A stretch of 64,000 bases of DNA from Geodermatophilus sp. DSM 44513 (GTDB lineage: Bacteria; Actinomycetota; Actinomycetes; Mycobacteriales; Geodermatophilaceae): contig NZ_CP135963.1 in assembly GCF_032460525.1 (NCBI RefSeq), forward strand, positions 2,852,001 through 2,916,000, written 5' to 3'. Shown piece after piece: positions 1 through 64,000 of the stretch. The notes below the pieces were generated by a model. The model saw only the letters and a program-made list of their open reading frames with translations. It ran no database searches and had not been told where the DNA came from. Position numbers and translations under genes: made by a program. The first letter of the stretch is position 1. Each line of letters opens with the position of its first letter.

Positions 1-1
1 G

Positions 2-499
2 CAGGTGCGGCCGGTGTACCTGCCCCGCTACCTGCTGGCCGGGCTGCTCGGGCTCGGGGTGCTGGCGGCGGTGGGCGCGCTCACGGTGCCGCGGCCCGCG
101 CGGGCGCCGGTCGCCGGGTTGCTCGTGGCCTGCTCGCTGGTGGCGACCGCTCCGCTGGTCGACCGCGGACCGAGGGAGCGGGCCGACGACGTGGTGGCAC
201 TGCTGACCGAGCGGCACGTCGCCGGTGAGCCGGTCGTGGCCGCGGACCTCCGCTCGGCGACCGGGCTGGACCACTACGTCCGGACGTCGGCCGCGCAGCT
301 GCGGCCAGACGTCGTCCTGCCGCCGGAGGACGCCCGCGCGCCGCAGGACCGGGTGTGGCTGGTACGGCAGGTGGTGGGCGGCGAGGTGGTCCCCTCCGAC
401 GACGACGCGATCCTCCAGGACGCCGGCCTGCAAGTCACCGCGGTGTACGAGTTCCCCGCGTCGCACACCGCACTGGTCGTCCAACTCTGGGAGCGCTGA
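2..499 (+). CDS. C-terminal end of a polytopic GT-C-like glycosyltransferase (partial)
   Basis: The reading frame is already open at the left edge, so only the last 165 or so codons are present. The visible part begins with a P-R-Y-L motif (VYLPRYLLAGL) followed by two hydrophobic segments, roughly codons 9-30 and 38-52. A soluble tail of about 110 residues with a Rossmann-like alternation (DVVALLTER, DVVLPPEDA, VTAVYEF) then ends in TGA. This pattern is usual for the last membrane helices and C-terminal domain of family-39/GT-C mannosyl- or arabinosyltransferase-like membrane proteins, which move sugars from polyprenyl donors outside the membrane. The catalytic N-terminal loop lies outside the window, so the family call is an inference. 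It may be cotranscribed with the small membrane protein that starts 8 bases downstream. Confidence 0.5.
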   Translation, partial: QVRPVYLPRYLLAGLLGLGVLAAVGALTVPRPARAPVAGLLVACSLVATAPLVDRGPRERADDVVALLTERHVAGEPVVAADLRSATGLDHYVRTSAAQLRPDVVLPPEDARAPQDRVWLVRQVVGGEVVPSDDDAILQDAGLQVTAVYEFPASHTALVVQLWER

Positions 500-507
500 G
501 CCGGCGG

Positions 508-1041
508 ATGAGACGCCTGTGGCCGAGCCGGTACTGGAGGCGTGTGGCGGCGATCGTGTCCGCTGGTGGCCTCTACGTCGGCAGCGGCCGGGAAGCGGTC
601 ACCAGCGTGATCGACCGTTCCGGGTGGAGCTGGGGAGAGGTCGCAGGCACGGCCATCAGCGTGGGCGTGGGGTTGACGGCGGCAGCGGCGTTGGCCTGGA
701 TCGCCCTCTTCGAGCCGACGGACCCCACGCTGCGCGAGACCCAGCACGCCGTCGACGTCGGTGAGCTGCCGGGGGGCGCGCGGCCGGAGGTGTGGGTCCC
801 CCGGTTGTCGCGGATGCTCCGTGAACTGCGCCGGGACAGCGTGCTGATCACTGTGGCCTGCGGTGCCGTCGCCGCGGCCGTGGGAGCCGCCGCTGTCGAC
901 AACGACCACGACCCGGCCGTTGGGGCACTGGCGGGCGCGCTGGGTCTGCTCGCTGTCGCGCCGCTGCTGTGGACGTCCCGCCGGACACGAGCGGTCCGCC
1001 GACTCCTCGGGACCCTGGATGCCGGCCAGCCCGGTCGCTGA
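508..1041 (+). CDS. Small hypothetical membrane protein
   Basis: This 177-aa protein is not recognised. I chose the ATG at 508, 8 bases after the preceding stop. A longer frame exists to the left, but it would run through the neighbouring gene. About four hydrophobic segments are visible: residues 13-22, 40-62 (the clear helix), 114-130 and 139-155. The basic N-terminus (MRRLWPSRYWRR) and the arginine-rich tail predict cytoplasmic ends. A central cytoplasmic stretch (FEPTDPTLRETQHAVDVGELPGG) separates the two hydrophobic pairs. No catalytic motif is seen. Its proximity to the glycosyltransferase end suggests a shared transcript, nothing more. Confidence 0.55.
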   Translation: MRRLWPSRYWRRVAAIVSAGGLYVGSGREAVTSVIDRSGWSWGEVAGTAISVGVGLTAAAALAWIALFEPTDPTLRETQHAVDVGELPGGARPEVWVPRLSRMLRELRRDSVLITVACGAVAAAVGAAAVDNDHDPAVGALAGALGLLAVAPLLWTSRRTRAVRRLLGTLDAGQPGR

Positions 1042-1164
1042 CTCGGCCGCGGGCCACCCGCACCCGCAACCCGTAGCCCGTGGCCAGTGGCTCGACGGGC
1101 GGTGGGCACGCACGCCGGGCCGCACGACCTCGACGGTCGTGCGGCTCGGCGGCGGGTGCGGCGG

Positions 1165-2418
1165 TCAGGCAGCGCCGGTCAGCGGTGGTCCGGTGCTGCC
1201 GGATCCGGTGACGCGTGGCCCGGTGCGGATCTCGGTGCCGTCGGGGCGCCAGGTGTGCCACCTGCCGTCGGGTTGCCGCTCGACGCGGAAGCCGTGGTGG
1301 ACCTTGGTGTGGTGCCGCTCGCACAGCAGGGCGGCGTTGTCCAGGTCGGTGGCCCCACCGTCGACCCAGGCGATCAGGTGGTGCACGTCGCACCACCAGG
1401 TCGGCGCCCCGCAGCCGGTGAACACGCAGCCCCCGTCGCGGACCTCCGCGGCGCGGCGCACGTGCGCCGGGAACAGCCGGGCGTCGCGGCCGTAGTCCAG
1501 CGGACGGCCGTCCGGGCCCATCACCACCCGCGTGATCGTGCCGTCGCAGGCCAGCCAGCGTGCCCGGGCCGCGGAGATGGTCGCGCCGCTGGCGAGCCGG
1601 GCGGCGCCGGGACCGGTCGCGGGGCCGGCGAGGTCCTCGGCGTCGATGGTCACGACCACCTGCGGCTTGTGCCCACGCAGGGTCGGCAGGGTGCCTGCTG
1701 CGAGCTGGTTGTCGCTCAGCTGCACGAGTGCGTCGGCCTGCTGCTGGGTGCGGGTGCGGTCGTCGCCGGCGCAGCGGCCGGCCTGCACGATGGCCTCGAC
1801 CGCGGTGCAGAACCGCTCCCCGCCCACGGCGTCCAGGTCACCGCGGAAGCTGACCGATCCGTCCGCGTGCCGGGTGATCGACAGCCGGCGGCCCTCGGTG
1901 GGGTCCGGCTCCGGGCCGTCGGCGTCCAGGCGGTCGCAGTAGTGCCGTACCGCCCTCGCGGTCTCCCGATGGGGCTGCTCGGTGGCCACCCGGGTCAGGA
2001 TCGCGTCCACCGCGGCCAGGTCCACACCCTGCTCGGCGGCCAGCGCCAGCGTGCCCGGCTCGGCGACCGTGCCGATCACCGCGGCCTGCTCGCCGGTCAC
2101 CGCTCCGGCGGCGAAGGCCGCCGCCAGACCCGGCAGGTGCGCCAGCGCCCGGCCGGCACGCACCACCCGGGCGGCCTCGGCGTGCGACAGGTGCCCGTGC
2201 CCGCGCAGCCAGGAGCTCATCGTCGTGAGCCCGTCGTGGTCGGCGGCCCCGACCCCGTCGCACTCGGCCACCGTGCGGGCGATCTCCGCGGCCAGCCGGT
2301 TGTGGGCCACCAGCAGCGGGCGCAGCCGCTCCAGCAGGGCGGGGCCGAACAACGGCGACAGGTCTTCGGCGGCCAGGGTGTCCAGCGATGCCAGCAGCTC
2401 GCCCACAGGGTCGGACAC
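1165..2418 (-). CDS. DUF222 / HNH endonuclease domain protein (13E12 repeat family)
   Basis: This 417-aa protein has the two-part build of the actinobacterial 13E12 family: a helical DUF222 region (about residues 5-300) and a C-terminal HNH nuclease module. The HNH module carries a zinc knuckle CVFTGCG, the pair CDVHHLIAW and a final CERHH. The expected metal ligands and catalytic histidines are all present, so it looks catalytically intact. I chose the GTG at 2418 because a GGGAGG ribosome site sits 5 bases upstream. A GTG 6 bases further out overlaps that site. The function of the family is not well known, and members occur in many copies per genome. A near-consensus LexA box lies 19 bases upstream, so DNA-damage control is likely. 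Confidence 0.9.
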   Translation of the reverse strand: MSDPVGELLASLDTLAAEDLSPLFGPALLERLRPLLVAHNRLAAEIARTVAECDGVGAADHDGLTTMSSWLRGHGHLSHAEAARVVRAGRALAHLPGLAAAFAAGAVTGEQAAVIGTVAEPGTLALAAEQGVDLAAVDAILTRVATEQPHRETARAVRHYCDRLDADGPEPDPTEGRRLSITRHADGSVSFRGDLDAVGGERFCTAVEAIVQAGRCAGDDRTRTQQQADALVQLSDNQLAAGTLPTLRGHKPQVVVTIDAEDLAGPATGPGAARLASGATISAARARWLACDGTITRVVMGPDGRPLDYGRDARLFPAHVRRAAEVRDGGCVFTGCGAPTWWCDVHHLIAWVDGGATDLDNAALLCERHHTKVHHGFRVERQPDGRWHTWRPDGTEIRTGPRVTGSGSTGPPLTGAA

Positions 2419-2436
2419 GGACACCTCCCACCTGAT

Positions 2437-2450
2437 CGATCGGGTGTTCG
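2437..2450. promoter_or_regulatory. Candidate LexA (SOS) box
   Basis: The 14 bases CGATCGGGTGTTCG match the actinobacterial SOS consensus CGAACRNRYGTTCG at 13 of 14 positions. The outer T and A (2436, 2451) extend the palindrome. It lies 19 bases upstream of the HNH gene start. Several 13E12-family genes of Mycobacterium tuberculosis are known LexA targets, which supports the reading. Confidence 0.7.
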
Positions 2451-2591
2451 AAGTCTACCGCGGCAGACTGCCGTGATCAACGTGAATACGCAGGTCAGAC
2501 GCCCGTCCACAGATCCGGCGCAGGGGTTGACGGCGGCCGACCGGGGCAACACACGCCGATCCGGCCACACGGCGACACAGCGACACAGCGG

Positions 2592-3263
2592 CTAACGGCG
2601 GCGCGCCGCCCAGGCCAGCGAGCGTGCCGACTGGCTCAGCCGGGCCCGCGCCGTCCACGCCGACCGTCCCTCGGGCCGGACGTCCCGCACCACCGGCACG
2701 CTGGTGACCGGCCGCCGCGCCACCCCGACGGCGAGCACGATGCTCGGGGCCTCCGACGTCAGCACGGCGGCCCGCACGGCCGGGCCGAGCGCGAGGAAGG
2801 CGCCCGCGTCCGGCGGCAGACCGGTCAGCCGGGCCGCCACCCGCCGGTGCAGCCCGCCGGAGAACCGCCGGGCCCACGACTCGTAGGCGCCCCGCCGCCC
2901 GGCGAAGACCGCCTCGACGTCCCCGGCGGCCAGCCGGTCGAGCAGCAGCGGCACGGCCTCCGGGGGGTCCTGCAGGTCGGCGTCCAGGCACACCCAGGTA
3001 TCGGCGTCCGTCTCCAGGGCCAGCCCGCGCCGCAGCGCGGCGTGCTGGCCGCCGTTCACCGGCAGCACGGTCACCGCCACCCGCGGCCCCACCAGCGACA
3101 GCGCCACCTGGGCACTCCCGGCCGGGCAGGCGTCGACCACCAGCCGCACCCGCCAGTCCCGCCCGGCCAGCGCGACCCCCAGCCGGTCGACGAGCTCCGG
3201 CAGCGTCGCCGCGTTGCGGTACACCGGGACGACGACGGCGACCCGGCCGTCCGCGGCGCTCAC
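2592..3263 (-). CDS. Family 2 glycosyltransferase
   Basis: This 223-aa protein starts with VAVVVPVYRNAATLPELVD, the usual GT2 nucleotide-sugar binding strand. A D-x-D-type metal site follows (CLDADLQDPPEAVPLLLDRL), and about 80 further residues contain a hydrophobic segment (APSIVLAVGV). It transfers a sugar from a nucleotide or polyprenyl-phosphate donor; the substrate cannot be read from sequence. It is shorter than polyprenyl-phosphate mannosyltransferases and lacks their C-terminal membrane helices. The GTG start overlaps the stop of the upstream epimerase gene (GTGA), so the two are translationally coupled and likely make and attach one modified sugar. Confidence 0.8.
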   Translation of the reverse strand: MSAADGRVAVVVPVYRNAATLPELVDRLGVALAGRDWRVRLVVDACPAGSAQVALSLVGPRVAVTVLPVNGGQHAALRRGLALETDADTWVCLDADLQDPPEAVPLLLDRLAAGDVEAVFAGRRGAYESWARRFSGGLHRRVAARLTGLPPDAGAFLALGPAVRAAVLTSEAPSIVLAVGVARRPVTSVPVVRDVRPEGRSAWTARARLSQSARSLAWAARRR

Positions 3264-4114
3264 GCGATCGCGGCCCAGGTGCGGGCCAGCCCCTCGTCGA
3301 GGTCCACCGACGCCCGCCAGCCGAGCAGGGACGCCGCCAGGGAGGGGTCGCTGACCCAGCAGTCGGTGTCCCAGTCGCGGCCCGGGTGCCCGCCGGGCCG
3401 CACCGCGATCGGCCGGCCGGTCACCCGGGAGGCGGCCGCGACCAGCTCCTCGGTCGAGGTCTGCACGCCGGTGCCGACGTTGAGCACCTGGCCGGGCGGC
3501 AGGTCGTCGGCCAGCGCGGCACGGACGCACGCGTCGACGACGTCGCCCACCCACACCCAGTCCCGCCGGCTCACCCGCGCCGGCAGCGGGACGGCGGCCC
3601 CGGTGCGGGCGGCGTCGAGCACCACGGGCACCAGCCGGGTCGGGTGGTCGCCGGGCCCGTACACCTGGAAGGCCCGCAGCACCGCCGACCGCACCCCGCG
3701 CTCGGCGGCCGCGGCCTGCAGCAGCAGCGAGCCGGCGGCCTTGGTGGCCCCGAAGAAACCGCGCGGGTGCAGTGCGGCGTCCTCGGCCAGCGGCACGGGA
3801 GCGGCGGCGTACTCGGTGGAGGACCCCAGCCGCACGACCACCCGGCAGCGCGGAGGCAGCGCGTCGACCAGCCACGGCGAGGTGTTGACCGCCGTGGTCG
3901 CCGCCCGCTCGGCCGCGGTGGCCTTCCGGCGGCCCGCGGCGAGGGAGAAGACGACGTCCGGGTCGGCCGCGCGGACGGCCAGGGCAGCGGCGTCGGCGTC
4001 GGTCAGGTCGACGGCGGCGCGGGTCAGCGGGACGACGTCCCAGCCGTCACCGCGCAGCCGGGCGACCAGGTGCCGGCCGACGAACCCGCCGGCCCCGGTC
4101 ACCAGCGCCCTCAC
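3260..4114 (-). CDS. NAD(P)-dependent nucleotide-sugar epimerase/dehydratase
   Basis: This 284-aa extended short-chain dehydrogenase opens with the Rossmann loop TGAGGFVGRHL. The substrate-side serine motif LGSSTEY is at about residues 96-102, and PLPARVSRRDWVWVGDV and LNVGTG are further family marks. The catalytic Y-x-x-x-K motif reads F-G-A-T-K (F121 to K125), so the proton-relay tyrosine is phenylalanine. Either another residue takes over or the enzyme no longer does classical hydride chemistry. The length is normal for the family. It is coupled by overlap to the GT2 gene downstream. The most likely role is making or reading a nucleotide sugar for that transferase. Confidence 0.8.
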   Translation of the reverse strand: MRALVTGAGGFVGRHLVARLRGDGWDVVPLTRAAVDLTDADAAALAVRAADPDVVFSLAAGRRKATAAERAATTAVNTSPWLVDALPPRCRVVVRLGSSTEYAAAPVPLAEDAALHPRGFFGATKAAGSLLLQAAAAERGVRSAVLRAFQVYGPGDHPTRLVPVVLDAARTGAAVPLPARVSRRDWVWVGDVVDACVRAALADDLPPGQVLNVGTGVQTSTEELVAAASRVTGRPIAVRPGGHPGRDWDTDCWVSDPSLAASLLGWRASVDLDEGLARTWAAIA

Positions 4115-4138
4115 GACGGCGCCCTCACGACAGCAGCC

Positions 4139-4921
4139 TCACGCGCCCACCGGCACCCGGCCGGTCACCGCCGCCACGAACGCGGCCCGCCGCGCGGCCA
4201 CCTCGGCCGGGTCCGCGGCGGCCATCCCGGCCAGGACGGCGAGCAGCCGGGGCACCTCGACGAACGGGTCGCGCCCGGCCATGTCGGCGGTGAACGACCG
4301 CCGCAGGAAGGTGAAGTCCGCACCGCAGCGCACCAGCTCGGCGGCCAGCAGCGCCGCCGGCACGGGCGCGCCGCCCTCGGGCAGGGTGAGGCCGCCGACG
4401 CCGAAGGCGCTGGGCACCACGGCCCGCACGGCGTCCACCGTGCCGTCGACCAGCGGCGTGAACAGCTGGTCGGCGCCGCGGTCGATGCGCAGGTCGTTGA
4501 GGCCCACGTACACCCGGGACAGCGGCCGGCGGGCCAGCTCGGTGGCGCACGCCACGCCGTCCTGCGTCTCGACCAGGATGCCCAGCCCGCAGCGGCCGGC
4601 CACCAGGTCGAGGGTCCGGTCGACCTCGGCGGGCGTGCGGACCATCGGCAGCAGCAGCTCGTCGGCCCCGCGCGCGACGGCGTCGTCGACCTCGCCGGGG
4701 GTCCACGGGCCGAAGCCGTTGAGCCGGCACAGCAGCCGCCCGTCGGTGGCCGCCCGCATGCGGCTCAGGTCCGCCGGGGTGTCGTCGTTGATCTGGGTGC
4801 CCTCGCCGAGCTGGCGGCGGAGCTTCCCGCGCCGCTCCCAGTCCACGACGATCCCGGCCGCCCCGGCGGCGACCACGTCGGCACCCCACGCGGGGTCGAC
4901 CGTGAAGAGGAGGAGGTCCAC
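4139..4921 (-). CDS. HpcH/HpaI (CitE-like) aldolase family protein
   Basis: This TIM-barrel protein of about 260 aa resembles the HpcH/HpaI and CitE-like aldolases, which cleave or form C-C bonds of 2-oxo acids or acyl-CoA thioesters using a divalent metal. Visible marks are the acidic motif ILVETQDG, the metal-side VYVGLNDLRID, and GFGPWTPGEVDDA near the entrance. The start is uncertain. GTG at 4921 (VDLLLFTVDP) fits a first beta strand, while GTG at 4939 would put the start inside an iron-box palindrome. No clear ribosome site precedes either. It lies 38 bases downstream of the iron ABC operon on the same strand and is probably iron-regulated, but its substrate is unknown. Confidence 0.7.
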   Translation of the reverse strand: MDLLLFTVDPAWGADVVAAGAAGIVVDWERRGKLRRQLGEGTQINDDTPADLSRMRAATDGRLLCRLNGFGPWTPGEVDDAVARGADELLLPMVRTPAEVDRTLDLVAGRCGLGILVETQDGVACATELARRPLSRVYVGLNDLRIDRGADQLFTPLVDGTVDAVRAVVPSAFGVGGLTLPEGGAPVPAALLAAELVRCGADFTFLRRSFTADMAGRDPFVEVPRLLAVLAGMAAADPAEVAARRAAFVAAVTGRVPVGA

Positions 4922-4931
4922 GCCGGTGAGC

Positions 4932-4950
4932 TTAGGCACACCTAACCGGC
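4932..4950. promoter_or_regulatory. Candidate IdeR/DmdR iron box (aldolase gene)
   Basis: TTAGG and CCTAACC are separated by four bases (TTAGG-N4-CCTAACC), agreeing with 12 of 19 positions of the DtxR/IdeR consensus, including both half-site cores. It sits immediately upstream of the preferred aldolase start. Such a site usually means repression when Fe(II) is plentiful. Confidence 0.55.
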
Positions 4951-4959
4951 AGCCTGCAC

Positions 4960-5996
<1,037 letters not shown>

Positions 5997-6000
<4 letters not shown>

Positions 6001-7592
6001 GTCAGCCGTCCTCGGGTGGTCAGGGCCTCGCGGGAGAGCAGCACGGTGGCCGGCGCGGACAGCAGCACCATGACCACCGCGTACGGGGCGGCCGCGCCGT
6101 ACTCCAGCGCGCTGCTGGCCGACCAGAAGGCGGTGGCCAGCGTGGTCGTCCCGGTGGGGGCGAGCAGCAGGGTGGCGGTCAGCTCGGTGACCACCGCCAG
6201 GAACACCAGCGCCGCGCCCGCCCCGAGCCCGGGGGCGAGCAGCGGCAGCGTCACCCGGCGCAGCCGGTCGGCGGCCGAGGAGCCCAGCGAGGCGGCGACG
6301 TCGTCGTAGAGTGGCGGGGCCTGCTCGATCGCCGCGCGCACCGGCACCAGGCCGCGCGGCAGGAACAGCACCGCGTAGGCGGCCAGCAGCACCGGCACCG
6401 TCTGGTAGGCCCACGGCGTCAGCTCGAGGGAGACGGTGACCAGCGCCAGGGCGATGACGATGGCCGGCACCGAGCTGCCCAGGTAGGTGCTGCGCTCCAG
6501 CAGGGTGGCCACCCGCCCGCGCGCGCGGACGGCGAGCCAGCCGGTGGGCAGGGCCATCGCGGTGGTGACCAGCGCCGCGACCGCGGCCAGCCCGAGCGTC
6601 GTCCCGGTGGTCTGCGCCAACGCGGGCAGGGACACCGCGGTCGACGAGCCGCGGACCATCCACAGCGCCAGGCTGCCCAGCGGCACGGCCAGCGACAGCG
6701 CGACCAGCCCGCCGAGGGCCAGCAGCGCCGGGCCGGCCCAGGCGCCGAGGGGCACCGGCCGCCCTCCGCGGGCCACGCCGGCGCCGGTGCGCGCGTACCC
6801 GCGGGTCCCGCGCAGCCGGAGCTCCGCCAGGAGCAGCAGCAGGCACAGCAGCAGCAGGACGCCGGCCAGCGCGGTGGCACCCGGCCCGTTGAAGGTGGCC
6901 CGGTACTGGTCGTAGATCGCGGTGGTGAAGGTCGGGTAGCGCAGCATCTGCAGCGCGCCGAACTCGGCGAGCACGTGCAGCGCGACCAGCAGCGACCCGC
7001 CCAGCAGCGCGACCCGGAGCTGCGGCAGCTGCACCCGCCGGAACACCGCCCACCCGGACAGCCCCAGGCCGCGGGCGGTGTCCTCCAGTGCCGGGTCCAG
7101 GCCGCGGAAGGCGGCGACCACCGGCAGGTAGACGAACGGGGAGTAGGACAGCGTGACCACCAGCAGCGCGCCGCCGTAGGTGTCCAGGCCGGGCAGCAGG
7201 GAGATCCAGGCGTAGCTGTTCACGAACGCCGGCACGGCCAGCGGCGCGACCAGCAGCACGTGCCAGACCCGCCGTCCCGGCAGGGCGGTGCGCTCGACCA
7301 GCCAGGCCGCCCCGACGCCGAGGACGGCGCACAGCAGCACCGTGCCGCCGACCAGCCGCGCGGTGTTGCCCAGCAGCTCGGCCACCCGGGGGCGGACCAC
7401 CAGCTCGCGGACGCCGGCCCAGCCGACGTCGGCCAGCGCGACGACCACGTAGCCCAGCGGCAGCAGCGCCAGCAGCGCGACGGCCGCGGCCGCCAGCAGG
7501 GTCAGCGGCGCCCGGCGGGCACGCGACCGCCCCGGGGCGGCTCGTCGAGCCGGGGTCCCCGGGGCGGTCGCCGGTGCCGCGGGTGCGCTCAG
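5997..7592 (-). CDS. Iron(III) ABC transporter permease, two fused six-helix units
   Basis: This protein of about 531 aa carries two BPD-type permease modules, as in FbpB/ThiP-like ferric importers. About twelve hydrophobic segments are visible. Two EAA-type loops occur: GLDPALEDTARGLGLSGWA, and a second in the APPLYDDVAASLGSS region. The start is odd. Upstream of the first helix this frame has no ATG, GTG or TTG. The only plausible codon is a CTG at 7592, which overlaps the stop of the lipoprotein gene (CTGA), the same geometry as the GTGA overlaps around it. The first GTG lies inside the first membrane helix. The protein forms the membrane channel between the lipoprotein and the ATPase. Confidence 0.85.
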
Positions 7593-8608
7593 AGCAGCCC
7601 CGCGTCCTGCATCAGCTCGGTGACCCGCTCCTGGTCCAGCGCGCCCGGGTCCACCTCCGGCGCCTGCAGCTCCTCCAGCGGCGGCAGCGCCTCGGCCGAG
7701 GGGACGCCGGTGGCCACGGCGTACTCCAGCGCGGTGCTCTCGGCCAGCCGCCGCTGGGCCGCCTCGCCGGTCAGGTAGGCGACCAGCTGCTGGGCCTGCT
7801 CGGGCTGGTCGGAGGAGGCCAGCACGCCGGCGCCGGAGACGCTGAGGAAGGCGCCGGGGTCGGCGTTGCGGAAGTAGTGCAGCTCGGCGTCGTCTCCCTG
7901 CAGCCCGTTCTCGGCCTGGTCGCGGTACCAGTAGTAGTGGTACATGACGCCGGCGTCGATCTCGCCCTCGTCGGCGGCCACCATGACCGCGGTGTTGCTC
8001 GGGTAGACGTCGGCGTTGCGCTCCAGCCCCTCCAGCCAGGCGCGGGTCTCCTCCTCGCCGCGCAGCGCCAGGACGCCGGCGACGATCGCCTGGAAGTCCG
8101 CGCCGCCGGCGGCGATGCCGATGCGGCCCTCCCACTCCGGGTCGGCGAGGTCCATGATCGAGGCCGGGACCTGGTCGGCGGGCAGCTGCGCGGGGTTGTG
8201 CACCAGCACGGTGGAGCGGGCGGCGAAGCCGGTCCAGTTGCCCGACGACGGCCGGAACTGCTCGCCCACCTGGTCCAGCGTCGACTGCTCCAGCGGCGCG
8301 AGCAGGCCGGCGCGGTCCAGGACGTCGATCGAGGGGCTGTTCTCGGTGAGGAAGACGTCGGCCGGGCTGGCCTCGCCCTCCTGCACGATCTGGTTGGCCA
8401 GCTCCGCGTCGTTGGCGTCCCGGAACTCCAGGGCGATGCCGGTCTCCTCGGTGAAGCCCTCGAGCATGGTACGCACCAGGCTCTCGTGCTGGGCGCTGTA
8501 GACCGTCAGCGTCTCGGCGGCCGCCGCGTCGGACCCGCACCCGGCGAGCACCCCGGCGGCGGTGAGGGCGGACAGGGTGGTCGCGGTGGTGCGCACGAGC
8601 CTGGTCAC
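7589..8608 (-). CDS. Iron(III) ABC transporter substrate-binding lipoprotein
   Basis: This 339-aa extracellular solute-binding protein belongs to the ferric-binding FbpA/FutA class. A basic N-terminus and hydrophobic stretch end in a lipobox VLAGC with the lipidated Cys at 24, so it is anchored outside the membrane. Typical body motifs are LTVYSAQHESLVRTML near the mature N-terminus, ADVFLTENSPSID, and the tyrosine-rich MYHYYWYRDQAENG. Tyrosines are the usual Fe(III) ligands in this class. The GTG at 8608 is preceded by CCAGGAG and is preferred over a longer frame that has no ribosome site. It is the first gene of the operon, behind an iron box. Confidence 0.88.
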   Translation of the reverse strand: MTRLVRTTATTLSALTAAGVLAGCGSDAAAAETLTVYSAQHESLVRTMLEGFTEETGIALEFRDANDAELANQIVQEGEASPADVFLTENSPSIDVLDRAGLLAPLEQSTLDQVGEQFRPSSGNWTGFAARSTVLVHNPAQLPADQVPASIMDLADPEWEGRIGIAAGGADFQAIVAGVLALRGEEETRAWLEGLERNADVYPSNTAVMVAADEGEIDAGVMYHYYWYRDQAENGLQGDDAELHYFRNADPGAFLSVSGAGVLASSDQPEQAQQLVAYLTGEAAQRRLAESTALEYAVATGVPSAEALPPLEELQAPEVDPGALDQERVTELMQDAGLL

Positions 8609-8638
8609 GACGCTCCTGGGAGAGATGGCGAACGGAAG

Positions 8639-8657
8639 ATAGGCAAGCCTGACCTCA
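8639..8657. promoter_or_regulatory. Candidate IdeR/DmdR iron box (iron ABC operon)
   Basis: On the minus strand the 19 bases TGAGGTCAGGCTTGCCTAT agree with the IdeR consensus at 14 positions, with both AGG and CCT half-site cores kept. It lies 30 bases upstream of the lipoprotein gene and 60 bases before the divergent acetyltransferase gene. The natural reading is iron-dependent repression of the transporter operon. Confidence 0.65.
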
Positions 8658-8717
8658 GCACAGGTGTACCACGCGCGGTCGCCGGTGGTGCCCCCGCGGT
8701 CGGCTACAACTGCGTGC

Positions 8718-9164
8718 GTGACCGCACCCCCTCGCCTGCGCACCGCCCGCTTCGCCGAGCTGACCGGCGCGGAGGTCTACGCGCTGTGCCGGCTGCGGGT
8801 CGACGTCTTCGTCGTGGAGCAGCAGTGCCCCTACCCGGAGCTGGACGGCCGGGACCTGGAGCCCGGCACCGTGCACGTCTGGCTCGAGGACGACGCCGGG
8901 GGCGTCGCCGCCGCCATCCGGGTGCTCGACGACGGCGCCACCCGGGCGATCGGGCGGGTGGTCACCGCACCCGCGCACCGCGGCCGGGGCCTCGCGGCGC
9001 AGCTGGTGGAGGTCGGGATCACGCTGTGCGAGCAGGCCCCGGTCACGCTGGGCGCGCAGGCCCACCTGGAGGGCTGGTACGCCCGGTTCGGCTTCCGGCG
9101 CAGCGGCCCGGGCTACGTCGAGGACGGCATCCCGCACGTCCCGATGCGCCGCGACCCGGCCTGA
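8718..9164 (+). CDS. GNAT-family N-acetyltransferase (ElaA-like)
   Basis: This 148-aa protein shows the ElaA-type opening: a helix ending LCRLRVDVFVVEQQCPYPELDG and then D-x-E. The acetyl-CoA pyrophosphate loop of GNAT enzymes follows (VVTAPAHRGRGLAAQLVE, containing R-G-R-G-L-A). The C-terminal part, with GWYARFGFRRSGP and a final HVPM, is also standard. It transfers an acetyl group to an unknown amine. The GTG at 8718 fits the length of family members. It is transcribed divergently from the iron transporter operon and shares its upstream region. Confidence 0.8.
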   Translation: MTAPPRLRTARFAELTGAEVYALCRLRVDVFVVEQQCPYPELDGRDLEPGTVHVWLEDDAGGVAAAIRVLDDGATRAIGRVVTAPAHRGRGLAAQLVEVGITLCEQAPVTLGAQAHLEGWYARFGFRRSGPGYVEDGIPHVPMRRDPA

Positions 9165-9285
9165 CGCCCGCCCCCCGGCGCCCCCGTGACGCCGGGACAG
9201 GCGGACTCTACGAGACCGGGGGGTCCGGTCACCGCAGCCGCACACCGGCGCGTCGGACCCCGGCGGAGCGGGTAGCGCGCCGGGC

Positions 9286-9669
9286 ATGAGCGGACACAGC
9301 GGGGCGGGCGGCTTCGCCCAGCGGATCGGCGCGCAGGTCGAGGACGCCGACGACGGCGGCGCGCGGATCGCCTTCGAGGTGGGCGAGGAGCACCTCAACC
9401 CGGCCGGCACGCTGCACGGCGGGGTGGTCGCCACCCTGGTGGACACCGCGATGGGCCAGGCCATCCGGACCACGACCGGGGACGGCGAGGTGCCCGCGAC
9501 CAGCCAGCTCACCGTCACCTACCTGCGCCCGGGCAAGCCCGGCCCGCTCGCGGTCACCGCCCGGCTGCGCACCCGCGGGGCGCACCTGACCGTCTGCGAG
9601 GCCGACGTCGAGCAGGACGGCGAGGCGCTCGCGCACGCCGTCGCCACCTTCGCCCTGCTGCGGCGCTGA
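9286..9669 (+). CDS. PaaI-type hotdog-fold thioesterase
   Basis: At 127 aa this is a single hotdog domain. The PaaI signature LNPAGTLHGGVVATLVDTAMG contains the H-G-G loop on the central helix and the catalytic aspartate. A strand motif TSQLTVTYLRP follows. These enzymes hydrolyse acyl- or aryl-CoA thioesters and act as tetramers. The ATG at 9286 is the natural start and the length is normal. It stands alone, with a hairpin downstream. The substrate is unknown. Confidence 0.85.
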   Translation: MSGHSGAGGFAQRIGAQVEDADDGGARIAFEVGEEHLNPAGTLHGGVVATLVDTAMGQAIRTTTGDGEVPATSQLTVTYLRPGKPGPLAVTARLRTRGAHLTVCEADVEQDGEALAHAVATFALLRR

Positions 9670-9685
9670 CACCCCCGGGCGCCGG

Positions 9686-9714
9686 GGCCGGCCGCGGAAT
9701 GCCGCCGGCCGGCC
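9686..9714. terminator. GC-rich hairpin after the thioesterase gene
   Basis: Arms GGCCGGCC (9686-9693) and GGCCGGCC (9707-9714) are self-complementary around a 13-base loop. It starts 17 bases after the thioesterase stop and ends 18 bases before the DUF427 start, so it may terminate the first or affect the second. There is no U tract, which is usual in this GC range. Confidence 0.35.
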
Positions 9715-9731
9715 GCCGCGTTCGGCGTGCC

Positions 9732-10013
<282 letters not shown>

Positions 10014-10064
10014 CCCCGGCCACGTCCCGGGTCCCGCGAGGCGTGGGGAGGGCGGGGTCCTTCT

Positions 10065-10499
10065 TCAGCTCGGCCGCGTGCCGGCGAGCTCGCGGGCGGC
10101 CTCGGCCGCCTCGGCGTCGAGGGTCTGCGAGCGCTCCTGGCGCTCGATGAGCTCGTGGTAGCGCGCCCACGCCTCCTCCGGGCGGACGCCCAGGGCCGCG
10201 GCGACCTGCTCCCACGACGCCCCGCCGCGCAGGGCGGCCCGGAAGCCGGTCAGCTCGCTGTCGCGCGCACGGCGGGCGACGACCTCGCCCAGGGCGAGCA
10301 GCTCGAGGGACTCGGCGACGTCGAGGGAGGTCGTGGTGTCCTTGATCGAGGCCCAGTCGTCGGCGTCGACGTCCACGACGGTGTTCAGGGTGGTGGCCCC
10401 GGAGTCCCGCCGGCTCAGGAAGTCCAGGCGCGTGACGGCCGTCGTCAGGGAGAACTCCCGGTCGAGGACCTCCGGTGTGATGTCCATGCGGCCTGCCAT
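10065..10499 (-). CDS. Small conserved protein with a helix-turn-helix-like segment
   Basis: I do not recognise this 144-aa protein. The N-terminal half (TTAVTRLDFLSRRDSG, DADDWASIKDT) is mixed, and the C-terminal half is helical. Residues 96-115 (SWEQVAAALGVRPEEAWARY) resemble a helix-turn-helix recognition motif of the kind found in small actinobacterial regulators and antitoxin-like proteins. The tail is acidic and alanine-rich. ATG at 10499 follows a run of six G. An in-frame ATG at 10487 is an alternative. A sequence like the TGAAGGACC repeat described at 22101 begins at its stop codon. Confidence 0.5.
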   Translation of the reverse strand: MAGRMDITPEVLDREFSLTTAVTRLDFLSRRDSGATTLNTVVDVDADDWASIKDTTTSLDVAESLELLALGEVVARRARDSELTGFRAALRGGASWEQVAAALGVRPEEAWARYHELIERQERSQTLDAEAAEAARELAGTRPS

Positions 10500-10569
10500 C
10501 CCCCCGTGCGTCGGCGGGTCAAACCCGGTGCGACCGAGATCTCCCGCCGTCCGCGAGCCCGGACCCAGC

Positions 10570-10639
10570 GCGTCCGGGCGCGCACGTGCCGCTCCCGGAC
10601 GCGCGTGAGGGCCCGCCCCCGGTGCGGGAGCAGGCCCTC
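10570..10639. terminator. Two adjacent hairpins, likely transcription terminator
   Basis: The first stem pairs GCGTCCGGG (10570-10578) with CCCGGACGC (10594-10602). The second pairs GAGGGCC (10607-10613) with GGCCCTC (10633-10639). Both lie within 90 bases of the end of the ferritin-like gene, whose transcript runs leftward into them. They could also insulate the next minus-strand gene. Confidence 0.5.
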
Positions 10640-10657
10640 GTGCGCAGGCGGTGTGAC

Positions 10658-11629
10658 TCAGGCGTCGACGCCCACGGCCTCCTTGGCCAGCGCGGCCACC
10701 TGGGCCTGAGCGGCGTTGACGATGCTCGTCCGCTTCTTGTGGGTCTCCTCGTAGCGGATGATCACGCGGATGTCGTGCGCGGTGCGGAGCTCCTTGACGG
10801 CCTTGACGGCGTCCTGGGTCGACAGCGAGTCGTAGCCCTTGATGGGCAGCTCGTCGGCGCTCACGTCACCGAGCTCCTCGCGGGCGGTGCGGGCGGCCTG
10901 GGCGGCCTCCCGGTTGCCCTCGCGACGGGCGATGCGCTCGGCCCGGCGCAGGGCGGCGCTGCGCCCGACGGTCAGGGTCTCGCGGACGGCGTCGGTGAAC
11001 GACGAGGCCTTGTCGCCGGCCTCGCTCAGCCGCTCGCCGGCCTCCTCGCGGCGCTGCTGCACCGACTCGACGACCTCGTTGACCCGGTTGGCCCAGAAGC
11101 GCACCGGGGCGTTGGCCGCGCGGGCGGCGGTGCCGGCGACCCGCTGGAACGCGGTGGCCTGCAGCGCGGCGGGCCCGCCCATGGCCTCCTCGGCCAGGAC
11201 GACGGTCAGCCACTCGATGGTGGCCTTGTGCGCGGTCTGCAGGCGCTCGGCCAGCGCCCGGACCCGGGGCAGCTCGGCCTGCTCGGCCAGCACCTTGAGG
11301 TAGGTGGCGCGGTCGTTGAGCTGGTGCTCCAGGGACAGGTCCTGCAGCAGGGCCTCCTCGAGCGGCTCGACCTGCTCGAAACCGGCCTTGAGGACGGCGG
11401 ACAGCCGGCCCAGGGCGGGGGTCACCACGTCCGGCACGCCACCGAGGGCGCGCAGCTGGTCGGTGATGGCCCGGACCCGCTCCGCGGCGTGGTCGGCGTT
11501 CTGGGTCAGCTCACGGCGGACGGCCTCGGTGCGGGCCTGGGAGATGCGGGTGCGGGCGACCTGCTCCTCGGTCTGGGTCAGCAGGACGAGCGCACGCAGC
11601 TGGTTGATGATCTTGGTGTTGTCAGCCAT
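10658..11629 (-). CDS. Long-helical ferritin-like protein
   Basis: This 323-aa protein is almost entirely predicted helix, with no signal peptide or membrane segment. The N-terminal 150 residues are amphipathic helices rich in Glu, Gln and Arg, consistent with a ferritin-like bundle. The middle (about 165-245) is alanine- and arginine-rich, as in surface- or lipid-binding helices. The C-terminal 60 residues carry ELPIKGYDSLSTQDAVKAVK and IRYEETHKKRTSIV. Similar C-terminal helical hairpins occur in actinobacterial storage- or lipid-associated proteins. I see no clear E-x-x-H di-iron pairs, so iron chemistry is not supported. Function unknown. A hairpin pair lies downstream. Confidence 0.55.
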   Translation of the reverse strand: MADNTKIINQLRALVLLTQTEEQVARTRISQARTEAVRRELTQNADHAAERVRAITDQLRALGGVPDVVTPALGRLSAVLKAGFEQVEPLEEALLQDLSLEHQLNDRATYLKVLAEQAELPRVRALAERLQTAHKATIEWLTVVLAEEAMGGPAALQATAFQRVAGTAARAANAPVRFWANRVNEVVESVQQRREEAGERLSEAGDKASSFTDAVRETLTVGRSAALRRAERIARREGNREAAQAARTAREELGDVSADELPIKGYDSLSTQDAVKAVKELRTAHDIRVIIRYEETHKKRTSIVNAAQAQVAALAKEAVGVDA

Positions 11630-11716
11630 GACTCCTGTGTGCCCCGCCAGAGCCGTCCGCTAACTCCAGCAAGCGTATTGCTTGCTGTGAACCGGGTCAC
11701 GCAGTCCCCGGCTCGT

Positions 11717-11893
11717 TCAGCGGCTGGGCACGGCCGGACGCGACGGGCGGTCCAGGCGGAGCACCGGCTGGGTGGGCTCGTCGGCCAGCGGCGACCGGGG
11801 ACGCGCCGGCGCGGACGGCCGCAGCGCCGTGCCGCAGCCGACGCAGAACCGGCCCTGCTGGCGGACCGCCCCGCACGTGGCACACGCCGACAT
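11717..11893 (-). CDS. 58-aa zinc-ribbon protein
   Basis: The ATG at 11893 opens a 58-codon gene ending with TGA at 11717. The first 22 residues (MSACATCGAVRQQGRFCVGC) contain two C-x-x-C pairs spaced as in a rubredoxin-like zinc ribbon. The remaining residues are proline- and arginine-rich and look disordered. A single zinc ribbon with a short tail is common in actinobacteria and usually serves protein or nucleic-acid binding; the partner is unknown. A GAGGG element precedes the start. It stands alone between the helical protein gene and the Nudix gene. Confidence 0.7.
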   Translation of the reverse strand: MSACATCGAVRQQGRFCVGCGTALRPSAPARPRSPLADEPTQPVLRLDRPSRPAVPSR

Positions 11894-11981
11894 GGCGACC
11901 TCCCTCGCAGCTCGGCGGGTCCGGTGACCGCGCCTGCCGGGAAGGTGCCAGCACCGCGCACCCGGACCGTGGCCGGTGTGG

Positions 11982-12485
11982 TCAGTGGGACGAGTCGTCG
12001 CCGAACCGTTGCACGACCGGCAGCGCGAGCAGCCGGTCCAGCAACGGCACCTGGCCGCGCACCAGCTTCTCCCGCGCCACGGCGACCCCCACCCAGGCGG
12101 CCCGGTCGATCTCGGGGAAGTCCTGCACCCGGCCCGAGCGCGGCGGCCACTCCATCGGGAAGGTGTTGCTCACCGCGGCGCTCGCGTCGAGGTCCCCTTC
12201 GCCCGCCCACGCGGTCAGCCGCTTGCCGCCGGACTGGCGGACCTCCCCGAGCGGCACCAGGTCGCCGACCGGTGCCGGCACGCCGATCTCCTCGGCGAAC
12301 TCCCGTAGCGCGACCTCCCGCGGCTCCTCGTCGGGGCCGTGCTCGCCCTTGGGGATGGACCACGCGCCGGCATCCCGGCGCACCCAGAACGGCCCGCCCA
12401 TGTGCCCGATCAGCACCTCGACCGCGCCGTCCGCGCCGAACCGGTAGAGCAGCAGCCCCGCACTCGTCCTCGGCACGACCGCCAT
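11982..12485 (-). CDS. Nudix hydrolase
   Basis: This 167-aa Nudix domain has a complete box, G-x5-E-x7-REFAEEIGV, within GEHGPDEEPREVAL. The metal-binding glutamates are therefore intact. AWSIPKGEHGPDEEP and a final WPPRSGRVQDFPEIDRA fit the subgroup annotated as (di)nucleoside polyphosphate or 8-oxo-dGTP-like hydrolases. The exact substrate cannot be told. The ATG at 12485 begins at MAVVPRTSAGLLLYR, the usual first strand. A longer frame upstream has no homology-like content. It is monocistronic. Confidence 0.85.
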   Translation of the reverse strand: MAVVPRTSAGLLLYRFGADGAVEVLIGHMGGPFWVRRDAGAWSIPKGEHGPDEEPREVALREFAEEIGVPAPVGDLVPLGEVRQSGGKRLTAWAGEGDLDASAAVSNTFPMEWPPRSGRVQDFPEIDRAAWVGVAVAREKLVRGQVPLLDRLLALPVVQRFGDDSSH

Positions 12486-12546
12486 CCTCGTCCGCCATCG
12501 GCGGTCCCGGCCTGGCGCGGCGCGGCGCTGACGTCCGTCAGGTGGA

Positions 12547-12589
12547 GCGGCGCCGCCCGGCGCCAGGGGGAGCAGCCGGGCGGCGCCGC
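12547..12589 (-). terminator. Strong hairpin at the end of the hyu operon
   Basis: A perfect 15-bp stem pairs GCGGCGCCGCCCGGC (12547-12561) with GCCGGGCGGCGCCGC (12575-12589), with a 13-base loop. It lies 3 bases past the stop of the last gene of the leftward hyuA-hyuB-hydrolase operon. This is where a terminator is expected. Confidence 0.65.
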
Positions 12590-12592
12590 GGT

Positions 12593-13204
12593 CTAGAGGT
12601 GGGCCAGCGCCTCGGGCAGGTCGACGACGTCGGCGTACTTGGCGTCCAGGTCGGCCAGGTTGGCGTCCTGCAGCGCCGGGCTCCGGTCGGCACACGCCTG
12701 GCGCACCACCTGCGGCCGGAAGCCGGAGCTGAGCGCGTCCATGGCCGTGGCCCGCACGCAGCCCGACGTCGAGACCCCGGCGACGACCACCGTGTCGACC
12801 CCGGCCGCGTGCAGGGTCGACGCCAGCGACGTGCCGGAGAACGCCGACGCGTACTGCTTCACCACGACCGGCTCTCCCGGCCCGGGCTCCAGGGTCAGCG
12901 CCCCCCAGTCGCCGGGGGCGTCCTCGGCGAAGGCGGCCAGCGCCGGCACCTTGCGCACGAACCACCCGCCGTCCGCCAGCCCCGCGGCGTACCGGACGGC
13001 GGTCCAGACGACCGGCCGCCCGGACCCGCGCGCCGCCTCGACCAGCGCGGACGCCGCCTCGACCGCCGGACCCGGGTCGGGCAGGGCGAACGGCCCGTCC
13101 GGCTCGGTGTAGGCCCGGCACAGGTCGACGACGAGCACGGCCGGCCGGCTCCCCCAGCCCACCCGGCCGGAGAACGCCGGGCCGTGCGGCCCCGGGGCGC
13201 TCAT
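12593..13204 (-). CDS. Isochorismatase-like cysteine hydrolase
   Basis: This 203-aa protein has the fold of the isochorismatase/N-carbamoylsarcosine amidohydrolase family. The catalytic Asp lies in AVLVVDLCRAY, the Lys in VVVKQYASAFSGT, and the nucleophilic Cys in VVAGVSTSGCVRATAMDAL. All three members of the triad are present. The ATG overlaps the hyuB stop (ATGA), so it is the last, translationally coupled gene of the hydantoinase-type operon. That context favours an amidohydrolase acting on an N-carbamoyl or ureido product of the upstream enzyme, though this is inferred only from position. Confidence 0.82.
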   Translation of the reverse strand: MSAPGPHGPAFSGRVGWGSRPAVLVVDLCRAYTEPDGPFALPDPGPAVEAASALVEAARGSGRPVVWTAVRYAAGLADGGWFVRKVPALAAFAEDAPGDWGALTLEPGPGEPVVVKQYASAFSGTSLASTLHAAGVDTVVVAGVSTSGCVRATAMDALSSGFRPQVVRQACADRSPALQDANLADLDAKYADVVDLPEALAHL

Positions 13205-15078
13205 CCCGCCGCCCACACCGGACGGCGCGGCGCGGGCAGCCCGGTCTCCTCCTCGCAGCGGGCCAGCAGCTCCTCGATCGGCGGCCCCATGTCGAAGACC
13301 GGCAGCTCGGCCGGGCGGTCGGCACGCAGCTGGTCGCGCAGGGTCTCGGTCGCCCCGGCATCGACCTCGCCGTCCTCGGTGACGACCACCCCGTACCGCT
13401 CGGCGCCGCGGGGCGTGACCAGGCCGCGCCGCACCTCCCGGGCCACCAGCTCCGGGTCCCGCTCCAGCGGGTCGCCCCACCCGCCGCCGCCCCAGGTGAC
13501 GAAGTGCAGGACGTCGCCGGGGTGCACCGGCACGCCGTGGCACTTGCTCGGCAGCACCTCGCGGGTGCCGTCGGCGCGCTCCACCCACTTGCGGCCGCGG
13601 GCGCCGGGCTGCCCGCCGTTGACGCCCCACGGGTAGGTCAGCCAGCGGTCGTCGTGGATGGCGATCTCGCCGGGTTCGGCGAAGACGTAGGCGACGTCCA
13701 CGCCGTTGCCGCCGCGGTGCAGCCCCGCGCCGCCGGTGTCGGCGACGGTCTCCCACTTCTCGATGCGCAGCGGGTAGTAGGACTCCAGGTACTCGCAGGG
13801 GATGTTGACGAAGCTCGGCCACAGCGAGTGCCCGTCCGGCCCGTCGCCCAGCGGCCGGCCGGGGATGCCGCCGAAGCCGATCGAGTAGAGCTGGAACCAC
13901 TCGCCCTCCCGCTCCCCGGACGAGTGGTGCCCGGAGTACATGAAGTGCGGCGAGGAGGAGAAGCCGGCCGCGTTGAGCAGCGCCGGGTTGGTCTGCCCGA
14001 GCAGCCCGCCGAACAGGTCGAACACCCGCCCGATGCCGTGGTTGCGGCCGTTGAGCGCCGCCGGGTGCCGCGGCTTCCAGTAGGAGCCCTCCGGGATGGT
14101 GACGTCGACCAGCGGGTAGAACCCGTCGTTCCACAGGATCTGCGGGTCGGCCACGGTGATCATGTAGATCCCGAAGAACATCCGGGTCAGGTTCTCGTTG
14201 ATGTAGTAGTTGATCGGCCCGGCGGCCTGCGGCGAGGAGCCGGTGAAGTCCAGGTGCACCTTCTCGCCGGTGCGGGTCAGCGACAGCGTCAGCTCGTAGG
14301 GGCCGTTGCCGACGCCGTCGTCGCAGATGTGGTCGGTGAAGGAGAGGGTGCGGCCCTCCTCGAACACCATCTGCAGCAGCACCTTCATCGCGTCGTGGTT
14401 GCGCTGCAGCAGCGCGTCCAGCGCGGACAGGTAGGTGGCGGTGCCGAAGCGGGTGCACATCTCCTGCACCCGGCGCGCGGCGGTGCGGCAGGCGGCGACC
14501 AGGCCGTTGAGGTCGGCGCGGTTCCAGTCCGGCATGCGGACCTGGTTGAGGATGATCCGCAGCGCGTCGTCGTTGAGCACGCCCTTCCGGTAGAGCTTGA
14601 AGGGCGGGATGACCACGCCCTCCTCGTAGATGGTGCGCGCGTCGGTGGGCATGGACGACGGGGTCTTGCCGCCCACGTCGGACATGTGCCCGAACATCGA
14701 CGCCCAGCCCACGACCCGGCCCTCGTGGAAGACGGGCAGGACCAGCAGCCAGTCGTTGGCGTGGCTGATCGCCGCGCCGCAGGCGTACGGGTCGCTGGTG
14801 AGCAGGACGTCGCCCTCCTCGACGGTGTCGTCGAAGCCGTCGAGGAAGTCGGGGATGGACAGGCCGAACTGGCCGACGACCATCTTCCCGTCGGGGTCGC
14901 CGATCAGCGGGAACTCGTCGTGCTGCTCGCGGATGCCCGGGGACAGGGCGGTGCGGAAGAGCACCTCGTCCATCTCGTAGCGGGCGTTGCGCAGCCCGTT
15001 CTCGATCAGGTCGAGGGTCACCGGGTCGACGTCGACCCGCCCGACCCCGCCGGTGGCGGTCTCGATGATCCGTGCCAT
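13201..15078 (-). CDS. Hydantoinase B / oxoprolinase subunit beta (HyuB-like)
   Basis: This 625-aa protein spans a full hydantoinase B domain. Marks include VDPVTLDLIENGLRNARYEM at the start, LLTSDPYACGAAISHANDWL, DGVGNGPYELTLSLTRTGEK, IENLTR-like NENLTRMFFG, and the glycine-rich HRGGNGVDVAYVF near the end. With HyuA it forms an ATP-dependent enzyme opening cyclic amides such as 5-oxoproline or hydantoins, or carboxylating ketones in acetone-carboxylase relatives. The substrate is not determined by sequence. The ATG start is 3 bases from the hyuA stop. The gene sits between hyuA and a cysteine hydrolase in one operon. Confidence 0.88.
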   Translation of the reverse strand: MARIIETATGGVGRVDVDPVTLDLIENGLRNARYEMDEVLFRTALSPGIREQHDEFPLIGDPDGKMVVGQFGLSIPDFLDGFDDTVEEGDVLLTSDPYACGAAISHANDWLLVLPVFHEGRVVGWASMFGHMSDVGGKTPSSMPTDARTIYEEGVVIPPFKLYRKGVLNDDALRIILNQVRMPDWNRADLNGLVAACRTAARRVQEMCTRFGTATYLSALDALLQRNHDAMKVLLQMVFEEGRTLSFTDHICDDGVGNGPYELTLSLTRTGEKVHLDFTGSSPQAAGPINYYINENLTRMFFGIYMITVADPQILWNDGFYPLVDVTIPEGSYWKPRHPAALNGRNHGIGRVFDLFGGLLGQTNPALLNAAGFSSSPHFMYSGHHSSGEREGEWFQLYSIGFGGIPGRPLGDGPDGHSLWPSFVNIPCEYLESYYPLRIEKWETVADTGGAGLHRGGNGVDVAYVFAEPGEIAIHDDRWLTYPWGVNGGQPGARGRKWVERADGTREVLPSKCHGVPVHPGDVLHFVTWGGGGWGDPLERDPELVAREVRRGLVTPRGAERYGVVVTEDGEVDAGATETLRDQLRADRPAELPVFDMGPPIEELLARCEEETGLPAPRRPVWAAG

Positions 15079-15081
15079 GGG

Positions 15082-17154
15082 TCAGCCCTCCGCGTCGTCG
15101 GTGAGCGGCTCGATGAGCAGGGAGCCCGAGGGGTGCACGGTGGCCGCGTGCCCGGGCAGCACGAGGGTCGTGGAGTCCATCTCGGTGACGATGGCCGGGC
15201 CGCGGACGACGTCGCCGGCCCGCAGCCGTTCCCGGTCGTAGACGCCGGCGGTGGTGTGCCCGCCGTCGACGTACACCCGGGTCTCGGTGACCAGCGCCGC
15301 CGCCGGGTCGCCGTCCCCGGGGTCGAGGTGCACCGGGGCGACGTCGGGGCGCGGGCCGGTGACCGTGGCGCGGGCGTTGACCAGCTCGTGGTCGACGTCG
15401 AGCAGGAAGGAGAACAGCCGGTCGTGCTCGGCGTCGAACGCCGCCCCCAGCCGCGCGAGCGCGTCCCCTCCCTCCAGCCAGGACGGGTCCACCGACACCG
15501 GGATCTCGAAGCCCTGGCCGGAGTAGCGCACGTCGACCTGGTAGCCGACCGTCTGGTCGGCCCGCGCCAGCCCCTGGCCGGCCAGCCGCTGCCCGGCCTC
15601 GTCGGCCAGCTCGCGCAGGATCGCCACCAGCTCGGCGTCGGTGAGCTGACCCAGGCGGCGCAGCACGGTGCGGGCGGACTCGTCGCGCCGGCTGGTGGTC
15701 GCGTCGCCGAGCGCGCAGAGCAGCCCGGGCCCAGGCGGGACGATCACCGGCCAGGCGCCGGTCAGCCGGCCCAGGGCGTTGGCGTGCAGCGGGCCGGCGC
15801 CGCCGAAGGCGACCAGGGCGAAGTCGCGCGGGTCGAAGCCCTGCTGCACCGAGACCAGCCGCAGCCCGCCGAGCATGTTCTCGTTGACGATGTCGACGAT
15901 GCCCGCGGCGGCGGCCTCGGGGGACTCCAGCCCCATCGCCTCGGCCACCTTGCCGACGGCGGCCCGCGACGCCTCGGCGTCCAGGGTGATCTCCCCGCCG
16001 GCCAGCGACGAGGGCAGGTAGCCGAGGACCACGTCGGCGTCGGTGACCGTCGGGTCGGTGCCACCCCGCCCGTAGGCGGCCGGCCCGGGGTCGGCGCCGG
16101 CGGACTGGGGGCCGACCCGCAGCGCGCGGGTCAGCTGCGGCACGTGCGCGATCGAGCCGCCGCCGGCGCCCACGGTCCGGACGTCGACGCTGGAGGCGCG
16201 CACCGCCAGGTCGCCGACCTTGGTCTCCCGGCCGATCCGCGGGCGGAGGTCGCGGACGAGCGCCACGTCGGTCGACGTGCCGCCCATGTCGAAGGTGATG
16301 AGGTCGCGGTGGCCGCACTGCTCGGCCACCCACACCGCGCCGGTGACCCCGCCGGCCGGGCCGGACAGCAGCATCGTGACCGGCGCGGCGACCGCGGCGT
16401 CGGCGGACTGCAGCCCGCCGTCGCTGCGCAGGACGGCCAGCTCCGCGGTGACGCCGCCCTCGCGCAGCCCGGCGGAGAGGTGCTGCACGTAGCGGGCCAC
16501 CTGCGGTTGCACGTAGCCGTTGGCCACCGTGGTCAGCGTCCGCTCGTACTCGCGCAGCTCGGGCAGCACGTCCGAGGACAGCGACACCGGGACACCGGGC
16601 AGCAGCTCGGCGGCCAGCTCGGCGACCCGCCGCTCGTGGGCGGGGTCGGCGAAGGAGTTGATGAGCGAGACCGCGATGGCCTGCACGCCCCGGCCGGCCA
16701 GCCGCGCCAGCTGCCGGCGGACGTCGTCGTCGTCCAGCGGCCGGACCACCGAGCCGTCGCTGGCGATCCGCTCGTCGACCTCGACGGTGTCCTCGAGGTC
16801 CGCCAGCGGCTCGGGCTTGGGCCAGATGATCCAGCCGGCCAGCCCGCCGGGGACGAAGGAGCGGGCGATCTGCAGCACCTGGCGGAACCCGCGGGTGGTG
16901 ACCAGGCCGACCCGGGCGCCCTTGCCCTCGAGGATCGCGTTGGTGGCGACCGTGGTGCCGTGCAGCACCTGCGCCACCTCGCCCATCGCGATGCCGGCGT
17001 CGGCGCACACCTTCCCGATGCCGGTGAGCACCCCGACCGCCTGGTCGACCGGCGTCGAGGCGGTCTTCGCCCGCCAGGTGGCGCCGCTGTCCTCGTCGAC
17101 CAGCAGCACGTCGGTGAAGGTGCCGCCGACGTCGACTCCGAGCCGGTAGCTCAT
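15082..17154 (-). CDS. Hydantoinase A / oxoprolinase subunit alpha (HyuA-like)
   Basis: This 690-aa protein opens with MSYRLGVDVGGTFTDVLLVD, the phosphate-binding loop of the actin-like ATPase fold used by HyuA. A second phosphate loop appears as ITFDMGGTSTDVALV, and the adenosine motif as LVAFGGAGPLHANALG. The length is typical of single hydantoinase A subunits. The ATG at 17154 overlaps the stop of the GntR gene by the ATGA junction, so regulator and enzyme are coupled. It supplies ATP-driven activation of the cyclic amide or ketone acted on together with HyuB. Confidence 0.88.
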   Translation of the reverse strand: MSYRLGVDVGGTFTDVLLVDEDSGATWRAKTASTPVDQAVGVLTGIGKVCADAGIAMGEVAQVLHGTTVATNAILEGKGARVGLVTTRGFRQVLQIARSFVPGGLAGWIIWPKPEPLADLEDTVEVDERIASDGSVVRPLDDDDVRRQLARLAGRGVQAIAVSLINSFADPAHERRVAELAAELLPGVPVSLSSDVLPELREYERTLTTVANGYVQPQVARYVQHLSAGLREGGVTAELAVLRSDGGLQSADAAVAAPVTMLLSGPAGGVTGAVWVAEQCGHRDLITFDMGGTSTDVALVRDLRPRIGRETKVGDLAVRASSVDVRTVGAGGGSIAHVPQLTRALRVGPQSAGADPGPAAYGRGGTDPTVTDADVVLGYLPSSLAGGEITLDAEASRAAVGKVAEAMGLESPEAAAAGIVDIVNENMLGGLRLVSVQQGFDPRDFALVAFGGAGPLHANALGRLTGAWPVIVPPGPGLLCALGDATTSRRDESARTVLRRLGQLTDAELVAILRELADEAGQRLAGQGLARADQTVGYQVDVRYSGQGFEIPVSVDPSWLEGGDALARLGAAFDAEHDRLFSFLLDVDHELVNARATVTGPRPDVAPVHLDPGDGDPAAALVTETRVYVDGGHTTAGVYDRERLRAGDVVRGPAIVTEMDSTTLVLPGHAATVHPSGSLLIEPLTDDAEG

Positions 17155-17780
17155 GCGGTGTCCTCTCCTCGGGCCGTCTGCAGCCGGGCGGCCCGGACCA
17201 TCACGGCGCGGGCGTTGGCGATGTGCGAGGTCATGACGGCGCGGGCCCACCCCGGGTCCCCCGCGCGGACGGCGGCGACGATCTCGCCGTGGTGGCCCAG
17301 GCTGCGGCGCAGCGAGGCCTCGTCGTAGGTGAGGAAGTTGCGGCGCACGATCGGCGGGTGGATGGCCGCGGCCAGCGCGGCGGCCAGCGGAGGGTGCGCG
17401 GCCAGCGCGACCAGCCGGTCGTGGAAGGCGCGGTTGAGCGGCACCAGGGCGTCGAGGTCCTGCCGCGGGCCGGGGCAGCCGGTGTCGACCATCCGCCGGG
17501 CGAGGTCGTCGAGCTCCTCGACGTCGGCGGGCGTGGCGTTCGGGACGGCGTACGCGGTGAGCTGCGGCTCCAGCACCGACCGCAGCTCGAACACGCCCTC
17601 GAGCTCGGCGAGGGTCCAGGTGGCCACCCGGGCGCCGCGGTTGGGCGTGATCTCCACCAGGCCCTCGGCGGCCAGCCGAGACAGCGCCTCGCGCACCGGG
17701 GTCCGGCTCACCCCGAGGCGGTCGGCGAGCTCGACCTCGCCCAGCCGCGCGCCGGGGGCCAGGTCACCGCCCATGATCAT
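17151..17780 (-). CDS. GntR-family regulator (FadR/FCD subgroup)
   Basis: This 209-aa regulator has an N-terminal winged helix, with recognition region LADRLGVSRTPVREALSRL and wing EITPNRGARV. A C-terminal FCD all-helical ligand-binding domain follows, with histidine-rich motifs such as NRAFHDRLVALAAHPPL. The ATG at 17780 starts slightly late relative to the usual domain edge. The in-frame sequence extends about 15 more codons, but only CTG codons are available there. It is the first gene of the hyu operon and divergent from a lyase gene, so it most likely represses both in response to a pathway acid. Confidence 0.85.
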   Translation of the reverse strand: MIMGGDLAPGARLGEVELADRLGVSRTPVREALSRLAAEGLVEITPNRGARVATWTLAELEGVFELRSVLEPQLTAYAVPNATPADVEELDDLARRMVDTGCPGPRQDLDALVPLNRAFHDRLVALAAHPPLAAALAAAIHPPIVRRNFLTYDEASLRRSLGHHGEIVAAVRAGDPGWARAVMTSHIANARAVMVRAARLQTARGEDTA

Positions 17781-17851
17781 GGCGCGCAGCGTGCCGAGGG
17801 CCCGCTCGGCGGACGTCAGCGAACGTGTCAGCGGTCACACCCCCTCGCAGA

Positions 17852-17925
17852 TTGTGTGCAAACCTAGGGGCGCTCCGGGGTCGTCGGCAATGCCTGTCCG
17901 CGACGTATCGGACACCTGCATACAA
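17852..17925. promoter_or_regulatory. Paired operator-like sites in the GntR/lyase divergent region
   Basis: TTGTGTGCAA (17852-17861) is close to a TTG-N4-CAA palindrome. A second copy in opposite orientation, CTGCATACAA (17916-17925), reads TTGTATGCAG on the other strand and matches the first at 8 of 10 positions. The second abuts the ribosome site of the lyase gene. The spacing and divergent context suit a GntR/FCD dimer binding both sites. Confidence 0.45.
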
Positions 17926-17936
17926 GGAGGGCCGAC

Positions 17937-18824
17937 GTGGGGGATCTACTGGGCGGGGTACCGGCGCCGCGGGCCCGGCTGCGGGAGCTGCTCGCCGCCC
18001 CGGAGCCGCTGCTGGTACCCGGCGCCTACGACGCCCTGTCCGCCCGGCTGGTGGAGCAGGCCGGCTTCGGTGCGGTCTACATGACCGGCTTCGGGACGAC
18101 GGCCTCGCTGATCGGCCGCCCCGACGTGGGCCTGCTCACCGGCGCGGAGATGGTCGACAACGCCCGCCGGGTCGCCGCCGCCGTGGACGTCCCGGTGATC
18201 GCCGACGCCGACACCGGGTACGGCAACGCGCTCAACGTCGTCCGCACGGTGCAGCTGTACGAGCAGGCCGGGGTCGCCGGCATCCAGCTCGAAGACCAGG
18301 TGACGCCCAAGCGGTGCGGGCACATGAGCGGCAAGGCGCTGGTCGAGGCCGGCGAGATGGCCGGCAAGGTGCGCGCCGCGGTGGCCGCGCGGCGCGACCC
18401 CGACCTGGTCGTCATCGCCCGCACCGACGCGGTCGCGGTCGGCGGGGTGGACGACGCCCTGGAGCGGGCCCGGGCCTACGCCGACGCGGGCGCCGACCTG
18501 CTGTTCGTGGAGGCCCCCACCACGGAGGCCGACGTGGAGAAGGTGGCGACGGCGCTCGACGGCGTCGCGCCGCTGGTGTTCAACTGGGCCGAGGGCGGCC
18601 GCACCCCGCCGCTGTCCCTGCAGCGGATGGCCGAGCTCGGCTTCGCGCTGGTCATCTACCCGATCGGCACGCTGCTGGCCGCCACGGCGGGCATCCGCGC
18701 GCTGCTGGCCGCGCTGCACCGCGACGGCGTCCCCCCGCTGGAGGGGCTGCCGTCCTTCGAGGAGTTCACCGACCTCGTCGGGCTGCCGGAGGTGCGACGG
18801 CTGGAGCAGCGCTTCGGCGGCTGA
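17937..18824 (+). CDS. Isocitrate lyase / PEP mutase family lyase
   Basis: This 295-aa TIM-barrel protein belongs to the PEP mutase/methylisocitrate lyase superfamily. VPGAYDALSARLVEQAGF, ADADTGYGN (metal-binding Asp residues), QLEDQ and the lyase loop PKRCGHM, with Cys127 as general acid, are all present. The cysteine loop points to C-C bond lyase activity (2-methylisocitrate lyase, dimethylmalate lyase or oxaloacetate decarboxylase-like) rather than a phosphonomutase. The GTG at 17937 has an excellent AAGGAGG site 6 bases upstream. It is divergent from the GntR-hyu operon and shares its control region, so its product or substrate probably connects to that pathway. Confidence 0.85.
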   Translation: MGDLLGGVPAPRARLRELLAAPEPLLVPGAYDALSARLVEQAGFGAVYMTGFGTTASLIGRPDVGLLTGAEMVDNARRVAAAVDVPVIADADTGYGNALNVVRTVQLYEQAGVAGIQLEDQVTPKRCGHMSGKALVEAGEMAGKVRAAVAARRDPDLVVIARTDAVAVGGVDDALERARAYADAGADLLFVEAPTTEADVEKVATALDGVAPLVFNWAEGGRTPPLSLQRMAELGFALVIYPIGTLLAATAGIRALLAALHRDGVPPLEGLPSFEEFTDLVGLPEVRRLEQRFGG

Positions 18825-18838
18825 GGAGGGACCGGGAC

Positions 18839-18876
18839 GGGGCGCCCCGCACCGCCGCGGCGGTGCGGGGCGCCCC
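18839..18876. terminator. 38-bp perfect palindrome between convergent genes
   Basis: From 18839 to 18876 the sequence equals its own reverse complement, beginning GGGGCGCCCCGCACCGCC. It lies 14 bases after the lyase stop and 16 bases before the collagen-like gene stop on the other strand. It can form an 18-bp hairpin in either transcript and is best read as a bidirectional terminator. Confidence 0.75.
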
Positions 18877-18892
18877 GGTGCTGCCCGTGCGG

Positions 18893-19936
18893 TCAGGCGA
18901 TGGAGCGCACGTTCGAGCGGTCGGCGGCGGAGCTGGTGCCGGCCGCGGCGTCGGTGTCCACGATCGCGCGCAGGAACAGCCCGCCCTGCAGCTTGACCAG
19001 CCGGGACGTCAGCGTGGCGACGTAGCGGACACCCACGCGCGGGTCGAGCACCGTCCGCGGCGAGACGTCCAGCGCGGCCTGCTTGACCTTGGCGACCAGC
19101 TCCGCGGGGCTGGGCTGGTACAGCCAGGCCGGGCCGGACGGGCCCTGCGGACCCTGGACGCCGGGCAGGCCGACCGGGCCGGCCGGGCCGCTGGGGCCCT
19201 GCACGCCCTGCGGACCCTGCAGGCCGCGGACGCCGGACTCGCCCCGCTCGCCGAGCTCACCCTGCTCGCCCTGCAGACCGCGGAGGCCCTTCTCGCCGGC
19301 CGCGCCGGTCTGCCCGATCACGCCGCGCTGGCCCTGGGCCCCGCGCAGGCCCTGCTCGCCCTGCGGCCCCTGCTCGCCGACCGCGCCGCGCTCGCCGGGC
19401 AGGCCCTGCAGACCGCGCTCGCCGGGCAGGCCACGCGGACCCTGCTCGCCCTGCTCGCCGGGCAGCCCGGTGGAGCCGGGCACGCCCTGCTCACCCCGCG
19501 GGCCGGTCTCCCCCTCGGCACCCCGCACGCCCTGCGGGCCGGACTGGCCCTGCGGACCCGCCTCACCCCGGGCACCGGTCGGCCCCTGGAGGCCACGCTC
19601 GCCGACCGCACCGACGGCGCCCACGGGCCCCTGGGCGCCGCGCTCGCCGGCCGCGCCGGCCTCGCCGCGCGCGCCGACGGGCCCCTGCGGACCGGCCTCA
19701 CCGACCGGGCCTGCCGGACCCTGCTCACCGACCGGGCCGGCGGGGCCGGCCGGGCCCTGGGGGCCCTTGTCACCCACCGGACCGGCGGGGCCGGCCGGAC
19801 CCTGGGGGCCCTTGTCACCACGCTCGCCGGCCGGGCCGGGCCGGCCGGTCGGGCCCTTGCGGCCGGGGTCGCCCTGCTCGACGGTGTCGGCGGTCGGCGG
19901 GGTGTCGGTGGTGGTCGTGCTGCTGGACTCGCTCAT
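18893..19936 (-). CDS. Collagen-like triple-helix repeat protein
   Basis: This 347-aa protein has three parts. Residues 1-21 are a Ser/Thr-rich leader with no signal peptide. Residues 22-270 are 83 uninterrupted Gly-X-Y triplets, rich in [12 protein letters not shown] and GEQ. Residues 271-347 are a mixed domain ([34 protein letters not shown]). The repeat should form a trimeric triple helix. Bacterial triplets of this type use charged and Gln residues rather than hydroxyproline for stability, and the C-terminal domain is a likely trimerisation unit. The lack of an export signal is unusual. The ATG at 19936 is preceded by GAGAGG. The function is unknown; structural or spore/biofilm roles are possible. 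Confidence 0.85.
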
Positions 19937-20406
19937 GGGTGTGGCCTCTCGTCGTGGCGGGCGGTGTCCCCGGACGGTCTCCGGGTGCCCCGCCCGCTGT
20001 GGGGTCCGTCCTGGTCGCTGGTGACCGGGTGGGCCGGTCGGAGCCGGCGACGGACCTGCCGGACCCACGGGCCCGGCAGGTGTCACCGTGCCCAGTCCCG
20101 GTGAACAGCCGGCGTCCGGCGGCCGTGAGCCCGACCACAGCGAGGGGTGCGCAGACCGGCCACGGGGTCGCGGGCGACCGCGCGCCGGGGCGCGGTCGCC
20201 CGTCCGTGCCGCACCCGGTCACCCCGCTGACCAGCGACCACGGCCCCGCGGGCCCCGGTGCGGGACGCCGCTCCCCCGCCGGAGCCGGCCTGCTCGGGTG
20301 GCCCGGGACGCTTCCGGGCCGGTCGAGCGTGTCGTCACCGGCTGCGAGCTCGCGGAACACGATCGGCCGTAGTCGGGGAGTCACGCCTCGTGTGCGGTGC
20401 GTCCGG
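19937..20406. other. 470-base gap holding a hairpin; no gene seen
   Basis: I see no convincing gene here. At 20172-20201 a perfect 12-bp stem (GGGCGACCGCGC with GCGCGGTCGCCC) and 6-base loop could terminate the leftward UDG-like gene. The right part should hold little else, while the left part should contain the promoter of the collagen-like gene. No clear -35/-10 pair was found. Confidence 0.5.
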
Positions 20407-21096
20407 TCAGCCCACCCGCGCGGCCGCCTCGGCGAGGACGTCGCGCAGCAGGTCCGCGTTGCGCCGCCCGGTCGCCCGGTCGGTGAGGTGGGCCGCCTGC
20501 GGCGAGGGGTGCGGGGCGCGCAGCACCTCCCGGCTGCCGGGCGGCGGGCCGCCCGCGTCCCAGGCCCGCTGGGCGAGCCGGCCGAGCAGGACGACGACCC
20601 GGGCGTCCGGCAGCAGACCGAGCAGGGTGTGCAGGTGCGGCCGCGCCCGGCGGGCCGCCGCGGTCAGGCCCAGCCGCTCCCCCGCCGGGATCGCCGGGTC
20701 CGCGACCCACCAGGGGACGACGTTCCACAGCACCGTCGCCGCGGACGGCAGGCCGACCTCGGTGCACAGCCGGTGCAGCAGCCCCGCGGTCATGTCGTTG
20801 GTGTGCCGGCTGACCAGCCCGGAGCCGTGCGCGGCGACCGCGGAGGGGTCCTGCAGCAGCAGGAGCACCGGCGCGTGCACCCCGCCGGACGCCGGGTCGA
20901 ACGAGGGCACCCGGCGGCGCTCGGCCCGGGCGACGTCCCGCGTCCAGCGGTGCAGCGCGGCGACGTGCGGCTCGCCGAGGCGGGCGTGCCGGGCGGCGAC
21001 CGAGCCGGGGACGACCCGCTCGTCCAGCAGCATCCCCTCCGCGAAGGCCGGCCGGTTGCGCACGCCCCGCACATCCCGTCGCTGCGCCGTCCCCAC
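20407..21096 (-). CDS. Uracil-DNA glycosylase superfamily protein
   Basis: The core of this protein of about 229 aa has three marks of the uracil-DNA glycosylase superfamily. These are a first strand VLLLLQDPSAVAAHGSG, where the family keeps a water-activating motif, the NVVPWW segment (the usual N-x-x-P-W), and the product-side loop APHPSPQAA with histidine and serine. The second motif suggests base recognition is retained. The substrate (uracil, hypoxanthine or another damaged base) is not clear. The start is ambiguous. GTG at 21096 has a GCAGG element 9 bases upstream, and a TTG at 21105 is possible. It is divergent from the SCO6745-type gene. Confidence 0.72.
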   Translation of the reverse strand: MGTAQRRDVRGVRNRPAFAEGMLLDERVVPGSVAARHARLGEPHVAALHRWTRDVARAERRRVPSFDPASGGVHAPVLLLLQDPSAVAAHGSGLVSRHTNDMTAGLLHRLCTEVGLPSAATVLWNVVPWWVADPAIPAGERLGLTAAARRARPHLHTLLGLLPDARVVVLLGRLAQRAWDAGGPPPGSREVLRAPHPSPQAAHLTDRATGRRNADLLRDVLAEAAARVG

Positions 21097-21187
21097 GGCG
21101 GTCAACCTGCGACACGGGGAGCCGGGGACGCAAACCGGCCGGGAACCCCGGGCTGCGGCTGGTGGCCGCGCCGGCCGGCGGGCCAGG

Positions 21188-22102
21188 ATGCGCGGCGTGG
21201 ACTACGCCACCGCCCGCACGGTCTTCCTGTCCCCACCGGCCGACCCGCGCCCGCCGTCCCGGCTGCCGGACACCCCGGCGCGCCGGCTGCGGGACGCCGC
21301 CGAGCCGCTGGCCACGATCAGCTTCTGGTCCCGGTCGGTCAACGAGCGGTTCGCCGCGCTGGGGCTGGACTTCCTGACCGGCTACGTGTGGGGGCGGGCG
21401 GCGCCGATGGGCGAGCCCAGCGCCCCGGTCGTGGTCGCCGCGTTCGGGGTCTTCGAGCCGGGCCTCATCGGCTCGCTGTACGACCAGGCCCGCGGCCTGG
21501 CCTCGCGCGAGCAGGTGCTCAGCGCGCGGGCGGAGGGCTCGGTCGACTCGCTGCGCGCGCTGCTGAGCGGCGCCGACGTCGCCGAGGCGGTCGCGCTGCT
21601 GCGCCGCGGCACCGACGCCGTCGCCGGCGACCTCGCCGGCCGGCCGCTGTACGCCGGGCTGGTCTCGCTGCCGTGGCCGGCCGACCCGCTCGGCCAGCTG
21701 TGGCACGCCACCGCGCTGCTGCGCGAGTACCGGGGCGACGTGCACCAGGCGGCCAACGTCGCCGCCGGGCTGTCCGGGCTGCAGATGAACCTGGTGACCG
21801 AGCACTGGGTGGGCTGGGCGCCGACCGAGTACGCCGGCACCCGCGGCTGGTCGCCGGACGCGATGGCCGCGGCGGCCGCGGACCTGGCCGCGCGCGGCCT
21901 GGTCGCCGACGGCGGGCTGACCGAGGAGGGCCGCCGGCTGCGCGCCGGCATCGAGGAACGGACCGAGGCCGCGATGGCCCCCGTGCTGGCCGCGATCGGG
22001 CCGGACCTACCGGAGCTGACCGCCCGGCTGGACGAGTGGTCGACGCTGGTCACCGCCGGCGGCGAGGCCCCGCCGGACCCCTACAAGCGGATCAGTGGGT
22101 GA
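21188..22102 (+). CDS. SCO6745-type / MarR-like winged-helix family protein
   Basis: This 304-aa protein matches the actinobacterial SCO6745 family (salinomycin SalK-like), which has no proven activity. Family marks are FWSRSVNERFAALGLDFLTGYVWGRAAPMG, VVVAAFGVFEPG and LWHATALLREYRGDVHQAANVAAGL. Near the end a short winged-helix-like segment appears (LAARGLVADGGLTEEGRRL). The start may be ATG 21188 or GTG 21197; I used the first. It stands alone, and its stop codon is the first element of a structured intergenic repeat. Confidence 0.75.
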   Translation: MRGVDYATARTVFLSPPADPRPPSRLPDTPARRLRDAAEPLATISFWSRSVNERFAALGLDFLTGYVWGRAAPMGEPSAPVVVAAFGVFEPGLIGSLYDQARGLASREQVLSARAEGSVDSLRALLSGADVAEAVALLRRGTDAVAGDLAGRPLYAGLVSLPWPADPLGQLWHATALLREYRGDVHQAANVAAGLSGLQMNLVTEHWVGWAPTEYAGTRGWSPDAMAAAAADLAARGLVADGGLTEEGRRLRAGIEERTEAAMAPVLAAIGPDLPELTARLDEWSTLVTAGGEAPPDPYKRISG

Positions 22103-22213
22103 AGGACCTCACTGCCCCCCACCGCTCGCACGCTCGCGGCGGGCCCCTGCAGTGAGGCCGCCCCCTCGCCCCCCACCCCTCGCACGCTCGGGGCGGGGCC
22201 CTGCGAGGGGGCC
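22101..22213 (+). repeat. Two tandem copies of a structured intergenic repeat
   Basis: Two related hairpin elements follow the stop codon of the SCO6745-type gene. The first (about 22101-22159) has the outer stem CCTCACTG/CAGTGAGG. The second (about 22157-22213) has the outer stem CCCCCTCG/CGAGGGGG. Both share a core close to GCCCCCCACC-CTCGCACGCTCG-GGCGGG-CCCTGC. The outer stems differ in sequence but stay paired, which points to selection for the fold. A third copy lies at 25834-25892. A likely use is transcription termination between convergent genes. Confidence 0.65.
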
Positions 22214-22219
22214 GTCGGT

Positions 22220-23239
22220 TCACACGTCGATGAGGACCTTGATGGCGCCGTCCCGCTTGGTCGAGGCGACCTCGAAGGCCTCGGCGACGTCGTCCAGGCC
22301 GAACCGGTGGGTGACCAGCGGGGCGAGGTCGACCCGGCCGGTGCGGATCAGCTCCAGGGACCGCTCGTACTGCCCGCGCCCGCCGTTGCCGCCGATGCCG
22401 TAGACGGTGAGCGTCTTGAGCATCATCGGCACCACCGGGATGCCGGGCAGGTCGTTGGCGAAGCCGATGAAGTTCGCCTTGCCCTCCTTGCGGACCAGGT
22501 CGATGACCGACGCGGTCGCCGCCGGCGCGCCGGAGGTCTCGATGACGACGTCCGCCCCGCGCCCGCCGGTGCGGTCCAGCACCTGCTGCACCAGGTCGCC
22601 GGACCGGCTGTCCAGGCACTCGGTGGCGCCGTAGGCCCGGGAGACCGGGAAGACCTCCTCGCGGACGTCGGTGACCAGCAGCTGTCCGGCTCCTGACGCG
22701 GCCGCCAGCCGGGTGACCGCCAGCCCGATCGGGCCCTGCCCGAGCACCAGCACGGTGTCGCCGAGGCGCAGGTCCAGCCGGTCGACGCAGTTGAGCCCGA
22801 CGGCGAAGGGCTCCAGCAGCGCTGCGCCGTACAGCGGCACGCCCTCGGGGACGGGCACCAGGTTCACCGCGGGGACGGCGATCCGCTCGGCCAGGCAGCC
22901 GTCGGACCACAGCCCGATCAGCTTCTTCCGCGGGCAGTCCAGCGGCGCGCCCGCCGCGCAGGCCGCGCACTCCCCGCAGGGCAGGGACGGCTTGACGGCG
23001 AACTGCCGGCCGGCCAGCCTCGGGTCCACGCCGTCGCCGACGGAGTCGACGGTGCCGGCGAAGTCGTGCCCGGGCACCCGCGGGAACGGCGAGTCGATGC
23101 GCCCCTCGTACTGGTGGGCGTCGGTGCCGCACAGCGAGGCGACGTCGACCCGGACGACGACCCAGCCGGGCCGGGCCTCGGGGTCGGGCCGCTCCTGCAG
23201 CTCGACGTGCCCGACCCCGGTGAGGACGGCGGCGCGCAC
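22220..23239 (-). CDS. Zinc-dependent medium-chain alcohol dehydrogenase
   Basis: This 339-aa MDR dehydrogenase resembles threonine/sorbitol dehydrogenases. Catalytic zinc ligands are Cys in SLCGTDAHQYEG, the H-D pair in VPGHDFAGTV (the usual Glu is Asp) and a later Glu in LLEPFAVGLNCVD. The structural zinc lobe has four cysteines (CGECAACAAGAPLDC). The NAD fold is marked by VLVLGQGPIGLAV. It oxidises a secondary alcohol; the substrate is unknown. The GTG start lies 1 base after the stop of the small 70-aa gene, so the chain E1-like protein, small protein and this enzyme are cotranslated. Confidence 0.85.
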   Translation of the reverse strand: MRAAVLTGVGHVELQERPDPEARPGWVVVRVDVASLCGTDAHQYEGRIDSPFPRVPGHDFAGTVDSVGDGVDPRLAGRQFAVKPSLPCGECAACAAGAPLDCPRKKLIGLWSDGCLAERIAVPAVNLVPVPEGVPLYGAALLEPFAVGLNCVDRLDLRLGDTVLVLGQGPIGLAVTRLAAASGAGQLLVTDVREEVFPVSRAYGATECLDSRSGDLVQQVLDRTGGRGADVVIETSGAPAATASVIDLVRKEGKANFIGFANDLPGIPVVPMMLKTLTVYGIGGNGGRGQYERSLELIRTGRVDLAPLVTHRFGLDDVAEAFEVASTKRDGAIKVLIDV

Positions 23240-23240
23240 C

Positions 23241-23453
23241 TCAGCCCTCCTGACCGGCGGCGCGGTCGAAGCGCCCGGGCAGCCGCCCGCGGGAGCGCAG
23301 CACGTCGTGGAGCTGGTCGCGGTGGTGGACCAGGTGCCCGACGACGACCGGCAGCCACCCAGCGACGGTGCGGAGCAGGTCCTCGACCTCCCGCAGCGTC
23401 TCGTCGGCGGTGCGCGTCTGCTCGGCGACGACGTCGGTGGCGGTGCCGGTCAC
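23241..23453 (-). CDS. 70-aa helical protein between E1-like and dehydrogenase genes
   Basis: This short protein is not recognised. The GTG at 23453 is preceded by GGGAGGAC. The sequence is a single amphipathic helical region (ADETLREVEDLLRTVAGWLP), followed by VVVGHLVHHRDQLHDVLRSR with three histidines and a basic tail. It is not a biotin or lipoyl carrier, because no conserved Lys context is visible. It sits 13 bases after the E1-like stop and 1 base before the dehydrogenase start, which suggests a subunit or chaperone of one of them. Confidence 0.55.
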   Translation of the reverse strand: MTGTATDVVAEQTRTADETLREVEDLLRTVAGWLPVVVGHLVHHRDQLHDVLRSRGRLPGRFDRAAGQEG

Positions 23454-23466
23454 GGCGGGTCCTCCC

Positions 23467-25785
23467 TCAATCGACGAGGTCCAAGGCGGCGCCGACGACG
23501 GAGTCGACGTCGAGGCCGTGGTGGCGGTACACGCTGTCCAGGTCGCCGCTCTGCCCGAAGGCGGTGACGCCCAGGTGGGTGGCCGGCACGCCGCGGACGC
23601 CGGCCAGGAACGCCAGCGTGTGCGGGTGGCCGTCGAGCAGGGTGACCATCGGCGCCGCGCGGTCGGCGGGGAACACGCTGTCGAGCACCCAGGCGGGGGT
23701 CTCGTCCAGGCCGCGGCGGCCCTGCACCGCCCGGAACAGCAGGCCGGGGCTGGTCACGCACACCACGTCGGTGCCGAAGCCGAGGGACTCCAGCCGCTCG
23801 GCAGCGGCCAGCGCCTCGGGCACCAGCGCGCCCATGGCGGCCACGGTGAGCACCGGCCGGGCGGCGCGGCGCAGCGGGTAGGCACCGGCGACCACCTGGC
23901 GGCGCCGGCGCTCGCGGGCGGCCGGGTCGGCCGGGACGGCGGCCAGCGTCTGGTCCACCGGGCGGGTGGACAGCCGCAGGTACGCCGCGGACCCGTCCGG
24001 GCGGCCCAGCCGGGACAGCGCGGCCAGCAGGCACCACTCGGTGTCCAGCGCGAACGCCGGCTCGTAGCTGGTGCAGCCGGGCTGCTCCAGCCCCACGGAC
24101 GGCGTGGTGATCGACTGGTGCGCGCCGCCCTCGGGGGCCAGCGTCACCCCGGACGGCGTCCCGACCAGGACCGACTGCCCGCCGGCGTAGATGCCGAAGC
24201 TCCACGGCTCCAGGGCGCGCTCGACGAACGGGTCGTAGAGGACGCCGATCGGCAGCAGCGGCTGGCCCCAGCGGCTCCAGGTGGCGCCCAGCTCGCCGAG
24301 GGCGCCGACCAGGTTGGTCTCGGCGATGCCCAGCTCGACGTGCTGGCCGGTGGGCCGCTCCCGCCAGTGCAGGATCGTCTCGGCGTCGTCGGCGAACCAG
24401 TTGCGCCGGTCCTCGTGGGACCACACGCCCACCTTGTTGACCCAGCCGCCGAGGTTGGTCGAGGAGCTGACGTCGGGGCTGACGGTGACCACGCGGCGGC
24501 CGGCCTCGGGCGCGGCCCGGTTGAGGTCGAGCAGGGTGCGCCCGAGCGCCGCCTGGGTGGTCGCCGTCCCCGACGGCGTGCGGCCCAGGTCGGTGGGCAC
24601 GGGCGGGGCGGTCACCGGCTCGTACGCCCGGCGCTGCAGCCGCCGGGCGGCGTCGGCGAGCAGCCCGGCCGCGGGGCTGCCGGCCGGGAAGCCGGCCCAC
24701 GGGTCGGTCGGGTCGGTGCCCAGCCGCGCGGCCAGCTCGTGCAGTTGCGCCTCGTTGAGCAGCGCGGAGTGGTTCTGCGGGTGGCCCTCGGTGGCCAGCC
24801 CGTAGCCCTTGAGCGTGTAGGCGAGCACCACCGTGGGCCGGGTGTCGTCGATGGCGGTGAAGGCGTCGCGCAGCGCGACCAGGTCGTGGCCGCCGAGGTT
24901 GCGCACCGCGGCGACCAGCTCGGCGTCACCGACGTCGGCGATCAGCGCGCGGACGTCTCCGGCGCCCGGCCCCTCGCCGGGCAGCAGCCGGCGCAGGTCG
25001 GCCGGGTCGCGGCGCAGCAGCCGCTGGTACTCGGGGTTGCTCATCTCGTCGATGCGGTCGCGCAGGGCGCCGCCCCCGGGCCGGGTGAACAGCTCCTCCA
25101 GCAGCCGCCCGTACTTGACGGTGAGCACCTGCCAGCCGGCCGCGGCGAACATGCCCTGCAGCCGGGTGGCGCCCATCATCGGGACGACGCGGTCCAGCGA
25201 CTGGCGGTTGAGGTCGACCACCCACACGACCTCGCCCAGGTCGGCGACCATCGGGTCGAGCACGGCCTCCCACACCGCGCCCTCGTCCAGCTCGGCGTCC
25301 CCGACCAGGGACCACTGCCGTCCCGTCCCGCCGGCGCCCAGCTGGGTGTTGACGTAGCGGCGGGCGATGGCCCCCCAGATCGGCGCGGTCGCCCCGATGC
25401 CGACGCTGCCGGTGGAGTAGTCCGCGGGCACCGGGTCCTTGAGCCGGCTGGGGTAGCTCTGCAGCCCGCCGAACTCCCGCAGCGTGGTCAGGTAGGAGCC
25501 GTCCAGGCTGCCGAGCAGGTACTCGAGGGCGTGCAGCACCGGGGAGGCGTGCGGCTTGACCGACACCCGGTCCTCGGCCTGCAGGTGCTCCAGCCACAGC
25601 GCGGTCATGATCGTCACCATCGAGGCGCTGGACGCCTGGTGGCCGCCGACCTTGAGCCCGCCGGGGTTCGGGCGGACCCGGTTGGCGTGGTCGACGACCG
25701 CGGTCGCCAGCCACAGCACCCGCTGCTCGATCTCGCGCAGCACCGGGTCGGTGCCGGTGTCCGCCGGGGTGGCCGTGAGGCTCAT
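23467..25785 (-). CDS. AceE-like homodimeric 2-oxo acid dehydrogenase E1
   Basis: This 772-aa protein is a thiamine-diphosphate enzyme of the transketolase superfamily. Its layout follows the homodimeric pyruvate dehydrogenase E1 (AceE): KVGGHQASSASM near the N-terminus, a cofactor motif starting SLVGDAELDEG and ending VVDLNRQSLD, the pyrimidine-domain Glu in HVELGIAETNL, and a C-terminal Rossmann domain (VLTVAAMGALVPEAL). It is about 120 residues shorter than classical AceE. AceE-type paralogues can act on 2-oxobutanoate. Its dehydrogenase neighbour and a nearby threonine ammonia-lyase make that worth testing. No E2 or E3 gene is close. Confidence 0.82.
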   Translation of the reverse strand: MSLTATPADTGTDPVLREIEQRVLWLATAVVDHANRVRPNPGGLKVGGHQASSASMVTIMTALWLEHLQAEDRVSVKPHASPVLHALEYLLGSLDGSYLTTLREFGGLQSYPSRLKDPVPADYSTGSVGIGATAPIWGAIARRYVNTQLGAGGTGRQWSLVGDAELDEGAVWEAVLDPMVADLGEVVWVVDLNRQSLDRVVPMMGATRLQGMFAAAGWQVLTVKYGRLLEELFTRPGGGALRDRIDEMSNPEYQRLLRRDPADLRRLLPGEGPGAGDVRALIADVGDAELVAAVRNLGGHDLVALRDAFTAIDDTRPTVVLAYTLKGYGLATEGHPQNHSALLNEAQLHELAARLGTDPTDPWAGFPAGSPAAGLLADAARRLQRRAYEPVTAPPVPTDLGRTPSGTATTQAALGRTLLDLNRAAPEAGRRVVTVSPDVSSSTNLGGWVNKVGVWSHEDRRNWFADDAETILHWRERPTGQHVELGIAETNLVGALGELGATWSRWGQPLLPIGVLYDPFVERALEPWSFGIYAGGQSVLVGTPSGVTLAPEGGAHQSITTPSVGLEQPGCTSYEPAFALDTEWCLLAALSRLGRPDGSAAYLRLSTRPVDQTLAAVPADPAARERRRRQVVAGAYPLRRAARPVLTVAAMGALVPEALAAAERLESLGFGTDVVCVTSPGLLFRAVQGRRGLDETPAWVLDSVFPADRAAPMVTLLDGHPHTLAFLAGVRGVPATHLGVTAFGQSGDLDSVYRHHGLDVDSVVGAALDLVD

Positions 25786-25833
25786 CGGGCGCTGCCCTCC
25801 AGGGTGTCGGGTCGGGGTGGCCCCGTCCCGTGC

Positions 25834-25892
25834 GGCCCCCTCGCAGGGACCCGGCCCGAGCGGAGCGAGGGTCGGGGGGCGAGGGGGTCCTT
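25834..25892 (-). repeat. Third copy of the structured intergenic repeat
   Basis: On the minus strand this element starts AAGGACCCCCTCGCCCCCC. It carries the same CTCG-rich core and ends CCCTGCGAGGGGGCC, pairing CCCCCTCG with CGAGGGGG. It resembles the second copy at 22157-22213 very closely, with one small insertion. It begins 2 bases past the CoA-transferase stop codon and lies between that gene and the E1-like gene. Confidence 0.65.
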
Positions 25893-25894
25893 CA

Positions 25895-27142
25895 TCAGAC
25901 GACGCCGAGCTCGCGCAGCCGCGCCAGGTCCGCGGGGCCGACCCCGGCGACCTCGGCGAGCACCTCGGCGGTGTGCGCGCCGAGGTCCGGGCCGACCCCG
26001 CGGGTGCTGCCGGGGCAGTGCTCGAGCCGGGGCACCACGCCGGGGAAGGCCACCGGGCGGACGTCGCCCGGCGCCACCTCCACGTCGTGGCGCACCAGCA
26101 TGCCGCGCTCGGCGAAGTGCGGGTCGGCCAGGATGTCGGCGGCGTCGTAGACCGGGCCCACCGGCACGCCGGCGTCCTCCAGGACGGCGACGGCGGTGCC
26201 GAGGTCCTGGCCGGCGGTCCACGCGGTGATCGCCGCGTCGATGAGCCCGCGGTGGGCGACCCGGCCGGTGTTGTCGGCCAGCCGCGGGTCCCCGGCGAGG
26301 TCGGGCCGGCCGACCGCGGTCATCAGCCGGCGGTAGATCGCGTCCCCGTTCCCGCCGATCACCACCCAGGAGCCGTCGCCGGTGGGGTAGGTGTTGGACG
26401 GCACGATGCCCGGCAGGGCCGCGCCGGTGCGCTCGCGGGAGACGCCGTAGCCGTCGTGCTCGGGCACCAGGTCCTCCAGCACGCCGAACACCGCCTCGTA
26501 GAGGGCGACGTCCACCGTCTCCGGGCCGGCGTCCCCGGCGGACCGTTCCCGCCGCAGCAGGGCCACCAGCGCGCCGATCGCGCCGTACAGGCCGGCCAGC
26601 GTGTCACCGAGGCTCACCCCGACGCGCACCGGCGGCCGGTCGGCGTCGCCGGTGAGGTGCCGCAGGCCGCCGATGGACTCCGCGACGCTGGCGAACCCGG
26701 GGCGGCCGCGGTACGGGCCGGTCTGCCCGTACCCGCTGACGCGGACGAGGACGACGTCGGGGCGCACCCCGCGCAGCACGTCCGGGCCCAGCCCCAGGCG
26801 CTCCAGCGTGCCGGGCCGGAAGTTCTCCAGCACCACGTCGCTGGCCGCGACCAGCCGCAGCGCGATCTCCCGCCCCTCCGGGGTGTGCAGGTCCAGGGTG
26901 ACCGAACGCTTGCCGCGGCCCATGGTGCGGAACAGCAGCGAGGTGTCCCCCGCCGCCCGGCGCCAGCTGCGCAGCTCGTCGCCGGTCCGCGGCCGCTCGA
27001 CCTTGACCACCTCGGCGCCGAACTCGGCGAACAGCCGGCCGGTCATCGGCGCGGCGATGAAACCGCCCAGCTCCAGCACGCGGATGCCGGCCAGCGGCCC
27101 CCGGTCGCCGGGGGCCGCCGGGCCGTCGGTCGCCGGGGTCAC
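25895..27142 (-). CDS. CaiB/BaiF family CoA-transferase
   Basis: This 415-aa protein has the interlocked-ring class III CoA-transferase sequence pattern. It begins LAGIRVLELGGFIAAPMTGR, continues with FAEFGAEVVKVERP and VLENFRPGTLERLGLG, and has the acidic catalytic segment near VDVALYEAV. It moves CoA between organic acids. The exact acid is unknown, and relatives act on formyl, oxalyl, succinyl, itaconyl or aromatic acids. The GTG start overlaps the stop of the ABC binding-protein gene (GTGA). It therefore activates a substrate presumably imported by that transporter. Confidence 0.87.
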   Translation of the reverse strand: MTPATDGPAAPGDRGPLAGIRVLELGGFIAAPMTGRLFAEFGAEVVKVERPRTGDELRSWRRAAGDTSLLFRTMGRGKRSVTLDLHTPEGREIALRLVAASDVVLENFRPGTLERLGLGPDVLRGVRPDVVLVRVSGYGQTGPYRGRPGFASVAESIGGLRHLTGDADRPPVRVGVSLGDTLAGLYGAIGALVALLRRERSAGDAGPETVDVALYEAVFGVLEDLVPEHDGYGVSRERTGAALPGIVPSNTYPTGDGSWVVIGGNGDAIYRRLMTAVGRPDLAGDPRLADNTGRVAHRGLIDAAITAWTAGQDLGTAVAVLEDAGVPVGPVYDAADILADPHFAERGMLVRHDVEVAPGDVRPVAFPGVVPRLEHCPGSTRGVGPDLGAHTAEVLAEVAGVGPADLARLRELGVV

Positions 27143-28191
27143 GGCTGGACGAACTCGTTGGTGTAGGTGGTGGACACGTCGACGTCGGCGTCGGCGATCT
27201 CGGGCTGGCTGCCGGCCAGCACGTCACGCACCGCCTCGGCGCCGGCCTGGTCGATCTCACCGGTCGGGTTGTAGGCCTCCTTGAGGGCCTCGACCGCGTC
27301 GGCGTACAGGGCGGGGTCCTCACCGACCAGCTGCGGCGGCATCTCGGCGGCGATCTCCGCCCCGGAGTGGCTCTGGATGTACTCCAGCGCGCAGGTGATG
27401 CCGTCGGCCAGCTGCCCCACGGTCTCGGCGTTGGCGTCGATGTAGTCCTGGGTCGCGTAGAGGACGGCCGCCGGGTAGGTGTCGGTGCCGTACGCCTCCT
27501 CGACGCCGGCCACCGTGCGGGTGTCGGCCAGCAGGGTCAGCTCCCCGACCCGGGACTCCAGCACCGCGATCGAGGGGTCCAGCAGCACGGCGGCGTCGAC
27601 CTGGCCCTGCTCCATCGCCGCCACGGCGGTCGCGTCGGCGCCGATGGCCTGCACCGAGGCCGCGTCGGCCGGCAGCCCCGCCTGGGTGAGCAGGTGCTTG
27701 AGGAAGAAGTCGGTCGAGGACCCCGGCGCCGTCACGCCGACCGCCTTGCCCTCCAGGTCCTCGATCGAGTCGATCTCCCCGGCGGCGTCCGGCGCGACCG
27801 CGACCACCAGTGCCGGGTAGCGCAACATGTTCACGAACGCCGTGACCTGCTGGTTCTTCGCCGCCATCTGCACGGTGTGGTCGTAGTAGCCCGAGGTGAC
27901 GTCGGTGCTGCCGCCGATCATCGCCTGCAGCGCCTTGGAGCCGCTGCCGAGGTCCTGGATCTCGACGTCGACCCCGGCGTCGGCGTAGCAGCCGACCTGG
28001 TCGGCCAGCGTCGTGGGCAGGTAGGCCAGCAGCGGCTGGCCGCCGACGCCGATGGTCACCGGGCCGCCGTCCCCGCCCCCGCCGCCGGAGCCCGAGGCGG
28101 ACGGCGCGGCGGAGTTGCAGGCGGTCAGGGTCACCGCGGCGGTGAGCGCGAGGACCGTGCCGAGGGTGCGGGGGCGGGGGGTCGGACGCAT
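27139..28191 (-). CDS. NitT/TauT-type ABC transporter substrate-binding lipoprotein
   Basis: This 350-aa protein begins with a basic segment and hydrophobic core, then a lipobox LTAC with Cys25, so it is a surface lipoprotein. A glycine linker (SGSGGGGGDGG) leads to the periplasmic fold: VTIGVGGQPLLAYLPTTLADQ, GSKALQAMIGGSTDV, VGVTAPGSSTDFFLKHLL. This is the NMT1/SsuA class, whose ligands include nitrate, sulfonates, aromatic acids and thiamine precursors. The ATG at 28191 is the natural start. It overlaps the CoA-transferase gene downstream, so the ligand is probably an organic acid. Confidence 0.85.
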   Translation of the reverse strand: MRPTPRPRTLGTVLALTAAVTLTACNSAAPSASGSGGGGGDGGPVTIGVGGQPLLAYLPTTLADQVGCYADAGVDVEIQDLGSGSKALQAMIGGSTDVTSGYYDHTVQMAAKNQQVTAFVNMLRYPALVVAVAPDAAGEIDSIEDLEGKAVGVTAPGSSTDFFLKHLLTQAGLPADAASVQAIGADATAVAAMEQGQVDAAVLLDPSIAVLESRVGELTLLADTRTVAGVEEAYGTDTYPAAVLYATQDYIDANAETVGQLADGITCALEYIQSHSGAEIAAEMPPQLVGEDPALYADAVEALKEAYNPTGEIDQAGAEAVRDVLAGSQPEIADADVDVSTTYTNEFVQP

Positions 28192-28232
28192 GGGGGACGG
28201 CCTCTCGGACGGGCGTGCGGGGATAGGGAGGG

Positions 28233-29156
28233 TCAGACGGCGTCGCCGTGCGACGGCTCGGGCCGCCAGCGCAGCAGGTGCCGCTCGACCCGGTTGACCA
28301 GCAGGTCGACCAGGATCACGAAGACGGAGAGGACGGCGATGCCGGCGAACACGCCGGTGGTGTCGAAGGTGCCCTCGGCCTGGGCGATGACGTAGCCGAT
28401 GCCGCTGGCCGAGCCCAGGTACTCGCCGACGACCGCGCCGACGATGGCAAAACCCACGCTGACGTGCAGGCTGGAGAAGATCCACGACAGCGCGCTGGGC
28501 AGGAACACGTGCCGGATCAGCTGGGACTCCGTGGCGCCGAGCATGCGGCTGTTGTCGACCAGGACGCGGTCGACCTCGCGGACGCCCTGGTAGGTGTTGA
28601 AGAAGACGATGAAGAACACCAGTGTCACGGCGAAGGCGACCTTCGACCAGATGCCCAGGCCGAACCAGAGCAGGAAGATCGGCGCGAGGACGACGCGGGG
28701 GATGGCGTTGAGCGCCTTGACGTAGGGGTCCAGCACCGCGGCCAGCAGCCGGACGCGGGCCAGGGTGAAGCCCACGACCAGGCCGAGGACCGCGCCGATC
28801 ACCAGGCCGTAGAACGCCTCCTGCAGGGTGATCAGCAGGTCGTCGTAGATCTCGCCGGTGGTCAGCCACGTCCACACCCGCTCGCCGATCGCGCTCGGCG
28901 AGCTGAAGAAGAACGGGTCCAGCACGCCGGCGCGGGAGAGCACCTCCCAGCCGCCGACGAAGGCCACCGCCACGGCGACCTGCAGGGCCAGGACCAGCGG
29001 GGAGAACCGCCGCCGGCGGCGGCGCAGGGGGCCGGCGTCCGGGCCGGCGGCGGCGTCCGGGCCGGCGGCTGGGTCGGGGGCGGTGTCGACCGGGCGGGCC
29101 TCGACGTCGCCGAGCGCGGGCTCAGCCGTTCGCGAGCGTGAGAGCGCGTCGCTCAT
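28233..29156 (-). CDS. NitT/TauT-type ABC transporter permease
   Basis: This 307-aa permease starts with an extended, Asp/Ala-rich cytoplasmic tail of 45 residues and an arginine patch. About six membrane segments follow, beginning LVLALQVAVAVAFVGG. The EAA-type coupling loop is DNSRMLGATESQLIRHVFLP and faces the ATPase. The layout equals SsuC/TauC. The ATG at 29156 lies inside the last 35 bases of the ATPase gene, a long overlap that ties their translation together. It forms the membrane pore as a homodimer. Confidence 0.87.
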   Translation of the reverse strand: MSDALSRSRTAEPALGDVEARPVDTAPDPAAGPDAAAGPDAGPLRRRRRRFSPLVLALQVAVAVAFVGGWEVLSRAGVLDPFFFSSPSAIGERVWTWLTTGEIYDDLLITLQEAFYGLVIGAVLGLVVGFTLARVRLLAAVLDPYVKALNAIPRVVLAPIFLLWFGLGIWSKVAFAVTLVFFIVFFNTYQGVREVDRVLVDNSRMLGATESQLIRHVFLPSALSWIFSSLHVSVGFAIVGAVVGEYLGSASGIGYVIAQAEGTFDTTGVFAGIAVLSVFVILVDLLVNRVERHLLRWRPEPSHGDAV

Positions 29157-29943
29157 AGCTCTTCATCACCTCACTGCGCAGGTCGGACCAGATGGCCCGG
29201 TAGACGTCCTGGAACTCCCTGGTGGTGCGGATGTCCATGAGCTCTCGCGGCCGGGGCAGGTCGATGGGGTACCGCCCGACGATCCGGCTGGCCGGGCCGG
29301 CGGAGAGCAGGACCACCTCGTCGGCCAGGCCGATCGCCTCGTCGAGGTCGTGGGTCACGAAGACCACGGTCTTGCCCGAGCCGGTCCACAGCTGCAGCAG
29401 CTGGTCCTCCATCAGCTGGCGGGTCTGCACGTCCAGGGCGCTGAACGGCTCGTCCATGAAGATGAAGTCCGGGTCGACGATCCAGCTCTGCGCGACCGCC
29501 ACCCGCTTGCGCATGCCGCCGGACAGCTGGTGGGGGTAGGCGCCGGCGAACGGGCCCAGGCCCACCCGCTCCAGCCACTCCCGGCCCTTGGCCTCCCGCT
29601 CGGCGCGGCCCACGCCGCGCATGCGCGGCCCGAGGGTGACGTTGTCCAGCACGGTGCGCCACGGCAGCAGCGCGTCCTGCTGGAACATGTAGGAGGCGCG
29701 CCTGTTCAGCCCCTGCAGCGGTTCCCCGAAGATCCGGACCGTGCCCTCGCTGGGGGGCGCCAGCCCGGCGGCGGCGTTGAGCAGGGTCGACTTGCCGCAC
29801 CCGGTGGGGCCGACCACGGAGACGAAGCGGCCGGCCGGGACGGCGAGGTCGATGCCGCTGACGGCGGTGTAGACGCCGCCGTCGGACGTCGGGAAGCGCT
29901 TGACCATGCCGGTCAGCTCGATGGCGTACGGGGCGTCGCTCAC
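29122..29943 (-). CDS. NitT/TauT-type ABC transporter ATP-binding protein
   Basis: This 273-aa ATPase carries Walker A GPTGCGKSTLLNA, the Q-loop in YMFQQDALLPWRTV, signature LSGGMRKRVAVAQSW, Walker B FIFMDEPFSALD and switch histidine VTHDLDEA, all in the SsuB/TauB pattern. The C-terminal 30 residues follow the usual helical tail. The GTG at 29943 overlaps the IclR stop by GTGA. It powers import through the permease whose gene overlaps its 3' end. Confidence 0.88.
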   Translation of the reverse strand: MSDAPYAIELTGMVKRFPTSDGGVYTAVSGIDLAVPAGRFVSVVGPTGCGKSTLLNAAAGLAPPSEGTVRIFGEPLQGLNRRASYMFQQDALLPWRTVLDNVTLGPRMRGVGRAEREAKGREWLERVGLGPFAGAYPHQLSGGMRKRVAVAQSWIVDPDFIFMDEPFSALDVQTRQLMEDQLLQLWTGSGKTVVFVTHDLDEAIGLADEVVLLSAGPASRIVGRYPIDLPRPRELMDIRTTREFQDVYRAIWSDLRSEVMKSYERRALTLANG

Positions 29944-30806
29944 GCGGGGACCTCTCCTCCACTGGCGGAACCGAGCAGCCGGGACAGCCGCCGGGCGGCC
30001 CGGGTGACCTCGGCGGTGCGGGACGGGACGACCGGCGGCTCGAAGCGCTGCACCGGGCAGGCGATGCCGACCACCGCGGCCAGCTCCCCGCGGGCGTCGA
30101 ACACCGGGGCGCTCACCGACGCGGCTCCGGTGGTGCGCTCCTCGACGGTGACCGCGGAGCCCTCGCGGCGGGTGCGCTCCACGGCCTCGCGGAGCCGGTC
30201 GACCGCGGTGATCGTGTGCTCGGTCAGGGCGGGGCGGGCCAGGTCCTCCAGCGGCGGCAGGCCGCGGTCGAAGGCGAGGAAGACCCGGCCGGCGGAGCCC
30301 GCGTGCAGCGGCAGCACCTGTCCCACCTCGAGCACCTGGCGGACCGAGTGCGGCGTGCGGGCCACCGCGACGCAGACGTGGTGGTCGCCCTGCCGCACGA
30401 ACAGGCAGGCGCTCTCCCCCGTCGCGTCGCGCAGCTCCTCCAGTGCGGGGGTCGCCGTGCCGATCAGGTCCAGGCCCTCCGCGGCGACGGCCGCCCAGCG
30501 GAGCATCGCGACGCCGGGGCTGTAGCGGTCCCCGCGCCGGTCCAGGAAGCCCTCCTCGACCAACGCCTGCAGCAGGCGCAGGGAGGTCGTGGCGGGCAGT
30601 CCGGTGCACTGCTGCACCTCGCGGGCGGTGAGGGCCGGCGTCTGCGCGGTGAAGGCGTCCAGCACCTGGCGGACCTTGCCCAGCACCAGCACCGGCTTGC
30701 GGGACATCGACCCGCCGACCGCGTGCGCGCGGGCGGTCCCGGCGTCCCCGCTGTCGACCAACCCGGTCACGGCACCCGCCTCCGTCCCTCCGACGGCCAC
30801 GTCCAT
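29940..30806 (-). CDS. IclR-family regulator of the transporter/catabolic operon
   Basis: This protein of about 288 aa has an N-terminal winged helix (LTAREVQQCTGLPATTSLRLLQALVEEGFL). A C-terminal IclR effector domain follows, with LHAGSAGRVFLAFDRG, SAVTVEERTTGAASVSAPVFD and AVVGIACP. The start is uncertain. ATG 30806 places two operator-like palindromes just upstream, and ATG 30707 begins at MSRKPVLVLGKVRQVLDAF, the usual domain edge. It is the first gene of the operon carrying the ABC importer and CoA-transferase, and it probably senses their organic acid. Confidence 0.85.
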   Translation of the reverse strand: MDVAVGGTEAGAVTGLVDSGDAGTARAHAVGGSMSRKPVLVLGKVRQVLDAFTAQTPALTAREVQQCTGLPATTSLRLLQALVEEGFLDRRGDRYSPGVAMLRWAAVAAEGLDLIGTATPALEELRDATGESACLFVRQGDHHVCVAVARTPHSVRQVLEVGQVLPLHAGSAGRVFLAFDRGLPPLEDLARPALTEHTITAVDRLREAVERTRREGSAVTVEERTTGAASVSAPVFDARGELAAVVGIACPVQRFEPPVVPSRTAEVTRAARRLSRLLGSASGGEVPA

Positions 30807-30810
30807 GAAA

Positions 30811-30845
30811 GTCCACATCGTGGACGTGGGCTCCACGTCGTGGTG
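30811..30845. promoter_or_regulatory. Two operator-like palindromes before the IclR gene
   Basis: GTCCACATCGTGGAC (30811-30825) is a perfect 6-bp inverted repeat with 3 central bases. CTCCACGTCGTGGTG (30831-30845) repeats its core CCAC-N3-GTGG. Their centres are 20 bases apart, about two helical turns, so two regulator dimers could sit on one DNA face. IclR proteins often bind such repeated palindromes and repress their own operon. Confidence 0.5.
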
Positions 30846-30998
30846 AGGACGCTACCCACCCGGGTGTGACGAGCGCAACACCTGGATCCGGGCAGCGCGG
30901 ACGGTGGACGGTCGCGGCGGCTGCCCGGTCGAGGCCCCCGCACGACCGCGTCCCCTCCACCGTGGGCGGGGGGCGGCCCCCGGCTGCACGGCCCCCGG

Positions 30999-32282
30999 CT
31001 ACACGAGGAAGCGGTAGGCCGTCGTCCCGGGGGCGAGGTGCTGGATGCGCAGCGGGCTGGCCTCGGTGCGGGCCAGCAGCGCGGGGAAGGCGGCGGCGTC
31101 GCCGAGCTCGATGCCGGTCAGCGCGGCGCCGGTCTCCCGGTTGTCCCGCTTGACGTACTCGAACAGCACGATGTCGTCGTCGGGGCCCAGCACCTCGTCG
31201 AGGAAGCGGCGCAGCGCACCGGGCTCCTGCGGGAACTCGACGAGGAAGTAGTGCTTGAGCCCGCGGTGCACCAGCGAGCGCTCGACCACCTCGGCGTACC
31301 GGCTGACGTCGTTGTTGCCGCCGGACAGCAGGCAGGCCACCGTCTCACCCGGCGCCACCGGCACCAGCCCGCCGGTCAGCGCGGCGGTGGCCAGCGCCCC
31401 GGCCGGCTCGGCGATGACGCCGTCGACCTGGTAGAGGTCCAGCATCTCGGTGCAGACCTGCCCCTCGGGCACGGCGACCAGCGCCGCGCCGGAGTCGCGC
31501 ACCAGCGGGAAGGTCACCTCGCCCACCCGGCGCACCGCCGCGCCGTCGACGAAGGTGTCCATCGACGCCAGCTCCACCGGCCCGCCGGCGGCCAGCGCGG
31601 CGGCCATCCCCGCCGCCCCGGCCGGCTCCACCCCCATCACGCGGGTGCCGGGGCTGTGCGCGCGCAGCCAGGTCGCGCACCCGGCCAGCAGCCCCCCGCC
31701 GCCGACCGGCAGCACGACGACGTCGGGGACGGCGGGCAGCTGCTCGAGCAGCTCGGCGGCCACGGTCGCCTGCCCGACCACCGTGGACAGCGCGTCGAAG
31801 GCCGGCACCAGGGTCGCCCCGGTGCCGGCGGCGTGGGCCAGCGCGGCCGCGGCGGCGTCGTCGTAGCTGTCCCCCGTCACCACCAGGTCGACCATCGGCC
31901 CGCCCAGGGCGGCGATCCGGTCGCGCTTCTGCCGCGGCGTGGTCCCCGGCACGAACACCGACCCGCGCACGCCCAGCGCCCGGCAGGCGTGCGCGACGCC
32001 CTGCCCGTGGTTGCCGGCGCTGGCGCACACCACCCCGGCGGCCTGCCGGTCGGCGTCCAGCTGGCCGATCGTGTTGTAGGCCCCGCGGATCTTGTAGGAG
32101 CGGCCGACCTGCAGGTCCTCCCGCTTGACCCACACGTCGGCGCCGGTCGCCGCCGACAGCCGCGCGTTGCGCTGCACCGGCGTCCGCTCGGCCACCCCGG
32201 CCAGCCGGCGCGCGGCCGCCCGCACCTCGGCGGCGAAGGCCACGGCCGTCCCGGGGTCGGCCAGCTCGACTCGGTTCTGCAC
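30999..32282 (-). CDS. ilvA: Threonine ammonia-lyase (threonine dehydratase)
   Basis: This 427-aa PLP enzyme carries the lysine loop VGRSYKIRGAYN (Schiff-base Lys), SAGNHGQGVAHACRALG and the glycine-rich phosphate cup VLPVGGGGLLAG. After residue 330 it has a single ACT-like regulatory domain (YFLVEFPQEPGALRRF, ALTGIELGD). It converts threonine to 2-oxobutanoate for isoleucine synthesis. The GTG at 32282 has a GGAGG site 10 bases upstream, and the longer frame is not supported. One rather than two ACT modules suggests the shorter actinobacterial form. It is divergent from an aldehyde dehydrogenase gene. Confidence 0.88.
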   Translation of the reverse strand: MQNRVELADPGTAVAFAAEVRAAARRLAGVAERTPVQRNARLSAATGADVWVKREDLQVGRSYKIRGAYNTIGQLDADRQAAGVVCASAGNHGQGVAHACRALGVRGSVFVPGTTPRQKRDRIAALGGPMVDLVVTGDSYDDAAAAALAHAAGTGATLVPAFDALSTVVGQATVAAELLEQLPAVPDVVVLPVGGGGLLAGCATWLRAHSPGTRVMGVEPAGAAGMAAALAAGGPVELASMDTFVDGAAVRRVGEVTFPLVRDSGAALVAVPEGQVCTEMLDLYQVDGVIAEPAGALATAALTGGLVPVAPGETVACLLSGGNNDVSRYAEVVERSLVHRGLKHYFLVEFPQEPGALRRFLDEVLGPDDDIVLFEYVKRDNRETGAALTGIELGDAAAFPALLARTEASPLRIQHLAPGTTAYRFLV

Positions 32283-32452
32283 CGGCCCATCCTCCGCGAC
32301 CGGCGCCACCGGCGGTGCCACGGGTCGCCCGCGCGGGTGTCGCCGGCCGGTGCGGCGGACGTATCGTGCGCGATCGTGGCGCACACCACAGGCCGGTGAG
32401 CGGCACGGGGCGGCGGCCCGGGCAGGGCCCCGCGGGGGACGAGGAGGGGCCC

Positions 32453-33940
32453 GTGACGACGACCGAGACCGAGCTGCAGGAGTTCCGGCTGTTCATCGGC
32501 GGGCGCTCCGTCGACGCCCTGTCCGGGGCGACCTTCGAGTCGCAGGACCCCTACGCCGAGCGGCCCTGGGCCCGGATCGCGGACGGCGGCCCCGAGGACG
32601 TCGACGTCGCCGTCGGGGCCGCGCGCGCCGCGTTCGACGGCGAGTGGGGGCAGACGACCGGCTTCCAGCGGGCGGCGGTCATGCGGGCCTGCGGCGACGC
32701 GATCGCGGCGGACGCCGAGCGGCTGGCGCTGCTGGAGGTCCGCGACTCCGGGAAGCTGCTGCGCGAGATGCGTGGGCAGCTGCAGGCCCTGCCGCAGTGG
32801 TACTGGTACTTCTCCGGTCTGGCCGACAAGCTCGAGGGCCGCACCGTCCCGCCGGTGAACGGCAACTACTTCGGCTACACCCGGCGCGAGCCGGTCGGCG
32901 TGGTCGGCGCCATCACCCCGTGGAACTCGCCGCTGCTGCTGCTCACCTTCAAGCTCGCGCCGCTGCTGGCCGCCGGCAACACCTGCGTGGTGAAGCCCTC
33001 GGAGCACTCCCCCGCCTCGACGGTGGCCTTCGCCGAGGTGCTCTCCGCCGCGGGCCTGCCCGACGGCGTGCTCAACGTGGTCACCGGCTGGGACCGCGCC
33101 ACCGGCGAGCGGCTGGCCGCCCACCCCGGCGTCGACAAGGTCGCCTTCACCGGGTCGACGGCGACCGGCATCAGGGTGGCGCAGGCCGCGGCGGCCAACG
33201 TCAACCGGGTCACGCTGGAGCTCGGCGGCAAGAGCCCGCAGATCGTCTTCCCCGACGCCGACCTGGACGCGGCGGCCAACGGGCTGGTCGCGGGCGTGTT
33301 CGCCGCCACCGGCCAGACCTGCATGGCCGGGTCGCGGCTGGTCGTGCACGCCGACGTGCACGACGCGCTGGTGGAGAAGGTGGTCGCCCGCGCGCGGACC
33401 ATCCGGCTGGGCGACCCCACCGACCCGGAGACCGAGATGGGCCCGGTGGCCAACCGGCCGCAGTACGAGAAGGTGCTCGGCCACCTGCGGGGTGCCCGCG
33501 AGGAGGGCGCCACCTTCGCCTGCGGCGGCGGGGCGGCCGCCGACCGCGGCGGGCTGTTCGTCGAGCCGACCGTGGTCACCGGCGTCACCCCGGAGCACAC
33601 CGTCGTCCGCGAGGAGGTGTTCGGCCCGGTGCTCGCCGCGGTTCCCTTCACCACCGAGGAGGAGGCGCTGAAGCTGGCCAACGACACCCCGTACGGGCTG
33701 GCCGGGGCGGTCTGGACCAAGGACGTGCACCGCGCGCACCGGGTCGCCGCCCGGCTGCGCGCGGGCACCGTGTGGGTCAACGCCTACCGGGTGGTCGCGC
33801 CCAACATGCCCTTCGGCGGGTTCGGGCACAGCGGCCTGGGCCGGGAGAACGGCATGGAGGCGGTCAACGAGTACACCGAGACCAAGTCGGTGTTCGTGGA
33901 GCTCACCGGCGGCACCCGGGACCCCTTCCAGCTCGGCTGA
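32453..33940 (+). CDS. NAD(P)-dependent aldehyde dehydrogenase
   Basis: This 495-aa ALDH is complete. The cofactor-side motif VVGAITPWNSPLLL, the catalytic Glu256 in VTLELGGKSPQ and the nucleophilic Cys290 in ATGQTCMAGSR are present, as is the late EEVFGPVLAAVPF. It oxidises an aldehyde to the acid; family members of this length act on many short aldehydes. The GTG at 32453 is preceded by GACGAGGAGG. It is divergent from the threonine ammonia-lyase gene and is the last gene before the conflict-system-like block. Confidence 0.88.
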   Translation: MTTTETELQEFRLFIGGRSVDALSGATFESQDPYAERPWARIADGGPEDVDVAVGAARAAFDGEWGQTTGFQRAAVMRACGDAIAADAERLALLEVRDSGKLLREMRGQLQALPQWYWYFSGLADKLEGRTVPPVNGNYFGYTRREPVGVVGAITPWNSPLLLLTFKLAPLLAAGNTCVVKPSEHSPASTVAFAEVLSAAGLPDGVLNVVTGWDRATGERLAAHPGVDKVAFTGSTATGIRVAQAAAANVNRVTLELGGKSPQIVFPDADLDAAANGLVAGVFAATGQTCMAGSRLVVHADVHDALVEKVVARARTIRLGDPTDPETEMGPVANRPQYEKVLGHLRGAREEGATFACGGGAAADRGGLFVEPTVVTGVTPEHTVVREEVFGPVLAAVPFTTEEEALKLANDTPYGLAGAVWTKDVHRAHRVAARLRAGTVWVNAYRVVAPNMPFGGFGHSGLGRENGMEAVNEYTETKSVFVELTGGTRDPFQLG

Positions 33941-34094
33941 AGGAGGACTCCCATCGGCGGGCGCGGGGGCCGTCGTGACCGTCCGCAGGGGTTCCCGGGC
34001 TGCTGCGTGGCCACCTGTACCCCACCGGTCACAGCCGCCGCAGACGCCTCGGCGGCGCAGCGGACCGTTCCGTCCGGGCCGGTAGACAGGGGCC

Positions 34095-37000
34095 ATGAGC
34101 ACCGCGCCCGCCCCCGCCCGCGACGCGAGCACCCGGCCGGCCGTGGCGATCCAGGCGACCTCGACGCCGGTGCTCAGCTACGCGCTGGCGCACAACCGCG
34201 TCCCGGTCGTCTCCCGGCTGGCGTTCACCAACCACGGCGGTCCGGTGCGCGGCGCCGTGGTGCGGGTCGGCGTGTGCGACGCGGAGGGCCCGATCGGCAC
34301 GACCGTCGAGCTGCCCGTGGACCTCGACGCCGGGCAGACCACGGTGCTCAGCGACGTCGACCTGGTCATGGACCCGGCGGCGATGCTGCAGATCGAGGAG
34401 CAGCGGCCCGGCTCGATCGAGATCGACCTGCTGGTCGACGGTGAGGACGTCGGGGGCACCGCCGTCCCGGTGCAGGTGCTGGCGGCCACCCAGTGGCTGG
34501 CCGCCCCCGTGCCGCTGGCCCTGGAGATGCTCGCCGCGCACGTGCTGCCCAACCACCCGACGGTGACCGCGCTCATCGGCGAGGCCGCCGACCTGCTCGA
34601 GCAGGCCACCGGCAGCGGGTCGGTGCAGGGCTACCAGTCCGGCCCCGAACGGGTCGACGAGATCGTCGCGGCGCTGGCCGAGGCGGTGCGCCGTCGGCGG
34701 GTCCGCTACACCGAACCGCCGGCCGGCTGGGCCGACGTCGGGCAGAAGGTGCGCACCCCCGGCGACGTCCTCGACGGGCGGGTGGGCACCTGCCTGGACA
34801 CCGTGGTGACGATGGCCGCCGCGTGCGAGCAGGCCGGCATCCGGCCGCTGCTGTGGGTGGCCGAGGGGCACTCCTTCCTCGGCTACTGGCGCGAGGAGCG
34901 CAGCGCGGAGAGCGTGGCGACCACCGACGTCGCCATGCTGGTGGACCTGGTCGACCTCGGGCTGATCCGGCTGGTGGAGACCACGCTGCTCACCAGCCGC
35001 GGCACCGAGGGCGCCGACCTGCACGGCGCCGCCCACGCCGCCTGGCTGGCCGGCGACCCTGACCGGGTGCTCGGCGTCACCGACGTGCACCGGGCCCGCC
35101 GCGACGGCATCGTGCCGCTGCCGGCCCGAACCCGCGGGCGGGACGGCGCGGTGCAGGTGGTCGAGTACCGCCCGGCGGTGCACAGCGTGGCCGCCCGGCC
35201 GGTCGAGCGGCCGGCCGCGCCCGGGGGGTCGGCCGACCCGTCCGGCCGCCCGGAGGTCCCCGCCCGGGTGCAGCAGTGGAAGAACGGCCTGCTGGACCTC
35301 TCGCTGCGCAACCGGCTGGTCAACTACACCGAGCGGGCCGGGCTGCCGCTGACCGTCCCCGCGACCCACCTGGGCGCCCTGGAGGAGCTGCTGCACTCCG
35401 GCGCCGCCGTGCAGCTGCTGCCCGACGACCGGGTCGCCACCGCGGACGCCGACGCCGGGCTGTCCTCGGCCCGGGCGCTGCCGGACGACCGGCTGGCCGG
35501 GGTGCTCCTCGGGCGCCGGATCGTGCACGCCCAGGTCAGCGAGGGCGGGTACCTGCCGCGGCTGCGCCAGCTCGCGCACAAGGCCCGGACGGTGCACGAG
35601 GAGACCGGTGCCAACAACCTCTACCTGGCCCTGGGCAGCCTGCTCTGGGAGCTCGACGGACGGCCGCTGCGCTCCCCGCTGGTGCTGGTGCCGGTCACCC
35701 TCAGCCCGACCAGCCGCAACGGCGTCTACCGGCTGGCCCTGGACGACACCGGGGCCAGCACGCCCAACCACTGCCTGCTCGAGAAGCTGCGGCAGGTGCA
35801 CGGCCTGACCGTCCCGGCGCTCACCGAGCCGCACCCGGCCGACGACGAGGGCGCCGGGCCCACCGTGCCGATCGACCGCGCGCTGGAGGCGGTCCGCCGC
35901 GCGCTCGCCGACGCGGGCCTGCCGTACCGGGTGGAGCCCACCGCCGACCTCGCCGTCCTGCAGTTCGCCAAGTACCGGCTGTGGCGCGACCTGGACGAGC
36001 ACTGGGCCCAGCTGTCGGCCAACCCGCTGGTGCACCACCTCGTGCACCGGCCGGCCACGGCAGCCGGGGACCAGCACTTCCCCGACCCGGTCCCGGACAC
36101 CGCCGGCGGCACCGACCTCGACGAGCTGGCCGCGGCCTGCCCCGCCCCGGCCGACGCCTCCCAGCTGCGCGCGGTCGCCGAGGCCACCGCCGGGCGCACC
36201 TTCGTGCTGGAGGGCCCGCCCGGCACCGGCAAGTCCCAGACCATCACCAACCTCCTCGCCCGGGCGGTCGCCGACGGCAAGCGGGTGCTGTTCGTCGCGG
36301 AGAAGCGGGCCGCGCTCGACGTCGTGGCCCGCCGGTTGGAGGCCGCCGGCCTGGGCCCGTTCGCCCTCGACCTGCACGACAAGGGCGCCCGGGCCTCGGC
36401 GGTGCGCGCCCAGGTGCGGGCGGCCCTGGAGCACGCCGCCGCGGCCGGGGCCACGGTGGACGAGCACGCCGCCGCGGCCGGCGCCGACCTGCGCGCGGCC
36501 CGCCGCACGCTGGCCCGCTACGCCCAGCGGCTGCACGCGCAGAACGCCGCGGGGCTGTCCTACTACACGGCGCGGACGGCGACCCTGGCCCGGCGGGACG
36601 GCGTCCCCACCCTGCCGGTCTCCCCCGCCTTCGTGGCCGCCGCGTCGCCGGAGACCATCGCCGGGGTGCGCCACGCGCTGGCGCTCTTGCCCGACCTCGC
36701 CGACCTGGTGCGCCCCTCGCCGCGGCACGCGTGGGCGTTCGTCGACACCGCCCAGGTCGACCTGCCCGCCGCCCAGCACGCCGCGGCCGCCGTCGACCGC
36801 GCCGTCCGCGAGCTGCCCAGCGAGCCGCACCTGGCCCGGGTGCTGCGCGAGGTGCGCACCCCGGCCGACCTGGACGCGCTGGCCCACCTGCTGTGCGGCC
36901 CGGCGACCCCGCTGGACGTGCTCGACGAGGTGCCGACCGCGCGCTGGGCCGCGGCGACGACGGCGGTGCTCGGCGAGGTGGCCGCCTTCTCCGGCACCGT

Positions 37001-40000
37001 GCACCCCGGCCTGGAGCTGGCCACCCCGGCCGCGCTGGAGCTGCCGCTGGCCGAGCTGTATGTCGCCGCGCAGACCGCCCAGGCCGGCCGGTTCACGGCC
37101 CGCCGACGGGGGCTGGCCGGCGTCCGCGACCGGCTGGCGCCGGTGCTGCGCCCGGGCGTGCAGGTCCGGCTCGGCGACGTCCCCGACCTGGTCGCGCAGC
37201 TGTGGCGGCTGCAGACCGTCGCCCACGGCATCGCGGCCCGCGCCTCGGTCGTCCCCGGGCTGGCCGTGCCGCCGGGCTGGAACCCGCTGGCCGAGCCGGA
37301 GCTGCTGGTCGGGCAGGTCGAGTGGCTGGAGCGGGCCGGGGCGGCCACCGACAGCGCCAGCGACTTCGCCGTCGCGCTGCGCCGCTGGGTGGTGCAGGGC
37401 GAGGGCCCCGACGCCGACGCCGGTGCCGCCGTCACCCGGCTGCGGGACACCGTCACCGCGCTGCTGCGGGTGTGCCGCAGCAGCCCGCGGCGGCTGGCCG
37501 AGTGGGCCGGGGACGACGGCCTGGTGCTGCGCTGGCAGATGACCCGGCCCGAGCGCGGCGTCGAGCACACCGGGCTGCGGTCGCTGCGCCGCTGGGCGGA
37601 CCTGGTCGACACCCTCGAGCCGCTGCGCGCGGCCGGCCTGCACGAGGCGCGGGCGCTGCTGGTCACCGGCGAGCTGCCCGCCGAGGACGCCGTCCGCGCC
37701 CTGGACCGGGGCCTGGCGCGGGCCTCGGTCGCCGAGCGGCGGGACGCCTCGGGTCTGGACGACTTCGACAGCGACGCGCACGAGCGGGCCATCGGCCGGT
37801 TCACCGCCGCCGCACGGGTCGTGCGCGAGCAGCTGCGCGAGACGCTGCCGGCCGGCGTGCGGGCCGCCGGGCCGGCCGGCGCGGACGGCGCGGCCGACGA
37901 GGCCGCGGCGCTGCTGCAGGAGCTGACCGGCGCCCGCCGCGGGATGGGCGTGCGCACGCTGCTGGCCCGGCACGGCCGGCTGGTCACCGCGCTGATGCCC
38001 TGCGTGCTGGTCAGCCCGGACTCGGTGGCCCGGTTCTTCCCCGCCGAGGCCGGCCTGTTCGACCTGGTCGTGTTCGACGAGGCCTCCCAGATCCGGGTGG
38101 CCGACGCGATCGGCGCGCTGGGCCGGGCGCGGGCGGCCGTCGTCGTCGGGGACAGCCGGCAGATGCCGCCGACGTCGTTCGCCGAACCGGCGCACGGCAC
38201 CGCGGAGGACGACGCGGCCGAGCTGCCGGGCACCGCCACCGAGGACGAGGAGTCGATCCTGTCGGAGTGCGTGGCCGCCGGGGTGCCCCGGCAGTGGCTG
38301 TCCTGGCACTACCGCAGCCGCGACGAGTCGCTGATCGCGTTCAGCAACGCCACCTACTACGGCAACCGGCTGTCCTCCTTCCCGGCACCCACCCACGGCC
38401 GGCCCTCGGCCGACGTCGACGGCCGCGGCATCTCCCTGGTCCGGGTCAACGGCACCTTCCACCGCACCGGCGCCGGCCGGCTGCTGCGCACCAACCCGAT
38501 GGAGGCCAAGGCGGTGGTGGCCGAGGTGCGCCGCCGCTTCGACGCGGTGCCACCGGATGCGGAGCCCCCGTCGATCGGCGTGGTGACCTTCAACGCGCCG
38601 CAGCGGGCCTACATCGAGGGCCTGCTGCGCGACGCCGGCGACGACCGGCTGGTCGCGGCGCTGGACCGCACCGACGGCGAGGGCCTGCTGGTCAAGAACC
38701 TGGACAACGTGCAGGGCGACGAGCGCGACGTGGTGCTGTTCTCCACCGGGTTCAGCGTCGACGACCGCGGGGTCCTGCCGCTGGCCTTCGGACCGCTCAA
38801 CCGGGTCGGCGGGGAGCGGCGGCTCAACGTGGCGGTCACCCGCGCCCGCCGGCAGGTCATCGTGTTCTCCTCCTTCGACCCCGCCCAGCTGCGCGCCGAG
38901 CAGACCTCCTCGGTCGGCGTGAAGCACCTGCGCGCCTACCTCGACCTGGCCGCGCTGGGCACCGACGCGCTGCCGCGGGACGCCCGCCCGGTCGCCGTCC
39001 CCGACCGGCACCGCGAGGAGATCGCGGCCGCGCTGCGCGACCGGGGCCTGGCCGTGCGCACCGACGTCGGCCTGTCGGACTTCCGCGTCGACCTGTCCGT
39101 GGCCGCCGCCGGCACCCCCGACGAGCCGGTCGTGGCCGTGCTGCTCGACGGGCCGTCGTGGGCGCGGCGGCGCACGGTCGGCGACCGCGACGGCCTGCCG
39201 GTGGAGGTGCTCTCCGGGATGCTCGGCTGGCCGGTCGTCGAGCGGGTCTGGCTGCCGACCTGGCTGCGCGACCGGGAGGCGGTGCTGGACCGGCTGGCCG
39301 ACGCGGTCGCGGCCGCACCGGTGACCGCGGCGCGCGCGCCGGTGCGCCCCGCACCGGTGGTCCCCGCGCCGGCCGATCCCCCAGCGGTCGAGGTGCTGAC
39401 CGCAGTGCCGCTGCGGGCCGCACCGCCGGCGGTCGCGGCCGCCGTGCCCAGCGACACGGCCACCCCGGTGGACGCCGACCCCGCGGACGGTGACCCGCCG
39501 GCCGACGGCGAGACGCCGTTCGTCCCGTGGGCCCCCCGCGGCGGGCTGGAGCGCAAGGCGCTGGACTCCCTCGACGACCCGCGGGCCGCCCGCACCGTGC
39601 GGCGGGTGCTGACCGCGGGGCTGCACGCGGAGGGGCCGGTGCACCGCGCCCGTCTGGTCCGGCTGACCGCCGCCGCCTTCGGCCTCACCCGGGTCAGCGA
39701 GGCACGCCGCGACGCGCTGCTCCAGCTGCTGCCCGACGGCGTCGCCCACGGCGAGTTCCTCTGGCCCGAGGCACTCGACCGCAGCACCTGGACCGGCTAC
39801 CGCCGCCAGGCGGCCAGCGCCGACCGGCCGCTGGACCAGGTCGCCCCGGAGGAGGTCGGCAACGCCATGGTGGCGCTGTGCCGGGACGCCGCCGGGCTGA
39901 CCGAGGACGAGCTGTTCCCGCGCACCGCGGAGGTCTTCGGCTACCGCCGCCGCACGCCGTCGCTCACCCCGCTGCTGCAGGCCGCCCTGACCCGGGCGCT

Positions 40001-40052
40001 GGACACCGGCCGGCTGGTCCGCCAGGAGTCGGGCGCGCTCGTCGCGGGGTGA
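34095..40052 (+). CDS. Giant DUF4011 / SF1 helicase / Vsr-like / DUF3320 protein
   Basis: This 1985-aa protein is built in order from an Ig-like N-terminal domain (about 15-130), a transglutaminase-like region with Cys233 (GTCLDTVVTMAAACEQAG) and His259 (EGHSFLGYW), a DUF4011 segment from about 390 (WKNGLLDLSLRNRLVNY), and a split SF1 helicase. The helicase has Walker A GPPGTGKSQT at 707, DEASQ at 1328, QGDERDVV at 1540 and LNVAVTRARR at 1577. A Vsr/REase-like domain follows at about 1640-1770 (FRVDLSVA, VLLDGPSW, MLGWPVVERVWLPTW), then DUF3320 from about 1805 (VHRARLVRLTAAAFGLTRVSEARRD). The acidic and lysine residues of a classic PD-(D/E)XK site are not obvious. This architecture is known among antiphage candidates (for example the gene called Hhe, from memory). 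A DNA-acting defence role is likely but inferred. A GTPase/kinase operon follows. Confidence 0.85.
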   Translation: MSTAPAPARDASTRPAVAIQATSTPVLSYALAHNRVPVVSRLAFTNHGGPVRGAVVRVGVCDAEGPIGTTVELPVDLDAGQTTVLSDVDLVMDPAAMLQIEEQRPGSIEIDLLVDGEDVGGTAVPVQVLAATQWLAAPVPLALEMLAAHVLPNHPTVTALIGEAADLLEQATGSGSVQGYQSGPERVDEIVAALAEAVRRRRVRYTEPPAGWADVGQKVRTPGDVLDGRVGTCLDTVVTMAAACEQAGIRPLLWVAEGHSFLGYWREERSAESVATTDVAMLVDLVDLGLIRLVETTLLTSRGTEGADLHGAAHAAWLAGDPDRVLGVTDVHRARRDGIVPLPARTRGRDGAVQVVEYRPAVHSVAARPVERPAAPGGSADPSGRPEVPARVQQWKNGLLDLSLRNRLVNYTERAGLPLTVPATHLGALEELLHSGAAVQLLPDDRVATADADAGLSSARALPDDRLAGVLLGRRIVHAQVSEGGYLPRLRQLAHKARTVHEETGANNLYLALGSLLWELDGRPLRSPLVLVPVTLSPTSRNGVYRLALDDTGASTPNHCLLEKLRQVHGLTVPALTEPHPADDEGAGPTVPIDRALEAVRRALADAGLPYRVEPTADLAVLQFAKYRLWRDLDEHWAQLSANPLVHHLVHRPATAAGDQHFPDPVPDTAGGTDLDELAAACPAPADASQLRAVAEATAGRTFVLEGPPGTGKSQTITNLLARAVADGKRVLFVAEKRAALDVVARRLEAAGLGPFALDLHDKGARASAVRAQVRAALEHAAAAGATVDEHAAAAGADLRAARRTLARYAQRLHAQNAAGLSYYTARTATLARRDGVPTLPVSPAFVAAASPETIAGVRHALALLPDLADLVRPSPRHAWAFVDTAQVDLPAAQHAAAAVDRAVRELPSEPHLARVLREVRTPADLDALAHLLCGPATPLDVLDEVPTARWAAATTAVLGEVAAFSGTVHPGLELATPAALELPLAELYVAAQTAQAGRFTARRRGLAGVRDRLAPVLRPGVQVRLGDVPDLVAQLWRLQTVAHGIAARASVVPGLAVPPGWNPLAEPELLVGQVEWLERAGAATDSASDFAVALRRWVVQGEGPDADAGAAVTRLRDTVTALLRVCRSSPRRLAEWAGDDGLVLRWQMTRPERGVEHTGLRSLRRWADLVDTLEPLRAAGLHEARALLVTGELPAEDAVRALDRGLARASVAERRDASGLDDFDSDAHERAIGRFTAAARVVREQLRETLPAGVRAAGPAGADGAADEAAALLQELTGARRGMGVRTLLARHGRLVTALMPCVLVSPDSVARFFPAEAGLFDLVVFDEASQIRVADAIGALGRARAAVVVGDSRQMPPTSFAEPAHGTAEDDAAELPGTATEDEESILSECVAAGVPRQWLSWHYRSRDESLIAFSNATYYGNRLSSFPAPTHGRPSADVDGRGISLVRVNGTFHRTGAGRLLRTNPMEAKAVVAEVRRRFDAVPPDAEPPSIGVVTFNAPQRAYIEGLLRDAGDDRLVAALDRTDGEGLLVKNLDNVQGDERDVVLFSTGFSVDDRGVLPLAFGPLNRVGGERRLNVAVTRARRQVIVFSSFDPAQLRAEQTSSVGVKHLRAYLDLAALGTDALPRDARPVAVPDRHREEIAAALRDRGLAVRTDVGLSDFRVDLSVAAAGTPDEPVVAVLLDGPSWARRRTVGDRDGLPVEVLSGMLGWPVVERVWLPTWLRDREAVLDRLADAVAAAPVTAARAPVRPAPVVPAPADPPAVEVLTAVPLRAAPPAVAAAVPSDTATPVDADPADGDPPADGETPFVPWAPRGGLERKALDSLDDPRAARTVRRVLTAGLHAEGPVHRARLVRLTAAAFGLTRVSEARRDALLQLLPDGVAHGEFLWPEALDRSTWTGYRRQAASADRPLDQVAPEEVGNAMVALCRDAAGLTEDELFPRTAEVFGYRRRTPSLTPLLQAALTRALDTGRLVRQESGALVAG

Positions 40053-40082
40053 CCCGGTTCCGGGGCCACGGACCTCGCCCCC

Positions 40083-40122
40083 CGGTGCCCGACCCCGTGC
40101 TGCAGCGCGAGGTCGGGCACCG
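40083..40122 (+). terminator. Strong hairpin after the giant helicase gene
   Basis: CGGTGCCCGACC (40083-40094) pairs perfectly with GGTCGGGCACCG (40111-40122) over 12 bp, with a 16-base loop. It lies 30 bases after the helicase stop and about 210 before the kinase start. It probably separates the helicase transcript from the kinase/GTPase operon, at least partly. Confidence 0.6.
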
Positions 40123-40134
40123 TGGCACGAGGTC

Positions 40135-40169
40135 GGGGCGGGGCGGCGGGGCGGCGGGGCGGCGGGGCG
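40135..40169 (+). repeat. Short G-run tandem repeat, possible G-quadruplex
   Basis: Five runs of four G separated by CGGC-type spacers form a short repeat of unit GGCGGGGC. It lies 160-195 bases before the kinase start, after the hairpin. The run pattern satisfies the usual four-G-tract quadruplex rule. In DNA this GC-rich, chance occurrence is plausible, so function is uncertain. Confidence 0.4.
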
Positions 40170-40330
40170 TCCGGCCGGTCGGGCTCAGGGGCGGATGGGG
40201 GACCTCCCCGATGCCGGCGGTGCCGGCGGGCGGGCACCCTGGCAGGCGGACGACGGCCGGCTCCCACCTGGCCCCCAGGAACGGGGCCCAGCATCGGGGT
40301 GCCGCCGACGACGAGGGGAGGTGCGACCGC

Positions 40331-41434
40331 GTGGACGAGGCGCTGGACCCTGCCGGGGCGGTCGCCGACCTGGCCGGGACCCGCGAGATCCGGCTGCTGG
40401 AACCCGGCGACCCCGACCGCATCGGCCCCTACCACCTGATCTGCCGGCTGCCGCGCGGCGGTCAGGGCGCCGACGTGTTCGTCGGCTCGGCCGGCGAGGA
40501 CGGCGCGCTGGTGGTCATCAAGCGGCTGCCCGAGGCCGCCCCGGACCTGGCCCGCCGGCGGCTGGCGCGCGAGGTGGAGAACGCCGCCCGGGTGACCAGC
40601 CCGCGGGTGGCCAGCATCGTCGACCGGGACCTCACCGCCGACGCGCCCTACTACGTGCAGCAGTACGTGCCCGGGACGCCGCTGGACGAGTTCATGGCCG
40701 CCCGCGCCGGTGGGCTCACCGGCGGGGAGCTGCGCCGGATCGCCCTCGGCCTGCTGGCGGCGCTGCGGGACGTGCACGCCGCGGGCGTCGTCCACCGCGA
40801 CGTCAAGCCGGGCAACATCATCATCTGCGGCGACCAGGTGTGGCTGGTCGACTTCGGCATCAGCCGCTACGTCGGCCCCGAGCCGCCGTCGGGGACGGTC
40901 ACCTCCGGCATGGCGGCGCTGGGCACCAAGCTGTTCGCCAGCCCCGAGCAGCTGGCCGGGGCGGTGCTCAGCGAGGCCAGCGACGTCTACAGCTGGGGCC
41001 TGGTGGTCGCCTTCGCCGCCGGCGGGGTGCACCCGGTGGACCCCGACGACTCCCTGCCCGACTCCGACTACTACCTGGCGCTGCGCGCCGGTCGGCTGGA
41101 CCTGAGCCGGGTGCCGGGCGACCTGCTCGACAGCGTGCAGCAGGCGCTGCGCTTCCTGCCCGAGCGCCGCCCGACGGTGGACCGGCTGGCCCGCCAGGTC
41201 GAGCAGCGCACCCGCCGGCTGGTCACCGACCCGGCCGACGGCGACCCGCGCAGGCCGACCCGTGACCTGCCCTCCCTCGGGACGGTGACCGACACCGCCC
41301 GGCAGGGGCTGGCGCGGGTGGAGCGCGCGGTCGCCGACACCTGGTCCGGCTTCGCCGCCGCGGCCGCTGTCGTGGTGCTGCTCGGCCTGGTCATCGGGCT
41401 GGTGCTCGCCGTCGCCTTCCACGCCGTCTTCTGA
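40331..41434 (+). CDS. Tail-anchored Ser/Thr protein kinase
   Basis: This 367-aa Hanks-type kinase shows a glycine loop RLPRGGQGADVFVG, ATP-anchoring Lys64 (VVIKRL), the catalytic HRD at 155-157 (VVHRDVKPGNIII), DFG at 174-176 (LVDFGIS) and the P+1 loop SPEQL. The catalytic machinery is complete. After a basic linker it ends with one hydrophobic helix (about 340-367) and no extracellular domain, so the kinase is tail-anchored on the cytoplasmic face. The GTG at 40331 has GGGGAGG upstream. It is the first gene of a tight plus-strand operon with a small membrane protein, a double-GTPase and a GAP1-like protein, and probably phosphorylates one of them. Confidence 0.85.
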   Translation: MDEALDPAGAVADLAGTREIRLLEPGDPDRIGPYHLICRLPRGGQGADVFVGSAGEDGALVVIKRLPEAAPDLARRRLAREVENAARVTSPRVASIVDRDLTADAPYYVQQYVPGTPLDEFMAARAGGLTGGELRRIALGLLAALRDVHAAGVVHRDVKPGNIIICGDQVWLVDFGISRYVGPEPPSGTVTSGMAALGTKLFASPEQLAGAVLSEASDVYSWGLVVAFAAGGVHPVDPDDSLPDSDYYLALRAGRLDLSRVPGDLLDSVQQALRFLPERRPTVDRLARQVEQRTRRLVTDPADGDPRRPTRDLPSLGTVTDTARQGLARVERAVADTWSGFAAAAAVVVLLGLVIGLVLAVAFHAVF

Positions 41435-41484
41435 CCCGCCGTCTCCTGACCCGCCGCCTTCTGACGCCCCCGAGGAGGATCCCC

Positions 41485-41622
41485 GTGTCCGGCCTGTACG
41501 AGCGCGCGCTGGCCCAGCAGCAGCGGGACGCCCGCCGCCAGCGGTTCCGGGAGCGCCGCGCGGTGCTGCTGGCGCTGCTGGCGCTGAGCACCGTCGTCTT
41601 CTTCGTCCTGTTCGTGCGCTGA
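41485..41622 (+). CDS. 45-aa single-pass membrane protein
   Basis: The GTG at 41485 is preceded by CGAGGAGGAT. The 45-codon protein has a basic, glutamine-rich N-terminal helix (YERALAQQQRDARRQRFRER) and one hydrophobic helix (about 27-43). The first part is a potential coiled coil. It ends 2 bases before the ATG of the GTPase gene, so the two are cotranslated. It is unknown, and a membrane dock for the kinase or GTPase is a fair guess. It is too short to be found by similarity alone. Confidence 0.7.
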   Translation: MSGLYERALAQQQRDARRQRFRERRAVLLALLALSTVVFFVLFVR

Positions 41623-41624
41623 CG

Positions 41625-42797
41625 ATGCCGCTGACGACGCGCCGCCGCGTCTGCCCCCGCTGCCTGGAGCCGCTCACCGCGCCGGTGTGGCGCGACGTCA
41701 CGGGCGCGCCCGCACGCCCCCCGGTCGAGCGGCGCAGCCGCTGGCAGCGGCTCGTCGACCCGCTGCGCGCCGACCCGCTGCCGGCGCCCACCGCCCGGGA
41801 CGCCGCCGGTGCGGCCGCGGCCAGCGTGGTGCCGACCTGCCCGCGCGGGCACCGGCTGCCGCCGGAGTACCTGGACCGGCCCACCCTCGTCGTCGGCCTG
41901 GTCGGGCTGACCGGCGCGTCGAAGAGCACCTACCTGACCGTGCTCATCGACCTGCTGCACGAGGGGGCGCTGGCCCCGCTCGGCATCTCGGTGGAGATGG
42001 ACGAGGAGAGCGCGGCCCGCTTCGACGACTCCCGCTACCGGCTGCTGGTGCAGCGCCAGCAGCTGCCGCTGACCCTGCCGCTGCTCGGCGGTGGCAGCTC
42101 GCCGGACCCGTTCGTGCTGGTGCTGCGCGGCACCGGCGCGGGAGGCGCGGTGAACCTGGTCTTCTTCGACGCCTCGGGCGAGCAGCTGTACCGCAGCGAG
42201 GACATGGGCCAGTACGGCCGCTTCCTCTACGCCGCGTCCTCCCTGCTGGTCGTGCTCTCCCCCGGCGTCTTCCCGCGGCTGCGCTCGGTGGCCGACCCCG
42301 GCGAGGACGCCATCGGCCTGGCCCGGCACACCCAGATGGTGGTCAACCTGGCCACCGTGCTGCGCGCGGCCCGCAACCTGCCGCCGGACGCGCACCTGGA
42401 CGACGTCGCGACCGCCGTCGTCCTGAGCAAGGCCGACAAGCTGCGCGCGGTGCCCGACTTCCCGGCCGCCACCCTGCGCGACCCCGACCTGCGGGCGGTG
42501 CCGCTGGCGCAGTGGTTCGCCGAGGTCCGCTCGTCCAGCTCGCGGCTGGTCGACTTCCTGGAGGTCAGCGGCGGGTCCAACCTGCTGACGGCGCTGCTGC
42601 ACCGGCTGCCGCAGCCCACCGTGCACGCCGTGTCGGCCACCGGCGCCGACGCGCGGGACGGCGGGTACCCGCGGATCGCCCCGGTCGGGGTGCTGGACCC
42701 GCTGCTGGTGCTGCTGGCCCGCGCAGGGCTGCTGCCCGCCGACGGGCTGGACCCCGAGGAGCTGGACACCGGCCCACGCGCCGGGTGGTCCTGGTGA
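41625..42797 (+). CDS. Zinc-ribbon P-loop protein of the double-GTPase type
   Basis: This 390-aa protein begins with a zinc site (C10, C13 in RRRVCPRCLEPL; C72 and H76 in PTCPRGH) and then a TRAFAC-like GTPase fold. The P-loop is GLTGASKST (94-102). The Gly before the catalytic Lys is Ser, a variant of GxxxxGK[ST]. The G3 position is FFDASGEQLY (Asp182), and the G4 position SKAD (268-271) has Ser in place of Asn. This matches the double-GTPase 2 group seen beside GAP1 proteins. It lies 2 bases after the small membrane protein gene and ends at the tandem repeat preceding GAP1. Nucleotide use is inferred. Confidence 0.75.
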   Translation: MPLTTRRRVCPRCLEPLTAPVWRDVTGAPARPPVERRSRWQRLVDPLRADPLPAPTARDAAGAAAASVVPTCPRGHRLPPEYLDRPTLVVGLVGLTGASKSTYLTVLIDLLHEGALAPLGISVEMDEESAARFDDSRYRLLVQRQQLPLTLPLLGGGSSPDPFVLVLRGTGAGGAVNLVFFDASGEQLYRSEDMGQYGRFLYAASSLLVVLSPGVFPRLRSVADPGEDAIGLARHTQMVVNLATVLRAARNLPPDAHLDDVATAVVLSKADKLRAVPDFPAATLRDPDLRAVPLAQWFAEVRSSSSRLVDFLEVSGGSNLLTALLHRLPQPTVHAVSATGADARDGGYPRIAPVGVLDPLLVLLARAGLLPADGLDPEELDTGPRAGWSW

Positions 42798-42833
42798 GCG
42801 GGTGGTCCTGGTGAGCGGGTGGGCCCGGTGAGC
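42783..42833 (+). repeat. 17-bp tandem repeat spanning the GTPase/GAP1 junction
   Basis: The unit GGGTGGTCCTGGTGAGC occurs at 42783-42799 and exactly again at 42800-42816. A third copy at 42817-42833 differs at two bases. Each unit holds a GTGA stop/start overlap. The first provides the GTPase stop and the third the best GAP1 start. Because 17 is not a multiple of 3, each added copy moves the start to a new frame. Confidence 0.85.
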
Positions 42834-44489
42834 GGGCGGGCCTGCCCGCAGGCGCTGTACACCTCGGCCAGCCGCACGCTGGAGGGGCCGGGGTTCGGCG
42901 TGTACGCGCACTCGGCCGACTGGCCGGCCGAGGTGGGCCGCACCCGCACCGCGCTCGGCGCGCTGGTCGGCTCCGCGCCGGTGGACGGCGAGGCCTACGG
43001 GGTGCACTCCCGCGCCGGCGGGCGGGTGCTGCACCGCTCGGTGGCGGCCGCCGCCGACGGCTTCGGCCGCCCCGGCAACTACCTGGTGCACCTGCTGTGG
43101 GACGGCAGCGGCCGGCTGGGCCCGCGCGACCTGCTGGCGCTGCGCCGGGCCGGCCGGTTCCTCGACGCCCTGCCCGAGGGTTCCTCCCCCCGGGCCGACC
43201 TGCCGCCGCTGCGGGTGGCGCCGGCCGGCCGCCGGGTGCCGGCGCTGGACCCCGACGAGGTCGACGCCCTCACCCCGGCGCTGGCCGGCCTGCTGGCCAC
43301 CCTCGCCGCCGGGAGGGGTGAGTGCCTGCTCCCCGCGCGGACGGCCGCGGGGCGGGAGGTGGCCGAGGTGCTGTTCGCCGTCCTGCCGCGGGCGCTGGTG
43401 GCCGGGGTGTCGCTGCACGCGGGCACCCGCGGGGACGACGGCGACACCGCCCCGGTCGTCGTCCGGCTCGCCGAGGTACCGGCAGCCGTCCCGGCCGGGC
43501 GGCAGGACACCGAGCGGGCCGCCGCGCTGCTGGAGGCGGCCGGCCGGGCCGAGCTGGCCCCCGACGACCTGCCCGACCTGCGCCGGCTGGACACCTGGCT
43601 GTTCGCCGGCACCTGGGCCGGTCTGGACGCGGGCCGGCTGTCCCCGGACCAGGTGGCGAGCGTGCTGGAGTCCTCGGCCGCGCCGGGCTGGCTGGCCCGC
43701 GGGGACAACGCGGCCGCGGCCCTGGCCGCCGCGGCGGACAGCGCCCCGGCCGAGGCGGCGCTGGGGGCGGCGGTGGACCGGTGGCCGGCGGTCGCCGGGC
43801 TGGTCCGCGACCGGGTGCTGGGCGCGCTGCTGGACGAGGTGTTCGACCAGGCGGCGGGCCCGGCCGAGGTCGCCGTCGAGGTGGCCGCGGTCGGCCCACG
43901 GGACCTGTGCCGGGCACTGGCCGCCGAGGTGCGCCGCGGCCGCCGCATCGCCCGCCTGGACCGCGCGAGCGGCCAGCTCGTCGAGCAGGCCCTCGACCTC
44001 GGCGTCGACCTGCCGCTGCTGGCCCTGACCGACCGGACCTGGGAGCTGGCGGTGCTGGCCACCCGCTCGCCGGTGGTGGGCGAGGCGCTGGTCACCCAGT
44101 GGCGCACCGCCGCGGGCTGGACGGCGGGGCACGGCGCGCTGCTGGGGGACCTGCTGGTCGCCGACCCCGGCTGGCTGGCCCGGCTGGACGGCGTCGTGCC
44201 GGCGTCCGCTCTGCCGGCGGCGCTGCGGTGGGCGGCGCTGCGGCTGGACGCGGCCGGGGTGGAGGCGCTGGCCGCCGCGGTGGCCGGCGGGCCGCGCGCC
44301 GGGCAGGGCTGGGCGCTGCGCGAGGTGGTGTTCGGCTCCGAGCTGCCCGCCGCGGAGGTGGAGCGGGTGCTCGGCCGGCGCCTGGAGCTGCTGCTGGTCG
44401 ACGACGGCTGGCCCGCGGACGTGGCCGCGTCCCTGGCCCGGAGCCGCGGTGGGGACGCCCTGCGCCGCCGCTTCCGCCGCGACGGCTGA
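42828..44489 (+). CDS. GTPase-associated protein 1 (GAP1)-like protein
   Basis: This protein of about 553 aa opens with ACPQALYTSASRTLEGPGFGVYAHS, then VHSRAGGRVLHRSV and GFGRPGNYLVHLLW. The N-terminal pattern fits the GAP1-N2 domain of the GTPase-associated proteins described in bacterial conflict systems. The rest is a long helical, leucine- and alanine-rich solenoid (AALLEAAGRAELAPDDLPDL). There is no membrane segment and no catalytic motif. It is the usual partner of the double-GTPase, which supports both calls. The preferred GTG 42828 lies in the third copy of a 17-bp repeat. GTG 42819 is also in frame. It likely forms the GTPase effector or scaffold. Confidence 0.75.
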   Translation: MSGRACPQALYTSASRTLEGPGFGVYAHSADWPAEVGRTRTALGALVGSAPVDGEAYGVHSRAGGRVLHRSVAAAADGFGRPGNYLVHLLWDGSGRLGPRDLLALRRAGRFLDALPEGSSPRADLPPLRVAPAGRRVPALDPDEVDALTPALAGLLATLAAGRGECLLPARTAAGREVAEVLFAVLPRALVAGVSLHAGTRGDDGDTAPVVVRLAEVPAAVPAGRQDTERAAALLEAAGRAELAPDDLPDLRRLDTWLFAGTWAGLDAGRLSPDQVASVLESSAAPGWLARGDNAAAALAAAADSAPAEAALGAAVDRWPAVAGLVRDRVLGALLDEVFDQAAGPAEVAVEVAAVGPRDLCRALAAEVRRGRRIARLDRASGQLVEQALDLGVDLPLLALTDRTWELAVLATRSPVVGEALVTQWRTAAGWTAGHGALLGDLLVADPGWLARLDGVVPASALPAALRWAALRLDAAGVEALAAAVAGGPRAGQGWALREVVFGSELPAAEVERVLGRRLELLLVDDGWPADVAASLARSRGGDALRRRFRRDG

Positions 44490-44705
44490 GGCCCGCCCTC
44501 CCCGGCCGCGACCTCCCCCGCGCCCGCTGGGACCGCGGTGGCGCGGCGGCGCGGGACGGCCGCGGCACCAGGTCCGCCGCGTACGCTCGGCGCCGGCCGC
44601 CCGAGGGCCCGGTCCGGCCCGGTCCGGACCATCCGGACGGGTCGGGTCGTCGACGCAGGTGCGACCCGGGTGGCGAGGCAGCCCGCAGGCGGAAGGGGAC
44701 CCGGC

Positions 44706-44768
44706 GTGCACACCGTCGCCCACCTCACGACGGACACCACCGGGGTCCTCCCGGTCGGCCCCACCTGA
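44706..44768 (+). CDS. Possible 20-codon leader ORF before the second kinase
   Basis: A GTG at 44706 opens a 20-codon ORF ending in TGA 2 bases before the ATG of the next kinase gene. The peptide VHTVAHLTTDTTGVLPVGPT is threonine-rich. A weak GGAAGGGG element lies upstream. It may be a translated leader or chance. The rest of the 281-base gap before the kinase holds no other gene that I can support. Confidence 0.25.
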   Translation: MHTVAHLTTDTTGVLPVGPT

Positions 44769-44770
44769 GC

Positions 44771-46342
44771 ATGCCGTCGGCCGGGGACGTCCTGCAGGAC
44801 CGCTACGAGCTCACCTCGTCGATCGCGACCGGGGGCATGGGTGAGGTGTGGCGCGCCCAGGACCGGGTGCTCGGTCGCACGGTCGCCGTCAAGGTGCTCA
44901 AGAGCCAGTACACCGGCGACCCGGTCTTCCTCACCCGCTTCCGCACCGAGGCCCGCCTGTCGGCCGGCCTCACCCACCCGAACGTCGCCGTCCTGCACGA
45001 CTACGGCGAGGTGGAGCCGGCCGCGCCCGGCGGCGACCGGCTGGTGTACCTGGTGATGGAGCTGGTCGACGGTGAGCCGCTGTCGGCCGTCCTGGCCCGC
45101 GAGGGACGGCTGACCCCCGAGCGCACGCTGCAGCTGCTCGGCCAGGTCGCCGCCGGGCTGGCCGCCGCGCACGCCGGCGGGATCGTGCACCGCGACGTGA
45201 AGCCGGCCAACCTGCTCGTCCGCACGGACGGCGTCGTCAAGATCACCGACTTCGGGATCGCCTGGTCGGCGGCCAACGCCACCGTCACCCGCACCGGCCA
45301 CGTCGTCGGCACCGCGCAGTACCTCGCGCCCGAGCAGGTGCAGGGGCAGAAGGCCACCCCCGCCGCCGACGTGTACGCCTGCGGCACGGTCGCCTACGAG
45401 TGCCTGGCCGGGCGCCGTCCCTTCGACGGCCCGGTCGCGGTCGAGGTGGCGCTGCAGCGGCTGTCCGAGCAGCCCGCGCCGCTGCCCGCCGACGTCCCCG
45501 CGCCGGTGCGCGGCCTGGTGGAGCGGATGCTGACCACCGACCCGGCCGCGCGCATCGCGGACGGCGCCGCGCTGGCCGCCGCGGTCGCCGGCGCCGCCGC
45601 GGGTTCCCTGCCGGGGTCACCGGAGCCGGAGGACGGGCGCACGGCGACCCGCGTGCTGCCCCCCGTCCCCACGCAGCAACCGGTCACCCGCACGCTGCCG
45701 GTCGCCGCGCCCGCCGACCCGGTCGTCCCCGGCCTGCCCGGCGGTGACGTGCCCGACGACACGGACGACTCGGACCACGACGCCGACGCCACGGACGGGA
45801 CCGACGGCGAGGACGACGACCGCGGGCGGGTGCGCCGGCTGGCGGTGCCCGTGCTGGTCGGACTGGTGGCCTCGGCGCTGGTCGTCACCGGGTTGGTGCT
45901 CGGGTCCCGCGACGTCCCGCCGCCCCCCGCGCCGTCGGCGGCCGTCGCGACGAGCAGCGCGCCGCCGTCACCGACCGCGCCGCGCGCGACGGCCCCCCTG
46001 GTGCGGGTCGACCCCGCCGACCACGTCGGCCGGCCGGTGGCCCAGGCGCAGGCCTGGCTCGCCGGGCTGGACCTGCCGGTCGTGCTCAGCCCGGTGCAGA
46101 CCACCGACGTCCCCGCCGGTCAGGTCCTCGCGGTCGCGCCGGCCGGGGACCTGGCGGTCGGGACGCCGGTGACGGTCACCCACGCCGTCGCCCCGCCCCC
46201 GCCGCCCCCTCCGCCGGTGGCACCCGCGCCGCCCCCGCCACCCGTGGCGCCGACCGAGGCGGCCGGCGGGAACGGCAACGGGAACGGGGACGACGACGGG
46301 CGGGGCCGCGGTCGCGGCCGGGACGACGACGAGGACGACTGA
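44771..46342 (+). CDS. PASTA-type transmembrane Ser/Thr protein kinase
   Basis: This 523-aa PknB-like kinase has an intact kinase domain: glycine loop IATGGMGEVW, Lys41, HRD at 140-142, DFG at 160-162, and GTAQYLAPEQV. An acidic juxtamembrane linker (residues 320-350) leads to one membrane helix (357-379) and an extracellular region. That region holds one PASTA-like domain (410-473; GRPVAQAQAWLAGLDLPV), a proline run and a low-complexity NGNGNG/RGRGRG/Asp tail. PASTA domains bind muropeptides, so it may report envelope state. One PASTA is fewer than in PknB. ATG 44771 fits the standard kinase start. It closes the block begun by the helicase. Confidence 0.88.
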   Translation: MPSAGDVLQDRYELTSSIATGGMGEVWRAQDRVLGRTVAVKVLKSQYTGDPVFLTRFRTEARLSAGLTHPNVAVLHDYGEVEPAAPGGDRLVYLVMELVDGEPLSAVLAREGRLTPERTLQLLGQVAAGLAAAHAGGIVHRDVKPANLLVRTDGVVKITDFGIAWSAANATVTRTGHVVGTAQYLAPEQVQGQKATPAADVYACGTVAYECLAGRRPFDGPVAVEVALQRLSEQPAPLPADVPAPVRGLVERMLTTDPAARIADGAALAAAVAGAAAGSLPGSPEPEDGRTATRVLPPVPTQQPVTRTLPVAAPADPVVPGLPGGDVPDDTDDSDHDADATDGTDGEDDDRGRVRRLAVPVLVGLVASALVVTGLVLGSRDVPPPPAPSAAVATSSAPPSPTAPRATAPLVRVDPADHVGRPVAQAQAWLAGLDLPVVLSPVQTTDVPAGQVLAVAPAGDLAVGTPVTVTHAVAPPPPPPPPVAPAPPPPPVAPTEAAGGNGNGNGDDDGRGRGRGRDDDEDD

Positions 46343-46349
46343 CCCGCGC

Positions 46350-46703
46350 TCAGGCCGGCGGGGCGTCCCGGCCGGCCTCGCCGGCCGGCGGTGAGGTGGC
46401 CTCCACGGCGGTGAACGCCTCGAGGATCTCGTAGGTGTGCCGCACGCCGGCCGGGACCAGCCAGGAGTCACCCGGACCCAGGTCCAGGGCCTGGTCCTCC
46501 GCGCGCAACCGGGCCCGCCCGGAGACGACGTAGCCGACCGTCTCGTACTCCCGCGCGGCCTCGGGCTTGCCCTCGCTCTCCGGCTGCTCGTCCCACAGCC
46601 GCATGGCCACCCGGGACCCCGCGGCGAGGTAGCGCTGCCCCATCTGCCCGGTGCTGGCGCTGACCACCTCGACCTTGCCGACCTGTCCGTCCGTCTCGCT
46701 CAT
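46350..46703 (-). CDS. Cupin-domain protein
   Basis: This 117-aa single cupin shows two family motifs: a first around YETVGYVVSGRARLRAEDQ and a second GPGDSWLVPAGVRHTYEI with a histidine metal ligand. The first motif lacks the usual H-x-H pair, so metal binding would be incomplete. Such small stand-alone cupins bind sugars or act as stress proteins. The ATG at 46703 is the natural start. It converges with the second kinase gene, 7 bases away. Function unknown. Confidence 0.75.
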   Translation of the reverse strand: MSETDGQVGKVEVVSASTGQMGQRYLAAGSRVAMRLWDEQPESEGKPEAAREYETVGYVVSGRARLRAEDQALDLGPGDSWLVPAGVRHTYEILEAFTAVEATSPPAGEAGRDAPPA

Positions 46704-46921
46704 GCACGACGCCTACCCGGACCGCTGCCCGGCAAGCGTCCGGCCCGCCGGCCCTGCACGCGTGTCACGACGGTCCGCTGCCGCGCGACTCCGGAGGACG
46801 CTGGCCGGTCGGATGGACAGTGGCTAGCGTTGTAGTCGGTCGAACCAACGGCCCGGACACACGGAGGCGGGACGCCGTCCGGCGGGGGACCGTCGACCCG
46901 GCTCCCCCGTGAGGAGGGGTC

Positions 46922-47296
46922 GTGCACCCACGACCGGTGTACCAGGAGCCCACTGCGGGCAGGCCCCGCCCGCTGCTCCTGTCGATCGACCTGCAGACCG
47001 GCCGGATCACCGCGGCCGGCGAGCTGGACCGCGCGGTCGCCCACCGCCTCGCCGACGCCCTGGACGCCCTGACGCTGACCAGCCACCGCGCCTGGACCGT
47101 CGAGGCCACCGCAGTCACCTTCTGCGACGCCGCGGGCCTGCGGGTGCTGGCCGCGGGGTCGGCGCTGGCCGAGGAGCGGGGCTGCACGCTGCAGGTGGTC
47201 GGCGCCTCCCCGTTCACCGCCCGGCTGCTCCGGCTGGTCGGCATGGGCGCGCTGCTGGACACCCCGGCCCCGCGGGTGCCGCTCGGCGTGGCCTGA
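46922..47296 (+). CDS. STAS-domain (anti-sigma factor antagonist-like) protein
   Basis: This 124-aa protein is a single STAS domain: LLLSIDLQTGRITAAGELD, then the signature VTFCDAAGLRVLAAGSAL and a C-terminal helix. In anti-sigma antagonists the motif normally reads D-S/T-x-G with a phosphorylated Ser. Here it is CDAAGL, with Ala70 and Ala71, so the switch serine is missing. It may be a permanently unphosphorylated antagonist or have lost that role. The GTG at 46922 follows GAGGAGG. It stands alone on its strand. Confidence 0.8.
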   Translation: MHPRPVYQEPTAGRPRPLLLSIDLQTGRITAAGELDRAVAHRLADALDALTLTSHRAWTVEATAVTFCDAAGLRVLAAGSALAEERGCTLQVVGASPFTARLLRLVGMGALLDTPAPRVPLGVA

Positions 47297-47306
47297 GCAC
47301 CGGCGC

Positions 47307-47346
47307 GGCCGCCCGGCGTCCCCCCGCCCCGGGACGCCGGGCGGCC
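47307..47346. terminator. 16-bp hairpin between the STAS and F420 genes
   Basis: GGCCGCCCGGCGTCCC (47307-47322) pairs perfectly with GGGACGCCGGGCGGCC (47331-47346), leaving an 8-base loop. It lies 10 bases after the STAS gene stop and 5 bases before the end of the convergent F420 gene, so it can serve both transcripts. Confidence 0.8.
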
Positions 47347-47351
47347 GGGCG

Positions 47352-48326
47352 TCAGGACGACGGCGTCAGGTCCCGCACCCGGCCGATCAGCTCGCGCTCG
47401 CAGGCGTCGAGGAAGCCGTCGGGGTCCGGTCCGGCGTTCTGCAGCACGATGTGGTCGAACCCGGCGTCGACGTAGGGCTGGGCCTGCTGCACGTGGGCGT
47501 CGAGGTCCGGGCCGCAGGAGAACTGGCCGCGGATGTCGTCCGGGGAGACCGTCGCGCTGGCCGCGGCGAAGTTGACCGGGTTGGGCAGCTCGCTCATCAC
47601 CTTCCAGCCGGTGAGTGCCCACCGGCTGGTCTCCAGCGCCGCCTGGACGGCGGACTCCTCGTCCGGGGCCCAGGCCATCGGCACCTCGGCGTAGCGGGGG
47701 CCGGTGCCGCCGGCCTGGGTGTAGGCCTCGACCAGGTCCACCCGCGGTTCGGTGGCGAACAGCCCGTCGCCGTACTCGGCGGCCAGCGCGGAGGCGTTGC
47801 GCCCGCCGCTGGCCACGGCGATGACCGGCAGCTGGTCGGGCAGGTCGAAGACCCGGGCGTCCTCCAGCTGCAGGTACTGACCGTCGTAGGACCGGTAGCC
47901 GCCCTGCCAGAGCAGCTTGATGATCTCCAGCGCCTCGCGGAGCATCTTGTGCCGGGTGCGCACCGCCGGCCAGCCGGCCCCGACGACGTGCTCGTTGAGC
48001 CGCTCCCCGGCGCCGATGCCGAGGGTGAACCGGTTGCCGGAGAGGATCTGCACCGTGGCCGCGGCCTGGGCGATGATCGCCGGGTGGTACCGGATCATCG
48101 GGCAGGTGACGCCGGTGGCCAGCCCGATCCGCTCGGTCCGCGCGGCCATGGCGCCGAGCAGGGACCAGGTGAAGGCGCTGTGGCCCTGGTTGTCCAACCA
48201 CGGGTGGAAGTGGTCGCTGAGCTCGACGAAGTCGAAGCCGGCCGCCTCGGCGCGCACGGTCTGGCGGACGACCTCGTCCGGGGGGAAGGCCTCGGTGGCG
48301 AGCTTGTAGCCGACCTGCATGGTCAC
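47352..48326 (-). CDS. F420-dependent LLM-class oxidoreductase (TIGR03557-like)
   Basis: This 324-aa TIM-barrel enzyme resembles the F420-dependent glucose-6-phosphate dehydrogenase-like group. VELSDHFHPWLDNQGHSAF at about residue 35, LATGVTCPMIRYHPAIIAQAAATVQ and GNRFTLGIGAGERLNEHVVG are characteristic, the last forming the cofactor-binding turn. It uses deazaflavin F420 to reduce or oxidise an unknown substrate. The GTG at 48326 and ATG at 48320 are both possible, and a GTGAGGAC site favours the former. It is divergent from the SMP-30-like lactonase gene. Confidence 0.87.
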   Translation of the reverse strand: MTMQVGYKLATEAFPPDEVVRQTVRAEAAGFDFVELSDHFHPWLDNQGHSAFTWSLLGAMAARTERIGLATGVTCPMIRYHPAIIAQAAATVQILSGNRFTLGIGAGERLNEHVVGAGWPAVRTRHKMLREALEIIKLLWQGGYRSYDGQYLQLEDARVFDLPDQLPVIAVASGGRNASALAAEYGDGLFATEPRVDLVEAYTQAGGTGPRYAEVPMAWAPDEESAVQAALETSRWALTGWKVMSELPNPVNFAAASATVSPDDIRGQFSCGPDLDAHVQQAQPYVDAGFDHIVLQNAGPDPDGFLDACERELIGRVRDLTPSS

Positions 48327-48452
48327 GTCCTCACTGTGGGGGTCGGTCCGGTCGGCGGGGGGCTGCCCGGGTGATCACCCGGGGAAACGGCACCGGCCCG
48401 CGCCGGACCGGCCGCGCGGAGGGTGGCGCCGGTCACGTCTAGGGTCCGGGGC

Positions 48453-49352
48453 ATGGCGGAACGGCAGCTCAGGACGGTCCTGGAGGGTGGCGGCTTCTTC
48501 GAGGGGCCGCGCTGGCACGAGGGCAGCTGGTGGGTGTCGGACTTCTACCGGCACACCGTCAGCCGGGTCACCCCCGACGGCGCGGAGACCGTCGTGGTCG
48601 AGGTGGAGCAGCAGCCCTCGGGGCTGGGCTGGCTGCCCGACGGCTCGCTGGTGGTGGTGTCGATGAAGGACCACCGCGTGCTGCGCCACGCCGACGGGGT
48701 CCTGTCCACGCACGCCGACCTCACCGAGCACTGCGACGGGCACCTCAACGACCTGGTGGTCACCGAGGGCGGGCACGTGTTCGCCGGGGACTTCGGGTTC
48801 GACCTGATGGGCGGCGGGGACGCGGCGACGGCGTCGCTGAAGCGCGTCGACCCCGACGGCACCGTGTCCGTCGCCGCCGGGGGGCTGCAGTTCCCCAACG
48901 GCATGGTCATCACGCCGGACGGCGGCACGCTGCTGGTGGGCGAGACGCTGGGCAACCGGTACACCGCCTTCGACCTCGGCGGCGACGGGTCGCTGTCCGG
49001 CCGGCGGGTGTGGGCGTCCCTGGGGCCGGAGGTCACCGGCCGGACGACCGAGGAGGTGCTCGGCCAGCTGGTCGTGGCACCCGACGGGTGCACCCTGGAC
49101 GCCGAGGGCCACGTGTGGGCGGCCGACGCGGTCGGTGGCCGGGTGGTGCGGATCGCCCCGGGCGGAGCGGTCGTCGACGAGGTCGCTGCGCCCGAGGGCA
49201 TGGGTGTCTTCGCCTGTGTGCTCGGCGGGGAGGACGGGCGCACGCTGCTGATGTGCTGTGCGCCGGACTTCCTGGAGCACCGCCGGGCGCCGGTGCGCGA
49301 GGCCGTCCTGGTGGCGACCGGGGTCGACGTCCCGCACGCCGGCCGCCCGTAG
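48453..49352 (+). CDS. SMP-30/gluconolactonase-like beta-propeller protein
   Basis: This 299-aa protein is a six-bladed SMP-30/Gluconolaconase/LRE-like propeller. The blade marks are FFEGPRWHEGSWWVSDF with a metal-binding Glu, GHLNDLVVTEGGHVFAGDFGFD and FPNGMVITPDGGTLLVGET, with Asn and Asp ligands at the central calcium or zinc site. It is likely a sugar or other lactone hydrolase in the cytoplasm, since no signal is seen. The ATG at 48453 is the natural start. A hairpin separates it from the convergent small-protein gene. Confidence 0.85.
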   Translation: MAERQLRTVLEGGGFFEGPRWHEGSWWVSDFYRHTVSRVTPDGAETVVVEVEQQPSGLGWLPDGSLVVVSMKDHRVLRHADGVLSTHADLTEHCDGHLNDLVVTEGGHVFAGDFGFDLMGGGDAATASLKRVDPDGTVSVAAGGLQFPNGMVITPDGGTLLVGETLGNRYTAFDLGGDGSLSGRRVWASLGPEVTGRTTEEVLGQLVVAPDGCTLDAEGHVWAADAVGGRVVRIAPGGAVVDEVAAPEGMGVFACVLGGEDGRTLLMCCAPDFLEHRRAPVREAVLVATGVDVPHAGRP

Positions 49353-49358
49353 CACCGG

Positions 49359-49387
49359 GGGGCCCGCGCCGGACCGGCGCGGGCCCC
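49359..49387. terminator. 14-bp hairpin between convergent genes
   Basis: A 14-bp stem with a single central base pairs GGGGCCCGCGCCGG (49359-49372) with CCGGCGCGGGCCCC (49374-49387). It begins 7 bases after the lactonase stop and ends 5 bases before the stop of the 53-aa gene on the other strand. It can terminate both. Confidence 0.75.
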
Positions 49388-49391
49388 GGTG

Positions 49392-49553
49392 TCAGACCCG
49401 CCCGGTGCCGCGGCCGCCGGGGGCGCCGCCGCCCTTCTTGTTCGTCAGGTTGGCGACGAGGTCCTTGATCTTGCGCTGGTTCTGCGGCTTGCGGGCCTGC
49501 TCGACCACCTTCTTGGCCAGACCCGCCTTGATCGCTCCGCTGAACAGTCCCAT
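49392..49553 (-). CDS. 53-aa basic protein, paralogue of the one at 50692
   Basis: The ATG at 49553 has an AGGAGG site 6 bases upstream. The 53-aa product starts MGLFSGAIKAGLAKKVVEQA. Its core KVVEQARKPQNQRKIKDLV is followed by a Gly/Lys-rich tail. It is very close to the protein at 50692-50850 (both K-V-V-x-x-A-x-K-P-x-N-Q-x-K-I-K). The helix plus basic tail suggests nucleic acid or membrane surface binding. No known family could be named. Confidence 0.65.
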   Translation of the reverse strand: MGLFSGAIKAGLAKKVVEQARKPQNQRKIKDLVANLTNKKGGGAPGGRGTGRV

Positions 49554-49662
49554 GGGGTGCCTCCTGTGCTCGTGGTGTCGGCTTCCCCTGAGGAGTGCCC
49601 GGGCGGCGACGGCCCAACCGGGACCGACCGTTGCGATCCGGTGTCGGCCACCGCCCGCCGCC

Positions 49663-50619
49663 TCACCCGGGGTGCAGCACCCGCACCGGGGCGCCGCGGA
49701 GGAAGGCGGCCACGTCCTCGACGGCCTCGCCGTAGAACACCGCGTAGGTGTCGCGGGTGACGTAGCCCAGGTGCGGGGTGAGCACGGTGCGCGGCGCGGT
49801 GCGCACCGGGGAGTCCGCCGGCAGGGGCTCGCGGTCGTAGACGTCGAGCCCGGCGCCGCCGATGCGGCCCTCGTGCAGGGCGGCGAGCAGGGCGGCCTCG
49901 TCGACGATCGGCCCGCGCGAGGTGTTGACCAGGAACGCGGTGGGCTTCATCCGGGCCAGCTCCTCGGCGCCGACCAGCCCGCGGGTGCGCGCGGAGAGCA
50001 CCAGGTGCACGGTGACGACGTCGGCGGTGGCGAACAGCTCGTCCTTGGCCACGCGGCGGACCCCGGCCTCCGCGGCGCGCTCGGCGGTGAGGTTGGCGCT
50101 CCAGGCGACCACGTCCATCCCGAAGGCGGCGCCGATCCGCGCCACCCGGGTGCCCAGGCGGCCGAGGCCGACCACACCGAGGGTGGCACCGGCCAGGTCG
50201 GTGCCGACGGTGTGCTGCCAGCCGCCGGCCCGCACCCCGGCGTCCTCCGCGGCGACGTGCCGGGCGACGGCCAGGATGAGCGCCCAGGTCAGCTCGACGG
50301 TGCCGGTGGGGTGTGCCCCGGTGCCGCAGACGGTGACCCCGCAGTCGGCCGCCGCGGCCAGGTCGATGGCGCTGTTGCGCGGGCCGGTGGTGACCAGCAG
50401 CCGCAGTCGCGGCAGCCGCTGCAGCAGGCCGCGCGGGAAGGGGGTGCGCTCGCGCATGGCGATGACGACGTCGAAGCCGGCCAGCCGCTCGGCGACGGCG
50501 TCCTCGTCGTCGAGGTGGTCGGGGAAGCTGACGACGTCGGCGGCCTCCGGCAGCCGTGACCAGTCGGCGAACTCGGCGGCGGCGGACTGGAAGTCGTCGA
50601 GCACGGCGATGCGCAGCAC
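49663..50619 (-). CDS. D-isomer 2-hydroxyacid dehydrogenase
   Basis: This 318-aa NAD-dependent enzyme has the typical second-domain Rossmann motif GATLGVVGLGRLGTRVAR. The catalytic set is FLVNTSRGPIVDEAAL, GAGLDVYDREPLP and the H in LTPHLGYVTRDTYAVF. The usual substrate-side Arg is present in VNTSRGPIV. It reduces 2-oxo acids to D-2-hydroxy acids, or the reverse. It is flanked on both sides by the two paralogous small basic proteins, all on one strand. The GTG start is at 50619. Confidence 0.87.
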   Translation of the reverse strand: MLRIAVLDDFQSAAAEFADWSRLPEAADVVSFPDHLDDEDAVAERLAGFDVVIAMRERTPFPRGLLQRLPRLRLLVTTGPRNSAIDLAAAADCGVTVCGTGAHPTGTVELTWALILAVARHVAAEDAGVRAGGWQHTVGTDLAGATLGVVGLGRLGTRVARIGAAFGMDVVAWSANLTAERAAEAGVRRVAKDELFATADVVTVHLVLSARTRGLVGAEELARMKPTAFLVNTSRGPIVDEAALLAALHEGRIGGAGLDVYDREPLPADSPVRTAPRTVLTPHLGYVTRDTYAVFYGEAVEDVAAFLRGAPVRVLHPG

Positions 50620-50638
50620 GGTGCCCGAGCATGCCGAG

Positions 50639-50667
50639 CACCCCCGTCCGCGGTGCGGGCGGGGGTG
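50639..50667 (-). terminator. 13-bp hairpin between the small-protein and dehydrogenase genes
   Basis: CACCCCCGTCCGC (50639-50651) pairs with GCGGGCGGGGGTG (50655-50667) around a 3-base loop, with one G-U pair. It lies after the stop of the 52-aa gene and 20 bases before the dehydrogenase start. It is either a terminator of the first or an attenuator ahead of the second. Confidence 0.6.
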
Positions 50668-50691
50668 TCCGTCAGGGCCTGCGCCGGGCGC

Positions 50692-50850
50692 TCAGCGCAC
50701 CGGGCCGCGGCCGCCTCCCGGCTTCCTGTTCTGCTCGACCAGGCGGGTCACGAACGCCTTGATCTTGGCCTGGTTGTGCGGCTTGCTCGCCTCCTGGACG
50801 ACCTTCGCCGCGATCCCCGACACCAGCAGTCTGCGCACCATCCCGGCCAT
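50692..50850 (-). CDS. 52-aa basic protein, paralogue of the one at 49392
   Basis: ATG 50850 (MAGMVRRLLVSGIAAKVVQE) follows a GACGAGGAC element. A longer frame from GTG 50883 is less supported. The protein shares AKVVQEASKPHNQAKIKAFV with its neighbour at 49392-49553, and both end in a Gly/Arg tail. The N-terminal part is a short amphipathic helix. The two copies flank the dehydrogenase gene and appear to be an old local duplication. Function unknown. Confidence 0.65.
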   Translation of the reverse strand: MAGMVRRLLVSGIAAKVVQEASKPHNQAKIKAFVTRLVEQNRKPGGGRGPVR

Positions 50851-51109
50851 GTCCTCGTCCTCTCGCCGTCCACCTGCGGACACCCTCGCGACACCTCTGC
50901 CCCGTGTCGGGAGGGCCCAACCACGACTCCGGACAGCAGCACACCGTCAGTCCGTGGTCACCTCGCGTTCGGACGCTCCGCCCCCGACCCAGTTTCCCGA
51001 CACGCCGCTGACCTGGGGCTTCACCACGAGCCCCCATGGTCATCCACCGCGTCCTCGCAGGTCCGCACGGCGTGTCGCGGTCGACACCGGGAGTGCCCCC
51101 CGAGGGCCC

Positions 51110-51333
51110 CGTCCGCTTTGTCGGAGCGGGAACCCCCCACCTACCGTTCGCGCCGTCCGTCGGGCCGTTCGTCGCCTCCCTGGTGACACCCGCCGGACGC
51201 CGCCGAACCGTGGGCCGGTCGATGACCGGCGCGCGGACCGGGGACCCACCGCAGCACTGGGGTGAAGCGCGATCCGTCGCGCCGGGCGACTCCCCCGTCC
51301 GAACCCGTCAGCTAACCCGGTAGGCGGTCGTGG
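51110..51333 (+). promoter_or_regulatory. ydaO/yuaA c-di-AMP riboswitch
   Basis: The region upstream of the NlpC/P60 gene contains the hallmark 3' block GAACCCGTCAGCTAACCCGG and then TAGGCGG (51301-51327). A GGAGCGGGAACC start (about 51123) and the central GGGGTGAA element (51260 region) precede it, as in actinobacterial ydaO riboswitches. These bind cyclic di-AMP and control cell-wall hydrolase expression. The boundaries are estimates. An SD and ATG follow at 51355. Confidence 0.85.
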
Positions 51334-51354
51334 AGAACAGGAGACCCGTCGTCG

Positions 51355-51879
51355 ATGACGACTGCCCGCACCACCCTCTCGCGCCGTTCGTTCCGCGGCT
51401 CCGTCCGCACCCTCGCCGTCACCGCCGTCGCTGGTGCCGGTCTCGTCCTCGCCCCCCTGCCGGCGTCGGCGAACAGCACCGCCCCCGCCGCAGCGGTCGT
51501 CACGGCGGCCCCCGTCGCGGCTCCCAACGGCGCCGCGCAGACCGCCGTCGACACCGCCCTCGCCCAGGTGGGGGACCCGTACACGTGGGGTGCCACCGGC
51601 CCCAACGCCTTCGACTGCTCGGGGCTGACCAGCTTCGCGTACAAGGCGGCCGGCGTCTCCATCCCGCGGGTGTCGCGGGACCAGGCGGTGTTCGGCACCG
51701 CGGTGGCGAAGTCCGACCTGCAGCCCGGTGACCTGGTGTTCTTCTACAGCCCGGTCTCGCACGTGGGCATGTACATCGGCAACGGCCAGATCGTGCACGC
51801 GCCGAGCTGGGGCTCCACCGTCAAGGTGGTGTCGCTGGACTCGATGCCGAGCTACTCCGGCGCCCGCCGGGTCGCCTGA
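51355..51879 (+). CDS. Secreted NlpC/P60 peptidoglycan endopeptidase
   Basis: This 174-aa protein begins with an arginine-rich N-terminus, a hydrophobic core and APLPASANS, a signal peptide with likely cleavage near residue 39. The NlpC/P60 catalytic triad is visible: Cys88 in FDCSGLTSFAY, His136 in VSHVGMYIG and His148 in IVHAP. It cuts peptide stems of peptidoglycan outside the cell, in the manner of RipA/CwlT-like enzymes. It is the sole target of the upstream c-di-AMP riboswitch, linking wall remodelling to that second messenger. The ATG 51355 lies 13 bases after the CAGGAG site. Confidence 0.9.
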   Translation: MTTARTTLSRRSFRGSVRTLAVTAVAGAGLVLAPLPASANSTAPAAAVVTAAPVAAPNGAAQTAVDTALAQVGDPYTWGATGPNAFDCSGLTSFAYKAAGVSIPRVSRDQAVFGTAVAKSDLQPGDLVFFYSPVSHVGMYIGNGQIVHAPSWGSTVKVVSLDSMPSYSGARRVA

Positions 51880-51937
51880 CCCGACGCCCGGACCGGTCCC
51901 GCCCGGCCACGACGTCGTGGCCGGGCGGGCCGGCGGG

Positions 51938-52300
51938 TCAGCCCGCGGCGCAGGGGTGCGGCAGGTGGTCGGCCGGTTGCAGCGAGAAGACCGACCCGGC
52001 GTCCTGCGGCCCCCGGCGCACCACGAGCAGGCCGTGCCGCACGTCGAGCAGGGCGCGACAGCCCGGGACGGCGGCCAGGGCCACCAGCCGGCCGGGGTCG
52101 TGGTTGCGGTAGCGCCACAGCTCCGCTCCCCGGCCGAGCACGACGACGTCGCCCACGGCACCCAGCACGACCACCGGCTCACCGGCACCGCCGCCCTGGT
52201 CCAGGTGCCGCCGCAGCCGGGTGGGGTGCACGGCGTGACCGGCGACGCGGACGGTGCACCGCTGCGGCCCGGCCGGGCGGTCGGTCACGGCGCCCTCCAT
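51938..52300 (-). CDS. Hypothetical protein
   Basis: I do not recognise this 120-aa protein. It has a short basic N-terminus and a beta-rich middle (EPVVVLGAVGDVVVLGRGAELWRYR) with a repeated hydrophobic alternation, then LLVVRRGPQ and a cysteine near the end. A second start (GTG at 52288) begins VTDRPAGPQRC. No catalytic motif is seen. It converges with the NlpC/P60 gene and lies upstream of the NrtR-like gene on the same strand. Confidence 0.45.
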   Translation of the reverse strand: MEGAVTDRPAGPQRCTVRVAGHAVHPTRLRRHLDQGGGAGEPVVVLGAVGDVVVLGRGAELWRYRNHDPGRLVALAAVPGCRALLDVRHGLLVVRRGPQDAGSVFSLQPADHLPHPCAAG

Positions 52301-52402
52301 GCGGTGGTGTCCCTCGGTCGGGCCCAGCAGAGCACCGGGACGGGCCGGCGGGGAGGGCGTGGGCTGCGGTCCTCCCCCCGTCGCGTGAGGTCCCCGCGGC
52401 GG

Positions 52403-53092
52403 TCAGCGGCGGCGGTAGAGCCGCGCCGGGCGGCCGACGGCGGGCTTCCGCGGCAGCTCCGAGGAGGGTTCGAGCAGCCGGACGGCGCGCAGCCGGAAGG
52501 CGTCCTCGGTCGAGGCGAAGTGGCCGGCCACCGCGTCGTGGACCACCCACAGCTCGTGCAGGGTGAAGGAGTCGGGCAGCAGCCGGCCAGGGTCGGCGCG
52601 CTCGGCGTACTCCGCGCGCCCCTGGGCGACGGCCGCCGCGACGACCTCCGGGTGGTCGAAGGGCATCGGCCCGACCTCGCCGACCGGCACCAGCCGCAGC
52701 CCCCCGCCGGCGGCCGCCACCACCGGTGCGAGCCGGGCGTGCGGCAGCCACACCGCGTGCGCGACCGACAGCACCCGGCCGCGGGTGTCGCGGTCGACCG
52801 CGTCGAAGACCCGTAGCTGCCGCGGCACCACGTCGTCCCCGAGACCGGCCTCCTCCCGCAGCGACCGCGCCACCGACTCGGCGAGCAGCTCGCCCCCGTG
52901 CAGGAAGGTGCCGGGCAGTGACCACTGGCCCCGCTTGTGCCCGCCCGCGCGCCGGACCTGCAGGACGGCGAGCTCCCCGCGGTCGTCACCCCGCCCGGTG
53001 CGCTCCGGGGGCAGCACGGTGAGGACGGCGGTGTCGACCGCCACCGAGGGCTGGGGGTGGTCCAGCAGCGTCCGCTTCCGCTTCTTGGCCAT
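52403..53092 (-). CDS. NrtR-like Nudix/winged-helix regulator
   Basis: This 229-aa protein has an N-terminal Nudix fold whose box is degenerate (R-S-L-R-E-E-A-G-L instead of R-E-U-x-E-E). The C-terminal segment FTLHELWVVHDAVAGHFASTEDAFRLRA and the final GRPARLYRRR match the NrtR winged-helix module. NrtR proteins bind ADP-ribose with the inactive Nudix domain and repress NAD-metabolism genes. The ATG at 53092 is the natural start. It is divergent from a fused ADP-ribosylglycohydrolase/phosphatase gene, and the short region between them holds two inverted repeats, so it probably controls that gene. Confidence 0.8.
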   Translation of the reverse strand: MAKKRKRTLLDHPQPSVAVDTAVLTVLPPERTGRGDDRGELAVLQVRRAGGHKRGQWSLPGTFLHGGELLAESVARSLREEAGLGDDVVPRQLRVFDAVDRDTRGRVLSVAHAVWLPHARLAPVVAAAGGGLRLVPVGEVGPMPFDHPEVVAAAVAQGRAEYAERADPGRLLPDSFTLHELWVVHDAVAGHFASTEDAFRLRAVRLLEPSSELPRKPAVGRPARLYRRR

Positions 53093-53113
53093 GCCGCCAG
53101 GCTAGCGCTCAGA

Positions 53114-53166
53114 ACCGAGGACACCTCGGTAACCGGTGGTATTCTCAAGCCGACGTCGAGAACACC
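53114..53166. promoter_or_regulatory. Inverted repeats between the NrtR-like and ARH genes
   Basis: ACCGAGGACACCTCGGT (53114-53130) is a perfect 7-bp inverted repeat with 3 central bases. A looser one, GGTATTCTC (53138-53146) and GAGAACACC (53158-53166), pairs at 8 of 9 bases. Both lie in the 84-base divergent region and are candidate NrtR operators. I know no clear actinobacterial NrtR consensus to compare them with. Confidence 0.45.
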
Positions 53167-53176
53167 GGAGGCGGCC

Positions 53177-54589
53177 GTGGCACCGCGCATCCACCGCTCC
53201 TCCCGCGCCGCCGGCGCGCTGGTCGGCTCGGCCGTCGGCGACGCCCTCGGCGCGCCGTTCGAGTTCGGCCCGCCCGGCGCCTTCTCCGCCCGCTTCCCAC
53301 GACCGGCCCGCGGGTCGCGCACCGAGATGTGCGGCGGCGGGTCGTCGGGCCGGGCACCCGGCGAGTTCACCGACGACACCCAGATGGCGCTGCTCGTCGC
53401 GACCTCCCTCCTGGAGCGCGGCGGCCTGGACGAGGCCGACCTGTTCGACCGGTTCCGCACCTGGGCGGCCGCCGGCCCGCCGGACATCGGGAACCAGACC
53501 AGCGCCGTCCTCGGCTCGGGCCGGTCCTGGGACGTCGCGGCTGCCGAGCACGTCGCCCGCTCGGGGCACGCGGCCGGCAACGGCTCGCTGATGCGGACCA
53601 CGCCGGCGGCCATCCGCTTCGCCCGCGAGGGCCGCGACGCCACGATGGACGCCGCCCGCCGGATCTCCGCGCTCACCCACGGCGAGCCGTCGGCCGGCGA
53701 GGGCTGCGCGGTGTTCCACGAGCTGGTGCGGGTGGCGCTGGACGGTGGTGACCCGCTCGCGGCGGTCCCCGCGGCGCTGGACGCCGTCGCCCCGGAGCAC
53801 CGGGACCGGTGGGCGGCCGTGCTGGCCCCGGACTGGGCGCCGTCGATGGCCACGGAGCCCAACGGCGCCGTGTGGCCGACGCTGGGCCAGGCGGTGTGGG
53901 CGCTGCGGCAGGGCGGCGGCGTCGAGGCCGTGCTGCGCCGGGTGGTCGACCTGGGCGGGGACACCGACACCGTCGCCGCGGTCACCGGCGGGCTGGCCGG
54001 GGCGGTGTACGGGATGGGCGGCATCCCGGTCCGCTGGGCGTCGGCCGTGCACGGCCGGGTGCCCGGCCACGGCGACCGCGTGTGGCGGCTGGCCGACCTG
54101 CAGCAGCTGGCCGCCGCGCTCGACGGCGGCGCCCAGCAGAGCTACGACCCCGGCGTGATCCCGCGGATCGGCCCGCGGGAGGTGCTGCCGGGCATCTGGG
54201 CCGGCAACCTCGACGGCGCCCGGCACAGCGACGAGGACTTCGCCGTCATCTCGCTGTGCCGGTTGGGCGAGCCGTTCCCGCACCCGGTGCACCGGATGGC
54301 CTACCTCGCCGACAGCGAGGCCAACGCCGACGTCGAGGCGGTGCTGGCCGACGTCCTCGACGACATGGCCGCACTGCGGGCCGAGGGCCACCGGCTGCTC
54401 GTGCACTGCCACGGCGGGGCGTCGCGCACCGGGCTGGTGCTGCGCGGCTGGCTGGTCCGCCAGGAGGGGATGTCGGTGCAGGAGGCCACGGCCCACGTCG
54501 CGCAGCGGTGGGAGCACCTGGGCCTGTGGAACGACAGCTTCACCGCCGCACTGCAGCGGCTCGACGGCGCCACGCGGGAGGACCGATGA
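53177..54589 (+). CDS. ADP-ribosylglycohydrolase fused to a dual-specificity phosphatase
   Basis: This 470-aa protein has an N-terminal ADP-ribosylglycohydrolase domain (about 1-310) with metal-binding motifs FTDDTQMALLVA and GGDTDTVAAVTGG. A C-terminal protein tyrosine/dual-specificity phosphatase domain (about 330-465) carries the nucleophile loop HCHGGASRTG, Cys411 and Arg417. The first removes ADP-ribose from proteins or nucleic acids. The second may dephosphorylate a peptide or a nucleotide product. GTG 53177 has GGAGG 8 bases upstream. It is divergent from an NrtR-like ADP-ribose-sensing regulator and coupled by ATGA to an HD-hydrolase remnant. Confidence 0.85.
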   Translation: MAPRIHRSSRAAGALVGSAVGDALGAPFEFGPPGAFSARFPRPARGSRTEMCGGGSSGRAPGEFTDDTQMALLVATSLLERGGLDEADLFDRFRTWAAAGPPDIGNQTSAVLGSGRSWDVAAAEHVARSGHAAGNGSLMRTTPAAIRFAREGRDATMDAARRISALTHGEPSAGEGCAVFHELVRVALDGGDPLAAVPAALDAVAPEHRDRWAAVLAPDWAPSMATEPNGAVWPTLGQAVWALRQGGGVEAVLRRVVDLGGDTDTVAAVTGGLAGAVYGMGGIPVRWASAVHGRVPGHGDRVWRLADLQQLAAALDGGAQQSYDPGVIPRIGPREVLPGIWAGNLDGARHSDEDFAVISLCRLGEPFPHPVHRMAYLADSEANADVEAVLADVLDDMAALRAEGHRLLVHCHGGASRTGLVLRGWLVRQEGMSVQEATAHVAQRWEHLGLWNDSFTAALQRLDGATREDR

Positions 54590-54900
54590 CCACCACGGGC
54601 ACGTCCCTGGCGGCCCGGGACGCGATGGGCTCGGGACCGCTGTCCGAGTGCTACGACGCCGCGCTGCGGTACGCCGCCGGGCACCACCGCGGGCAGCTGG
54701 GCACGGGATCGCAGGTGCCGTACCTGAGCCACCTCGTGAGCATCAGCGCCCTGGTGCTGGAGCACAGCGGCGACGAGGACCAGGCGATCGCCGGGCTGCT
54801 GCACGACGCGGTCGAGCACGCGCCGGAGGGCACCGGCGGTGCGGTGCTGGCTGAGATCACGTCGCGGTTCGGGGACGCGGTGGCCAGCCGCCGCCCTGAC
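54586..54900 (+). pseudogene. Truncated HD-domain phosphohydrolase
   Basis: The ATG overlaps the stop of the ARH-phosphatase gene (ATGA). The first 100 residues match HD-domain (p)ppGpp/nucleotide hydrolase-like proteins: VPYLSHLVSISALVLEHSGD, then AIAGLLHDAVEHAP with the HD pair, and ITSRFGDAVA. Full-length relatives continue with the third catalytic Asp motif and a helical C-terminus. Here the match stops at about 54887. The frame runs on open to 55143, but only as a nonsense antisense read of the Doc toxin. The 3' half was probably lost when the toxin-antitoxin pair entered. Confidence 0.7.
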
Positions 54901-54908
54901 CGTGCAGG

Positions 54909-55280
54909 TCAGCTCCGGACGACGCAGAGCCGGCTGGCGATCTCCTCGACGTCGGCCGCACCGGCGGCCACGTCCATGACGAGCTGGAACGCCTCGTCGT
55001 CGGTCACGTCCGGCTGGTGCCCGTTGACGTCCAGGAAGACGACCGTGGCCAGCCAGCCCAGCCGCTTGTTGCCGTCGACGAGCGTGTGGTTCCGAGCGAG
55101 TGAGTGGAGCAGGGCCGCGGCCTTGAGGGGCAGCGTCGGGTAGGCGTCCTCCCCGAACGCCGTGGACCGGGGTCGACCAGCTGCGGAGTCCAGCAGACCC
55201 ACGTCCCGGACCGGACCGGCCTGCAGGGCACGGACGAGGCCGAGGAGGTCGTCGAGATCGAGGTACTCGACCTCGCTCAC
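54909..55280 (-). CDS. Doc-like toxin (Fic/AMPylase fold)
   Basis: This 123-aa protein has the Doc/Fic active-site motif NHTLVDGNKRLGW (catalytic His, GNKR phosphate loop). The preceding substrate loop and helices (KAAALLHSLARN) are at the right distance. Doc proteins of this size phosphorylate elongation factor Tu rather than transferring AMP, the usual Fic activity. The GTG at 55280 overlaps the antitoxin stop (GTGA), so toxin translation depends on antitoxin. The gene starts 25 bases past the last recognisable HD-hydrolase codon, on the opposite strand. Confidence 0.85.
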   Translation of the reverse strand: MSEVEYLDLDDLLGLVRALQAGPVRDVGLLDSAAGRPRSTAFGEDAYPTLPLKAAALLHSLARNHTLVDGNKRLGWLATVVFLDVNGHQPDVTDDEAFQLVMDVAAGAADVEEIASRLCVVRS

Positions 55281-55483
55281 ACCGTGCCGAGCCGGTGCAG
55301 CACGTCCCCCCACCGGTCGATCTGTCGGGCCGAGCTCTCCTCGACGCGTGCAGCGTGCCCGCTCCGTTCGTACCGCTCGAGGACGGCTCGCCGGATGACC
55401 TCTTGGCGTGACGTCCCCTCGGCGGCCGCGAGGACGGTCAGCGCACGCTCGAGCTCGTCGTCGGTCCGCAGGGTCATCGCCAT
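55277..55483 (-). CDS. Ribbon-helix-helix (CopG-like) antitoxin
   Basis: This 68-aa protein begins MAMTLRTDDELERALTVLAA, a beta strand and helix of the CopG fold. EGTSRQEVIRRAVLERY follows, ending in an acidic/basic tail that would bind the toxin. It is the first gene of a Doc toxin operon and should bind its own promoter as a dimer. The region just upstream holds GGTATCATC and GGTACCG repeats, candidates for that operator. RHH/Doc pairs are less common than Phd/Doc. Confidence 0.8.
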   Translation of the reverse strand: MAMTLRTDDELERALTVLAAAEGTSRQEVIRRAVLERYERSGHAARVEESSARQIDRWGDVLHRLGTV

Positions 55484-55631
55484 GGAACCGATGATACCAA
55501 AGCGGTACCGCGCATCCGTCCTCTGCCCGGGACGGCGCCCCTCAGCGCCGGCACCGGCCGCCGGCGCACAGCACCTCGGAGTCGGGTGTGATCGGGTAGC
55601 ACAGCACCCCGCCAGTACCCGGAGGACCGGC

Positions 55632-56147
55632 ATGGCCACGACCGATCGTCCGATCCTGCTGCTGGACGTCGACGGCGTGCTCAACGCCGCCCGCGCGGAC
55701 CTGCCCGAGGGCTGGGAGCGGGGCCGGTTCAACGGCTACGTGCTGACCTGGGACCCGACCGTGACCGCCCGGCTGCGCGAACTGCACGAGTCCGGCCGGG
55801 TGGAGCTGCAGTGGCTGACCACCTGGACGACGGACGCCGACCGGCTGCTGGCCGAGCCGATGGGCCTGCCCCGCGGGCTGGTGACGCACGCCCGCGACGA
55901 TGCGGCCCCCACCGGGTTCGCCGGGTCGCTCGGCGGGCGGGCCGGCTGGTGGAAGCTCACCGCCGCCCGCGCGGTGGTGGAGGCGGAGCCGGACCGGCGG
56001 GTCGTGTGGGTCGACGACGACCTGGCCGAGCAGGCAGCCGACACCGGGGAGTGGCTGGCGGCGAACCGGCACGTGCTGGTCATCGCCCCGGACCTGCGCC
56101 TGGGCCTGACCCACGAGCAGCTGGACGAGGTCGAGGCCTGGCTCTGA
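55632..56147 (+). CDS. HAD-like hydrolase domain protein
   Basis: This 171-aa protein starts with the HAD nucleophile motif ILLLDVDGVLNAARADLP (D-x-D-G-V). Motif II appears as WLTTWTTDA, and a late acidic motif as RVVWVDDDLAEQ (motif IV). The short cap suggests a small-substrate phosphatase or the HAD module seen in RNA-repair-like proteins. The ATG at 55632 lies 5 bases after a GGAGGAC site. It is an isolated gene between the toxin-antitoxin pair and the HxlR operon. Confidence 0.75.
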   Translation: MATTDRPILLLDVDGVLNAARADLPEGWERGRFNGYVLTWDPTVTARLRELHESGRVELQWLTTWTTDADRLLAEPMGLPRGLVTHARDDAAPTGFAGSLGGRAGWWKLTAARAVVEAEPDRRVVWVDDDLAEQAADTGEWLAANRHVLVIAPDLRLGLTHEQLDEVEAWL

Positions 56148-56168
56148 CACTCCTTGACCTCGAGTCGG

Positions 56169-56180
56169 TTGGACATCCAA
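56169..56180. promoter_or_regulatory. Palindrome upstream of the HxlR gene
   Basis: TTGGACATCCAA (56169-56180) is a 5-bp inverted repeat with a 2-base centre. It lies 10 bases before the HxlR start, next to a TTGACC element (56154-56159). HxlR proteins bind short palindromes near their own promoter, so autoregulation is possible. Short repeats of this kind also arise by chance. Confidence 0.35.
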
Positions 56181-56190
56181 ACTGACCGCC

Positions 56191-56694
56191 GTGGAGACCG
56201 CCGGCGGGCCCGTGCGGGTGGCGGACCTGCCCGGGCGCCCCTGCTCGCTGGCCGCCGCGCTCGAGCTGGTCGGCGAGCGGTGGGCGCTGCTGGCCGTCCG
56301 CGAGGTGGCACTGGGCAACCACCGCTTCAGCGACATCGCCCGCGGCACCGGCGCCCCGCGCGACCGGCTCTCCGCCCGGCTCACCGCCCTCGTGGCGGCC
56401 GGGGTCCTGGAGCGGCGTCCGTACAGCACCGCTCCCCCGCGCTCGGGCTACCGCCTCACCCCCGCAGGCCGCGACCTCGTGCCGGTGCTGCAGGCGCTGC
56501 TGCTCTGGGGCGAGCGCTGGGCGGCCGACCGGCCGGCGGTGCGGCTGCACCACGACACGGCCGGCCACGGCGACCACCCGGTCGACGGCACCTGGACCTG
56601 CCGGACCTGCGGCGAACCGCTGGCCGGCGCCCGCCCCACCCTGACCCCGGCCGGCCGGACGCTGCTCGGGCTGCTACCGAAGGAGGACCCGTGA
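56191..56694 (+). CDS. HxlR-family regulator
   Basis: This 167-aa MarR-superfamily winged helix has the HxlR marks: CSLAAALELVGERWALLAVREVALGNHRFSDI, then RGTGAPRDRLSARLTALVAAG, and the wing LERRPYSTAPPRSGYRLT. The C-terminal 50 residues carry a C-R-T-C-G zinc-finger-like motif, an extension some members have. It likely senses a toxic aromatic or thiol compound. GTG 56191 is used. It is coupled by a GTGA overlap to the thioesterase gene downstream. Confidence 0.85.
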   Translation: METAGGPVRVADLPGRPCSLAAALELVGERWALLAVREVALGNHRFSDIARGTGAPRDRLSARLTALVAAGVLERRPYSTAPPRSGYRLTPAGRDLVPVLQALLLWGERWAADRPAVRLHHDTAGHGDHPVDGTWTCRTCGEPLAGARPTLTPAGRTLLGLLPKEDP

Positions 56695-57239
56695 CGACAC
56701 CCGACACCCCGACCACCGACCTGGGAACCCCGCAGGAGAGCTGGGGAGCCAGCCGGTCGCGCAGCGTCGAGTGGTACGACCCGATGGTCACCGCGGCCGG
56801 CGCGGCCGGGCTGAGCGGGCTGGACGCGATGCGCGCCATCCGCGACGGCCGGCTGCCCCCGCCCCCCATCGCGACGCTGCTGCGGATGTCGGTGCACGCG
56901 ATCGAGGAAGGCATGGTCGAGTTCGGCTGCGCGGTCGACGAGTCGGTCTACAACCCGATCGGCGTGGTGCACGGCGGCCTGGTGTGCACGCTGCTGGACA
57001 CCGTCGTCGGGTGCGCCGTGCACACGACGCTGCCGCAGGGCGTCGGGTACACCTCCATCGAGCTGAAGGTGAACTACCTGCGCGCGGTCCGGGCGACCAG
57101 CGGGCCGCTGCGCGCGGTCGGCCGGGTGGTCAAGCCCGGCAGCCGGGTCGCCTTCGCCGAGGGCGAGGTCACCGACGCCGCCGGCCGGGTGGTCGCGACG
57201 GCGTCGGGCTCGCTGCTGGTCTTCCCGCTGCCGACCTGA
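56691..57239 (+). CDS. PaaI-type thioesterase
   Basis: This 182-aa hotdog enzyme has an N-terminal extension of about 55 residues before the domain. The loop VYNPIGVVHGGLVCTLLDTVVGCA carries the H-G-G motif and catalytic Asp, and strands SIELKVNYLRAV follow. Such proteins hydrolyse aryl-CoA or branched acyl-CoA. The GTG at 56691 overlaps the HxlR stop (GTGA), so it is probably the regulator's main target. It is a second copy of this family in the window, only distantly like the one at 9286. Confidence 0.82.
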   Translation: MTTPDTPTTDLGTPQESWGASRSRSVEWYDPMVTAAGAAGLSGLDAMRAIRDGRLPPPPIATLLRMSVHAIEEGMVEFGCAVDESVYNPIGVVHGGLVCTLLDTVVGCAVHTTLPQGVGYTSIELKVNYLRAVRATSGPLRAVGRVVKPGSRVAFAEGEVTDAAGRVVATASGSLLVFPLPT

Positions 57240-57246
57240 GCCGCGC

Positions 57247-60200
57247 TCAGCGGACGACGGTGGCCATCTCCACCAGCCGGCACAGCGCGTTCACCTGGCG
57301 CAGCTGCTCCGGCGTCCGGACGGCGGCGTCCAGCAGCTCCTCGCTCATGACCACGACGGCCAGCGCCTTGGCCCGGGACACCGCCACGTTGAGCCGGTGC
57401 AGGTCGTACAGGAAGGAGACGCCGCGGGGCGCGTCCTCGGCCGACGTGGACGTCATCGAGTAGACGACGACCGGCGCCTCCTGGCCCTGGAAGCGGTCCA
57501 CGGTGCCGACCCGCGCGCCGGGCAGCAGCCGGCGGACGGCGCCGACCTGGTTGTTGTACGGCGCGACCACCAGCACGTCGTCCGGGCCGATGCGCGCCCG
57601 CTCCCCGTCCGCGTCGGTCCACCCCACCCCCTGCAGCGACTGCCACACCCCGGCCACGGCCGCGGCCTCGTCGTCGGAGACGGCCGCCGCGGGCCGGGTG
57701 TGCGCGACGAAGCGGACGGCGAGCCCACTGGCCCAGCCGTCGACGGCGATCCGCTCGCGGCCGGCCGCGGACTCCAGCCGCCCCTCGTAGGCCAGGTCGG
57801 ACACGAACGCGGTCAGCGCCGGGTGCATCCGGTAGGTGCGGTCGAGGAAGACGCCGCGGTCCTCCGGCACGGTGGCGTGCCCCTCGAGCAGGTGCTCCAG
57901 CGCGGACAGCCCCGACTCCCCCGGGTGCACCGCCTGGGTCGGCTGGGCCAGCTGCTGGGGGTCGCCGAGCAGCACCAGCGAGCGGGCCGACCGGGCGACG
58001 GCGACCGCGTTGGCCAGCGAGAACTGCCCGGCCTCGTCGACGACGAGCACGTCGACGGCCTGCGCCAGGTCTGGGCGGGCCCAGAACCACGAGGTGCCGC
58101 CGACGAGGGTCGCCGTCCCGTCGAGCAGCTGGGCGGCCACGTCGGCGGAGTCCCGGGACCAGGCCACCCCGGGCGCGCCGCAGGCCTGGTGCTCGTCGCA
58201 CTTCTGCAGCGCGGGGCGCTCCACGGCGCGCAGCACGTTGCCGATGACGGCGTGCGAGGTCGCGGTGACGCCGACCTTCTTGCCGGCGTCCAGCAGCGCG
58301 CGGATCAGCCGCGCCGCGGCCCGCGTCTTGCCGCTGCCCGGCGGCCCCTGCACGGCGAGCACCTGGCCGTCCAGCGCCCGGCCGAGCCGGACGACGGCGT
58401 CCCCGGCCTCCTCCCCCGGCAGCCGCCGGGTGTCCGGTGGGACGACGCGATCGAGCAGCGCCTGCCCGAGGCAGGGCCGGCCGGCGAGGACGTCGTCCGC
58501 GGTGGCGGCGATGGCCTCGCGCAACGGCCGGTCGTCGATCGGTCCCTCGGGGCCCAGCCCGCGGGCAGCCGCCGGCGGCTTGGCCGCCTTGACCACCATC
58601 CGCCCGCCGGCGGCGTCGAGCTCGCGCACCTCGCCGATGCGCACGCGGGTGTCGACGTCGACGGCGCGGGAGCCGACGGAGAGCTTGGTGTCCTGCGGCG
58701 GGAAGTAGAACTCGTACAGCTTGCTGCGCTTGTCGGCGCCGACCTCGAAGCCGCCGGAAACGCCGCCGAGGGCGGTGCGGTCTTCCACGAGCTGCTCGTC
58801 CTCCAGGTCGGCCCGGGCGAAGAACTCCCACCAGCCGGGGCGGGCCTCGCGGCGGTGCCACTGCACCAGGTCGCCGAGCAGCGGGTGCCCGGCGTCGCGC
58901 AGCCGCTCCACGAGGGCGGACTCGGCGGCCTCGGCGTCCGACCCCGGCGCCGGGGCGGCGACCTCGGCGGCCGCCGGGCGGGGCAGCGCGCCGTACTGGG
59001 CGGCCAGCTCGGTGCGCTGGGTCTCCAGCCAGTCGTGCAGCTCGCGGGTGGAGTCGACGTCGTCCTGGTTGTAGCGCTCGATGGCGTGCAGCCGGGCGGG
59101 GTCGCGGTCGGCGAGCCACTTCTCGTACTCGACGACGCTGCCCATCGCGTCGGCGACGTCGCCGGTGTGCTCGCGGCCGTAGAACGCCTCGACCTTCTTG
59201 ATCGAGTACGACTCCCCGCTGATCCGCATCCCCTGGCGGACGACGGGCAGCAGGTCGACGAACCGCCCGGCGCGCAGCAGCTGGTCCAGCTCGGCCTCGC
59301 GGACGCCGTACCGCCCGGTGAGCCGCTTGAGGGCGGAGACCTCGTAGGCGGCGTAGTGGTAGACGTGCATGCGCGGGTCGGCCCGCCAGGCGGCGACGAG
59401 CAGGTCGACGAGCTGGGTGACCATGCGCTGCTCCTCGGCGGCGTCGTGCGCCCACAGCGCGGTGAACCGCCCGGCGCGGTCGCCGAGGCCGGCGAGGTAC
59501 TCCAGCCCCTGGCCGTCGCCGGCCAGCGGGTCGCCCTCGAAGTCCAGGTAGCGGTCGCCGGGGCTCGGCTCGGGCAGTCGCAGCAGGCCCTGGGCGAGCA
59601 GCGGCGGCAGCAGCGTGCGGGTGGGCCGCTCGGCCTGCCGGCCGCGCAGCTGCTCGCGGGCCTGGTCGCGCAGCCGGGTGCGGGCGGCCCGGCCGAGACC
59701 CGCCTCCTTGAGGGCGGTGTCGGAGGCCTCGGCGAGCGCGATGAGGGTGGCGATGCCGGCGCCGCGGAGGGCGGCGCGCTGGTCGCGGCGCATGCCGGCG
59801 ACCAGGCTCAGGTCGTCGTCGGCCCGGAGCTCGGCGGAGCACCGCGGCGCCCAGGTGCACTGGTCGCAGTGGCTGACCGGGACCGGCGCGGTCGGCGGGA
59901 CGTCGCCGACGAAGACCTCGAGGCGGCCGCGGGCGCGGCGGGCGTAGGCGGCGACGTCGACCAGCCGCCACGGCCGCTGCGCGCCGTCCCCGGTGACGAC
60001 GTGGATGCGCCGTGGCTGGAGGCGTTGCAGCGTGGCGAGCCGGTCGGCGTAGGTGGCCATCTGCAGCAGCGCGGGCACCTTGACCCGTCGGGCGAGCTTG
60101 GCGTCGGCGACCTCGTAGGACCACCCGCCCAGCGCCGACGGTGTCGGGGTCTTCAGCAGGAAGTCGGCCTGCCCGCCCCACCGGCCGTCGAACAGCGTCG

Positions 60201-60492
60201 CCTGGTGGACGACGTCGACGCCGGCGCGCATGGCCTCGACCGTCGCCGCCTCGTCCCGGCTGCCCTGCAGTCGGGCCACGCTGAGCCCCTGCTGCTCCAG
60301 GTACTCCAGGTAGGACAGCTCGTGGGCGATGCCGAGGTCGGCGACGAGCACCGTCTGGTCGCTCACCCCCTCGGCCGGGGGCGCGAGGAGGCCGTCGGCG
60401 ACGGCGAGGTTGAGCGCGGTGAGGTGGGTGCACTCCTGGTGGCGGGTCAGGTCGCTGGGGCTGAGCACCAGCCGGCCGTCGAGGCGGTACAC
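57247..60492 (-). CDS. TM0106-type RecB nuclease / DEDD exonuclease / SF1 helicase
   Basis: This 1081-aa protein combines three active domains. An N-terminal RecB-like nuclease shows GQADFLLK, VADAKLAR and an Fe-S type cysteine set (C21, then HCDQCTWAPRC). A middle RNase H-fold exonuclease has YLDFEGDPL, YHYAAYE and YNQDDVDSTREL, the DEDD metal acids. A C-terminal SF1 helicase carries GPPGSGKT (about 715), VDEAGQFS, TVDRFQGQEAPVVV and LNVAVSRAKAL. It belongs to the TM0106-type nuclease family, whose physiological role is unknown; DNA or RNA processing is likely. The GTG at 60492 begins the RecB-like region. It converges with the thioesterase gene. Confidence 0.85.
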   Translation of the reverse strand: MYRLDGRLVLSPSDLTRHQECTHLTALNLAVADGLLAPPAEGVSDQTVLVADLGIAHELSYLEYLEQQGLSVARLQGSRDEAATVEAMRAGVDVVHQATLFDGRWGGQADFLLKTPTPSALGGWSYEVADAKLARRVKVPALLQMATYADRLATLQRLQPRRIHVVTGDGAQRPWRLVDVAAYARRARGRLEVFVGDVPPTAPVPVSHCDQCTWAPRCSAELRADDDLSLVAGMRRDQRAALRGAGIATLIALAEASDTALKEAGLGRAARTRLRDQAREQLRGRQAERPTRTLLPPLLAQGLLRLPEPSPGDRYLDFEGDPLAGDGQGLEYLAGLGDRAGRFTALWAHDAAEEQRMVTQLVDLLVAAWRADPRMHVYHYAAYEVSALKRLTGRYGVREAELDQLLRAGRFVDLLPVVRQGMRISGESYSIKKVEAFYGREHTGDVADAMGSVVEYEKWLADRDPARLHAIERYNQDDVDSTRELHDWLETQRTELAAQYGALPRPAAAEVAAPAPGSDAEAAESALVERLRDAGHPLLGDLVQWHRREARPGWWEFFARADLEDEQLVEDRTALGGVSGGFEVGADKRSKLYEFYFPPQDTKLSVGSRAVDVDTRVRIGEVRELDAAGGRMVVKAAKPPAAARGLGPEGPIDDRPLREAIAATADDVLAGRPCLGQALLDRVVPPDTRRLPGEEAGDAVVRLGRALDGQVLAVQGPPGSGKTRAAARLIRALLDAGKKVGVTATSHAVIGNVLRAVERPALQKCDEHQACGAPGVAWSRDSADVAAQLLDGTATLVGGTSWFWARPDLAQAVDVLVVDEAGQFSLANAVAVARSARSLVLLGDPQQLAQPTQAVHPGESGLSALEHLLEGHATVPEDRGVFLDRTYRMHPALTAFVSDLAYEGRLESAAGRERIAVDGWASGLAVRFVAHTRPAAAVSDDEAAAVAGVWQSLQGVGWTDADGERARIGPDDVLVVAPYNNQVGAVRRLLPGARVGTVDRFQGQEAPVVVYSMTSTSAEDAPRGVSFLYDLHRLNVAVSRAKALAVVVMSEELLDAAVRTPEQLRQVNALCRLVEMATVVR

Positions 60493-60663
60493 GGCGTCAG
60501 GCCCGGCTGGTCGGTGTGGAGCGGTGCGGCAACGTTCCCCCGGAGTGCGGCGTGCGGAGCTCCGCAGAGGCTGTCACGGACGGTGCCGTCCTGGGACCTC
60601 CCGCGCCGGATCGATCCCCCCGGCCGCTTGACGCGGGCCCGGCGGCAGGGTCGGCTGACGGCC

Positions 60664-61080
60664 ATGAGCGAGCAGCACGCCGACGACTGGCACCAGCCGC
60701 TGCGGCACATCCGGGCCGGCGACCTCACCGGCGACACCGGGCAGACCAGCGGCATGGACCGGCGGGAGGCGGTGTCGGCGAAGACGGTCGGCTCCCAGCG
60801 GGTGTGGATGGGCCAGACGCACGTCGCCCCACGGACGTCGTCCGGCGACCACCACCACGGCGATTCCGAGACCGCCATCCACGTGCTGCGCGGCCACCCG
60901 GTGTTCGTCTTCGCGGAGGACGGCGCGGAGGTGCGGCTGGCCACCTCCCCCGGTGACTACGTCTTCGTGCCGCCGCACACGCCGCACCGCGAGGAGAACC
61001 CGACCGACGAGGAGGCCGTCGTCATCATCGCCCGCAGCAGCCAGGAGGCGATCGTGGTCAACCTGCCCGGGCTGACCTGA
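60664..61080 (+). CDS. Cupin-domain protein
   Basis: This 138-aa single cupin has both metal motifs: SSGDHHHGDSETAIHVLRG with three consecutive His, and PGDYVFVPPHTPHREEN with two more. It therefore has the full four-ligand set, unlike the cupin at 46350. Possible activities range from dioxygenase to sugar binding. The ATG at 60664 fits the length. It is convergent with the PHB-depolymerase-like gene and follows the end of the helicase gene on the other strand. Confidence 0.8.
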   Translation: MSEQHADDWHQPLRHIRAGDLTGDTGQTSGMDRREAVSAKTVGSQRVWMGQTHVAPRTSSGDHHHGDSETAIHVLRGHPVFVFAEDGAEVRLATSPGDYVFVPPHTPHREENPTDEEAVVIIARSSQEAIVVNLPGLT

Positions 61081-61090
61081 CCGCCGTCCC

Positions 61091-62167
61091 TCAGCCGCCG
61101 AGCGCGGTGACCATGTTCATGACGGTGGCCATCTGCGGGCCGCGCTTGGTCGCGTAGTCGACGTCCGCGGGGCCGAGGTAGCCCCACCAGTCCCAGCAGC
61201 CCTTGGGGTTGCCGAGCAGCGGGTCGGGCCGGGCCTGCGGGTAGAGGACGACGAAGCGGTTGGTGTCGGCCCAGGCGTTGAGGTTGGACTGCTCGACGAA
61301 CGTCCGGCCGATCTGCTCGGCGGTCTGCTGGCAGCCGTGCAGCGCGACGACGACCTCGCACGAGGCGCCGCCGGTGCAGTTCGTCGGCGTGTACAGGTAA
61401 CCGGTGGCGCCCATGCCGATGGCGGCCGCGCCGGTGCGGGTGACGTCCCCGACGCCGAGGGACGGCGGGACCGCGTACGGGTCCTGGGAGAACTCGGTGA
61501 CCGTGCCGCGGGGGTTGCCGGTGTTGGGCGCCTTGACCGAGCCGAACATGACCTCGAGCGACTCGGCCTGGGCGTCATAGGGCGAGCAGTCGTTGACGTA
61601 GGGCGCCGCGGTGGCTGCGCAGTCGACCGGCCCGAGCGGGCTGATCCAGCCGTGCCCGGCGTCGACGCCGTCCTGGTAGGTCAGCGGCGTGCCGTAGTGG
61701 CGGTAGTAGGCGGCCAGGTCGTCGGCGACCGGGCGCTCGACCGTCGGGTCCTGGCTGCCGTGGAACAGCCAGGTCGGCATGCTCGCCAGGTTGGCCGTGG
61801 GGTCGATCTTGCCCTGGCGCTCGTACTCGGCGGTCTTGGCGTACTGCAGGGACAGGTCGCGCGGCAGCGTGGAGTCCGCGCAGGCGTAGAGGGCGACGGC
61901 GACGTTGCCCATGGCACACCAGTAGGGGCCGGCGGCGTAGACGGCCGCGCCGTCGATCCGGCTGGAGTAGGCGACCTGGAGCTGGTTGGCCATGTAGCCG
62001 CCGGAGGAGATGCCGGTGACGTAGATGCCGTCGACAGCGAGCTGGGGAAGCTGCGGAGCCGGGGCACCCTGCGCGGCCTGCCCGACGGTGAGGCCGGTGA
62101 CGGCGAGGACGAGGGCGGTCGCCAGGACGGCGACGCGCCGCCGCAGGCCTGATCGCGGACGGGTCAC
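61091..62167 (-). CDS. Secreted PHB-depolymerase-type esterase
   Basis: This 358-aa protein has a signal peptide (basic RRRVAVLATALVLAV core, then AAQGAPAP). Its alpha/beta-hydrolase nucleophile elbow GISSGG has Ser54 close to the mature N-terminus. A later segment YVNDCSPYDAQAESLEVMF precedes the second half (VVALHGCQQTAEQIGRTF), the oxyanion region of this esterase family. It hydrolyses polyhydroxyalkanoate oligomers or other esters outside the cell. The GTG at 62167 has a GGAGG site 6 bases upstream. It is divergent from a hydratase gene. Confidence 0.83.
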   Translation of the reverse strand: MTRPRSGLRRRVAVLATALVLAVTGLTVGQAAQGAPAPQLPQLAVDGIYVTGISSGGYMANQLQVAYSSRIDGAAVYAAGPYWCAMGNVAVALYACADSTLPRDLSLQYAKTAEYERQGKIDPTANLASMPTWLFHGSQDPTVERPVADDLAAYYRHYGTPLTYQDGVDAGHGWISPLGPVDCAATAAPYVNDCSPYDAQAESLEVMFGSVKAPNTGNPRGTVTEFSQDPYAVPPSLGVGDVTRTGAAAIGMGATGYLYTPTNCTGGASCEVVVALHGCQQTAEQIGRTFVEQSNLNAWADTNRFVVLYPQARPDPLLGNPKGCWDWWGYLGPADVDYATKRGPQMATVMNMVTALGG

Positions 62168-62284
62168 CGTTCCTCCAGCTCTGCCGACAGACACATGACA
62201 GTGCTCACATCGACGGGGGGTCAAACCTCGCCCGCGCGTCCACCGCCCGCGGTACGGCGCGCGCCCCGAGGGGAGGATGCCGGC

Positions 62285-63037
62285 ATGGCCGAGTCCATCC
62301 GCGCACTGGCCGCCCGGCAGCTCGCCGACTACCGGGCCGGGACACCAGGCACGTCCTTCGCCGATCCCGGGCGACCCCGCCTGGGCCTCGACGACGCGTA
62401 CCGGGTGCAGGGCGAGGTGGCGGCGCTGCGCGCTCCGGCCGAGCGGGTGGTCGGTTACAAGGTCGGGTGCACCGGGCCCGGGACCCGCGCGCAGTTCGGG
62501 CTGGACGGACCGATCCGCGGCCTCCTGTTCGACACCGAGCTGCACCGCTCGGGCAGTGAGCTCTCCGCCGCGGCCTACGCCGAGCTGGCGATCGAGGGGG
62601 AGCTGGCCGTGCGCCTGGGGGAGGACGGCCGGATCGCGACGGTCTTCCCGGTCATCGAACTGCACAACTACGTCTTCCGCGGGCAGCCGCCCACGCTGGC
62701 CGAACTGGTCGCCAACAACGGCATCCACGCCGGGGTGGTGCTCCCGCCGCCGACGGCGGAGGCGCCGTGGCCAGGGGACGAGCCGCTGTCCGGCCGGCTG
62801 ACGGTCCGGATCGACGGCGCCTGTGTCGAGGAAGGCCCGATGGACGGCGTCCCGGGCGGGCCGGCGGGATCGCTGCGGTGGCTGTCGGCGCACCTGGCCG
62901 AGCACGACCTGTCCCTGCACCCCGGTCAGCTGGTCCTCACTGGCACCCCGCTGAGGCTGCTCCGGGTGCGCCCGGGAGCCCACGTCGAGGTCACCGCGGA
63001 GGGACTCGGCGGGGTCGAGGCCGTGATCAGCGCCTGA
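62285..63037 (+). CDS. Fumarylacetoacetase/MhpD-like 2-oxo-enoate hydratase
   Basis: This 250-aa protein resembles 2-keto-4-pentenoate hydratases and 2-oxo-hepta-enedioate decarboxylases of meta-cleavage pathways. The acidic metal-binding segment AYAELAIEGELAVRLGED, then VFPVIELHNY and the late HPGQLVLTGTPLRL agree. It adds water to or decarboxylates a dienoate. The ATG at 62285 has GGGGAGGATGCC upstream. It lies alone, divergent from the esterase gene, with no dioxygenase in the window, so its pathway is unresolved. Confidence 0.82.
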   Translation: MAESIRALAARQLADYRAGTPGTSFADPGRPRLGLDDAYRVQGEVAALRAPAERVVGYKVGCTGPGTRAQFGLDGPIRGLLFDTELHRSGSELSAAAYAELAIEGELAVRLGEDGRIATVFPVIELHNYVFRGQPPTLAELVANNGIHAGVVLPPPTAEAPWPGDEPLSGRLTVRIDGACVEEGPMDGVPGGPAGSLRWLSAHLAEHDLSLHPGQLVLTGTPLRLLRVRPGAHVEVTAEGLGGVEAVISA

Positions 63038-63138
63038 GTCCCGCACCGCCGGCCGGCCGGGGAGGTGCCGACCCCACCCCGCCGGACTGCCCAGCGCCTG
63101 GGCCGGGTCGGGGCCTCGCTCCCCGCCCTGCTCGGCGC

Positions 63139-63759
63139 CTACCCCGCGTCGTCCTCGGCGTCCGCGCCGCTGCCCCGGTCGCGGGCGAGCAGGAACGTGG
63201 CCAGGCCGAGGAGCAGCCCGGCGGCCACCGAGGTGAGGACGACGACGGTCGTGTCCACCTCGCCGACGAGCCCGGAGAGCAGGCCGTGCGACACCGACGT
63301 CGGGTCGGCGAGGACGACGCCGACGAAGACGGCGGCGAGCACGCCGGCGCCGAGGGAGAGGGCCGAGGAGAGCCGGCCAGTGAAGCCGAGGCGTTCGCGC
63401 AGGCTGCGGGCGGCCTTGACGATGCGCCCGGCCCGGAGGATGCGCAGCGCGCCGACGGTGCGGACGAGACGGAGCAGCTGCACCGGGCCGACGGCGAGGA
63501 CGACCCCCACCACCACGACGACGGTCAGCAGGACCAGGCCGAGGTGCCCGCGGATCCACTCCCGCTTGTTCTCAGCGACGACGAGGAGGATGACCGTCTC
63601 GGCGAGCAGGACCGCACCGCTGAGGAGGTCGACGACGAAGCCGGTCGCGCGGAGCGGGCCCTCGCTGATGGTCAGGAACATCGCCGGTACGGACGCCAGT
63701 GCGGCGACCAGGACGGGGACGGCGAGGCGTTCCTGCCACTGCTCCTCGCGCGTCGTCAT
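63139..63759 (-). CDS. Voltage-sensor-like membrane protein
   Basis: This 206-aa protein has six hydrophobic segments. The fourth (about 95-118) has Arg/Lys every third residue (R97, R100, R106, R109, R112, K115, R118), the hallmark of a voltage-sensor S4. Acidic residues in the preceding helices (D44, E54, E63) could be countercharges. After it two more helices follow, but the short loop between them (DPTSVSHGLLSGLVGEVDTT) has no ion-channel selectivity sequence. It may be a sensor-only protein or an unusual channel. ATG 63759 is used; GTG 63777 is also possible. Confidence 0.7.
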   Translation of the reverse strand: MTTREEQWQERLAVPVLVAALASVPAMFLTISEGPLRATGFVVDLLSGAVLLAETVILLVVAENKREWIRGHLGLVLLTVVVVVGVVLAVGPVQLLRLVRTVGALRILRAGRIVKAARSLRERLGFTGRLSSALSLGAGVLAAVFVGVVLADPTSVSHGLLSGLVGEVDTTVVVLTSVAAGLLLGLATFLLARDRGSGADAEDDAG

Positions 63760-63885
63760 CCCGGCCACGCTAGCCACGGGGCGTCCTCACGCCGCGAGGC
63801 GAACGGCCGGCGTGAGGGTTGACCCCGCCGCCCGGGAGCGACCGGCTCGGCCGCTGCCCGCCGCGGTGACCGGCGGGTGCCGCCG

Positions 63886-64000
63886 TCACGGTCGTACCCG
63901 GTGCCCTCCGGTGAGGCGCAGCGTCGCCCGCTTGAGCCGGATGATCAACCGCATGCCGCCGGACGCGGCCAGCTCGCGCTGGCGCTGCTCCAACTGCGCC
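63886..64000 (-). CDS. C-terminal end of an unidentified gene (partial)
   Basis: The frame is open to the right edge and ends with TGA at 63886. The 38 visible residues (AQLEQRQRELAASGGMRLI, then KRATLRLTGG) form a coiled-coil-like helix and a basic amphipathic tail. Neither family nor function can be told from this fragment. Confidence 0.45.
   Translation of the reverse strand, partial: AQLEQRQRELAASGGMRLIIRLKRATLRLTGGHRVRP

Follow-up and report, generated by a model that had tools for sequence, protein, structure and literature searches.

A conserved four-gene kinase, DO-GTPase and GAP1 operon beside a ProA-type helicase in Geodermatophilus sp. DSM 44513

Do genes that follow one another on the same strand of a bacterial genome form a single system, or are they simply neighbours? 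The question is raised by six plus-strand genes in a 64,000-nucleotide stretch of Geodermatophilus sp. DSM 44513 (NZ_CP135963.1, positions 2,852,001 to 2,916,000; hereafter the window), which is part of a 4.63-Mb genome and whose closest named relative by protein identity is Geodermatophilus pulveris (94% for the GTPase, 87% for GAP1). A preliminary description had proposed that a giant helicase, two kinases, a small membrane protein, a double-GTPase and a GAP1-like protein make up one defence or signalling island, while doubting that the parts act jointly. All six genes were found in one block, their identities being borne out, and the distribution of the genes justifies the doubt: the block more likely consists of three neighbouring units, i.e., a ProA-type helicase, a four-gene operon and a second kinase (KIN2). 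The tempting six-gene grouping is thereby corrected, and the four-gene operon emerges as the unit worth testing. The features are as follows.

34095..40052, plus strand: ProA-type helicase of 1985 aa, a separate unit, with the domain order DUF4011, SF1 helicase, MTES_1575 nuclease and weak DUF3320 (NF058533, PADLOC PDC-S37, Pfam)
40071..40134, between helicase and operon: imperfect inverted repeat, a terminator-like hairpin with two 32-nt arms that are 84% complementary
40331..41434, plus strand: KIN1, tail-anchored Ser/Thr kinase of 367 aa, first gene of the operon (Pkinase, 92 bits)
41472..41478, plus strand: GAGGAGG, likely ribosome-binding site of the small ORF, read from the sequence
41485..41622, plus strand: 45-aa peptide with one transmembrane segment and a basic N-terminal half (ORF and conserved length)
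41625..42797, plus strand: zinc-ribbon DO-GTPase2 (PF19993, 32.1 bits, cut-off 27)
42782..42844, plus strand: 17-bp tandem repeat of 3.7 copies, spanning the GTPase/GAP1 junction
42828..44489, plus strand: GAP1 with a GAP1-N2 domain (PF20013, 29.6 bits, cut-off 24)
44771..46342, plus strand: KIN2, Ser/Thr kinase with one transmembrane segment (Pkinase, 158 bits; single PASTA, 18.1 bits, cut-off 23.2)

The tRNA-Val predicted at 39287-39383 falls within the helicase ORF and is probably a false call.

The four-gene operon and its parts

The order tail-anchored Ser/Thr kinase, one-transmembrane 45-aa peptide, DO-GTPase2 and GAP1-N2 is kept in all 24 carriers (23 fetched neighbourhoods and the window), including one locus (G060) where a contig end cuts GAP1 and the remainder lies on another contig. 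Strong GTPase matches (E <= 1e-130) were obtained in 24 of 112 genomes of the family, and GAP1 is present in the same 24; weak GTPase matches comprise one in G064 and second copies in G101 and G102. The carriers include 15 of the 26 genomes of the window's genus, six of a genus with contigs named Modestobacter, and two and one, respectively, of two others, and in the operon tree every genus with at least two rows stays together. The four genes are probably co-transcribed. At the GTPase/GAP1 junction a possible 4-nt stop/start overlap occurs in the other 23 loci and is absent in the window.

The start of KIN1 was placed at 40331 because the longer ORF extends back into the helicase. The protein has one transmembrane segment at its C-terminus (residues 345-363), and its K64, HRD 155-157 and DFG 174-176 are invariant in 24 of 24 orthologues. 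The peptide that follows is exactly 45 aa long at all 24 loci, always between KIN1 and the GTPase, and is preceded within 20 nt by an SD-like motif in 23 of them. It carries the pattern S/T/A-G-L/M-Y-E/Q-R-A, then Q-Q and A-R-R, then one hydrophobic segment, and a profile search of the database returned 101 homologues, mostly of 45 aa (range 37-59), none of them with a Pfam domain; those bearing organism names come only from Geodermatophilaceae (Geodermatophilus, Modestobacter, Blastococcus). Its fixed length, the SD-like motif and the database homologues indicate that the peptide is probably a genuine gene and an invariable component of the operon. Fixed in length and outside any Pfam family, it offers a handle on membrane attachment.

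The GTPase has a fold supported by sequence or structure model and carries the motifs GLTGASKS (94-101), DASGE (182-186) and KAD (269-271). DASGE, with the conserved Walker B glutamate, is invariant in the 24 orthologues and in all 20 rows of a wider alignment. Of its zinc ribbon, C10, C13, C72 and H76 are invariant in the 24 orthologues and form the one ligand set seen; according to the available part of Kaur et al. (2020; PMC7159879), such GTPases usually carry two zinc ribbons. The start of GAP1 was set at 42828 because of homology, giving 553 aa. Its N-terminal part resembles other GAP1 proteins over residues ~6-198 in a profile alignment, which stops at residue 198, and its C-terminal half (~241-541) is modelled as helical repeats (pLDDT 86). 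PF20013 was matched in 13 of 13 GAP1 homologues, and GAP1-M or GAP1-C had no Pfam match in any of the 13; the GAP1-N2 score of the window is the second lowest among the matches listed in the class. GAP1 is evenly conserved in sequence and length, not hypervariable, as computed on 23 of 24 rows with the contig-truncated row excluded. In a sequence search of the PDB no convincing solved homologue of GAP1 or the GTPase was found. In the profile searches suggested earlier, DO-GTPase2 and GAP1-N2 scored over their cut-offs and DUF4011 was matched, with DUF3320 below its cut-off and GAP1-M unmatched.

The helicase, KIN2 and the limits of the block

The phage-defence tie once drawn for the helicase architecture is strengthened by NF058533, the NCBIfam equivalog for the anti-phage protein ProA, whose curated cut-off of 1500 is exceeded along the whole length of the helicase (1676.1 bits, profile positions 1-1903 of 1903) with no difference from the family by sequence score; PADLOC PDC-S37 matches at 846 bits. 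As regards the domains read earlier, DUF4011 (112 bits), AAA_11/AAA_12 and the MTES_1575 nuclease (51.6 bits, over cut-off) were recovered with Pfam, and DUF3320 reaches 20.3 bits, below its cut-off of 25. From its family, the protein is predicted to be a stand-alone helicase-nuclease that protects against phage. A literature search yielded no paper recognised as describing the ProA anti-phage protein; in P. aeruginosa, the part of PMC10250203 available to us reports a core gene with DUF4011 that borders a defence hotspot. The inverted repeat 3' of the helicase stands; it is missing from the T-run terminators called by a consensus scan.

ProA is over cut-off in 77 of the 112 family genomes, with or without the remaining block genes, and in 23 of 26 genomes of the window's genus, the other three scoring 1324-1428 bits; at E <= 1e-3 there are matches in 107 of 112, yet 7 of 14 control genomes match as well (none over cut-off), so that distant helicases are counted at this threshold. 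Since ProA is so widespread, its presence tells little about the operon. Their closeness is nevertheless regular, and one may ask whether the two are partners, the G-protein module controlling or sensing for the helicase. In each of the 14 Geodermatophilus carriers that have both on one contig (window included), ProA precedes the operon on the same strand by at most 2.2 kb, and in G107 by at most 2.7 kb; in six Modestobacter-group carriers it is found ~5-25 kb downstream of the operon, one of these (G100) having only a partial frame of 692 aa that matches the model over its first third. In the two g3 carriers ProA and operon are on different contigs. Against a partnership stand the 77 genomes with the helicase as opposed to 24 with the operon, the ORFs that intervene in several loci (gaps of 0.2 to 2.7 kb where ProA is upstream), the hairpin between the two in the window, and the absence of a ProA-like helicase from all 55 other stretches of 11-20 kb (40 GAP1-N2 loci of other families and 15 further DO-GTPase loci). 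In a ProA tree (quick method), built without G059, G047, G061, the Modestobacter-group carriers and one row discarded because of its length, the 14 Geodermatophilus carriers group together in a single clade (support 99) with the nine non-carriers outside, and G107 is a second carrier line. Operon and ProA distances are correlated (91 pairs, 14 genomes), with r of 0.87 to 0.91 for the three large genes and 0.73 for the peptide. These trees and correlations indicate that the operon is apparently inherited vertically, with the chromosome, within genera, and that the adjacency to ProA is explained by descent; we regard the partnership as quite improbable. That the operon is kept near ProA across genera is a loose end in the explanation by descent.

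KIN2 follows GAP1 by 281 bases in the window, the same distance as given before, and its PASTA-like ectodomain is represented by one PASTA match that falls below the cut-off. Three of 15 Geodermatophilus carriers (window, G052, G058) have it no more than 1 kb from GAP1, and in ten others it is ~3.5 to 6.3 kb downstream, the copy of G059 being only 51% identical, which brings the carriers with KIN2 within ~6.3 kb to 13 of 15; none was seen in the fetched stretch of G053, and in G060 the contig ends. The nine carriers from other genera likewise show none in the stretches fetched. KIN2 is likely an ordinary PASTA-like kinase, a local neighbour outside the conserved operon. The single island of six genes has in its favour that they are contiguous on one strand in the window genome and that KIN2 stays near in most Geodermatophilus carriers; it is contradicted by the helicase occurring independently of the operon, by the scarcity of KIN2 close to GAP1 and by flanking genes that are mostly metabolic. 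With the helicase and KIN2 both outside the conserved core, a single six-gene system was rejected on the distribution of the three units, and we leave it only a very slight chance. Two related readings were also dropped: a mobile island, as Pfam found no integrase or transposase among 16 genes scanned, and a defence island, as PADLOC (E <= 1e-5) matched one of ten flanking window genes, a helicase-like gene ~11 kb off, and one of ten genes selected around ProA at six loci that lack the operon. In Geodermatophilus non-carriers a threonine dehydratase follows ProA in nine of nine examined (of 11), 81-83% identical to the window copy, which lies upstream of ProA on the opposite strand.

Relation to described GTPase systems

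By their profile matches, the core pair can be assigned to the DO-GTPase and GAP1-N2 families, in agreement with the tie to GTPase-centred systems seen earlier. Across the class, 50 of 394 genomes match the Pfam GAP1-N2 model. Of 40 loci fetched for comparison, 37 hold the GTPase, and three (L068-L070), which belong to a single genus in a different family, have a kinase within 6 kb; the kinase, GTPase, GAP1 order is found in three of the 37 GTPase-bearing loci outside Geodermatophilaceae. L069 has a kinase fused to a WD40-like propeller, a 181-aa membrane gene with five hydrophobic segments, the GTPase and GAP1, and the same membrane gene is present in L070, these two of the three having been checked. 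The GTPase occurs in only those three of 22 genomes of that family. Among 15 further GTPase loci two have a kinase, one adjacent (L133) and one ~5 kb away, and a scan of named genomes gave at least four loci. As judged from gene order, two distant lineages appear to have evolved or retained the succession of kinase, membrane protein, GTPase and GAP1, and this speaks for a functional link.

In the available part of Kaur et al. (2020), GTPase-GAP1 systems are described with FNIII and variable-effector parts, and a third theme, with a kinase, makes up 10% of GAP1-N2 neighbourhoods and is restricted to actinobacteria. The operon resembles these actinobacterial systems in its zinc-ribbon DO-GTPase adjoining GAP1-N2, and the kinase theme in its linked transmembrane kinase, present in 24 of 24 carriers with catalytic residues that suggest activity by their invariance. 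It differs from the systems as described there in adding a fixed 45-aa membrane peptide, in GAP1-M/C regions unrecognised by Pfam, and in lacking an FNIII protein, PP2C, vWA and a variable effector in the block. By Pfam, FNIII, PP2C and vWA genes are absent from the six genes and ten window neighbours, FNIII is also absent among the 25 commonest families listed for 84 flanking ORFs of relatives, and no highly variable effector was seen in the operon, the peptide being fixed and GAP1 evenly conserved. Because FNIII and variable effectors were not encountered, we do not file the operon as a full GAP1-N2 conflict system and read it as a variant of the kind described by Kaur et al. (2020). Conservons (Cvn, PMC13343842), as far as the available part of that source describes them, are likewise four-gene actinomycete operons of a kinase, a GTPase, a GTPase partner and an extra protein, and from this layout a conservon-like working may be supposed. 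The parts themselves differ, with histidine kinase-like CvnA, Ras-like CvnD and roadblock CvnB in conservons as opposed to a Ser/Thr kinase, DO-GTPase and GAP1 here, and no conservon family (histidine kinase-like, roadblock, CvnC, CvnD) was found in the operon by Pfam.

A possible membrane-attached switch

We favour, with a probability of about 0.55, the reading in which the three units are neighbours by descent: ProA stands alone, KIN2 is an ordinary PASTA-like kinase and the operon is a membrane-attached G-protein switch. Gene order, active-site motifs, hydrophobic segments, the 45-aa peptide and the GTPase fold are provided by sequence or model. In such a switch, membrane-anchored KIN1 and the peptide would hold the cytosolic zinc-ribbon GTPase and GAP1 at the membrane; a signal would activate KIN1, which could phosphorylate the GTPase, GAP1 or the peptide; the N-terminal lobe of GAP1 might then alter the GTPase's nucleotide state, and the C-terminal lobe with its helical repeats could bind an output partner encoded elsewhere, GAP1 acting as both regulator of the GTPase and output adaptor.

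The same parts might instead be a reduced GAP1-N2 conflict system, with kinase, GTPase and GAP1 as the sensors of an invader and the peptide as the effector that damages the membrane in abortive defence. The core pair and its kinase partner match the third theme in the available text of Kaur et al. (2020), a one-transmembrane peptide does sit inside the operon, and presence is patchy. Yet both length and sequence are conserved in the peptide and in GAP1, and four constant parts that descend vertically within genera, without FNIII, vWA, PP2C or variable effectors in the block, speak for a signalling switch rather than for a conflict system that evolves fast; we consider the latter rather unlikely. 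The boldest lead, and a weak one, is the DENN-like match of the N-terminal half of GAP1, whose Z does not exceed that of unrelated entries in the list. GAP1-N2 proteins would then be longin/DENN-like regulators of Rag/Arf-like DO-GTPases, wired here to a membrane kinase and the 45-aa peptide as a second, conservon-unrelated actinobacterial G-protein system and a possible counterpart of the eukaryotic module. We hold this proposal to be improbable. Eukaryotic DENN modules, Rag/Rab GTPases and T6SS TagF score Z far below what would be needed to establish a shared fold, the PDB search gave no sequence match, and a DENN-longin-TagF literature search, by titles and the beginnings of abstracts, gave no paper linking GAP1 to DENN.

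If the switch reading is right, actinomycetes, including named strains, possess a small and stable four-gene DO-GTPase/GAP1 form without variable parts, in which the role of the GTPase-GAP1 pair becomes directly testable. Among the 84 flanking ORFs of relatives, seven match SpoIIE and six match PHY (phytochrome). SpoIIE occurs alone in L053 and in one protein with PHY in L035, where this phytochrome-SpoIIE gene and an opposite-strand STAS gene lie between the operon and KIN2.

The GTPase/GAP1 junction and the genes downstream of GAP1

A 4-nt stop/start overlap could be used at the junction between the GTPase and GAP1 genes in the other 23 operon loci of the family but not in the window, where the following feature spans the junction:
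window 42782-42844, 3.7 copies of a 17-bp unit repeated in tandem

In the carrier neighbourhood L035, GAP1 is separated from kinase 2 by a phytochrome-SpoIIE phosphatase gene and a STAS gene (3795-6384), and genes of the same sizes occupy the corresponding place in a second carrier, L043 (14574-17148); these intervening genes could possibly represent a light or stress switch.

Kinase-linked GTPase loci elsewhere

Loci that combine such a GTPase with a kinase include:
L133:2080-10192 (-), DO-GTPase and adjoining divergent kinase, with an FtsW-transpeptidase fusion gene nearby
L069:5587-11638 (+), WD40-like-propeller kinase, 5-TM protein, GTPase and GAP1, then a valyl-tRNA synthetase-like gene

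The fusion gene near the L133 pair hints that some of these DO-GTPases are tied to the cell wall. The host of L069 belongs to a different actinobacterial family.

Helicase-related observations

Five operon carriers of the Modestobacter group (G101, G103, G085, G089 and G102) each encode three relatives of the DUF4011 helicase. In the first four, these relatives share a contig with the operon, at distances of up to about 100 kb. The window has a further gene:
window 57247-60492 (-), 1081-aa protein, C-terminal third matched by the PADLOC models MkoA, MkoC and DpdJ

This protein is probably a helicase. Inside the DUF4011-helicase ORF, ARAGORN calls a tRNA-Val (window 39287-39383), which is likely a false positive.
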